Shown here: positions 1-34,443 of the stretch, one piece after another | Position numbering within the stretch: the first letter of the stretch is position 1 | How the letters are laid out: each line of letters begins with the position of its first letter | IMG/VR virus record: IMGVR_UViG_3300031841_000238 | Location: 1 to 34,443 of that record | Length of the DNA stretch: 34,443 nt | Source: a virus | Direction: 5' to 3' (one strand) | Notes under the pieces: model-generated | The model's database searches: none | What the model was told of the DNA's origin: nothing | Seen by the model: only the letters and a program-made list of their open reading frames with translations | Program-made: the position numbers and the translations under genes

Positions 1-2
1 TA

Positions 3-218
3 ATGTTAGATTACTTATGGATTCCAGTCTTATTAATCACTGCATTGGTAGTTACCATCATGGCTTTAGTTGTGATAGTTGCAGTAGTTATGTGGATATG
101 GGATAACAGACCAGTCAGATATATAAAGTTAAGTAATGATGCAGTTGACTTTATAGATGATTTACAAAGAGATATGTACAAGAATGATTTTTATGAGGAT
201 GATTTCAATGAGCGTTAA
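3..218 (+). CDS. Small single-pass membrane protein
   Basis: A 71-residue protein of unknown function. Residues 5-33 form one long hydrophobic segment, followed by an Arg/Lys-containing stretch and an acidic C-terminus rich in Asp and Glu, so it probably spans the inner membrane once with its charged tail in the cytoplasm. The start ATG overlaps a TAA at positions 1-3 by one base (TAATG), which implies an upstream gene ending just outside the window. It overlaps the start of the next gene by 11 bases, so the two are probably translated together. No catalytic motif is visible. It could be an early phage membrane protein, but nothing in it points to a specific role. Confidence 0.65.
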   Translation: MLDYLWIPVLLITALVVTIMALVVIVAVVMWIWDNRPVRYIKLSNDAVDFIDDLQRDMYKNDFYEDDFNER

Positions 219-429
219 TATAGAAATGATGATTACAAAACTACGACATGTACAAGCAAAGATAGATATAAAGACAAGTAGTTTAAACGACCTTCACAAA
301 GAAAGAAAAAGTGTCATTGTGTTTTGTTACAGTAATGGTATGTCAGCAATAAATATCGCACAAGCATTGAACATGACACGACAGAGGGTCTACAAGATAC
401 TTGAAGAACACAAAGAAGAGGAGGAGTAA
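208..429 (+). CDS. Small helix-turn-helix DNA-binding protein
   Basis: A 73-residue protein with a Lys/Arg-rich, probably helical N-terminal half and a clear helix-turn-helix in the C-terminal half, where GMSAINIAQALNMTRQRVYK reads as helix, turn and recognition helix. The reading frame is open to an ATG at 157, but I chose the ATG at 208. It has a GAGGAT Shine-Dalgarno about 8 bases upstream and overlaps the preceding stop by only 11 bases, whereas the longer start would overlap by 62. The stop overlaps the next ATG by one base (TAATG). Small HTH proteins of this kind are common in actinophage early operons. A role as an early transcription regulator is inferred from the fold and position only. 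Confidence 0.72.
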   Translation: MSVNIEMMITKLRHVQAKIDIKTSSLNDLHKERKSVIVFCYSNGMSAINIAQALNMTRQRVYKILEEHKEEEE

Positions 430-1262
430 TGCCTAAGTTTGATTTAAACAACTACGAAACAGTAGAAGATAGGCTTAAAGTTTTTTGGAAAGATTATCCA
501 GAGGGCAGAATAGAAACAGAGATTATACATATAACACCAGATGGTACTTGCGTAACCATACAGGCAAGTGTGTTTAAACAGGGTGAGGATGCAAGACCAG
601 TAGCAACAGGAATCGCACAAGAAACAAAAGGTCAGGGTGGATTTGCTAATGCTGATGCGTGGATGGAGAACTGCGAAACATCTGCTATTGGTAGAGCTTT
701 GGCTAACTGGAAGTATCAAGGAAGCAACAAACCTAGACCATCACAAGAAGAGATGAAAAAGGTACAGAAATCTAAACCTAAACAAGAGGTTGAGAAAGTA
801 ATTCTAGAGGAATCTATCAAGAAGTTTGAAGATGATATTGGTTACAAAAAAGAAGAGGGTAAGAACGCAAAGCAACTGAATCAAGTTATTGCAGGTTTTG
901 GTTTTAGTAAAGATGTATCCGATACATATAAAGCACAAGCCTTTAAAGAATCTAAATTGTCTAATGATGTTGAGTCTTGGACTAATGATGAGATGGGAAA
1001 GTTTTTAGATTTGTTTGAGAAAGCAACACAAAATAAAACTAATCCAATAGAAGAAGTGTTTGGAGAAGTAATAGAAACTGTAATACCTACATGCCCTGAG
1101 TGTAATAAATCAGAGTGGATAGAGGACAACAGAGAGAAAAAACAATCTAATCCAGAACAGTTTGGAAACATACCATCATGGTCTTGTAGCACATACAAAG
1201 GCAATAAAGGTTGTGGATGGGTAGCTTGGGGTGATACAGACTGCCCTAAAGAGTGGCTTTAG
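429..1262 (+). CDS. Putative ssDNA-binding/recombination protein with C-terminal zinc ribbon
   Basis: A 277-residue protein. The N-terminal ~95 residues follow a pattern I recognise from many actinophage genomes: an N-terminal NYETVEDRLKVFW block, a short beta-rich stretch, then NCETSAIGRALAN at 81-93. Residues ~100-215 are charged and probably helical. The C-terminus is a zinc-ribbon-like module with Cys222-x2-Cys225 and Cys253/Cys262, plus Cys272. The family is usually annotated as hypothetical. A role in single-strand DNA binding or annealing during replication and recombination is inferred from the zinc ribbon and from the PD-(D/E)XK nuclease three genes downstream, not from a proven activity. 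The start overlaps the previous stop (TAATG) behind a GAGGAG Shine-Dalgarno. Confidence 0.7.
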   Translation: MPKFDLNNYETVEDRLKVFWKDYPEGRIETEIIHITPDGTCVTIQASVFKQGEDARPVATGIAQETKGQGGFANADAWMENCETSAIGRALANWKYQGSNKPRPSQEEMKKVQKSKPKQEVEKVILEESIKKFEDDIGYKKEEGKNAKQLNQVIAGFGFSKDVSDTYKAQAFKESKLSNDVESWTNDEMGKFLDLFEKATQNKTNPIEEVFGEVIETVIPTCPECNKSEWIEDNREKKQSNPEQFGNIPSWSCSTYKGNKGCGWVAWGDTDCPKEWL

Positions 1263-1549
1263 AACAAGCAGGTGGAGATAGTTTAAACAACTTAATTAAA
1301 AGAATAAAGGAAAAATATCCTAATTATAATTTTGATATACCACCTGAACCAGATACAAAATGTAAAAGCCAATATGACTGTAAGGGTTTAAGGAACATAA
1401 CCTACATTGACACTGAGGGAAACATCTACTGTGGTAGAAGATTTAAACTACAAGATGATAATAATCCTCATGCTTGGTCATACAAAGAGTGTCATGCTTT
1501 ATTACAAAAGAAAAGACAAGGAGGAGTACAAGATGAAATCCCATTCTAA
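1253..1549 (+). CDS. Cysteine-containing protein of unknown function (GTG start)
   Basis: A 98-residue protein that I do not recognise. It starts with GTG inside the end of the preceding gene (10-base overlap). No in-frame ATG exists before the conserved-looking middle, so GTG is the best choice, although its Shine-Dalgarno (AAAGAG directly before it) is close and weak. Four cysteines (Cys37, Cys43, Cys60, Cys80) sit in a compact charged region, so metal binding is possible, but the spacing is not that of WhiB or of a classic zinc ribbon. It lies between the zinc-ribbon recombination protein and the nuclease, in the same + strand operon, which suggests a DNA-metabolism role by context only. 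Confidence 0.6.
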   Translation: MALEQAGGDSLNNLIKRIKEKYPNYNFDIPPEPDTKCKSQYDCKGLRNITYIDTEGNIYCGRRFKLQDDNNPHAWSYKECHALLQKKRQGGVQDEIPF

Positions 1550-1895
1550 AGAAACTGATTATGGTTTTAATGGTCTTGTTCAAATGTTTAATCAGAAAGA
1601 AATAAACATACAAGACTGGGTGTTTAAACAACTAGACAAAGAAAGAGGTGGTATAGAGTTTATGTTGCCTAATGCACAAGGTGAGATATATTTAACATGG
1701 GGAGATATGTACAGTGTTGATGTAACTTTTGTAAATACACAAGCACAATATAAAGAGGTAGTTACCTTACCTACTTTAGAAGTATTTATAGAAACATTAG
1801 AAGAGCAGAGAAAGAAAACAGTAGAAAGCATAAGAGATATGTTAATGGATAAGTTTGGTAGTGATAAAGAACGAGAAGATGGTAAGCCTTTCTAA
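1533..1895 (+). CDS. Conserved-looking small protein of unknown function
   Basis: A 120-residue acidic protein with no motif I recognise. The frame stays open from 1407, but the start is set at the ATG at 1533 because an ideal AGGAGGAG Shine-Dalgarno (1519-1526) lies six bases upstream and the overlap with the preceding gene is then only 17 bases. The protein alternates short beta-like stretches (EIYLTWGDMYSVDVTF) with a helical, charged C-terminal third (residues ~85-115). The stop overlaps the next ATG by one base (TAATG), so it is probably co-translated with the nuclease downstream. Function unknown. Confidence 0.68.
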   Translation: MKSHSKETDYGFNGLVQMFNQKEINIQDWVFKQLDKERGGIEFMLPNAQGEIYLTWGDMYSVDVTFVNTQAQYKEVVTLPTLEVFIETLEEQRKKTVESIRDMLMDKFGSDKEREDGKPF

Positions 1896-2371
1896 TGGGT
1901 AGCACATACAAAGATTCATACGAGGATAGAAACTCAGGTGAAGATATGGCAGACCTTTCTATGCAACAGTATCTTAAAGACAATGATTGTGTAGAGTATC
2001 AAGACTATTTAAGAATAGGAACTGACCCAAAAGAAAATAAGTTAGATTTGTTTTGGTTTGCTACCAAGATACTTCTAGTACCTGACTACATACTTGTGCG
2101 TAAAGGTTTTATATTTTTTATTGAGGTCAAAGGAACTAACAAATTAAAAGCTGAAGACTATTACAAGATACAAGAGATGGCTTTCAAAGGTTCTAAATAT
2201 AAGGAGGTAAAGGTAGGAATTATGTACTTTGCCCACAAGGATGCCGAACCTGTATGGATAGACCATAACAAATTGTATGACTATTGGATAGACCCACGCA
2301 TACCTATTAAGTATTATCCAGAGTTAGATTTTCAAGGTAACAAAAAAGCATATAAAGAAATACCTGTATAA
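1895..2371 (+). CDS. PD-(D/E)XK family nuclease
   Basis: A 158-residue protein with the core of a PD-(D/E)XK nuclease: Pro63-Asp64 (LVPDYILV), a short hydrophobic strand, then Glu77-Val-Lys79 (FFIEVKG), followed by a helix carrying Tyr/Lys/Gln93 (YYKIQEM). This Asp...Glu-x-Lys arrangement coordinates a divalent metal for phosphodiester cleavage in resolvases, VRR-NUC proteins and phage exonucleases. The size fits a small single-domain phage nuclease or Holliday-junction-resolvase-like enzyme. I cannot decide the substrate. It is the last gene of the + strand operon, starting with a one-base TAATG overlap, and it converges on the metallophosphoesterase gene. Partnership with the recombination protein upstream is inferred from operon membership. 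Confidence 0.72.
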   Translation: MGSTYKDSYEDRNSGEDMADLSMQQYLKDNDCVEYQDYLRIGTDPKENKLDLFWFATKILLVPDYILVRKGFIFFIEVKGTNKLKAEDYYKIQEMAFKGSKYKEVKVGIMYFAHKDAEPVWIDHNKLYDYWIDPRIPIKYYPELDFQGNKKAYKEIPV

Positions 2372-2382
2372 GCCTATAAACA

Positions 2383-2407
2383 CTGAGGATTTACACCCCT
2401 GAGGATT
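2383..2407. repeat. Two CTGAGGATT direct repeats in the convergent intergenic gap
   Basis: The 74-bp gap between the converging operons (2372-2445) holds CTGAGGATT at 2383-2391 and again at 2399-2407, 16 bp apart. A 10-bp palindrome TCCTATAGGA (2444-2453) marks the end of the metallophosphoesterase gene. There is no GC-rich stem with a T-run, so no intrinsic terminator can be called for either operon. Confidence 0.5.
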
Positions 2408-2445
2408 GATTCTAAGACAATAGTATTTAGTTGTGGCACTATGTC

Positions 2446-3612
2446 CTATAGGATTTTAAGATTATCCCAACCTTTTTTGTTTACTGTGAAAGTTAGCACA
2501 CCTGGATGCGACCACATACCACTTCTTGCAGTAAAGTCCAAGGACTTATCTAAGCTAGGGGATTGAAACCAAGTTCTATCACCTTGTTGCTTTGCACGAA
2601 AGTGATGGTAGTGACCTGTGATAAGAATTTGACACTCACCTGCAGGGAGAAAGCCATACATCTGACCCTTCCACCAATTCTCTATTTTGTTTTCTGGATT
2701 ACCAGAACCAGAGGTCATGTGACCATGTGTCCAACCACAAGTAATACCTTTTATATCCATAACTTGATGAAAGCCATCAGGTATTTTGACTGATACATTT
2801 TTATATCTTTCTGGATTAGATTTCATTATCTCTTCACATATCTGCAAGTGCATAGTGTCTGTGTTATCTAACCTGTTAGTAACAACTTGACCTTTCTGTG
2901 AACGAGAAGCCTCACCATGATTTCCTGGACATCCTGCCAATGTTAATTTATCTGCATGAGGTAGGAATGTTTCTATGGTTTTCATCATCATAGACCTAGC
3001 TAACGCATACTGTTCTATCATTGACAGTTCAATATTAAAAGGTTGACTGTCATAGAATCCATAACAGTTTTCTGTAAGGTCACCTAGACCTATCATGTAT
3101 ATCTCATCTATTAAGACACCTGACTTACGCAGTTCTTTTATTCTGTTTACTGCATCTTGTAGTGCTATGTCATATCTTTTGATAGTGTTCTCAACACCAT
3201 AATCTTTTTTTCCAAGTTGCCAATCTGCCATAAAAAACAAAAAAGCAGTGTCACCTCCATGTGTTTTAAATTTTAATGGTGGTTTCCTACCTGCTTGTTT
3301 AAACAGTGCTTGAAAATACTTATCTTGTCCAGGTCTTTTCTTTTTTACGAGTCCTTTAAATGCAAAAAATGTTTCTGTTCTTCCACCTTTTAATTGAACT
3401 TGCCATGAAGATGACCTTACTGTACCTTCAATCTCGTATAGCTTTGGGTCATAGCCCCATTGTCGTAGTATCTCATCAAACTTATTATTGTAGTTTGGGT
3501 CTGTTCCGACATGTGTGATTTCACCTTGACCAGTCTGGTCATTAATATCTACACCTGGTTTCCATCCAGACTTGTAGAAGTTGTTACCCCATTCTTCTGG
3601 TACTTTAGGCAT
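2446..3612 (-). CDS. Calcineurin-like metallophosphoesterase
   Basis: A 388-residue protein with the ordered motifs of a two-metal phosphoesterase: ADWQLG (Asp130), IGLGDLTEN (Asp178), GNHGE (Asn231-His232), TCGWTHGH (His296/His298) and ITGHYHH (His334/His336). The ~110 residues before the first motif are basic and are probably a substrate-binding extension. In the first motif Gln132 stands where the classic Asp-x-His has histidine; DWQ/DLQ variants occur in phage members. Relatives hydrolyse nucleic-acid ends or nucleotides (Mre11/SbcD-like), but the substrate here is unknown. It is the promoter-distal last gene of the leftward strand and has its own strong Shine-Dalgarno (CAAAGGAGG) behind a hairpin and a TATAAT box, so it may also be expressed separately from the late genes. 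Confidence 0.85.
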   Translation of the reverse strand: MPKVPEEWGNNFYKSGWKPGVDINDQTGQGEITHVGTDPNYNNKFDEILRQWGYDPKLYEIEGTVRSSSWQVQLKGGRTETFFAFKGLVKKKRPGQDKYFQALFKQAGRKPPLKFKTHGGDTAFLFFMADWQLGKKDYGVENTIKRYDIALQDAVNRIKELRKSGVLIDEIYMIGLGDLTENCYGFYDSQPFNIELSMIEQYALARSMMMKTIETFLPHADKLTLAGCPGNHGEASRSQKGQVVTNRLDNTDTMHLQICEEIMKSNPERYKNVSVKIPDGFHQVMDIKGITCGWTHGHMTSGSGNPENKIENWWKGQMYGFLPAGECQILITGHYHHFRAKQQGDRTWFQSPSLDKSLDFTARSGMWSHPGVLTFTVNKKGWDNLKIL

Positions 3613-3616
3613 AATA

Positions 3617-3650
3617 CCTCCTTTGCCCTGTCAATACTATTATACAGGGC
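3617..3650 (-). promoter_or_regulatory. Hairpin/-10 element upstream of the metallophosphoesterase gene
   Basis: On the - strand a perfect 7-bp inverted repeat, GCCCTGT (3644-3650) and ACAGGGC (3625-3631), encloses a 12-base loop that begins right after a consensus TATAAT (3638-3643, sharing the final T of the left arm). The right arm abuts the Shine-Dalgarno (CAAAGGAGG, 3617-3625). No good -35 is visible at 16-18 bp. It could be a promoter with a repressor operator, or an RNA hairpin that controls access to the ribosome-binding site. It is not a terminator, because no T-run follows. Confidence 0.4.
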
Positions 3651-3666
3651 TAAGAAGACAATATTT

Positions 3667-3957
3667 TTATTTAGATATTTGTTTTTTAGCGTATGTCTTG
3701 ACAACTGCTAGTGCAGCACCACCACCTGCTAATGCAGCTAACTGAATTGTTTCAGCTTCTACACCAACTAATGGGGCAACTGTTAATGCACCAATGAACG
3801 CTTCAATAAAGGTCCAGGCAGTTCGTTCAAGCATATCTTTCAAGTCTTCACTCATCTTGTAACTCCATGCTTCATTCCAAGGAGTCCACCATAAGTCCTT
3901 CTTGAACTTACCCTCTTGGTTTCTTCTTCTATTATTTTTTTCAAATAAATCTGACAT
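3667..3957 (-). CDS. Holin, r1t-like
   Basis: A 96-residue protein. Residues 1-45 are charged and polar with several Trp. Then RTAWTFIEAFIGALTV (from about residue 45) begins the first hydrophobic helix, and ETIQLAALAGGGAALAVV forms the second, ending in the basic tail KTYAKKQISK. The order ERT-x-WTF...A...ALAVVK matches the r1t-type holin family found in many actinophages, with two membrane helices separated by a short turn. Such holins form inner-membrane lesions that let lysins reach the cell wall. The start overlaps the stop of the DUF5675 gene by one base (TAATG), placing it in the lysis cassette. The N-terminal charged extension is longer than in typical r1t holins. Confidence 0.75.
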   Translation of the reverse strand: MSDLFEKNNRRRNQEGKFKKDLWWTPWNEAWSYKMSEDLKDMLERTAWTFIEAFIGALTVAPLVGVEAETIQLAALAGGGAALAVVKTYAKKQISK

Positions 3958-4550
3958 TATTGTATTACCTTTCCACTAAGTTTTGATTTAATTGTTAAAA
4001 CATTTCCATTTATTTCCTGCAATTTATCATAAACTGTGGTAGCTAAAACTGTATGGTCTTTTGCTTTGTTGTCTTCTTCACCTTGTTTAAACAGGTTATT
4101 GATAGTTGTATATTCTATGCTTACATTTTTACCTTGAAGTAATTGACTTGCTACTTTTGCATACATTTTTTTGTATGCCACTGTGCTACTACCAATAAAC
4201 CCATCCTTAGATACTTCTAAGTCTTGTTGTGTTTCTCCTACAATTAAACAACCTGATGTATGTTCATCAGTGTTACCAGTGTGTATAAGAATATAGGTAA
4301 AGTTTGGCACATCTTGTATGTGTAACATACCATAGTGTGCGTTCTTGTATCTCTCTGAATACTTAGCATGAAAGCCACCTGTCTTTCTAAACTTTATATC
4401 GTATGTGCCTTCAGGTATGCAAGTTTCGTGCATTACTTTTACTGCTTGATACTGGTCTTCAAGTGTATAACACTCAAAAATACCATCTATAAATAGCAAC
4501 CCATTCGTTGCATCTGTTCCAAATTGTGTTCTAACTACTGTTAGTTTCAT
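3957..4550 (-). CDS. DUF5675-like protein, candidate cell-wall-active enzyme
   Basis: A 197-residue protein. I chose the ATG at 4550, preceded by GGAAGGTGG, over an upstream ATG at 4616 because the protein then starts MKLTVVRTQF, the usual start of this family. Visible family marks are YTLED (29-32), PEGTYDIKF (46-54), and YILIHTGN with His90 followed by TSGCLIVG with Cys101. The His/Ser-Gly-Cys order recalls L,D-transpeptidase (YkuD-type) active sites, but the enzymatic activity of the family is not established. Residues ~135-197 form a less conserved helical tail. Lying directly before the holin, it is the best positional candidate for the endolysin-associated function in this phage, alongside the GH24 lysozyme at 20985-21755. 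Confidence 0.65.
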   Translation of the reverse strand: MKLTVVRTQFGTDATNGLLFIDGIFECYTLEDQYQAVKVMHETCIPEGTYDIKFRKTGGFHAKYSERYKNAHYGMLHIQDVPNFTYILIHTGNTDEHTSGCLIVGETQQDLEVSKDGFIGSSTVAYKKMYAKVASQLLQGKNVSIEYTTINNLFKQGEEDNKAKDHTVLATTVYDKLQEINGNVLTIKSKLSGKVIQ

Positions 4551-4641
4551 CCTGTCCACCTTCCTTACAGTTATTACTTCCATGTTTACAGTTACATATT
4601 TGTACGAAAGAACCATCTTCTTTCTTAGTTACCATACACAT
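4531..4641 (-). CDS. Small cysteine-rich protein in the lysis cassette
   Basis: A 36-residue reading frame. It starts at the ATG at 4641, which overlaps the stop of the upstream membrane-protein gene (TAATG), and ends 20 bases inside the DUF5675 gene. It contains Cys2, Cys16, Cys18 and Cys25 plus His20 (FVQICNCKHGSNNC), so it could bind zinc or form disulfides. Start/stop overlaps on both sides, the pattern of the whole operon, and the otherwise empty 90-bp gap argue that it is real. Its Shine-Dalgarno is weak (AGGATTTAGAG). Function unknown. Confidence 0.5.
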   Translation of the reverse strand: MCMVTKKEDGSFVQICNCKHGSNNCKEGGQDETNSS

Positions 4642-4823
4642 TAATCTCTAAATCCTATTGTAAGTAACCATACTGCTAATGTAATTATAGTCGCAACTCC
4701 TGTGATTTGTTGTGCAGAACCAGTTAGTGTAAGCGTAGCAATAACTAAACCAACCAAAGTCCAACTAAGGTTTAATGTTTCTTTTATTGCTGCTACAAAC
4801 CAGGTCCATAACTTCTTTATCAT
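4641..4823 (-). CDS. Small membrane protein with two hydrophobic segments
   Basis: A 60-residue protein. A short basic, Trp-rich N-terminus (MIKKLWTWF) is followed by two hydrophobic stretches, residues ~20-33 and ~40-56, ending in GFRD. It overlaps the preceding gene by four bases (ATGA). Size, topology and position in the lysis cassette suggest a second holin or antiholin-like membrane protein, but no family signature is certain. Phages with two adjacent small membrane proteins often use one to modulate the other. That parallel is inference. Confidence 0.6.
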   Translation of the reverse strand: MIKKLWTWFVAAIKETLNLSWTLVGLVIATLTLTGSAQQITGVATIITLAVWLLTIGFRD

Positions 4824-6547
4824 AGACTTCTCCTAAATACAAAAGCTGCCATAGTAGCTATTCTAGTCAAAATAACTGGCACTACCACTTCTTGTGCTTT
4901 TTCTTTTTGGTCTTGTGTCATATCATCTCCTATATTGCTAATAGTTATACCTTCAAAATCTAAATCTACAAATGTTTCTATTGGATTTTCTAAAAAGTTT
5001 TCGTACTGCACCTCTGTTACAACATCAGCAAGTGTGTAGTTCTCTACATCTGCATTCTTTACAGCTCTTTCTACATACTCTTCTACTGCTTCAGCTACTG
5101 CCTCATCTTCTTTAACTGCTTTAGCAATAATCTCAACATCATCTTCTTGTACTTGTAATACTTCTGCCACGACTGCAACTTGTTCTTCTGTGAGTTCTTC
5201 TACATCTGCAATAGCTTCCTCAACAACAGCTTGAACTACTTCTTGTACCTCAACAGATACTTGGTCTAACTTTTGTACTCCAATGTCATTAACTTGTTCA
5301 ATAATTTCTATAGCTTCTTCAGTAGTAACTTCTTCAACAACTATATTTTCTACAACAGCAGTAACTTCTTCAGCTTCAACAGCAATCTCTTCTTCTGTAA
5401 GTTCTACAGGTTCTTTAACCTCTGCTTCAGGTATCTCTCTGTCGACATCCTCTTCAATAATTTCCTGTATTGGCTCATCCAAAACTTCCTTTGTATCCTC
5501 TTTAATCTCTTCATCTACAATCTCCTCTATTGTTTCATCTTGTATTGGTATTTCCACCACGATTTCGGTAACGATATCTTCCAAATCAAATTCAATAATC
5601 TCGAACTCAATAGGTTGTTCTTCAAACTCCACAACTTCATCTTTAGATATTTCCTCTTTAGGTGGGTCGAGTACATCAACATCATCCTCAGGAATGATGA
5701 CTTCCACATCTTCTTTAATTTCTTCAACTATGACCTCCTCTTCTATAATATCATCTTTAAAATCTTCTTCAATAGGTTCAGGTATAGCACAATCACCACG
5801 CTCTATTTGTGCATCAGTCATATAACAACCATACTTATCTTCATTAGCTTTACGCTCATTATCACGCTCTACTGTTCCATCTTCTATTTCTGTTGTTGTA
5901 TATTCTGCTTCAGTTCCATCATCCATGATGACCACTTCTTTAGGAGGTAATGTTGTAGTTGTAGTAGGTGGTGGAGGTGGTGGAGGTGGCACAGTAGTAG
6001 TTGTTGTGGTCGTAGTTGTGCTAGATGTAGTAGTGGTATCAGGTACAGTAGTTGTACTTGATGTAGTTGTTGTAGTAGTAGATGTATCTACACAAGTAGT
6101 AGTAGGTGCAGACCAATCTGTTTGTGTTTCATTAAATGGTGTTTGGTCAGGTAAAGCTATGCTTCTTTCTGCAGATATTGTACTGTAACTATTGTCTGTA
6201 TCATTGTCCGACCTTACTCTGTAATAAAATGTACCTACAGGTAACTCAAAGTATGTTCTTAAATCACTAATACTAAATACATAATCATTCCATACATTCT
6301 GTTCGTGTCCAAAAGATGTAGATACACAGTAACTACTAGCATCAACACCAGTAGCCATAGCAAAAAATATTGTGTATTTTTCAGGTGGACTATCTTCAAA
6401 TCCATCAGAACCTAATAAGCTAATGGTTAAGTCACCTGTTTCTGTATTTACTGTTTCGTTATAACCATAAGGTTCTTGTGTAGGAACATGGTCAGCTAAT
6501 ACAGGCAAAGGTATTAATAAAAAAACAGCTAAGAGTATTCTTAGCAT
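4820..6547 (-). CDS. Secreted acidic protein with Thr/Pro-rich linker and long coiled-coil-like region
   Basis: A 575-residue protein. Residues 1-18 are a signal peptide (MLRILLAVFLLIPLPVLA) with a plausible cut after Ala18. Residues ~20-148 form a beta-rich, fibronectin-III-like domain with two cysteines (Cys74, Cys152 nearby). Residues 149-202 are a low-complexity linker of Thr runs, VPD/VPP and eight consecutive prolines. Residues ~205-540 are extremely acidic, rich in Glu, Val and Ile, and probably helical. The last ~24 residues are hydrophobic and end FVFRRSL, perhaps a membrane or surface anchor. The architecture resembles actinobacterial cell-surface proteins. The gene sits inside the lysis cassette (ATGA overlap downstream, TAATG overlap upstream). 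It might act in the host envelope during lysis or superinfection exclusion. The function is not known. Confidence 0.62.
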   Translation of the reverse strand: MLRILLAVFLLIPLPVLADHVPTQEPYGYNETVNTETGDLTISLLGSDGFEDSPPEKYTIFFAMATGVDASSYCVSTSFGHEQNVWNDYVFSISDLRTYFELPVGTFYYRVRSDNDTDNSYSTISAERSIALPDQTPFNETQTDWSAPTTTCVDTSTTTTTTSSTTTVPDTTTTSSTTTTTTTTTVPPPPPPPPTTTTTLPPKEVVIMDDGTEAEYTTTEIEDGTVERDNERKANEDKYGCYMTDAQIERGDCAIPEPIEEDFKDDIIEEEVIVEEIKEDVEVIIPEDDVDVLDPPKEEISKDEVVEFEEQPIEFEIIEFDLEDIVTEIVVEIPIQDETIEEIVDEEIKEDTKEVLDEPIQEIIEEDVDREIPEAEVKEPVELTEEEIAVEAEEVTAVVENIVVEEVTTEEAIEIIEQVNDIGVQKLDQVSVEVQEVVQAVVEEAIADVEELTEEQVAVVAEVLQVQEDDVEIIAKAVKEDEAVAEAVEEYVERAVKNADVENYTLADVVTEVQYENFLENPIETFVDLDFEGITISNIGDDMTQDQKEKAQEVVVPVILTRIATMAAFVFRRSL

Positions 6548-6711
6548 TACATTACAATCGCTGCAACAACTCCACCTAATGCTACAAGTAGCGTTAATAC
6601 TTTATAAAACTCAGCTTTATCTAACTTAGCATCTAGCTTTTCTTCTAGTCTGTCTAGTCTTTCAATGACCATATTAAGAAGTTCCTTTTGTGTATAGCCA
6701 TTGTTTGTCAT
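6547..6711 (-). CDS. Small coiled-coil plus membrane-anchor protein (XhlA-like architecture)
   Basis: A 54-residue protein. Residues 1-35 are polar and helical with a heptad-like pattern (MVIERLDRLEEKLDAKLDKA), and residues ~37-54 are one hydrophobic helix (VLTLLVALGGVVAAIVM). This is the layout of XhlA-type holin-associated proteins. A GAGGAC Shine-Dalgarno lies about 10 bases before the ATG. The TAA shares one base with the ATG of the secreted acidic protein. A role in lysis, as a holin partner, is likely from architecture and position, but sequence identity to XhlA is not demonstrated. Confidence 0.62.
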   Translation of the reverse strand: MTNNGYTQKELLNMVIERLDRLEEKLDAKLDKAEFYKVLTLLVALGGVVAAIVM

Positions 6712-6846
6712 TTATGGTAAGTCCTCGTGTGATAGCCAATCCCATTCTTTATCCCAATCATTCTGTGTAGGTGTAGATAATCTTTTAAGATAAGATACAA
6801 TTTCTTTAAAAAAATATCCAAGAATAAAACCAGTTATAAAATCCAT
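6712..6846 (-). CDS. Small membrane-associated protein ending in SHEDLP
   Basis: A 44-residue reading frame filling the gap between the 225-residue unknown and the XhlA-like gene. Residues 1-21 are hydrophobic/amphipathic (MDFITGFILGYFFKEIVSYL). Residues 29-44 are Trp- and Asp-rich (NDWDKEWDWLSHEDLP). Short proteins with an N-terminal hydrophobic helix and a WDW...DLP tail are common in marine phage genomes next to tail or lysis genes. No Shine-Dalgarno is evident, but TATAAT sits seven bases before the ATG. Its stop abuts the next ATG. Function unknown. Confidence 0.5.
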   Translation of the reverse strand: MDFITGFILGYFFKEIVSYLKRLSTPTQNDWDKEWDWLSHEDLP

Positions 6847-6859
6847 AAGTTGGATTATA

Positions 6860-7537
6860 TCACAAAAGTTTCTTAGGTCTTTTGTTTTTTACATTATAAA
6901 AAAATTTACTGATATTTCTTTTGTGCATATTTATGTGCATCATGTGTTTGTAGTAATCTTTTGCAGGTCCTTCATACGCAACTTCTTTTAAATCTACTGG
7001 TTTATTAAAGACTACTTGCATAATAGGTTCATTATAATTTACAGATACACTAGCTTCTTTATCTATGTCGTTTAAATACCAAGAAGCATTTACTGGTCTT
7101 AACCAACTGTGTATATTAAATGCACCTGCTGTAAATGTACAGTTCTTTCCATCTTGACCAACTAACATTAGCTCTAAGTCTTTATCATCTGTATAAAACA
7201 CTATACCTAAATTGTAATGCAAAGAAACAATACCATTGTTCTGTTGTGTATGTACCATAGCTTTTATCATTTCATGGTTATTAAGTGTTTCACTAAATTC
7301 TTTTTTATCAAATTCATAGTTGTAATACAAATCTGTACCATTAGCACCAAACTGAACATCTAAAGATATAAGTGGTTTAACATTAAATATTCTATTAGTA
7401 ACAGTACCCATAGCAGGACATCCTACTTTATTATGAACTGCAGGTTCAATAGGTTGATACAAGGCAGTATGCCACTTGTTATGGTCAGTAACTATAAAAT
7501 AATTTACTTTAGTTTTTCTTGCGTTATTAAATAACAT
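6860..7537 (-). CDS. Unknown protein, divergent paralogue of the adjacent upstream gene
   Basis: A 225-residue protein I cannot name. It appears homologous to the neighbouring 244-residue protein: GCPAMGTV...FNVKPLISLD (39-60) aligns with SCPSFVDV...LLAHCDIILD. LHYNLGIVFY aligns with FKINMPYVFM, and an Ile/Met-rich strand ending VVFNKP (175-180) aligns with the strand ending YIPFKR. The N-terminal ~35 residues and the basic C-terminus are specific to this copy. The pair resembles a family of unknown function widespread in marine myo- and podophages, possibly DUF6065. The location between fibre genes and the lysis cassette suggests a tail or receptor-related role. TAATG overlap with its neighbour implies coupled translation. 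Confidence 0.6.
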   Translation of the reverse strand: MLFNNARKTKVNYFIVTDHNKWHTALYQPIEPAVHNKVGCPAMGTVTNRIFNVKPLISLDVQFGANGTDLYYNYEFDKKEFSETLNNHEMIKAMVHTQQNNGIVSLHYNLGIVFYTDDKDLELMLVGQDGKNCTFTAGAFNIHSWLRPVNASWYLNDIDKEASVSVNYNEPIMQVVFNKPVDLKEVAYEGPAKDYYKHMMHINMHKRNISKFFYNVKNKRPKKLL

Positions 7538-8271
7538 TAATCACTCCAGTAACCTGCATCTAAAAAACCTTTACGAAAACGACTTGTTACTTTGTATTTA
7601 GAACCTCTTATTTTATTTAAAAGTTTTTTATTTTCATACAAATCTATAACTTCTAATGAATAATCATCTCTTTTAAAAGGTATATAAACACACAATGGCG
7701 TACCTTTTTTTATAACTATTTGTTTTTTGTCACTTGTAAAATTTATTTGTAAATTAACTTCGTGTATTTTATCTGTTTCTAAAACACCATAACTTACATG
7801 CCAATCAGGATTAAAATAATAAGGCATAGGAATTTGCCTACTACTATAACCTTTTTCTGTCATAAACACATAAGGCATATTAATTTTAAAAACATGTTTT
7901 ATATTTGAATCAGTAGGTAAGTAATTTACCATTTGCTGATTACCATGAGTTTCTATAGGTTTGTTAAAAGCTATTTCATTTTTCCAAGTGTATGCAATAG
8001 ACCAAGCATGTTCTTGTGTTTCAGGATTGTAGTCTAATATAATATCGCAGTGTGCTAGTAACACATATCCTTCTTTCATTACATCTACAAATGATGGACA
8101 TGATTTTATTGTTTTAACTTTTGATTTATACTCAAAATATTCTTCAGGCATAATATCATTATTTTTAATATTTTTATACCATTCAGGGGCATATTCTTTC
8201 ATTGGTTTAGGATGTATAGAACTATCGTTAAAACAAAAATTATCTAAGAATCCTACTGTAATTTTTGACAT
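7537..8271 (-). CDS. DUF6065-like marine phage protein of unknown function
   Basis: A 244-residue protein. Marks I associate with a family common in marine phages are YAPEWYKN (28-34), SCPSFVDVMKEGY (57-69), NMPYVFMTEKGYS (131-143), PDWHVSYGVLETD (155-167) and KKGTPLCVYIPFKR (188-201). The family name (DUF6065) is from memory and should be checked. No catalytic signature is apparent, and conserved aromatic residues dominate. The gene lies directly downstream of the fibre-associated genes and has an AGGTGG Shine-Dalgarno three bases before the ATG. A role at the virion surface is inferred from context. Confidence 0.6.
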   Translation of the reverse strand: MSKITVGFLDNFCFNDSSIHPKPMKEYAPEWYKNIKNNDIMPEEYFEYKSKVKTIKSCPSFVDVMKEGYVLLAHCDIILDYNPETQEHAWSIAYTWKNEIAFNKPIETHGNQQMVNYLPTDSNIKHVFKINMPYVFMTEKGYSSRQIPMPYYFNPDWHVSYGVLETDKIHEVNLQINFTSDKKQIVIKKGTPLCVYIPFKRDDYSLEVIDLYENKKLLNKIRGSKYKVTSRFRKGFLDAGYWSD

Positions 8272-8288
8272 TCTCCACCTTTCTTGAT

Positions 8289-8741
8289 TTATTCTGAAGG
8301 GTCGTATCTATCCCATTGTATATCAGTTTCGTTCCAAATGTAAGTAATACCTGCATCTATTTCTTCTTGTGTTAAAGAAGGTGGGTCAACTGGTGCATCC
8401 CAATTTAATGTGTCAGGATTTAAAACCCAACCATTATGCCATTTTCTTGTTTCAAAACCTTGTGCTTCTTCATTCCACTTACCATTAATTTCAGCAAAGT
8501 TATATCTAAATGTTTTAGATTGGTCATCACCAAGTGTCATATCCTCGTTGTAATATTTATTTTCTCTAGTGTTATATGATGTTTGTTTCCATTCACCATC
8601 TAATTTTAAAACATTAGCTATGTAATCTTTACCAACAGATTCACTTTCATTTCCATCACTATCTAAAATTTGGTCATTATCTACAACTATAACTTGTTCT
8701 ACTTTATTGTTTGATGTGTTTACTTTTGCAAAATGTGCCAT
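8289..8741 (-). CDS. Marine phage tail-fibre-associated protein (MAHFAKV family)
   Basis: A 150-residue protein of a type common in cyanophage and other marine phage fibre clusters. The N-terminus MAHFAKVNTSNNKVEQVIVVD, the central WKQTSYNTRENKYYN and the C-terminal W-rich WNETDIQWDRYDP segment follow that family pattern. It is probably a small beta-structured protein. It follows the glycine-rich adhesin gene and precedes the paralogous pair, so a role in fibre assembly or receptor recognition is likely by context. No enzymatic motif is seen. Confidence 0.65.
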   Translation of the reverse strand: MAHFAKVNTSNNKVEQVIVVDNDQILDSDGNESESVGKDYIANVLKLDGEWKQTSYNTRENKYYNEDMTLGDDQSKTFRYNFAEINGKWNEEAQGFETRKWHNGWVLNPDTLNWDAPVDPPSLTQEEIDAGITYIWNETDIQWDRYDPSE

Positions 8742-8747
8742 AATATT

Positions 8748-9638
8748 TTATCCGAATGTAACTGAACCTGAACCAGTCCATCTAGCGTAATTATATCCAC
8801 CACTTGAACCTGAAGAACTTGCACCTACTGTAGAAATAGTTGCTTTGGTTCTTACATACGCTATTCCTGAACCACCTTGTCCACCAAATTGATGACCTGA
8901 ATAACCTGAACCACCACCACCTGAACCTCTATTTGCACCTGCATTTCCAGGAGAGCCACCATAATTTCCACCATAGCCACCACCTGCTTGTCCACCAGTA
9001 GGACCATAAAATCTTCCTGCAGCACCACCACCACCTGAATAAGAATTAGATGAACCATCCCAATCTACAGAACGACCTCCACCTGGACTTGCACCACCTG
9101 CACCACCTGCACCTCCACCACCATTAGAGTGATTGCCACCATGATTTCCTCCACCACCAGCATTTCCAAATCCTGCAGCAGTAGTAGTATCGTCTAATTC
9201 ACTAAATCTTAAATTTCCAACTGTATGTAATGCTATTTCTTGTTCAGTTTGTAAAGCAGAACCACCTGTTACTCCATTAGTATCTGCACCTGCACCTCCA
9301 CCTGAACCACCTGAATTTCCTGAAGCACCTTTAGATACACCATGACCACCACCATCAGCAAAAATATCATTGTTTGTTCCAAAATAAGAATTACCTGCAC
9401 CTGCAGCACCTATTGTAACAGTGTAAGAAATACCTTTTTTTAATAACAGAGCTTTACCTGAACCACCTGTGGTATCTACACAACCACCTGCACCTCCACC
9501 TCCACCCCAGTCGCAGCAACCACCATTACCACCACCTGCAGAGAGGTAGACATCTACTTCAACTACATCATTTTCTCTAAATGAACGAATGCCACTAGCA
9601 CCATCATAATCACCTATGTAACCAAATCTTTTAGTCAT
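8748..9638 (-). CDS. Glycine-rich tail fibre/adhesin protein
   Basis: A 296-residue protein. The N-terminal ~30 residues are ordinary (MTKRFGYIGDYDGASGIRSF). Most of the rest is glycine-rich with GGGG, GGAGG and GNAGG runs, many Asn/Ser, and few charged residues, closing with a Trp/Thr beta-strand (YNYARWTGSGSVTFG). Glycine-rich sandwiches of this type form host-binding tips in several tailed phages. Cys42 and Cys43 (GGCCDWGGGGG) and Cys53 could form a disulfide. It lies within the tail gene block after two small beta proteins. The receptor is unknown. Reading frames opposite this gene are an effect of its repetitive codons. Confidence 0.72.
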   Translation of the reverse strand: MTKRFGYIGDYDGASGIRSFRENDVVEVDVYLSAGGGNGGCCDWGGGGGAGGCVDTTGGSGKALLLKKGISYTVTIGAAGAGNSYFGTNNDIFADGGGHGVSKGASGNSGGSGGGAGADTNGVTGGSALQTEQEIALHTVGNLRFSELDDTTTAAGFGNAGGGGNHGGNHSNGGGGAGGAGGASPGGGRSVDWDGSSNSYSGGGGAAGRFYGPTGGQAGGGYGGNYGGSPGNAGANRGSGGGGSGYSGHQFGGQGGSGIAYVRTKATISTVGASSSGSSGGYNYARWTGSGSVTFG

Positions 9639-9647
9639 TAGTTACCT

Positions 9648-9986
9648 TTAGTTGTCTATTTCTAAAACGCTGACAAATGCTTCTAAATCACCTGAAGCAG
9701 CACCACCTGTGATTCTAAGTTTTTCTGTAGCTTCTAAAACAATTTTGCTTTCTCCTGCAAGTTCTAATGTGCTATCTGCAGGTACATTAATTGTACTTGC
9801 AAGATGAGCAATATTGGTATTAGAACTGTTGGTAACATTTACTGTTACTGTATCAGCACTTGAACCATCAATATTGGTTACTCTTATGCTTAATACAACA
9901 GCAGTTTTACCTGCAGGGCAATCATACAAATCCTGTGCAGAACTTGTTACAGCTACGCCATCATTGTTTTTAAATGTTTCTGCCAT
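9648..9986 (-). CDS. Small beta-sandwich virion protein
   Basis: A 112-residue protein dominated by alternating hydrophobic/Thr-Ser strands: TAVVLSIRVTNIDG, DTVTVNVTNSSN, STLELAGESKIVLE, ending LEAFVSVLEIDN. This is a typical small beta-sandwich seen in marine phage fibre or head-decoration proteins. No cysteine is present apart from one (YDCPAG). It precedes the glycine-rich adhesin in the same leftward operon. A structural role is inferred from composition and context, and I cannot assign a family. Confidence 0.6.
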   Translation of the reverse strand: MAETFKNNDGVAVTSSAQDLYDCPAGKTAVVLSIRVTNIDGSSADTVTVNVTNSSNTNIAHLASTINVPADSTLELAGESKIVLEATEKLRITGGAASGDLEAFVSVLEIDN

Positions 9987-9996
9987 TTAATTACTC

Positions 9997-10206
9997 CTAG
10001 TTATAATTCTCTACTCCTAATACTATAGCACGAGCTTTGCTGCTTGTACTATTCGTAACAGGAATACTGTGTGTTATTGTCCGAAAAGCTAATGATATTC
10101 CACTAGCTGCATCAGGTAATAAATCTATATCTTCATCTATTGGTAAGTTACCAATAGTATCTATTAATAAACTTCCACCTTCTTTTAGCATCATTAACAT
10201 ACTCAT
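9997..10206 (-). CDS. Small virion-cluster protein of unknown function
   Basis: A 69-residue protein, hydrophobic but without a clear membrane helix: MSMLMMLKEGGSLLID, LPDAASGISLAFR, ARAIVLGVENYN. Several Met codons lie near the start (residues 1, 3, 5 and 6), so the exact start is uncertain. It fills the gap between the cupredoxin-domain fibre gene and the beta-sandwich gene with only a few spacer bases on each side, which supports it being real. Function unknown. Confidence 0.5.
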   Translation of the reverse strand: MSMLMMLKEGGSLLIDTIGNLPIDEDIDLLPDAASGISLAFRTITHSIPVTNSTSSKARAIVLGVENYN

Positions 10207-10210
10207 AATA

Positions 10211-11155
10211 TTATCCTAACGCTATTGCTAATCCTAAACTTGTACCTGCTGTTGGGTAAAGTGATACTTCTCCATCACCACCCATACCTGAATGACTTGA
10301 ACAGTAGTAATATAAATTTTTTGTAGCACCTGCTATTCCTGTAGTTTCAGGTGTTATTTCTATTTGTGTATATGCACTTGCACTACCAGGAGTACCATTG
10401 GTAGTCACATTAGTTGTAAATTCAGAACCTGAAGCGTGTGTTCCATCTTTAGTAACTGAAAACCTTAAAGGATGACCTGTGTTAGAACTATCTGATTGGT
10501 CAAATTTATATTTAAAACCTACTTGAAATGTAAAATTAGATGACCTTGTTCCTGCACCACTATCAGTTCCTGATAAAAAGTAAAACACATTTTGACTACC
10601 TGAACCATCATCAGCAACTTTTACTGTTATGGTTATTGTTTGTGATGCTGTTCCTCCAGTAATACTATCAATCTGTGATTGAATATTAGAACTTGCGTTG
10701 TTTAAATATTGAAACTCTGTGTTACTAACGCTTTTATCTGCAATAACAGAAGCATCAATAGTGTTAGATGAATCTGATAATGTCTTATTTGTAAACGCTG
10801 TAGTAGATGAAGCTGTAATACCTGCATCAATTCTATCGTGTAAATCTTCAAACATTTCTTTAATGACTGCCATACGAACTGTAGTTCCATCTACATGTGT
10901 AGGGTCAGTTGTATGTCTGCCTTCTTTATCTCTTGTCATAGCAGACACAGTTGTTCCTGATGCTGCAGTAACTTCTACTATTTCTCTGTTAGAAGGACTG
11001 TCAGGGTCTATAACTAAATAATAAGGTGCAGCAATAGCAGATGTTCCATCTGATGTAGGTGCTGCTGTAAGTGTCATAGATGTAGCACCTGATGCTAAAA
11101 TACCATTAAGTGTCGTTTCAAAAAAGTTACTAAAATTTACTTCTTGTGCTGTCAT
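10211..11155 (-). CDS. Tail fibre protein with C-terminal cupredoxin-like domain
   Basis: A 314-residue protein. Residues ~15-95 form a small beta module (NREIVEVT...TRDKEGRHTTDPTHVDGTT) shared in pattern with the neck protein at 13123-14130. Residues 120-165 carry a fibre-stem repeat (TNKTLS, SVSNTEFQYLNN, SNIQSQID). Residues ~205-298 look like a cupredoxin: KFDQSDSSNTGHPLRFS with His228, then LYYYCSSHSGMGG with Cys285, His288 and Met291. Cys-x2-His-x2-Met plus an upstream His is the type-1 copper ligand set of amicyanin-like proteins. Related domains occur in marine phage structural proteins. Whether copper is bound here is unknown. The gene abuts the propeller protein upstream. Confidence 0.7.
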   Translation of the reverse strand: MTAQEVNFSNFFETTLNGILASGATSMTLTAAPTSDGTSAIAAPYYLVIDPDSPSNREIVEVTAASGTTVSAMTRDKEGRHTTDPTHVDGTTVRMAVIKEMFEDLHDRIDAGITASSTTAFTNKTLSDSSNTIDASVIADKSVSNTEFQYLNNASSNIQSQIDSITGGTASQTITITVKVADDGSGSQNVFYFLSGTDSGAGTRSSNFTFQVGFKYKFDQSDSSNTGHPLRFSVTKDGTHASGSEFTTNVTTNGTPGSASAYTQIEITPETTGIAGATKNLYYYCSSHSGMGGDGEVSLYPTAGTSLGLAIALG

Positions 11156-13123
11156 TTAACTTCCAAATCTCATAATACCTAATGCGTTTATACCAAAGAC
11201 ATCTGCATCTGTTACATCTGTTAGTGTAGGTTGTCTAGTTCCACGCACAGTAATTATAGCATACTGTGTAACACTTCCTCTTTCAACATTAGAATTTATT
11301 GGATAACTTATTCTTTCCACAACACCTCTAATAATTTCAGATGGGTCAAACAATTCTAAAGTAACACTGTCACCTTCTTTACTACGAAGTGCAGAATACA
11401 AAGCATCTCCTAAACCTTTAACCTTTACAGGTTTTCTTCCTGGTCTTTCTACTCTATCACTAATATTTATAGGAACTTGTGCTACTACTAATTCAGGTCT
11501 TGCTAATGCACGAAATTGTACAGATTTTACTTTAGGTGTATTTGTTCCACTTGATGATTTAAGAACTAATTTACCTACAATATATCTTGATATTTCTGCA
11601 ATCTGTTTCTCTGTATCTCCTACACCTGTAGCTTGGTCCAATGCAAGTATAAAGCTACCATCATTAGGGTCATCTAATGCTTCAAACTTTGTAGAATAAA
11701 ATAACTCTACTGATGAACTTGTAGGCAAAGTAAATGTAGATATTTCTGCACCTACAAATTGTTTACTTTCTGCAGTAAAAAAGTCTGCTGCAGATAATAA
11801 TACATATCCTTCCGATTCGTATGTAGTAGTTTCTTTATATACACCACCACCACCAACAGATATAATAAACTGTCCATTAGCTTGTGTAATACCAAGAATA
11901 AATCCTGATTCTCCCATTTCTAAATCTCTGGCAAATCCTGCAGTAGGTAAGTAATATCTCCATAAATAACTTTCACTACCACTTTCTTTTATGCCACAGT
12001 AAATACTATCTCTTGATACAAACATGTGTTTAGGTGTGGTATCTACACTATCTATAACCCATTCTTTTACTAACTGTCTGTTAGCTAATACATACAAGTC
12101 ATCAGCTACAGTTAAGTCTGCACGATAAAATCTACCAACATCTCTAGCTTTTTCTTTTGTACCAAAAAATACAATACTTTCAGCAGCAGCTATAGAATGT
12201 ACTTCTTCAAAAGGTATATTGGTTTGACCTTTCAGTGTCATAGTTCCTGATACATCTTTTATAGAATATATATCACCATTTGTAGAGGCAGCTAAAACAA
12301 CTGCACCTGCATCTACAACTTGTGACACATGGTGGCTATCTTCAAATGTAACGATTGCATCAGCTTCTGCTAAATCTGATGATGACCAAGTTTTATTAAA
12401 TGGACTTACTGCCCATAAGTATTCTACAGTTCCATCATCTCCTGATATAAACAACTGACCTTTTGCAAACCAACAACCTGTAAGTCCTGCATTAGATGTT
12501 TGGTCTGTTGTGTTCTCTGACCAAGTAGAACCATTGTATTGTATAAGTTCTGATGCTGTAGTTCCATTAGCAGTAGTAAAATATACCTGGTCACCTACTG
12601 CTGCAGCACCTGTAAAGTTATGATTGATTGTAAGTCCTGTAGTTACTGCACTCCAGTTATCTCCATTGTCTGTAGATTTATAGATTGTTGTACCATCAGT
12701 AACATACATATCACCATTAGTAGTTTGTGCTAAGTAGTTATTGCTGTTGCTAAAACTTAGTTCTTCTGCAGTGGTATGTAGTAAATGGACATGATAAGAA
12801 GTTTCATCATCTCCATGAAATACATCTACACCTTTGCTATCAAAAAATCTAGTTGTATCTTTAGGGCTACCATTAGCTCTATGTGCTGTATCTAATCCCT
12901 GTCCACCTGAAAAGTTATTTCTTGAATATATACGACCTAAGTTAGATGTAAAATCTTCAGGGTTTTGTTTAACATTTATCTGACCTTCTTGTACATCTGA
13001 TGATTGTATCTGCATTTCTCTACCAGGACCAACAGCAGAACGAAGTAGTATGTCATCTATTCTTACATCATACCCATATCTCTTTGGGTTAGATATATTG
13101 ATTGTGGTAGCTACTCTAGGCAC
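11156..13123 (-). CDS. Beta-propeller-like tail structural protein
   Basis: A 655-residue protein. The N-terminal ~60 residues (IDDILLRSAVGPGREMQ) look like an attachment module. Residues ~105-440 are WD/BNR-like repeats of beta strands, including one good Asp-box, YKSTDNGDNW (Ser150-x-Asp-x-Gly-x2-Trp157), and further strands of the form GDIYSIKDVSG and NGDMYVTDG. The C-terminal ~130 residues (VERPGRKPVKVKGLGDALYSAL...RGTRQP) form a distinct domain. Asp-box propellers in phages are usually tail-tip or tailspike parts. The gene starts by overlapping the stop of the neck gene by one base. I see no sialidase catalytic Arg triad, so a binding or structural role is more likely than an enzymatic one. 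Confidence 0.68.
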   Translation of the reverse strand: MPRVATTINISNPKRYGYDVRIDDILLRSAVGPGREMQIQSSDVQEGQINVKQNPEDFTSNLGRIYSRNNFSGGQGLDTAHRANGSPKDTTRFFDSKGVDVFHGDDETSYHVHLLHTTAEELSFSNSNNYLAQTTNGDMYVTDGTTIYKSTDNGDNWSAVTTGLTINHNFTGAAAVGDQVYFTTANGTTASELIQYNGSTWSENTTDQTSNAGLTGCWFAKGQLFISGDDGTVEYLWAVSPFNKTWSSSDLAEADAIVTFEDSHHVSQVVDAGAVVLAASTNGDIYSIKDVSGTMTLKGQTNIPFEEVHSIAAAESIVFFGTKEKARDVGRFYRADLTVADDLYVLANRQLVKEWVIDSVDTTPKHMFVSRDSIYCGIKESGSESYLWRYYLPTAGFARDLEMGESGFILGITQANGQFIISVGGGGVYKETTTYESEGYVLLSAADFFTAESKQFVGAEISTFTLPTSSSVELFYSTKFEALDDPNDGSFILALDQATGVGDTEKQIAEISRYIVGKLVLKSSSGTNTPKVKSVQFRALARPELVVAQVPINISDRVERPGRKPVKVKGLGDALYSALRSKEGDSVTLELFDPSEIIRGVVERISYPINSNVERGSVTQYAIITVRGTRQPTLTDVTDADVFGINALGIMRFGS

Positions 13124-14130
13124 TATTGTACCCCTGCGTTAACACCATTAATTTCTACAGCTTCAGGATATTTAGCTCTTAAATATTTTCTAGCTTGTGT
13201 AATAAGTAATTGTTGATACTGTAGCAAAGAGTTTCTAATACTGTTAGCAGAACCAACAGGAAAGTTAGATACTGCTAATTGGTCTGTTATGTAATCTGCT
13301 GTAGCTGTAGGTATATCTCTTCCTGACATCATCTGTGCAGCAACTCCTGCCATAATAATTGGCTCATACTCATCTTCTAAACCTATAGTTGCAAGTGTGT
13401 CTGTTTCTGCAGTAGGTTCTATAAATTTCTTTTTAAATGTTACATAACAAGTATGACCTTGGTCAATGTTATAAAACTGTAATGCGTTTACATAGTTAGG
13501 TCCTGATGTATAAGTTATTGTTCTCTCTGTTGCAGTGTCATCTACATAAGTAAATGGGTTAGGTAGTTGTATCATTTGTACAGATACAGAATTAAATACA
13601 ACTCCTGTTTGGTCTGAACCTGCAGAAAAGTCTGTAAATTGTGATATTGCTTTTAATACAGATACTAAATAATTATTTGTTCCAGGACTATCGTATGTTC
13701 CTAGTAATGTATATCCATTAGAACTTTGTACACTTTGTGTTTCTACTGCAAATAAAGTAGGAAATAAATTGTTAATTTGGTCTTTGACTGCATCAAATAC
13801 AACTTTACGAGGGAATGGAGGTGCTATTTTTATTAAGTCACCAATACTGTGACTAGCTGCAGTAGTTCCTCTTGCACCTCTTGTAACTGTTATTGTGTTT
13901 GCAACTGCATTAAGGTCAGTACATATCATAAGTTCTTGACCTATTTCTATTATTGCACCTGCATCTAAAGCATCTTCTTCTTCTACAGATAAAAGGTCAC
14001 CATTATACGCAATACTTGTTGCTGAACTGTCAACTGCACCTGTTAGTGTTGTGTAACTAACAATATCATCCATAGGTTCAAGATATTCTCTAAAAGTCCT
14101 ATCTACTAGGTCACCAATAGTTGTACTCAT
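13123..14130 (-). CDS. Neck / head-tail connector protein (putative)
   Basis: A 335-residue protein beginning MSTTIGDLVDRTFREYLEP. It contains a small beta module near residues 35-100 (GQELMICTD...TVTRGARGTTAASHSIGD), then a mixed domain, and an alpha-helical C-terminus (LLQYQQLLITQARKYLRAKYP). Position directly after the capsid block and before the propeller protein, plus a helical LRxKYP-type ending, fit a head-tail adaptor or neck protein. No sequence family can be named with certainty. An AGGAGA Shine-Dalgarno lies four bases before the ATG. Confidence 0.58.
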   Translation of the reverse strand: MSTTIGDLVDRTFREYLEPMDDIVSYTTLTGAVDSSATSIAYNGDLLSVEEEDALDAGAIIEIGQELMICTDLNAVANTITVTRGARGTTAASHSIGDLIKIAPPFPRKVVFDAVKDQINNLFPTLFAVETQSVQSSNGYTLLGTYDSPGTNNYLVSVLKAISQFTDFSAGSDQTGVVFNSVSVQMIQLPNPFTYVDDTATERTITYTSGPNYVNALQFYNIDQGHTCYVTFKKKFIEPTAETDTLATIGLEDEYEPIIMAGVAAQMMSGRDIPTATADYITDQLAVSNFPVGSANSIRNSLLQYQQLLITQARKYLRAKYPEAVEINGVNAGVQ

Positions 14131-14138
14131 TGGTTCTC

Positions 14139-14468
14139 CTAACTATGTCTAAAGTGTAATATTATACTTCTGTCTGCTGCTTCTGTTCCATCAGATGTAA
14201 TTCTGATATATCCATTACTTGCAAAAGCCCAACCTGAAGGGTCAACTCTTAACACATCTCCTGCTGAAACTGTGTAAGTTGTATCAGTTCCATCTGTTTC
14301 TTTAACATCTACCCATGTAGAGTTATCTAATGCAAAATCAAATGTTATGTTAGAACCTGTCATAGCTGCAGGAAATTGAATACCACAAAGTAGCATTCCA
14401 TCTGTCTTTACACCTAGTGAGTTACTTGCATCTGCTGAAATATCTATTAAAGCTGTTTTACTAATCAT
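14139..14468 (-). CDS. Small beta-rich capsid-cluster protein (possible decoration protein)
   Basis: A 109-residue protein made almost entirely of predicted beta strands (SKTALIDISADASNSLGVKTDG, ITFDFALDNSTWVDV, YIRITSD, RSIILHFRHS). It is the first gene after the capsid-gene terminator and has a GTAAGGAAAG Shine-Dalgarno. Size and position suggest a capsid decoration or head-completion protein. The sequence alone does not prove this. Confidence 0.55.
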   Translation of the reverse strand: MISKTALIDISADASNSLGVKTDGMLLCGIQFPAAMTGSNITFDFALDNSTWVDVKETDGTDTTYTVSAGDVLRVDPSGWAFASNGYIRITSDGTEAADRSIILHFRHS

Positions 14469-14486
14469 ACTTTCCTTACTATAGCA

Positions 14487-14516
14487 GAAGAAAAGGGTGG
14501 AGGTGGAGTTCCACCC
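14487..14516 (-). terminator. Rho-independent terminator after the major capsid gene
   Basis: On the - strand, just after the capsid stop, GGGTGGA (14510-14516) pairs perfectly with TCCACCC (14495-14501) across an 8-base loop, plus one flanking A-T pair. TTTTCTTCT (14486-14494) follows immediately. A GC-rich stem with a U-rich tail is the standard intrinsic terminator form. It separates the scaffold/capsid genes from the neck and tail genes, probably limiting read-through and favouring capsid mRNA abundance. Confidence 0.8.
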
Positions 14517-14533
14517 TAATCTTCAATTTTAAT

Positions 14534-15652
14534 TTAAGCTACTGCTTGAATTTTACAATGGTATGAAGGAGGACCAAATTCAAATCCCATCTCCATATAT
14601 ATTGCTTTACCAATTCTAGCGTTTGCATCTTGGTCTAGGTCACGAACAAACACAGTTCCATATCCTGGGATATTTGTGAATACTGGTTGTATGTAAGCTA
14701 GGTCTAAGATGAAAGCAGTTCCTGTTGGCATGATGTCAGGGTCAATAACCATAAGTCCGATTGAACCGAATGGTGTAATGACTGTATCAATGTCAATTCC
14801 TGCAACATTTCTATCTCTAGGAATGATTGCACCTGCTATATCAACTGTTCCTTTAACAAGTTCATTGTTAAGGTCTAGTAATTGTTGTGGGCTAACACAA
14901 AGTACAGGTTGTTTCATTGGTGCATGGTTGTCATACATCCTCTTTAACGCACCTGAAATAGTTGCGAAACTGATAACTTGTGCAGAACCAGTTCCATCAC
15001 CTGATGTGTCGTTGTAGTAGCAGTTACCACCGAGTGGGTTTACTGCTGCAGAGTTGTCAGCGTTCTTGTTTAATGTAATCCATACATCAAGACCATACAT
15101 TTCTCTTGTTCCTGACCCAGGGGTGACATTAGCACCATCTGAGAAAGAACCATTGAATGCGAACCACTCAACTTCTCTTGCTACTTTTTCCATAGCTTTT
15201 TCAAGCTGTAATGCAAATTCATCATTTACTGGGTTACCACCAAATAATCCTAATTTATCTGCTGCTGTTACTGTTCCATCTCCATCAGATGAATTAGCAA
15301 TATTAGCTGACAAGTCAAAAGGATTTTGGTTACCTGTAGATGCTAAAGCTGTGTAGGTCATTTGTACACCTTTATGGAAAATCTGAGTTACATAAGTATA
15401 TGCAGCTCTATCTCTTCCAAGATATTCTGTAGGTGTAGAACCTTCTTGTCCTTTGGTTGGTTCTCCTGAAATGGTTGCATTATCTTCTACTTGGACTTGC
15501 CAAAATGTAGAGTTTAATACTTTGCCACCATTCAAACCACCAACTGCTGACAGTAAAGGTGTTCTTTGACCACCAACTTTAAACAACTCACCAGTAAAGT
15601 TATTGATGTTTTGTGCATAAATCGTATTGTTAGTTAACGAAATATTTGCCAT
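14534..15652 (-). CDS. Major capsid protein, HK97-fold (DUF5309/SU10-like)
   Basis: A 372-residue protein. The N-terminus (RTPLLSAVGGLNGGKV, 29-44) followed by STFWQVQVEDNA matches the DUF5309/SU10 major-head-protein type, with a spine-helix-like region near residues 160-185 (FALQLEKAMEKVAREVEWF) and late strands DTVITPFGSIGLMVID and FVRDLDQDANARIGKAIYME. Length fits the family. It has a GGAGAAG Shine-Dalgarno, follows the acidic scaffold-like gene, and is followed by a strong terminator, all as expected for a major capsid gene. No N-terminal pre-domain long enough to act as an internal scaffold is present, consistent with a separate scaffold protein. Confidence 0.82.
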   Translation of the reverse strand: MANISLTNNTIYAQNINNFTGELFKVGGQRTPLLSAVGGLNGGKVLNSTFWQVQVEDNATISGEPTKGQEGSTPTEYLGRDRAAYTYVTQIFHKGVQMTYTALASTGNQNPFDLSANIANSSDGDGTVTAADKLGLFGGNPVNDEFALQLEKAMEKVAREVEWFAFNGSFSDGANVTPGSGTREMYGLDVWITLNKNADNSAAVNPLGGNCYYNDTSGDGTGSAQVISFATISGALKRMYDNHAPMKQPVLCVSPQQLLDLNNELVKGTVDIAGAIIPRDRNVAGIDIDTVITPFGSIGLMVIDPDIMPTGTAFILDLAYIQPVFTNIPGYGTVFVRDLDQDANARIGKAIYMEMGFEFGPPSYHCKIQAVA

Positions 15653-15707
15653 TTTTTACTTCTCCTATAAGTTAATTGTCTAAATTGTTTGAAGAAGTTT
15701 AGAAAAT

Positions 15708-16166
15708 CTATTTAGAGTTTTTCTTTGCTTCCTCTATAACAGATAACTTGGCAGCTATTGATTGTCTTGTATTTCCAGTTTTTTCTATCTCACGAACTTG
15801 ACTTATTACATCTGTGTCGTAGGTATCTACAACTGAGTTGGCTTGTATGTTATTTAAGCGTTCTTGACTTTGTTCTGTACTTTGCACAGCTTCTTGTAAT
15901 CTGTCTTGTTGCCCAAATTCAACTCCAAACTCTTGTGATGCGTATGCCTGGATTCCTTCAACAGTCATATCACCTTCGTACATCATCTCTACTGCCTTGC
16001 CGACACCTTTTGTAGTGTCTAACCCTGCCGATTGAAATACTTGTTTTCTTTCTTTAGCTTCAAATTCTGCGATTTTACCTTCGTAGAGGTCAAGTTTTTC
16101 TCTCATCTCTTTCCAGTTCTTATCGCTACTTGTAGCTTCTTCTGAGTTATTAAGCTCTTCTGTCAT
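15708..16166 (-). CDS. Capsid scaffolding protein
   Basis: A 152-residue, highly charged protein rich in Glu, Gln and Lys. Residues 15-45 are coiled-coil-like (MREKLDLYEGKIAEFEAKERK), residues ~60-90 carry a helical pattern (VEMMYEGDMTVEGIQAYA), and the C-terminus is basic (EEAKKNSK), as in scaffolds that bind the capsid shell through a basic tail. It lies immediately upstream of the major capsid gene and is the first gene after the 228-bp non-coding region. Assignment rests on composition, size and position. Confidence 0.72.
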   Translation of the reverse strand: MTEELNNSEEATSSDKNWKEMREKLDLYEGKIAEFEAKERKQVFQSAGLDTTKGVGKAVEMMYEGDMTVEGIQAYASQEFGVEFGQQDRLQEAVQSTEQSQERLNNIQANSVVDTYDTDVISQVREIEKTGNTRQSIAAKLSVIEEAKKNSK

Positions 16167-16336
16167 TATTCTATTGTCCTTACTTCACACATTTTTTTTA
16201 CAAGAGGCGTATGAGTTACCTCTGAGTGTTTCCACCCATTTTTATTTACTCTACTGTTTTTATTTGACAGGTCTTGTCAGTAGGCATCAAGACCGATTAC
16301 AAAATCCAGGTCTAGTTTGAATTTCGGACCTAGGTA

Positions 16337-16355
16337 CAAAATAGCTAAAGCTATT
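16337..16355 (-). terminator. Weak AT-rich hairpin, possible terminator of the upstream operon
   Basis: AATAGC and GCTATT (16340-16355) form a 6-bp stem with a 4-base loop, followed on the - strand by TTTGT. It comes about 40 bases after the stop of the 349-residue protein gene. The low GC content makes it weak. It overlaps the candidate -10 box, so it may instead lie at the 5' end of the capsid leader. Confidence 0.3.
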
Positions 16356-16379
16356 ATATCATATAAATAGTAAATGCAA
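16353..16379 (-). promoter_or_regulatory. Candidate promoter for scaffold/capsid transcription
   Basis: On the - strand a consensus -10 box TATAAT (16353-16358) lies 15 bp downstream of TTGCAT (16374-16379), a fair -35 box with a short spacer. It would start transcription near 16346 and give a leader of about 180 bases before the scaffold ATG. Confidence 0.45.
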
Positions 16380-16394
16380 GTTGTTTAAACAAGT

Positions 16395-17444
16395 TTAGGC
16401 TTCTAAAAGACCTGTGACTGCACCTGTTTGTGCTTGTGTTGCACCTAACTGAACTGCACTAGCCGACTCTTGTTGTCTGATAATATTTACAACTTGTCGT
16501 AGTTCTTCTGATTGTCCTAGTTCTGTGCCTTCAATAATGTCTTCAACAGTTGGTACATCTCTACCTTGTGCTAATGCTTGTTGCTGTATAGACCTTACCT
16601 GTTGGAATCCTCTTCTTGCTGCACTAACACTAAGACCTAAATCTTTTAGTTGTTCTGCTACTTCTACAGATATATCTTCACCTGCAAGTAATGCCTCTGC
16701 ACCTATCTGTGCTGTTTCTATTCTCTCTGCAACTATATCTCTTGATGATATTGTTCCAGAAATAATATCTTGACCTATCTGTGGGTCTATTGCAGATACC
16801 AATATCTCTTCATCTGTTAGTACACGATTAAAGTTTCTTAGGTAAAACTCTTTTACTTCTGGTATAGAACCTAATACATTACTTCTTACTGATTCTATTC
16901 TTGCACCTAATTCATCAGGTGATACCACATTTTCTATAAGCTGTGCTTTTCTTTCAGGAGTAAGTATGACATCTGGATTAACATTGATTGCTTCAATCTT
17001 TCTTTTATATCCATCTTCTATCTGTCTATATTCTGCTTCACTGTATTTTACAGTTGCACCATCAGGGTTTAAGTTACCTGCAAATGTTTGTTTATATTCA
17101 GGTGTTTGTCTAACTGCTGCTATAGCTGATGATTCATCTTCACCAAACTTTAGATAGTTTTCTACCCATACATCTAATAAAGGTTTGGATAATAAATTAC
17201 CAAACTTTAATTTACCTTGTTCTGCAATTCTATTTTTTGCTGCATCTGTAAGTTGTGTTGAATCACTTTGAGTTGGAGTGTCTGCTGTGCCTGTGTAGTT
17301 AGAACCACCTAATGTAGTAGATGCTGCTAATGCCTCTTCATAAGACTCTGTATATCCTGCTGTTTGTATAAGCAAGTCTGCTCTTTTTCTATCTACTGTA
17401 AAACCTGTAAGGTCATCTTTTCTAAATAGTTTTACCTGTGCCAT
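16395..17444 (-). CDS. Putative internal/structural virion protein
   Basis: A 349-residue protein of unknown function. Composition is Gln-, Glu- and Ala-rich and largely helical. Recognisable blocks include WVENYLKFGEDESSAIAAVRQ (105-125), LTPERKAQLIENVVSPDELGARI (~160-183), and a C-terminal helical region ending AQTGAVTGLLEA. Serial helices of this kind resemble internal proteins coded beside the large virion proteins of actinophages. The start overlaps the upstream gene's stop (TAATG). It is the last gene before the capsid leader, so its expression unit may end at the AT-rich hairpin. No enzymatic motif. Confidence 0.55.
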   Translation of the reverse strand: MAQVKLFRKDDLTGFTVDRKRADLLIQTAGYTESYEEALAASTTLGGSNYTGTADTPTQSDSTQLTDAAKNRIAEQGKLKFGNLLSKPLLDVWVENYLKFGEDESSAIAAVRQTPEYKQTFAGNLNPDGATVKYSEAEYRQIEDGYKRKIEAINVNPDVILTPERKAQLIENVVSPDELGARIESVRSNVLGSIPEVKEFYLRNFNRVLTDEEILVSAIDPQIGQDIISGTISSRDIVAERIETAQIGAEALLAGEDISVEVAEQLKDLGLSVSAARRGFQQVRSIQQQALAQGRDVPTVEDIIEGTELGQSEELRQVVNIIRQQESASAVQLGATQAQTGAVTGLLEA

Positions 17445-18760
17445 TATGTAGGTACTCCTCTTAATACTCCTGCAGGACTTACACCAAGTGATTGTGCTGC
17501 ATCATCTGTTATGCTGTCTAGTACTTTAGCGTTGTTATTGTTAGCACCATATATCAGTGTTAACTCTGCTGCTTTTGTAGCATCATTAGCATTAAGTATT
17601 TCATAAAACACTGGTGATGTTTCACTCATTCTTTCACCTAGTTTGTTAAATGTAAAGTTTCTCCATGGAGTAGCTATATCTTCGTATGTTAAATTTTCAT
17701 CATAAACACTTGTAGGGAAAATAGTTTTTCTTATTTCTTTAAATCTATTATCTAGCATTAATTGACCAACTTCAGGTGACTCTGCATTTCTATACAACTT
17801 TGCTAACTCTGCTTGTGAACCAGAGTCTAACATACCATACAAAGGTCCTAACCATTTGTATGATGCGTTTTGTACAGTTGCATAACCAGACCTAGTTTGT
17901 GCTAACACACCTTTACCTTCTAGCCAATCGGTAATCTTGCTGTCTATCTTAGGACTTGTACTATCTTCTCCTAATTCTTTTACTTGAAACGCAGCGTAAG
18001 TATCTGAAAACTCTCCTGTAGTTACCATGTCACCGAACCATTGACCAAATGTTTTACCAGTATTTTCATCTATTACTGCATCTACATTAGTTACACCTGC
18101 ATCTCTAAGTGCTTGTGAATAAACTAATCTATTTTCATCTACTAAAACCTTAGCATCAGCAGGTAAGTTTTCATCATCTATACCTCTAGCTTTAGACAAT
18201 ACCAACCAGTCTATAACATCTTGTGTTTGTGTTTCAAACCAATCTGTTGCTGCCCACTCTTCTTGTGTAATATCTCTATCTTCTACTAAACCTTGAATCC
18301 ATAAATTTCTTACTTCTTCATCTGTTTCTAACCAAGGTCTTGCATCAATAGCTGCTTCCATTAAATCCATAAAACCTGTAAAAGGTGAACTACCTTGAAC
18401 TATTACATCTGATGGTAGTTCTGCTAAGGAAACACCAAACAATACAGAGGTTGTCCATACATCATCACTTACTGTTTTTGCAGTAGGTTTTCTTCTACCA
18501 CTATAAAATTGATTTATTTCTTCATCAGTAGTTTCATAACGCATAAAGAAAGGTTGACCTGGTACTTGCCATACAACATACTTTTTACCATCTCTTATCC
18601 ATATTTGTGTATCTTGAAATGTTTGTGGTGGTGGTGTAACAGTTGTAGTAGTAGTTTCTGCTGTAGGGTCAGAGGTAAATGTATAACCCTCTGCAAATCT
18701 TGATGTATCTCCAGGACTAAAATCTTTGGAGTCACCTTCTGAATTGTAATATAATGTCAT
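17444..18760 (-). CDS. Putative virion protein with Thr/Pro-rich linker
   Basis: A 438-residue protein. Residues ~1-32 are polar, then ETTTTTVTPPPQTF (about 35-48) is a Thr/Pro linker like those in the lysozyme and the secreted acidic protein. IWIRDGKKYVVWQVPGQPFF (53-72) begins a compact beta part. The rest is mostly helical, with Trp-rich EEWAATDWFETQTQDVIDWL around residues 175-195. It has an AGGAGA Shine-Dalgarno and lies between the HPr-domain protein and another probable internal protein. No known family is recognised. A structural or ejected-protein role is inferred from position. Confidence 0.55.
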   Translation of the reverse strand: MTLYYNSEGDSKDFSPGDTSRFAEGYTFTSDPTAETTTTTVTPPPQTFQDTQIWIRDGKKYVVWQVPGQPFFMRYETTDEEINQFYSGRRKPTAKTVSDDVWTTSVLFGVSLAELPSDVIVQGSSPFTGFMDLMEAAIDARPWLETDEEVRNLWIQGLVEDRDITQEEWAATDWFETQTQDVIDWLVLSKARGIDDENLPADAKVLVDENRLVYSQALRDAGVTNVDAVIDENTGKTFGQWFGDMVTTGEFSDTYAAFQVKELGEDSTSPKIDSKITDWLEGKGVLAQTRSGYATVQNASYKWLGPLYGMLDSGSQAELAKLYRNAESPEVGQLMLDNRFKEIRKTIFPTSVYDENLTYEDIATPWRNFTFNKLGERMSETSPVFYEILNANDATKAAELTLIYGANNNNAKVLDSITDDAAQSLGVSPAGVLRGVPT

Positions 18761-18763
18761 TTT

Positions 18764-20878
18764 TTATTTCTCCTGTGACATACTAGCAGATTGTTTAAAC
18801 ACACTATCAATTATAGGTTCACTAATCTTCCATGACAATGACCATGTATCACTAATTGCACCCATCTCTTCCCATGTATCTTTACCTATTTGTTTCCAAT
18901 CGTAGTCTATATCTTTTGGTTCTTCACCTTCTATTGTCTTACCACCCATAAATGATGGTATAAAATCTCTTTGACCACCTTGATTTTCTATTGCTTTGTT
19001 ATATGCTTGACCTACATCTACTACTAATATTGCTAATTCATACGCTGTGTATGCAGCTAATGCAGGTAATGATATAGATGATAAACCTAATCTTGGTAAT
19101 ATTTTTGTTAACCCTTGTGTAATTGCAATATCACCTGGGTCAAATGCTTGTGCTACTGCACCTCCTACACCAAATGTTTTACCTACTAATTTTTTAGTAG
19201 TATTAAATAAATTACCAACAAACTCTGGTGCTTGTTTAGCTAATTGTTCAAATCTTTTATATCCACCTTTACCTACTACTTTAGATAAATCTGTTGTTGT
19301 ATCATCTGCAATATCAATAACTTCACCTGCTTGATTTATTGCTTTATTGTTTATATCATCTACTACATTTGTAGGTACTACCTTTACTCCACCTACCTCA
19401 TTTAAATTAATATTTGCATCTATAGGTATGTATATATCTAATGTTTCACCTTTTAATTTTTGTTGTTGCAATAAACCAATCATTTGTACTTCTTTTAAAT
19501 TTCCATCTTGAAGTATTGTTATAGGTATGTTTTGCTTACTAAAAGCACTTACAAGTTCCCCTGCAGGTCTAGCGTGTAGTCCTGCTTCATCTAATACCTC
19601 TATAGTTATAGGTTTATAATTTTCTATATCTAAAGTTTTTACATCATCTACTACATTTGTAGGTGTGTCTATTCCAGTTATATCAATAGTTGGGTCTAGT
19701 GGATTAGAAACAACATTATAAATAGGATTATCAGGTAATACTCTACCCATTTCAAAACCTATCTCATCAGGAAAATTTTCATTCCAAACAGGTTTTGTGA
19801 AAAACTCATTCATTCTATTAGCAACATTATCTGCTGCTATTTCATCAAGTTCTTTACTAGCTTTATCCCATAATATTACATTTGGTCCATCAGGGCTTGT
19901 TTCTTTAAGCACTTCATCAAACCATTCATTTGCATCCTCAAAACCATAAGATACTGCTTTTTCATACATCAAATTATTTTTTTCTATTCCTAATAATTTA
20001 TCGTATATTTTTTGTACATTATTGCTCATTTGAATAGATGGCATGTCACCTGATGAAGTAGCCATTCCAGTGTATTGATAAAACTCTTCATTCAATAACC
20101 TTGAATCTCTGTTTTTTAAATCTAAATATATATTTTGCCCTAGTACAAATTCTTTAGCTTTCTTTGGGAACTCTTGTAAAAACCTTTGGTGCATTTCTTT
20201 TAACTCTTGTATGTTATTTGGTGCAATATATTGTCTTTGAATACCTATATTTCTTTGAACTTCTAAAGTAGGAGGTATTCTATCGTAATCTAGGTCTGCA
20301 TATACATCTGCATTAAATGATGGTCTGTTAAGTTTTTCCAACATGTCTATATAATCTTCACCATAATTAATTAACATTCTCATCTCTATACTTTCAGGCA
20401 TGACATGTCTTATACCAAAGTAAAGTTCTTGTTTATTTATATTTCTTATAACATTGTTGAACATTACATCTATTTTTTCTGCATCTATTGCATTGTCTAA
20501 ATGTTGAGAAAGTTTTCCTTCACTAGTAATTGTTGATAATGTATTCCCTTGTGGAAGTATAGAAGTATTTACTGAAGAACCATCTCCTCCTGCTTTTTTA
20601 TTTAGTTCATACACATCCTTGTGGTACTTTAATAATTTATTTTTTATAAATTCTTCGTTACCTTGTTGTCGCAGAGTTAAAGCATTATTCATTAATTCTT
20701 CTATATCCATGTGGTGATAATCTTTACTTAAAAAAGTTTCTAATGCTCTTTGTCTGTATGATTGTGCAGGGGTTAACTGTTTTAATTCATCTGATACTAA
20801 ATCATCAGTTTGTATTAAACCTTCAAATAGTTCATTGAGTATTCTATCTTTTTCGGAAATAATTTCTTCTATTTCCAT
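18764..20878 (-). CDS. Virion-cluster protein with embedded HPr-like phosphocarrier domain
   Basis: A 704-residue protein. Residues 1-400 are mainly helical and of unknown fold. Residues ~423-500 match the PTS phosphocarrier HPr: ITIEVLDEAGLHARPAGELV (His435 and Arg437 in the active-site motif), a strand IPITILQDG, then IGLLQQQKLKGETLDIYI, the counterpart of the HPr segment after Ser46. Ser46 itself appears replaced by Gln465. The domain is flanked by two PTNVVDD peptides (406-412, 502-508) encoded by perfect 22-bp direct repeats. Residues ~565-625 are glycine/hydrophobic and may insert into membrane (LPALAAYTAYELAILVV). Position between lysozyme and other internal proteins suggests a virion or ejected protein. 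HPr identity is from motif and order, and phosphotransfer activity is untested. Confidence 0.75.
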   Translation of the reverse strand: MEIEEIISEKDRILNELFEGLIQTDDLVSDELKQLTPAQSYRQRALETFLSKDYHHMDIEELMNNALTLRQQGNEEFIKNKLLKYHKDVYELNKKAGGDGSSVNTSILPQGNTLSTITSEGKLSQHLDNAIDAEKIDVMFNNVIRNINKQELYFGIRHVMPESIEMRMLINYGEDYIDMLEKLNRPSFNADVYADLDYDRIPPTLEVQRNIGIQRQYIAPNNIQELKEMHQRFLQEFPKKAKEFVLGQNIYLDLKNRDSRLLNEEFYQYTGMATSSGDMPSIQMSNNVQKIYDKLLGIEKNNLMYEKAVSYGFEDANEWFDEVLKETSPDGPNVILWDKASKELDEIAADNVANRMNEFFTKPVWNENFPDEIGFEMGRVLPDNPIYNVVSNPLDPTIDITGIDTPTNVVDDVKTLDIENYKPITIEVLDEAGLHARPAGELVSAFSKQNIPITILQDGNLKEVQMIGLLQQQKLKGETLDIYIPIDANINLNEVGGVKVVPTNVVDDINNKAINQAGEVIDIADDTTTDLSKVVGKGGYKRFEQLAKQAPEFVGNLFNTTKKLVGKTFGVGGAVAQAFDPGDIAITQGLTKILPRLGLSSISLPALAAYTAYELAILVVDVGQAYNKAIENQGGQRDFIPSFMGGKTIEGEEPKDIDYDWKQIGKDTWEEMGAISDTWSLSWKISEPIIDSVFKQSASMSQEK
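19355..19376 (-). repeat. 22-bp direct repeat, downstream copy, flanking the HPr domain
   Basis: This copy (+ strand ATCATCTACTACATTT at its left end) is identical over 22 bp to 19643-19664. It encodes the second PTNVVDD peptide (residues 502-508). The two copies are 288 bp apart, start to start, an exact 96 codons. Confidence 0.9.
19379..19612 (-). other. HPr-like domain (residues ~423-500 of the 704-residue protein)
   Basis: The codon of the putative phospho-acceptor His435 is CAC, read from + strand GTG at 19574-19576. The HPr fold order (strand, active-site loop with helix A, strand pair, helix B, strand) can be followed through the segment. The final HPr helix is weak or replaced by NLNEVGG. 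Confidence 0.75.
19643..19664 (-). repeat. 22-bp direct repeat, upstream copy, flanking the HPr domain
   Basis: Identical to 19355-19376. It encodes the first PTNVVDD (residues 406-412). Identity ends abruptly on one side and continues on the other only as a short patch after one mismatch (TAAA), so the repeat is specific and not part of a longer duplication. Confidence 0.9.
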
Positions 20879-20880
20879 AG

Positions 20881-20985
20881 TTACTTCTTCAATAATTTAT
20901 CTTTTAATTCTTGAACATCTTCTTTTGTAAAACCATTTCTAGGTGCTTTATCACGATTTTTTTCCAAGTCTTCATATACTCCCAT
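20881..20985 (-). CDS. 34-residue protein between lysozyme and HPr-domain genes
   Basis: A 34-residue frame starting at an ATG that overlaps the lysozyme stop (TAATG), with AGGTGG about eight bases upstream. It begins MGVYEDLEKNRDKAP and ends in a charged helix (FTKEDVQELKDKLLKK). It fills the 106-bp gap between the two large genes, leaving two spacer bases. Short peptides with an FTKEDV-type helix occur in phage structural clusters. Function unknown. Confidence 0.55.
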   Translation of the reverse strand: MGVYEDLEKNRDKAPRNGFTKEDVQELKDKLLKK

Positions 20986-21755
20986 TATCTACCACCTAAT
21001 ATTTTTAGTGCTTCTTCAACAGGGTATTTATTTCTTAAAGCATTCATCTCTGCTCTTTTCATAGATTGTAATCCTGCTAATTGTCTTTGTTTATTAACTT
21101 GTTTCTCCATCATACTTATAGCTAGGTCATAAAACTTACTAGCACTTGGAGGAAAGTCTTGTGGTGGTGTACCAAACATATTTGTTATACCTTCACTTCT
21201 TGATTCTGTATCAATTTCTTCATCTTGTTCTGGCATAGTAGTACTAGTTGTAGATGTAGTAGTACTTGTTGTTGTAGGTTCTTCAGTTACAGGTATTCCT
21301 CTATCTGGGTCTAACGCACCTAATTCAACATTTAATCTATCTATTAGTCCTGGAAAGTTTTTTCTATCTTCTTCTGTTATAGATGTATTCCATATCTTTG
21401 CAACCTCATCTGGATTATCTAATAACAACGCATCATAATATTTCTTACTAGATAATTTACTTGGTCTATTAAATGTACCTATAACCATTACATCAAATTG
21501 TGTTTGATTAAATGTAAGACCATAATTTTTTAGTCTTTGATTTACAATTCTTTCTATTTCCTCTAAATCTTTTTCAAGCAATTCATTTGCTTTTTCTTCA
21601 GTTATGGTGTCACCTAATTGAAATTGTTCTCCACCTGATGTATTACTGTGACCATATCCTATTGATACAGAAGCACCATCTGTGTATGCCTCTAATTTTA
21701 ATTCTTCAAGTTCTTTTATAATTTCTATTGCAGGTATTGTTGCTTCTAATTCCAT
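20985..21755 (-). CDS. GH24 lysozyme (muramidase), probably virion-associated
   Basis: A 256-residue protein. Residues 10-150 match T4-type lysozymes: KELEELKLEAYTDGASVSIG places catalytic Glu17 and Asp26 at T4 spacing (Glu11, Asp20). Ser31 stands where Thr26 would be, and YGH (34-36) follows. The fold continues with LEEIERIVNQRLKNYGLTFNQTQFDVMVIG. It would cleave the MurNAc-GlcNAc bond of peptidoglycan. Residues ~160-178 are a Thr/Ser linker (TTTSTTTSTTSTTMP) leading to a helical C-terminal domain (KFYDLAISMMEKQVNKQRQL...EEALKILGG). Location among internal virion proteins, far from the holin, suggests it acts during DNA entry, though a lysis role is also possible. A strong AAGGAGG Shine-Dalgarno precedes the start. 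Confidence 0.8.
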   Translation of the reverse strand: MELEATIPAIEIIKELEELKLEAYTDGASVSIGYGHSNTSGGEQFQLGDTITEEKANELLEKDLEEIERIVNQRLKNYGLTFNQTQFDVMVIGTFNRPSKLSSKKYYDALLLDNPDEVAKIWNTSITEEDRKNFPGLIDRLNVELGALDPDRGIPVTEEPTTTSTTTSTTSTTMPEQDEEIDTESRSEGITNMFGTPPQDFPPSASKFYDLAISMMEKQVNKQRQLAGLQSMKRAEMNALRNKYPVEEALKILGGR

Positions 21756-21756
21756 A

Positions 21757-22830
21757 TTATCCTCCTTCTGCTGCTGCTAAACCTCTAAGGTTTCTTTGCA
21801 TTCTAGCAAATGTGTCATCTTCTATATCTGCTTTTGCTGCTAATGCTTCTCTAGGTGCAAATATTTCATCTAGTACATCTTCACCTGCTTCAGTTAAAAC
21901 TTCAGGGTCTGGTTCTTCTGCCCCTACTTCTGGAACAAACATTGTTTCTCCAGTAAGTGGGTTGTAATCTAATCTTTCTGGTTGTGCAGGTTGTAAGTCA
22001 CCAAGTGATGATGCGTAGTCCTCTGCAGTTACACCTAGTTTGCTCATAATTATTTGTTTCTCGCTTGATGACAATGGACTACCTTTTCTGGTTTCTGCAC
22101 CTGCTAACATATCATCAACAAAATCTGTTAGGTCTTCCTCTGTAAACTGATAAGTTCCTGTCTTGTATGCTTTCTGTGATTGTGAGTAATCATTTAAAGA
22201 CTTAGTTGCATTTATCCATGATACTTTTCCTAAATTATTCATAGAAAAATCCATAGCTAATTTCAAACCTTTAAGTGTTTCTGCATCTGCATAACTTCCA
22301 TAAGTCTTATCTAAATTAATTAATCCTGCATTTGATAATAAATTTTTTGTTGCCACTCTCATAGCAGGAGGTAAAGCATTAAACTGTCTTAATATATCTC
22401 TTTGATAGTAAACATATTTAAATGCCTCTCCACTACCAAATATTTCTCTTCTTTCACTTTGATATAAATCACTTGTTAAAAATTCTTCAGCAGAAACTAC
22501 TTTGACTTTTGGTTTACCAGTGTCTGGTTCTGTTATTACTTGACCATTTTCATCATATTGAACAACTTGATATTCTTTTTCAAACCCTTTACCTAATGGT
22601 TTATTAGGGTCTGATATTTCCATACCGAATATGTCAGCTATTTCCTGTGCAAACTGTGTTGCATTACTTGTTCCTGCAGGAAACATACTTGATGAAGGTT
22701 CTGCTATTTCTTCTGGTGATTTTACTCCAGTATCTTCTTCTACCTCATCTGGCATAAGAAATGGCAAACCACCTGTTTCCTCATTTTCTACTGGTTCTGT
22801 GCCTTCTAAATGTCCTGGTATATGTGGCAT
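21757..22830 (-). CDS. Putative internal virion protein
   Basis: A 357-residue protein. Residues 1-60 are acidic and Pro-rich and probably disordered. The central part (FNALPPAMRVATKNLLSNAG at ~150-170, then TYGSYADAETLKGLKLAMDF) has the look of small helical, peptidoglycan-binding-like modules found in actinophage virion proteins. The C-terminus contains LDYNPLTGETMFVPEVG and ends in an acidic then Arg-rich helix. It shares its start with the stop of the giant gene (TAATG) and lies next to the lysozyme, so it probably works with it in the virion. No enzyme motif. Confidence 0.55.
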   Translation of the reverse strand: MPHIPGHLEGTEPVENEETGGLPFLMPDEVEEDTGVKSPEEIAEPSSSMFPAGTSNATQFAQEIADIFGMEISDPNKPLGKGFEKEYQVVQYDENGQVITEPDTGKPKVKVVSAEEFLTSDLYQSERREIFGSGEAFKYVYYQRDILRQFNALPPAMRVATKNLLSNAGLINLDKTYGSYADAETLKGLKLAMDFSMNNLGKVSWINATKSLNDYSQSQKAYKTGTYQFTEEDLTDFVDDMLAGAETRKGSPLSSSEKQIIMSKLGVTAEDYASSLGDLQPAQPERLDYNPLTGETMFVPEVGAEEPDPEVLTEAGEDVLDEIFAPREALAAKADIEDDTFARMQRNLRGLAAAEGG

Positions 22831-25800
22831 TAGTTATTGACTCCAAATCTATTTAACTCGTAACTAAATACTTCATCAAATACTACCATAAACAGAGGGT
22901 GTTTTGCTATAATCTCATATCCTTTATCATACAATTTCATTCTTATTTCTTGTGCTTCATTAGAGTCATCTGTAATTAACCAGTTAACTGCTTTTAATTC
23001 ATTAGGATAATTCTTTTCAGACTGTATTGCATCTATAGTTATTTGCCTATATTCTACATATTCTTTTATAAATGGTGTTATGTCAAACTCTGCAAACCTT
23101 GGGTCATCAACTGCTCTTACTAAATAGTCTACAAGCACTCCATTCTGTAATCTTTCTGGTAATTCACCACCTAATACTTTATTCATTTGTTCTGATTTAC
23201 CAAAAGCCATAGGAAACCAGTTACCTAGTTTTGCATCTATGACTGCATTTGCAGCTTGTATATTTTCTGGTGAATCTTGACCTGTCGCTATAAGACTTTG
23301 TAATTTGTCATCTTTCGCTGCTCTACCTACGATTGATGATAAAAATCTTTGTACCTCTAAATACATTTCATCTTCATTCTTAGGAGTAATTAATCCTAAA
23401 TATTTAACAGCTTGATAACCACTAAAGTCTATCTTTCCTTCATCTATATTTCTTGAAAAGTATGGTAGTACAGGACCAAAATCTTTAGCTAATTCAGGAT
23501 TTGCATTTACAAATTCATATTCTTTTGTAGTTCTTGGAACTCTACCTGCTTCAGAAACTGTCTTACCTCTAACCTGTAACCCTGCAGATGTAAGTTGTTC
23601 AGTTATGTCATACTTATCTAAACCAAGTAACCTAACAACTTCTAATAATGCGTAATATTCTCCTTGTCTTGGTCCAAGTATAGATGTCCACTGCTTTCTC
23701 ATGTCTTGATAAAAACCATGTATTGCAGCTAACTCAACCATATTGTTGTATGCAATACCTGCTTCATACCCTTCTTCTCCATACCATTCATTAAAACTTT
23801 GTTCATTACCTTCTATCTTGTAAAGCACACTTAGTTTTGGTGCGAATGGACTAACAAATCTATCCCATGTTTTTATTGTGTATAAGTTATTTCTAACTAA
23901 TGCACCTAACTCTTGTATCTTATCTACATCATCTGCATACTCTGGATGTAACTGTGCTGCTATCTGCATACCATTTGTTGTAGAAGAAATCCATATATCT
24001 TCATCTACACCTTCAAAACCTAATGACTTGCCCATAGAATTAAACCAATTCTTTGCAACTGATGGTATTGCCATATCTACTAACTCTGCAGGTAACTCTG
24101 TAAGTGACAATGGCTCATCACTAAAAGGTAACTGAAATCCTGCCATAATGTTTTTTTCTACGAATCTTCTACCTGCAGGTTTGTTTCTAAGAAGAAAACC
24201 TAAAGGCATAGTTATACCATCACCAAGTGATGGCAAGTAACCTACACCACCAACACCTAATGATTTAAGTGGGTAACCTTTTTTAATATATACTCTACTT
24301 TCCTCATCAGATACATCTTCTGTAGCTAAACCACCTAGTTCAGACTTAGTATGTACTTGTAGTGGTGTTCCTGCTGTAGGCATAAACACATACAAATCAC
24401 CGAATCTATCTTGTGCAATAACATTGTTTTCAATACCTCTTCTAACACCCTGACCTATTTGTACAGCAGCTTTAGGATTGTTAGCAGTAAGAAGTAAATA
24501 TCTACCCATGTACTCACGATAGGCTTCAAAGAAAGCAAAAGAACTTCTATATGCTTGTGCAAAATATCCTCTTTCAGTTAAGTTATACAACAAGTTAGCG
24601 TTAGCTTCCATAGCTGCTTCTAATGCTCTTTGATGTATGTCCATAGCACTCATGTTTCTAGTTATGTTTGCTCTAACATCATTCATATCTAACAATGTTG
24701 TATAGCTGTACTCATTCATGTTTTGCATAATGGTGCTAGTTCTAGGATTAAATACTTCTAATGATTTATTCTTTCGGTCAAAAATACCTTTGATAAGTGA
24801 TTTTTCAAATATAGTATCTGCAACAAATGCTTTTTCTTCTATCTCTTTACCTTGCCTACTAGCCAAGTAATTTTTACCTCTAACTATTGGCTCATCACCT
24901 AACGCTTTTACTTGTTTATCATTTAGTAGTTTTTTACCTTTAGTTCTAAGTAAGTTATATACAGCAGAGTTGTTTATTACTTCGTATGTGTCATCTTGTT
25001 TAAACAGTGCTTCTACTATTTCATCACCTTCTTTTATAAGGTATGATTCACCAAAACTAACTTGGTCTGCTGCTAATGCAAGATATTTAACTTTATTATA
25101 TGCTTGTACTCCTGCATCAACTCTTGTATCTTTTACACCTCTGTTTATTTTTACTGATACATCTAATACCCATTGACCCCTTGCTTCATCCCATTTACCA
25201 CCTAGTACATGGTCAGTTAATCGTAATTTATCTTGGTTATCTCTAACAAACATAGACACTGCATCTTTAGTTAAAGAATCTTTACCTGTAAGAACAAGCT
25301 GTCTTGTTTTATATGGTGATACATACAACATAGCTTCTTTACCCCAAGACTCTGGGTTTCCTAAATCTAAACTAAATCCATCTATGTTTGCTTGTGTAAA
25401 CCTATATACCTCATCAATAAGTTCATCAGTAATATTTTGTTTAGGAACAGCTACATTTATTTTTTTACCTAATACTTTTTCTATAGTTTTTCTTCCTACA
25501 TCAAATGTAAGTTCACCACTGTAGTTATTTTTTTGTGACTTACCTTTAGTAGATGCTTGAAACTTACTTTTAATTTCTGTTAGGTTAGGTTGTTTGTTTG
25601 AAAGACCAAGTATATCTTCTAAACCTCTTTTGGTTGCACCTGGTTTACTTAAATAATCTATAGCTTCATTTATTATGATGTCAATATCACTATCTGCGTA
25701 ACCACTATCAAAACTATTTTTAAGTACATCTTTTAATAAATCTTGATTAGGTAATGCACCATTGTAAATAACTTCATCTTTTTTAAAGTTAGTTACAAAT

Positions 25801-28800
25801 GTACCTACCTTAGAATCATCAAATCCTAATCTTCCCTCTGCTATATTATCTGCAGAACCATAAACTAATTTCTCTGCTTCTTGTACATCAGTTGTAAATT
25901 TTATACTCTCTTTGTTCAAAGGATTCTTAGTTATATAGTTAACACTTCTATTACCACCTTGTTCTGTAAATACAGTTGCAGTAAATGTTGTTTCTCCTTT
26001 GTAAGTCTTTTGTGTTACTTGTGGTTTTATATTTACATTTAAAACTTCATCATATTCTTCTAATGTAGATACTGCTCTATCTCTTTCTCTTTGTATTACC
26101 TCAATAACATCATCAGATAAATTAACAACACTGTCTTCATCATTGTGTATTTTAAGTAACTCATCTAACTCTGCTCTTCTACCAAATACAGAAAATGCTT
26201 TAACAAATTCATCATACGCTTGTTTCAAATAAGGTATGCGAATAAATGAACCTTCTCCTTGTGTAGTAGCAAAGAATAAAGAGTTTAAAAGATTTCTAAA
26301 TGTTTTCTTACCTTCTATAATTTGTCTTTCTGCATCTACCTTTGGATATGGTATTTCAAAAGGCAACTTATCTACATTCTTGTTATACAATGTAGCAATT
26401 CTTCTTGATGCTCTTTCTGCTATATCAGGTGTAGTAGAGGATAAATCTCTAAGATTAATATTTCCTATCTTTGCATCAGCAATAACATTTAATAAATCAG
26501 CAGAACCACCTGTGTAATTGTCAATGCTTTGACTGTAATGTTTTGCAAGTCTTAAAAAATCTTCTTCTGTTTGCACAACACCAACTTCTAAGTTTCTTTG
26601 TTTAGGTCCTCTTATTTGAAATCCTTGATTGGCTTCATCAATAATTTTTAAAAATGCAGGTTCTTTTTGTAAAGTCTGTGCTATTTGCTCTAAGGTATAA
26701 CCTTGTCTTTTCATACCTGCTATTGCAGGTGCAAGGTCATCATCAATGTATTTATATAAGAAATATTCGTAAGCCTTTACATGTTCAGGACTTTGTTTGT
26801 TTATAAGCGTATGTCCTGTATTAGTAATAAATCTATTATTTACAAACTTTACATCTGCTGAAAATAACTGTGCTATTTCTGGTGAACCAAACTCTTGGGA
26901 ATCAGATAACACACCTAAAGATTTTCTTACTCGTTTTGGTATTAAGTCATTTAGAAATTTTAATTGTTTTGTAGTTGCTTCTATTTCTTTTGTAGTTCTA
27001 TATGGTCCACTAATCATAGTTGAAGGTTTACCAAATACTCGTGTCAATATACCCTCTGGGTCATTAAGCATAAGTTTTATAGAGTCAATAGGGTTTTTAA
27101 GCATGTTTCTTACACCAAACATATTGAACTTAACCATGGCATCTGTAATAAGTTTTAAAGGATAACTTAATCTAAATAACAAAAATGCAGGGTATCTAAA
27201 GTTCCTCATGTAACCAAACACAAGATTGTCGTATGTCTGTACACCTTTTTCCATAGCATTAAATAAAATGTTAGGGTCATCAAAGTCTGTAAATACATCA
27301 TCAATTACTTCTCTTAGTGGACTTTCCTCTTTCCAAAAATCTACCTTGACACCTTCATCTGCTGCTTTACGCACTATGTCAAAGATTTCTTCATCACCTT
27401 CTTTGTTAGTTAATTTTCTTCTTACTCTTCTTTTAGCAGATGTTGCTCTAAGTAACCCTTGTATGTCAGGTCCATGTATATCTAAGTTTTTTAGCTGACC
27501 ATAAAGTTCTAATGATTGTTTTGTAAGGTGTATCATATCCTGTTCAGAAGCAACAGAACCAAACATTTTATTTGTTATAATGTCTACTTCCATTGGGTCA
27601 TAAAACTCTGGACTTCTTGATGGTGACATAGGTTTAAACTCTGCATCACTAAAACCTTGTTTGTCATTTTTAAGATAGTATTTACTCATAAAGTCATCTA
27701 TCTCATTGTCTGTTAATCCATAAGTACTTTTTAGTTGTAGACCTACTTCACCAAACACTAATTTATTTTGAAATATTTCTTTAGCTTCAAAGTATTGTCC
27801 ATTAGATATAGCATTATAAAACTCTGTAGCCAGTTCTTCTATTCTGCTTTCTGGCACTTTACCTGCATAACCATATCTAATAAAATACTCCATAGCTTCT
27901 TTAGGATTCTGTAAATCTGCAGGTTTTAACTTAGGTAATTTAACATCTCTAGCTAAGAAAGTATCTCTAAAACCACCACCTCTTTTATATGCTGCTTCTA
28001 TACCTTCATCTAACTCTTTATTTATTAATGCTTCTAAGTTGCTTTCATACAACACTTTGGATTGTAGATGTTTGTTTTTACCTCTACCCATAAAATTACC
28101 ACCATAAAACATATCTGTGACATATCCATTTTCTATGCCTTGTTCTAATGTTTGCATTATGTCATCTGCAGTAGTATCAGCAGATTTAATTCTAAAAGCA
28201 AAATCTGGATGAAAACCTTCATTCATCAAATAAGTAGCAACTGGTTTGTTTTCATTTTTTGCTTGTACAATTAAGTTTGCAATACCTTCAAATGTTTCTT
28301 TATTATTATCAAATATCTCTCTAGCAGTTACACCATTGTCTAACTGTTCTGGTAATGACCTACCTAATGATGTAAGAACCTCATCAAAGTTTGCAGCAGT
28401 TGTTCGTTGTAACAATCCTGAACCAGGAACAATGTAATTTAGTGGGTCAAGAAATATATACTTTGCTGTGTTAATTAATCCTGCAAAAAACCCTGCCATA
28501 CTTCTAGTTTTTTCATAACCTATATCTTGTATAGCATTGAACTTTGCTTGTTCTGCGTTATCTAAAATATTAAAATATTGAGTACCAGATATTGTTCCTT
28601 GGTCTAAAGCTAATTGTGCTTCTTGTTCTATCCTGTCATATTCATTATCTAAGTATTCTGTTACATAATTTGCATAACCATAGCTAGTAGATAAGTTACC
28701 TGTTAAACCGAAAACAATACCATCACCTAGTCCTACAGGTATAGCTTGATTAAAAAATGTTTCGTTTAGTTCTTGTTGTCTATCAAACTCAGGGCTTAAT

Positions 28801-29738
28801 GCAACTACATCTGCAATACCTTTTGCACCTGTATCTGGGTCAATAATGTCATCAACAGTCTGAAAAAACAAACCTGCTTTTTCTACAAAAGATAAATCTC
28901 TACCTTTTTCGTTTTTAAGTGCAGTAATCTTTTCTCCAATAATGTCTGGAAACAATTCATTAAATATATCTAAATCTGTTTTTGTTATTAGTGGAGTACC
29001 TTCTTCATCTACAATACCTCTAGCAACTAAAAAATTCTTTGCTGTATCAGATGGTGTGTAGTATGTATCATTGTTAATTATCTTTGCAGTTCTCTGATTG
29101 TTGTAATTTCTAAATGCTTTAGCATGTGCAAGTAAACCAGGTATAAAAGGTAGTTCATTGTCTTTTAAATTTTCATAACCTGCTATTTGTACAACATCTG
29201 ATAATGTTTTACCTTTTTTATTTAACTCTTCTTCTAATGCTGCTTGATATTCAACACTATAATTTCTAACTGTTTTGTCTGTACTTTGTATAAGACCATC
29301 TGCAAATATACGAAGTGTACCAAATAAATAAGAACCAAACTTATCTGCTGCTAGTTTTGCACCCTCTTTTGTAGCTGTACCTACATTTTCAAAAAAGTTT
29401 CCTGTTAGTTTTAACATAAGTGCAGGTCCTAAAGCGTAAGATTGTTTTGTTTTATCTTCAACACCTTGACTTCTATTGTTTGTGTAACTTACAGGTGGTG
29501 TTTTAGTTTGTGACCAAACACTAATGTATTCTTGGTCTGACAAACCCATGTCTGCTGCTGCAGCTATAAACTCAGGGTCTTCTGTAGGTGTAAGTGATTC
29601 TAATTCTTCGTATTTTTGTACAAACTTTTGTACATCTGGTCCTGCATCTGCTTCTGCTTTATTTAATTGTTTATTATAGAGTTGTTCTTCCTTGTAACCC
29701 TTATACCAGTTTTGACTCCAATTTGTCCATAATGACAT
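22830..29738 (-). CDS. Giant internal virion protein (2302 residues)
   Basis: At 6.9 kb this is the largest gene in the window. It is largely helical with hydrophobic patches, for example FFAGLINTAKYIFLDPLNYI (~residues 410-430) and FRYPAFLLFRLSYPLKLITD (~850-870). A block near residues 1705-1745 (NLTERGYFAQAYRSSFAFFE...NNP) and the Trp/Pro-rich segment RFVSPFAPKLSVLYKI (~1950) are patterns I associate with very large virion proteins of actinophages, which also carry FR-x-PAF-type blocks. No protease, muramidase or RNA polymerase signature was recognised. Location directly after portal and two small genes suggests a protein packaged inside the capsid and ejected with DNA, or a tail-length-like protein. 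Start ATG overlaps the preceding stop (TAATG). Confidence 0.68.
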   Translation of the reverse strand: MSLWTNWSQNWYKGYKEEQLYNKQLNKAEADAGPDVQKFVQKYEELESLTPTEDPEFIAAAADMGLSDQEYISVWSQTKTPPVSYTNNRSQGVEDKTKQSYALGPALMLKLTGNFFENVGTATKEGAKLAADKFGSYLFGTLRIFADGLIQSTDKTVRNYSVEYQAALEEELNKKGKTLSDVVQIAGYENLKDNELPFIPGLLAHAKAFRNYNNQRTAKIINNDTYYTPSDTAKNFLVARGIVDEEGTPLITKTDLDIFNELFPDIIGEKITALKNEKGRDLSFVEKAGLFFQTVDDIIDPDTGAKGIADVVALSPEFDRQQELNETFFNQAIPVGLGDGIVFGLTGNLSTSYGYANYVTEYLDNEYDRIEQEAQLALDQGTISGTQYFNILDNAEQAKFNAIQDIGYEKTRSMAGFFAGLINTAKYIFLDPLNYIVPGSGLLQRTTAANFDEVLTSLGRSLPEQLDNGVTAREIFDNNKETFEGIANLIVQAKNENKPVATYLMNEGFHPDFAFRIKSADTTADDIMQTLEQGIENGYVTDMFYGGNFMGRGKNKHLQSKVLYESNLEALINKELDEGIEAAYKRGGGFRDTFLARDVKLPKLKPADLQNPKEAMEYFIRYGYAGKVPESRIEELATEFYNAISNGQYFEAKEIFQNKLVFGEVGLQLKSTYGLTDNEIDDFMSKYYLKNDKQGFSDAEFKPMSPSRSPEFYDPMEVDIITNKMFGSVASEQDMIHLTKQSLELYGQLKNLDIHGPDIQGLLRATSAKRRVRRKLTNKEGDEEIFDIVRKAADEGVKVDFWKEESPLREVIDDVFTDFDDPNILFNAMEKGVQTYDNLVFGYMRNFRYPAFLLFRLSYPLKLITDAMVKFNMFGVRNMLKNPIDSIKLMLNDPEGILTRVFGKPSTMISGPYRTTKEIEATTKQLKFLNDLIPKRVRKSLGVLSDSQEFGSPEIAQLFSADVKFVNNRFITNTGHTLINKQSPEHVKAYEYFLYKYIDDDLAPAIAGMKRQGYTLEQIAQTLQKEPAFLKIIDEANQGFQIRGPKQRNLEVGVVQTEEDFLRLAKHYSQSIDNYTGGSADLLNVIADAKIGNINLRDLSSTTPDIAERASRRIATLYNKNVDKLPFEIPYPKVDAERQIIEGKKTFRNLLNSLFFATTQGEGSFIRIPYLKQAYDEFVKAFSVFGRRAELDELLKIHNDEDSVVNLSDDVIEVIQRERDRAVSTLEEYDEVLNVNIKPQVTQKTYKGETTFTATVFTEQGGNRSVNYITKNPLNKESIKFTTDVQEAEKLVYGSADNIAEGRLGFDDSKVGTFVTNFKKDEVIYNGALPNQDLLKDVLKNSFDSGYADSDIDIIINEAIDYLSKPGATKRGLEDILGLSNKQPNLTEIKSKFQASTKGKSQKNNYSGELTFDVGRKTIEKVLGKKINVAVPKQNITDELIDEVYRFTQANIDGFSLDLGNPESWGKEAMLYVSPYKTRQLVLTGKDSLTKDAVSMFVRDNQDKLRLTDHVLGGKWDEARGQWVLDVSVKINRGVKDTRVDAGVQAYNKVKYLALAADQVSFGESYLIKEGDEIVEALFKQDDTYEVINNSAVYNLLRTKGKKLLNDKQVKALGDEPIVRGKNYLASRQGKEIEEKAFVADTIFEKSLIKGIFDRKNKSLEVFNPRTSTIMQNMNEYSYTTLLDMNDVRANITRNMSAMDIHQRALEAAMEANANLLYNLTERGYFAQAYRSSFAFFEAYREYMGRYLLLTANNPKAAVQIGQGVRRGIENNVIAQDRFGDLYVFMPTAGTPLQVHTKSELGGLATEDVSDEESRVYIKKGYPLKSLGVGGVGYLPSLGDGITMPLGFLLRNKPAGRRFVEKNIMAGFQLPFSDEPLSLTELPAELVDMAIPSVAKNWFNSMGKSLGFEGVDEDIWISSTTNGMQIAAQLHPEYADDVDKIQELGALVRNNLYTIKTWDRFVSPFAPKLSVLYKIEGNEQSFNEWYGEEGYEAGIAYNNMVELAAIHGFYQDMRKQWTSILGPRQGEYYALLEVVRLLGLDKYDITEQLTSAGLQVRGKTVSEAGRVPRTTKEYEFVNANPELAKDFGPVLPYFSRNIDEGKIDFSGYQAVKYLGLITPKNEDEMYLEVQRFLSSIVGRAAKDDKLQSLIATGQDSPENIQAANAVIDAKLGNWFPMAFGKSEQMNKVLGGELPERLQNGVLVDYLVRAVDDPRFAEFDITPFIKEYVEYRQITIDAIQSEKNYPNELKAVNWLITDDSNEAQEIRMKLYDKGYEIIAKHPLFMVVFDEVFSYELNRFGVNN

Positions 29739-30094
29739 TAATTAAACCTTCTTGAAACAAAATAACCATAATTATTTTTTATCATATCTACCAATACTTG
29801 TGTATTAGTGCCTGATGGTAATGTTGTTTGCGTACCTCTAGTGCTATCTGCCATTATTGACTCTGATTCCCTTTCGGACAATCTAGCTATATCTTGTGCT
29901 TCAAATCCTCTTACTTGACTAGGAGTAACACCTGTGTCACTTGCTGCCCTTGACCTTTGTAAAGCAATCATATCTTCTTGTAATAATCTTCCACCAAACT
30001 CATCATCTGGTATAGCTTTTAAATCTGCATACGCACCATCTAATTTAGTATCTGTCATTTGTTTAAGTGTTGAAGGTTTTCTACCTCTTGGCAT
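29738..30094 (-). CDS. Small portal-associated protein of unknown function
   Basis: A 118-residue protein with a basic N-terminus (MPRGRKPSTLKQMTD), a charged helical middle (ALQRSRAASDTGVTPSQVR, SERESESIMADSTRG), and an aromatic/basic end (NNYGYFVSRRFN). It is translationally coupled on both sides by one-base overlaps. It might be a packaged DNA-binding or core protein because of its basic start. No family recognised. Confidence 0.55.
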   Translation of the reverse strand: MPRGRKPSTLKQMTDTKLDGAYADLKAIPDDEFGGRLLQEDMIALQRSRAASDTGVTPSQVRGFEAQDIARLSERESESIMADSTRGTQTTLPSGTNTQVLVDMIKNNYGYFVSRRFN

Positions 30095-30309
30095 TAGTAC
30101 TCCCCTGGGTCTTCTATATCTAGTCCTAAAGCAATACTAATCCATACACCAGGTATTGGTGTTGGCATTATATATTGTCCTATAGGAAAATCTCCTGGTA
30201 CTTCTAAACTTAAAATGTCAGTTCGTATTGTTGGGTCTTCTTCTACAGATATTTCATCCCAATCTTCTTGATTAATAATGTCATAAAACTCTTTGTTAAT
30301 ATCAGGCAA
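30094..30309 (-). CDS. Small protein of unknown function with TTG start
   Basis: A 71-residue protein. The frame has an ATG at 30336, but a perfect AAGGAGGT Shine-Dalgarno (30314-30321) lies downstream of that ATG and 4-5 bases before a TTG at 30309. The TTG, giving MPDINKEFYD..., is therefore the likely start, and it overlaps the portal gene by only eight bases. The protein is acidic and Pro/Ile-rich (PIGQYIMPTPIPGVWISIAL). Function unknown. Confidence 0.55.
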   Translation of the reverse strand: MPDINKEFYDIINQEDWDEISVEEDPTIRTDILSLEVPGDFPIGQYIMPTPIPGVWISIALGLDIEDPGEY

Positions 30310-32080
30310 CTGGACCTCCTTGTGCAGGTACACCACCTGCTAATCCTGCAAGTACAGTAGCAATATCTGGCTCACCTTGTGGTACTTGTGGTTGTTGTGG
30401 TCCTGCACCAATTATTGCTTCTTCTTCTGGTGTAGGTTCTTCACCTTCTGCTGTATAAAACTTATCTAGTATCTCTGACATCTTTTGTGGATTCTTTCTA
30501 ATCTCTATAGCAGCAATAGTAGCTTTAGGATTACCTTGTGCTGCTTGTGCCATAAGTGATTCAAACAATACTGTTTCTGCTTTCTCTGCAGATATTCTTT
30601 GTTGTATCTTAGTAATATTGTCTAATCCATCCATATTCTCTTGTAATGTCTGTGTATCAATAATGCCCTGTTGTTTTAATTGCAACCCTGTAATTATTTT
30701 CTGTGGCTCATCAAACCCTGCCATTACTCCATACACTCTTCTAGTTTCGTAAACTTCTGATATGTCTGTTGATGGTGTATAAGATTCTTTGTAGGATGTT
30801 CCCTTGTGCCTACCTGCAATAGGTTTACGCACATTAGCAAACATTACCTCATCATATTCTAATCTTTTAGCATCTATCTCTTGTAATGCTTCTTTTAATA
30901 TTGTTTGATATTCTCTGACATGCAAAGATGCAGATTGTCCTAATTCTTCTAAACCTCTACCTGTAACAAATGCGTTAGGTGATTGTCCATCATCCGATAC
31001 AGGATATGCTGCACCAAGTCGCAAGTGTCGTTCAAGCCTATCTACTTGTTGAAATAATTGGTAAGGTAGATTGTTGACTGGTTTAGACACTTGCGAACCA
31101 GGTGTCAAATAGTTAACAGCAAATCTGCCCTTTCTATATTTTCCTGATTCAATCTCACCAACAATATTTGTTTCTGTAAATACTGCATCTTCCATAGCAA
31201 TAGTTCCAAGTATGTTAATCTTTGCCATATTTGCCATAAGACCTGTAATGTGTTGAAACTGTGATTGCATTTGGTCAAACGCATATCTTTTAGCCACAAC
31301 AAAACAAGGTCCAGACTCTAATACATTTGGCATAAAATCTATAATCTTTTTGTTTTCAGGTAGGAATACATAAGTTCCTTCCATATCTTTATACTCAACT
31401 ACAACTTTTCCATGACCTGTAGAGTTTGCCCAACTACCTGCTCTATCTGTACTATCCATAAGTGCAGAGTATGGGTTTTGAAATCCATCATCATTTTCTT
31501 CTTTCTGAAATATATATTGTTTAGCATCTGGATATTGGTCAGCTAATACTCTATGTGGAACTCTACGAATTATTGCTAATTCTTTTGGTTGTTGGTCATT
31601 TCCAAATATACCTGGGTAACAAGTAAAAGGGTCTTGTAGTTCAGCATAAGGATATGGATTACCATCTTTATCTCTTTTATGTCCTATAGTCCAAACTATA
31701 AATCCATAACCAGGTAACCATCTTGCAGCTTGTGGTAACTGCATGTGTAATTTTTGAAACTTGTCATAAGAAGTAACTATCCTTTCTAGTTTTTCTGATT
31801 TCTTTCTAGCTCTCTCGCTATCTTTCTCATTGATTATATCTACTTTTAAATCTGGACTTCTACCTAGTTTTTGTGCAAATCTCTCTAGTGCTGTTAAAAA
31901 TAAGTTAGGTGCAGGTAACTCGTGATATTCTACATTGACTGAATTACCAAGAAGTGCTTTTACTGCAGCTTCACCACCATTCATAATGTCACGAATCCTA
32001 GACCTATCAATCATTTGTTCTTGATTAATTACTCTGAGGTAATCTATTCTGTCGTATAATTTATCGCTATCTAAAGGCAT
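30302..32080 (-). CDS. Portal protein
   Basis: A 592-residue protein. Marks of a phage portal are an N-terminal helical region (DRIDYLRVINQEQM), LPAPNLFLTALERFAQKLGR at ~54-73, the wing region with WLPGYGFIVWTIGHKR (~121-136) and DPFTCYPGIFG (149-159), and a Gln/Glu-rich C-terminal barrel/crown (SLMAQAAQGNPKATIAAI). The tail ends with a Pro/Gln-rich low-complexity segment (GPQQPQVPQGEP). The portal forms the dodecameric ring through which DNA is packaged and ejected. It directly follows the terminase gene, the standard order. Start ATG abuts the terminase stop. Confidence 0.82.
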   Translation of the reverse strand: MPLDSDKLYDRIDYLRVINQEQMIDRSRIRDIMNGGEAAVKALLGNSVNVEYHELPAPNLFLTALERFAQKLGRSPDLKVDIINEKDSERARKKSEKLERIVTSYDKFQKLHMQLPQAARWLPGYGFIVWTIGHKRDKDGNPYPYAELQDPFTCYPGIFGNDQQPKELAIIRRVPHRVLADQYPDAKQYIFQKEENDDGFQNPYSALMDSTDRAGSWANSTGHGKVVVEYKDMEGTYVFLPENKKIIDFMPNVLESGPCFVVAKRYAFDQMQSQFQHITGLMANMAKINILGTIAMEDAVFTETNIVGEIESGKYRKGRFAVNYLTPGSQVSKPVNNLPYQLFQQVDRLERHLRLGAAYPVSDDGQSPNAFVTGRGLEELGQSASLHVREYQTILKEALQEIDAKRLEYDEVMFANVRKPIAGRHKGTSYKESYTPSTDISEVYETRRVYGVMAGFDEPQKIITGLQLKQQGIIDTQTLQENMDGLDNITKIQQRISAEKAETVLFESLMAQAAQGNPKATIAAIEIRKNPQKMSEILDKFYTAEGEEPTPEEEAIIGAGPQQPQVPQGEPDIATVLAGLAGGVPAQGGPVA

Positions 32081-33997
32081 TTAACTCCAATTATCTATAT
32101 CCATGTTACTAGGTTCGTACCCAGAAAAGCTAGGATTATAATCATATCCTAACTCTGCAAATCTTTCTTTTTGCATTCTTCTTATGGCTCTCATTGGAAA
32201 CCAACTAGCCATAACTATGTCAGTCTTTGTACCCACTGTCTTGCTTTTATTTCTTGCAGAACTAAAATACACTAACTGACTTGTATATAAGTTTACCTTT
32301 TCTTGGGCTTCAAATCCAAGATATGGCAAAGAAATATTTTGTTCTTGAAACATTGGTCGCATAGCTGTCACACCATATATAGGGTCAAATTTATTCTTAT
32401 GAGTTTCGTGACCTTCTAAAAATATACCATGACCTGATGCAAACTCTCTTATGCTTTTATCTTGTCGTATTGCTTTCTGAAAACCATTCTCTTCTATAAC
32501 CCAGTGTGATACATTATATTTCATCCACCATTCTTTTATTATTTCTAATGCTTTTGGAATACCTCCACCTAAACTGTTGTTCATATCTACCATGTGTAAT
32601 TTATTTTCTACTGGTTCGTATGCCCATAAAAATGCTGCTTGATAACCTGTAGATGCAGGGTCTAATCCTGCAATAAGTCTTGTACCATGTGGCACATGAC
32701 CAATATCTCTTTTTTGGTTACGACAGGCTTCTATCTCTTCTCTATCAAATAAAGATAATCCATCTGGCATAGCTACATTAAGATAAACCATTTCGTATAT
32801 GGCTCTACCACCTGTAGTTTCTGCTGCTCTTTTTCTATCCATCAACCATTTGTAAGTTCTTTTACCAGACCACAACATACAATCTACATGTTCCTCTTCA
32901 TCCCAATCTGTTTTGTTACAACCACTATCGTGTGCTTCTTCTACTATTGTTTTCCAAGATTCGTTATCTACTAGGTGGGAATACAGGTCATCATAATGTT
33001 GTCTTGACCCAATAACTACCATAGCTGTATGTTCCTCTTTACGACTTGATAATGTTGTAGTCCACCAGTTTCTTGTGTTTTCTCTTGATGCAGGTTGCAT
33101 TGTAGAACTGTGGTCTTCAATGTCATCAGCAATAATAATGTCACAGTCACGAGAAAGTATTTTACCACCACGACCAATACCGACCATTGTAGGTGACTTA
33201 ATACCTGTAACAGTTCTAGTACCTACAGTAAACTCTGTAGATGACCAAGCCTTACCACTCCTGTTCTGTGGTTTAAATTTTGGTCCTGGTCCACATATCT
33301 CTTCTATCAATAACTCATTGTTTTCTAGTTGGTCCATTACAGAAGATACAGAGTTCTTTGCAATATCTTCATTACCACCAACCCATAAGATTCTTACATT
33401 TGGGTTTTGTGTAATTAACCAAACAACAAAGTGTATAAGTAAATCTGTTTTACCATGTCTAGGTGGTGACAGTATCATCTGTTGTTCACCATTATCTATA
33501 GAAGATAATATTGACTCTATCCACCTAGTATGAAACTTTGGTGTGTCATAAGGTACACCTTGTTCTGTCTGAAAATATCTATTTCTAAATTCTTTAAAAT
33601 GTTCTATTGTTTGTTCTGACTCTACAGGTGACCAAGACTCTTGTAGTTTTTCGTTTTCTAAATCTTCTAAGAAAGCATTGTAAGCCATAGATACAGATGC
33701 AATAGATACATCTAAAACTTTTGCTACATCTGATAATGTCATTTTCTTTATAAGTATTTCATTACCAAGACCAGACTCTTTTAAATCATCATAAACTTTA
33801 CCTCTACGAGTCTGTACATTTTTTTGACTAGGTATATTTAAAACATCTTCTTCTTGTGTCCACTCAATACCTTTTTTCTTTGCCCTTTTCTTTTGTGTAT
33901 TGATTCTGTTACGACATCTCTCACTACAAAACTTTCTAGCTTTAGGAGGTAATACTTTATGGCAACCTGCTGCGTAACATAATTTTTTATTTACCAT
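32081..33997 (-). CDS. terL: Terminase large subunit with N-terminal zinc finger and HTH
   Basis: A 638-residue DNA-packaging motor. Residues 7-28 hold a zinc finger (Cys7, Cys12, Cys24, Cys28 in KFCSERCRNR). Residues 84-113 look like a helix-turn-helix (KKMTLSDVAKVLDVSIASVS). The ATPase follows with Walker A SPPRHGKT (177-184) and Walker B DIIIADDIED (286-295). The RNase-H-like nuclease has Asp446 (AGLDPAS), Glu502/Glu503 (WVIEENGF) and Asp593 (GTKTDIVMAS). The ~125-residue N-terminal extension, with both a zinc finger and an HTH, is unusual. No separate small terminase subunit is seen here, so it may carry out DNA recognition. That is inference, since the small-subunit gene could lie outside the window. 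Confidence 0.88.
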   Translation of the reverse strand: MVNKKLCYAAGCHKVLPPKARKFCSERCRNRINTQKKRAKKKGIEWTQEEDVLNIPSQKNVQTRRGKVYDDLKESGLGNEILIKKMTLSDVAKVLDVSIASVSMAYNAFLEDLENEKLQESWSPVESEQTIEHFKEFRNRYFQTEQGVPYDTPKFHTRWIESILSSIDNGEQQMILSPPRHGKTDLLIHFVVWLITQNPNVRILWVGGNEDIAKNSVSSVMDQLENNELLIEEICGPGPKFKPQNRSGKAWSSTEFTVGTRTVTGIKSPTMVGIGRGGKILSRDCDIIIADDIEDHSSTMQPASRENTRNWWTTTLSSRKEEHTAMVVIGSRQHYDDLYSHLVDNESWKTIVEEAHDSGCNKTDWDEEEHVDCMLWSGKRTYKWLMDRKRAAETTGGRAIYEMVYLNVAMPDGLSLFDREEIEACRNQKRDIGHVPHGTRLIAGLDPASTGYQAAFLWAYEPVENKLHMVDMNNSLGGGIPKALEIIKEWWMKYNVSHWVIEENGFQKAIRQDKSIREFASGHGIFLEGHETHKNKFDPIYGVTAMRPMFQEQNISLPYLGFEAQEKVNLYTSQLVYFSSARNKSKTVGTKTDIVMASWFPMRAIRRMQKERFAELGYDYNPSFSGYEPSNMDIDNWS

Positions 33998-34082
33998 AAT
34001 TCTTACAATCCTTGTTTTTACACTTCATATCGTTCTTTGGTAACAACTCTTCTCCACACCTCGGACATCCGACAGGTATCAA
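33987..34082 (-). CDS. 31-residue zinc-ribbon protein
   Basis: A very short frame between the small basic gene and terL. It starts with TTG, sharing TTGA with the upstream stop, and ends 11 bases inside terL. It encodes a complete zinc-ribbon pattern, CPRCG (Cys6, Cys9) and KCKNKDCKNYG (Cys21, Cys26). The 32 codons hold four well-placed cysteines. The Shine-Dalgarno is poor, so translation would depend on coupling with the upstream gene. It could bind DNA or protein at the packaging complex. Function unknown. Confidence 0.6.
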   Translation of the reverse strand: MIPVGCPRCGEELLPKNDMKCKNKDCKNYGK

Positions 34083-34273
34083 GTAATTTTATTTTTTCTT
34101 CCACTCTTTGCTCTTGATTTAGATACAGCAGCTATATTTACTCTTTTACCTTCTCTATAGGCTTTAGCTGTTCTTTTTATTTCTGCTGCTCTTTTCTTAG
34201 CTTCAGTAGGAGAAAGACCTTTTAAATACTTTGCAGGTACACCATGCTTGTATGGTTGAGTTCTGTTACCCAT
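34079..34273 (-). CDS. Small basic protein, marine phage family
   Basis: A 64-residue, strongly basic protein (GVPAKYLKGLSPTEAKKRAA, ending KSRAKSGRKNKIT). I recognise the GVPAKYL-x-GLSP pattern from marine phage genomes, where it is usually annotated as hypothetical and found next to structural or packaging genes. The charge suggests nucleic-acid binding. It overlaps the upstream truncated gene by one base (TAATG) and the zinc-ribbon gene by four. Confidence 0.65.
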   Translation of the reverse strand: MGNRTQPYKHGVPAKYLKGLSPTEAKKRAAEIKRTAKAYREGKRVNIAAVSKSRAKSGRKNKIT

Positions 34274-34443
34274 TATCTTTTACCTTTGAGGTCATTATCT
34301 TGTTTATGTCCACCACTAATAAAAGAATTAACTCTTCCCATAGCCCAAGCTGCCATAGATACATTACGAGAACCTGATGATACATAAGCACCCTGTCCTC
34401 TTCTGTACACTGCTGCTAGTTTTTCGTAACTATAACCTGAACT
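34273..34443 (-). CDS. C-terminal fragment of a DUF5824-like protein (gene cut by window edge)
   Basis: The last 56 residues of a gene that begins beyond 34443. LAAVYRRGQGAYVSSGSRN followed by AAWAMGRVNSFISGG and a short KQDNDLKGKR tail matches the pattern of DUF5824-type domains, found in many marine phage proteins (AVYRRG...AxGRVNSF...GG). The family name is from memory. The stop shares one base with the ATG of the small basic gene. Confidence 0.62.
   Translation of the reverse strand, partial: SSGYSYEKLAAVYRRGQGAYVSSGSRNVSMAAWAMGRVNSFISGGHKQDNDLKGKR

What the first reader, a model, noticed from the sequence alone, without database searches (positions are those of the whole stretch)
19379..19612. 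HPr phosphocarrier-like domain inside a probable virion protein
Residues ~423-500 of the 704-residue protein carry the HPr active-site loop (AGLHARPAGELV, His435/Arg437), a following strand and the IGLL...KGETLDIYI segment in the correct order. HPr is normally a free ~90-residue cytoplasmic carrier of the sugar phosphotransferase system. Here it is embedded in a long protein coded between a lysozyme and other internal/structural genes, so it may be packaged and injected. An injected HPr mimic could accept or drain phosphate from host Enzyme I, or interfere with carbon regulation. The Ser46 equivalent is Gln, so HPr-kinase control would be lost. I know of no described phage with this arrangement, but that is a memory-based statement.
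Basis: partly seen in the sequence, partly recalled or inferred. Interest (0 to 1): 0.92.

Follow-up and report, generated by a model that had tools for sequence, protein, structure and literature searches.

The report
Swappable HPr module in phage protein
A marine phage carries a real copy of the bacterial sugar-transport phosphocarrier HPr as one of many interchangeable protein modules in a protein that is probably packed in the virus particle, and the modules are joined at a short DNA element kept identical almost base for base, which points to a module-swapping system that phages use to re-arm this protein.

Summary
Residues 425-482 of the 704-aa protein (18764-20878, minus strand) match PTS-HPr above Pfam's cut-off (26.3 bits, E 7.9e-6). 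A profile of the relatives finds solved HPr structures (E 1e-6), the AlphaFold model (pLDDT 90) matches HPr chains first, and the active His is invariant in all relatives. The domain is a minimal HPr: the third helix is missing. Its Arg is lost in two relatives.

The wider context is more interesting. HPr is one exchangeable cassette. The gene always lies beside the lysozyme gene, between portal and capsid genes. Its middle carries different modules in different phages: HPr, ADP-ribosyltransferase-fold, GNAT-, methyltransferase- and ParB-like, and unknowns. These are joined by the peptide DTPTNVVDD, encoded by a 28-bp DNA element that stays nearly invariant at synonymous positions in 26 unrelated contexts (80% identical pairs; 0.5% expected). 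Exchange breakpoints fall on the element; an HPr cassette is replaced in one pair of phages and absent in another.

Best reading: a virion-packaged polyvalent effector protein whose HPr module engages host Enzyme I after ejection. Likely hosts are small marine Actinomycetota, most of which encode HPr and Enzyme I; none encodes HPr kinase. Packaging and phosphotransfer are inferred.

The parts
18764..20878 (-). 704-aa modular (polyvalent-type) protein that carries the HPr module
   Evidence: close relatives 60-100% identical; same gene position in relatives
19379..19612 (-). HPr-like module, residues 423-500, with His435, Arg437 and Pro438; no third helix
   Evidence: PF00381 26.3 bits; PDB profile E 1e-6; AlphaFold and Foldseek/VIA
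19643..19670 (-). Upstream copy of the 28-bp linker element AGACACACCTACAAATGTAGTAGATGAT (encodes DTPTNVVDD)
   Evidence: Sequence; conserved base for base in 48 sites, 26 independent contexts
19355..19376 (-). Downstream copy, 22 bp of the element (ACCTACAAATGTAGTAGATGAT, encodes PTNVVDD); direct repeat of the first
   Evidence: homology between the window gene and the HPr-less L008 resumes here
19700..20878 (-). N-terminal head (residues 1-393), conserved in close relatives, other heads elsewhere in the family
   Evidence: Alignment A1; relatives
18767..19330 (-). C-terminal tail with hydrophobic stretch and the SDTWSLSWKISEPII motif; most widely conserved part
   Evidence: Alignments A2, A4; 25 relatives found with it
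20985..21755 (-). Lysozyme, 256 aa, neighbour of the modular gene
   Evidence: PF00959 E 8e-15
22830..29738 (-). 2302-aa protein of the virion block, no family match
   Evidence: position conserved
17444..18760 (-). 438-aa protein of the virion block, conserved neighbour, no family match
14534..15652 (-). Major capsid protein, SU10_MCP family
   Evidence: PF17236 E 2.5e-42
30302..32080 (-). Probable portal protein, 592 aa (by position; 55-56% identical homologues beside TerL in the MAG phage contigs)
   Evidence: No family match
32081..33997 (-). Terminase large subunit
   Evidence: phrog_38 E 1.9e-63; 75-98% identical in 17 related records

Best explanation
The protein is a phage polyvalent protein, probably packed in the head and ejected with the genome. 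It is built from a head, a variable run of small effector modules and a conserved tail. The modules sit between copies of a 28-bp in-frame DNA element (peptide DTPTNVVDD), and phages exchange modules by recombination at that element. HPr is one of the modules. After ejection the HPr module, through its conserved His loop and MIGLL helix, most likely binds host Enzyme I and takes or blocks phosphoryl groups. That would divert PEP-derived phosphate or silence the sugar PTS at the start of infection. Shown here: HPr homology and fold, His conservation, gene position, modular exchange, base-level conservation of the element. Inferred: packaging, ejection, action on Enzyme I, and the recombination machinery (probably phage homologous recombination over the short shared sequence).
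For: HPr. His is invariant in 14 aligned homologues, and further HPr lineages L150, L189 and L209 keep GLH[AM]RP. dN/dS is about 0.26-0.41 for the window-type domain against its diverged relatives. Position between portal and capsid genes beside lysozyme in the relatives checked. Sister modules: ADP-ribosyltransferase fold (whose first row is a cyanophage pre-ejectosome protein), methyltransferase and GNAT at weak E-values, and a module shared with an annotated 'large polyvalent protein' of a cultured phage. Exchange: 54 pairs of sites with one flank at least 80% and the other under 50% identical at DNA level. L162/L132 are 99.8% and 98.6% identical outside an unrelated cassette. L189 (HPr) and L192 (other cassette) are 97% and 93% identical outside it. 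Element. Probable host family has HPr in 31/42 and Enzyme I in 29/42 genomes.
Against: No virion proteomics. No phosphorylation data. The third helix is missing. Arg is lost in L038 and L040. The host link rests on nearest cultured relatives being actinophages and on related phage contigs binned in one Actinomycetota MAG; a second hit lies in a MAG labelled Gammaproteobacteria (L085). Foldseek E-values for HPr are modest (1e-3) and TM about 0.6. No recombinase was identified.
Confidence: 0.5

Rival explanations
1. The HPr module is a phosphorylation sensor or address tag rather than an inhibitor: host Enzyme I phosphorylates His435, or the module docks the ejected protein on membrane PTS permeases, and this switches or places the neighbouring modules or helps DNA entry.
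For: His is invariant even where Arg is lost. The tail shared by the family has a hydrophobic stretch. In several relatives HPr is followed by another large module.
Against: In the window protein HPr is the only recognisable module, so there is nothing obvious to switch. Some relatives lack HPr and keep the rest (L008).
Confidence: 0.2
2. The HPr fold is reused as a structural or binding module without phosphotransfer.
For: Missing third helix. Arg lost in L038 and L040. Divergence from host HPr is high (about 36% identity).
Against: Invariant GLH and Pro in independent lineages, the EI-contacting helix MIGLL resembles host MIGIL, and purifying selection in most comparisons.
Confidence: 0.2
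3. The cassette junctions are metagenome assembly chimeras at a short repeat.
For: All phage sequences are from metagenomes, and the repeat is identical between genomes.
Against: The same whole arrays recur in independent assemblies: window and 3300035070 99.9% over 2130 bp; GenBank MAG contig L121 and IMG/VR L184 99.9% over 3084 bp; L189 and L207; L192 and L196; L132 and L138 100%. Frames stay open through every site. The repeat itself needs an explanation in any case.
Confidence: 0.03
4. The 28-bp element is kept identical only because recombination spreads it (passive homology handle), with no dedicated function at DNA level.
For: No integrase or resolvase in 20 records. Every one of 77 sites is in frame in the same kind of protein, as expected if it is a coding linker.
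Against: 80% identity between sites with unrelated flanks against 0.5% expected, including the third base of the codon before it (48/48 A, against 47% overall). The core is an inverted repeat CTACA-AA-TGTAG.
Confidence: 0.55

Closest known systems
HPr of the PTS (PF00381), e.g. Bacillus and actinobacterial HPr
   Same: Sequence family, GLHARP loop with phosphorylatable His, beta-alpha-beta-beta-alpha-beta core, hydrophobic helix-2 face
   Different: Embedded in a 704-aa phage protein; third helix missing; Ser46 position is Gln; Arg lost in some relatives
Phage polyvalent proteins (Iyer et al. 2017, PMC5512222)
   Same: Many effector domains (ART, GNAT, ParB, methyltransferase types) in one chain, encoded among virion genes; one module is shared with an annotated large polyvalent protein
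   Different: HPr, phosphocarrier, phosphotransferase and linker do not occur in that paper's text; no metallopeptidase domain was found here; joined by a DNA-conserved linker
MuF polymorphic toxins of temperate phages (PMC5576092) and polymorphic toxin systems (PMC3482391)
   Same: Fixed backbone with exchangeable effector part spread by recombination, phage head gene context
   Different: No MuF domain found; variable modules are internal and multiple, not only C-terminal; no immunity gene identified
Boundary sequences between modules in lambdoid phages (concept; term occurs in PMC3029335 and PMC3233612)
   Same: Short conserved sequence at module junctions that could serve homologous recombination
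   Different: Here inside a gene, in frame, repeated several times in one gene, and shared by phages with capsid proteins under 50% identical
Integron cassettes and shufflons (from general knowledge)
   Same: Array of exchangeable cassettes separated by copies of one short site
   Different: No integrase or resolvase found in 20 records; cassettes are protein domains within one open frame

Membership tests
PTS HPr (PF00381) | Profile score above the curated cut-off | tested here: met
   26.3 bits against 23; several relatives fall just below
PTS HPr (PF00381) | Active-site His with following Arg and Pro | tested here: met
   Window GLHARP; His and Pro invariant in 14, Arg in 12 of 14
PTS HPr (PF00381) | Complete open-faced sandwich with three helices | tested here: not met
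   The model has two helices and a short last strand in place of helix 3
PTS HPr (PF00381) | Accepts phosphate from Enzyme I | not testable with these tools
   Needs protein assay
Phage polyvalent proteins | Two or more distinct effector-type domains in one chain | tested here: met
   Met in relatives: HPr plus phrog_3170-type module, ART fold, GNAT and methyltransferase hints; the window protein itself shows only HPr
Phage polyvalent proteins | Encoded among virion structural genes | tested here: met
Phage polyvalent proteins | Packed in the virion and injected | not testable with these tools
   Needs proteomics
MuF polymorphic toxins | MuF domain | tested here: inconclusive
   No MuF match in Pfam or PHROGs for this protein or its neighbours at the thresholds used
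Site-specific cassette systems (integron, shufflon) | Cognate tyrosine or serine recombinase | tested here: not met
   PF00589 and PF00239 absent from 20 records, some incomplete
Site-specific cassette systems (integron, shufflon) | Short site conserved at DNA level between unrelated cassettes | tested here: met

The most novel reading that the evidence does not exclude
The 28-bp in-frame element is a dedicated exchange site of a phage effector-cassette system: phages of marine Actinomycetota and relatives swap protein modules, HPr among them, in and out of a virion-delivered protein at this site with the help of an unidentified phage factor, and the same sequence serves as the flexible linker of the protein.
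Probability: 0.35. Interest if true: 0.93.

Novelty: new variant of a known kind. Interest (0 to 1): 0.82.

Why it matters
If HPr is delivered by the virion, phages act on carbon uptake and PEP use from the first moment of infection, in hosts that depend on the PTS in nutrient-poor water. The linker element gives a ready handle to find and sort phage effector modules across uncultured viruses: one search pattern returned dozens of arrays. It also makes testable how phages assemble new multi-effector proteins by domain exchange, which so far is mostly inferred from mosaic comparisons.

Tried and rejected
Cultured phages: no match to the whole protein. PHROGs: no match. BFVD: no convincing HPr-fold viral protein; best E 0.18. 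Stand-alone HPr genes occur in phage-labelled records, many of them gut contigs or prophage or bacterial records, so 'no phage has HPr' is not strictly true, but none of the listed ones is shown to be embedded like this one. Head (A1), tail (A4) and 2302-aa protein: no related solved structure. The phrog_3170-type module: no solved relative. My first reading of several modules as ADP-ribosyltransferases was from memory; only one (A7) was tested by model, and Foldseek alone was weak while the realignment listed mostly ADP-ribosyltransferase-superfamily chains. The ParB-like label of one L034/L143-type module is from sequence reading only. WhiB as an actinophage marker: not found with a motif scan. 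tRNA and Rfam: none. Tail profile in genome contigs: none. First module clustering merged multi-domain segments and was not used for counts. HPr kinase control: set aside.

Full report
Check of the observation. The 704-aa frame at 18764-20878 (minus strand) contains GLHARP at residues 433-438. Pfam PTS-HPr matches residues 425-482 with 26.3 bits, above the curated cut-off of 23, E 7.9e-6; NCBIfam TIGR01003 agrees at E 2.8e-6. A profile built from 14 phage homologues finds solved HPr chains at E 1.1e-6, and all 25 hits are HPr-family proteins. AlphaFold2 gives pLDDT 89.7 and the order strand-helix-strand-strand-helix-strand. The first 30 Foldseek hits and the first 29 realigned rows, Z up to 7.3, are HPr-family proteins. 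Six columns, the His and Pro among them, are invariant in 14 homologues. The match is not chance. Two departures: helix 3 is missing, and two relatives carry HAGP and HMIP instead of HARP.

What it sits in. Relatives of the protein come from IMG/VR. Their terminases are 75-98% identical to the window's, yet this protein is only about 60% identical between phages whose terminases are 97-98% identical. The gene order portal - 118 aa - giant protein - 357 aa - lysozyme - this protein - 438 aa - 349 aa - 152 aa - major capsid protein is kept across the group. The middle of the protein differs. L008 has no HPr at all. L007 and L011 have a further module after HPr. L009 has one before it. L030-type relatives join HPr to a 240-aa module, HDTFGHG, that is also found in an annotated large polyvalent protein of Planktothrix phage Pag-Yong1. 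Others carry different modules. One of these (alignment A7) was modelled (pLDDT 82). Foldseek was weak, but the structural realignment lists mostly ADP-ribosyltransferase-superfamily chains, headed by a cyanophage pre-ejectosome protein (Z 7.5). GNAT and methyltransferase matches are weak. Such arrays are the hallmark of phage polyvalent proteins (PMC5512222), which that paper places near virion genes and takes to be packaged and injected. That paper's text does not contain the words HPr or phosphocarrier.

The linker element. Modules are separated by DTPTNVVDD or close variants. A search of IMG/VR with fully degenerate codons returned 60 stretches; my rough estimate by hand was about 0.1 by chance. 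In a non-redundant set the 53 exact peptides use only 5 different 27-mers, with codons fixed against background use, e.g. first Asp GAC in 52 of 53 against 19% elsewhere. An invariant control motif of the same length (SDTWSLSWK) shows 7 variants in 20 sites. With both flanks available there are 48 sites in 26 contexts in which neither flank resembles another. Among 1074 pairs of sites with unrelated flanks 80% are identical over 27 bases, where codon usage predicts 0.5%. The base before the element, a third codon position, is A in 48 of 48 against 47% overall. Conservation falls sharply on both sides. All 77 distinct exact 22-mers from a frame-blind DNA scan are in frame in this kind of protein, none elsewhere. 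The core CTACA-AA-TGTAG is an inverted repeat.

Exchange at the element. In 54 pairs of sites the DNA is at least 80% identical on one side and under 50% on the other. L162 and L132 are 99.8% identical up to the first element, carry unrelated cassettes, and are 98.6% identical from the second. L189 carries an HPr cassette where L192 has another module, with 97% and 93% identity outside. The window gene and L008 regain 96% identity at the second element. In the window the HPr cassette lies between copies at 19643-19670 and 19355-19376. Arrays recur whole in independent assemblies, one of them in a GenBank MAG contig and in IMG/VR, so chimeras are unlikely. No tyrosine or serine recombinase domain was found in 20 records, some incomplete. 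The window encodes a nuclease matching a phage exonuclease family (phrog_284; homologues annotated Mre11). I infer homologous recombination, with a dedicated factor possible.

Host. The nearest cultured relatives of terminase, capsid protein and nuclease are actinophages. The terminase profile finds a related phage contig in an Actinomycetota MAG of about 1.1 Mb, and a further terminase search finds a second. These contigs repeat a unit of about 43.8 kb, and one carries a 1025-aa array at the same gene position. Another hit lies in a MAG labelled Gammaproteobacteria (L085), so the host assignment is tentative. In the family of the Actinomycetota MAG 31 of 42 genomes have HPr, 29 of 42 Enzyme I, none HPr kinase.

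Mechanism. The conserved His loop and the helix MIGLL, which resembles host MIGIL, suggest contact with Enzyme I. dN/dS of 0.26-0.41 between the window-type and diverged domains indicates selection on the protein, while some close pairs exceed 1 on very few changes. The likeliest action is early binding of Enzyme I and diversion or block of phosphate. A sensor or docking role, and plain structural reuse, remain open. Packaging, ejection and phosphotransfer are inferred, not shown.

Novelty. HPr as a module of a virion-block polyvalent protein, and the base-level conserved in-frame exchange element, were not found in the papers searched (open-access papers only). I rate it a new variant of a known kind, with the element as the part that could prove new in kind.

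Noticed in passing
L120-L125 (contigs C30 and C36 of MAG G028): Two related phage genomes binned in an Actinomycetota MAG are assembled beyond unit length (same genes repeat after 43.86 kb and about 43.83 kb), which fits circular or concatemeric replicating phage DNA.
   Followed up: partly
L030:9266-10012: A 240-aa module with HDTFGHG and TTETLGQN motifs, shared with cyanobacterial and mycobacterial phages, matches only phrog_3170 of unknown function and no solved structure.
   Followed up: partly
window 22830-29738: A 2302-aa protein between portal and lysozyme genes without any confident family or structure match.
   Followed up: partly
window 4820-6547: 575-aa protein with long Thr/Ser/Pro and Glu/Val-rich repeats and a signal-like start; ends conserved, middle not, in relatives.
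   Followed up: no
window 429-1262: 277-aa protein with FANADAWMENCETSAIGRALA; recalls phage single-strand annealing proteins (from memory), matches only phrog_11717 and similar families of unknown function.
   Followed up: partly
L011:9555-9860 and L043 (same module): A YRVVPEGV-type module is about 91% identical at DNA level in two phages whose remaining gene is far more diverged: a recent cassette transfer.
   Followed up: yes
window 3957-4616: DUF5675 protein (PF18925, E 1e-29) beside small membrane proteins; possibly lysis-related.
   Followed up: no
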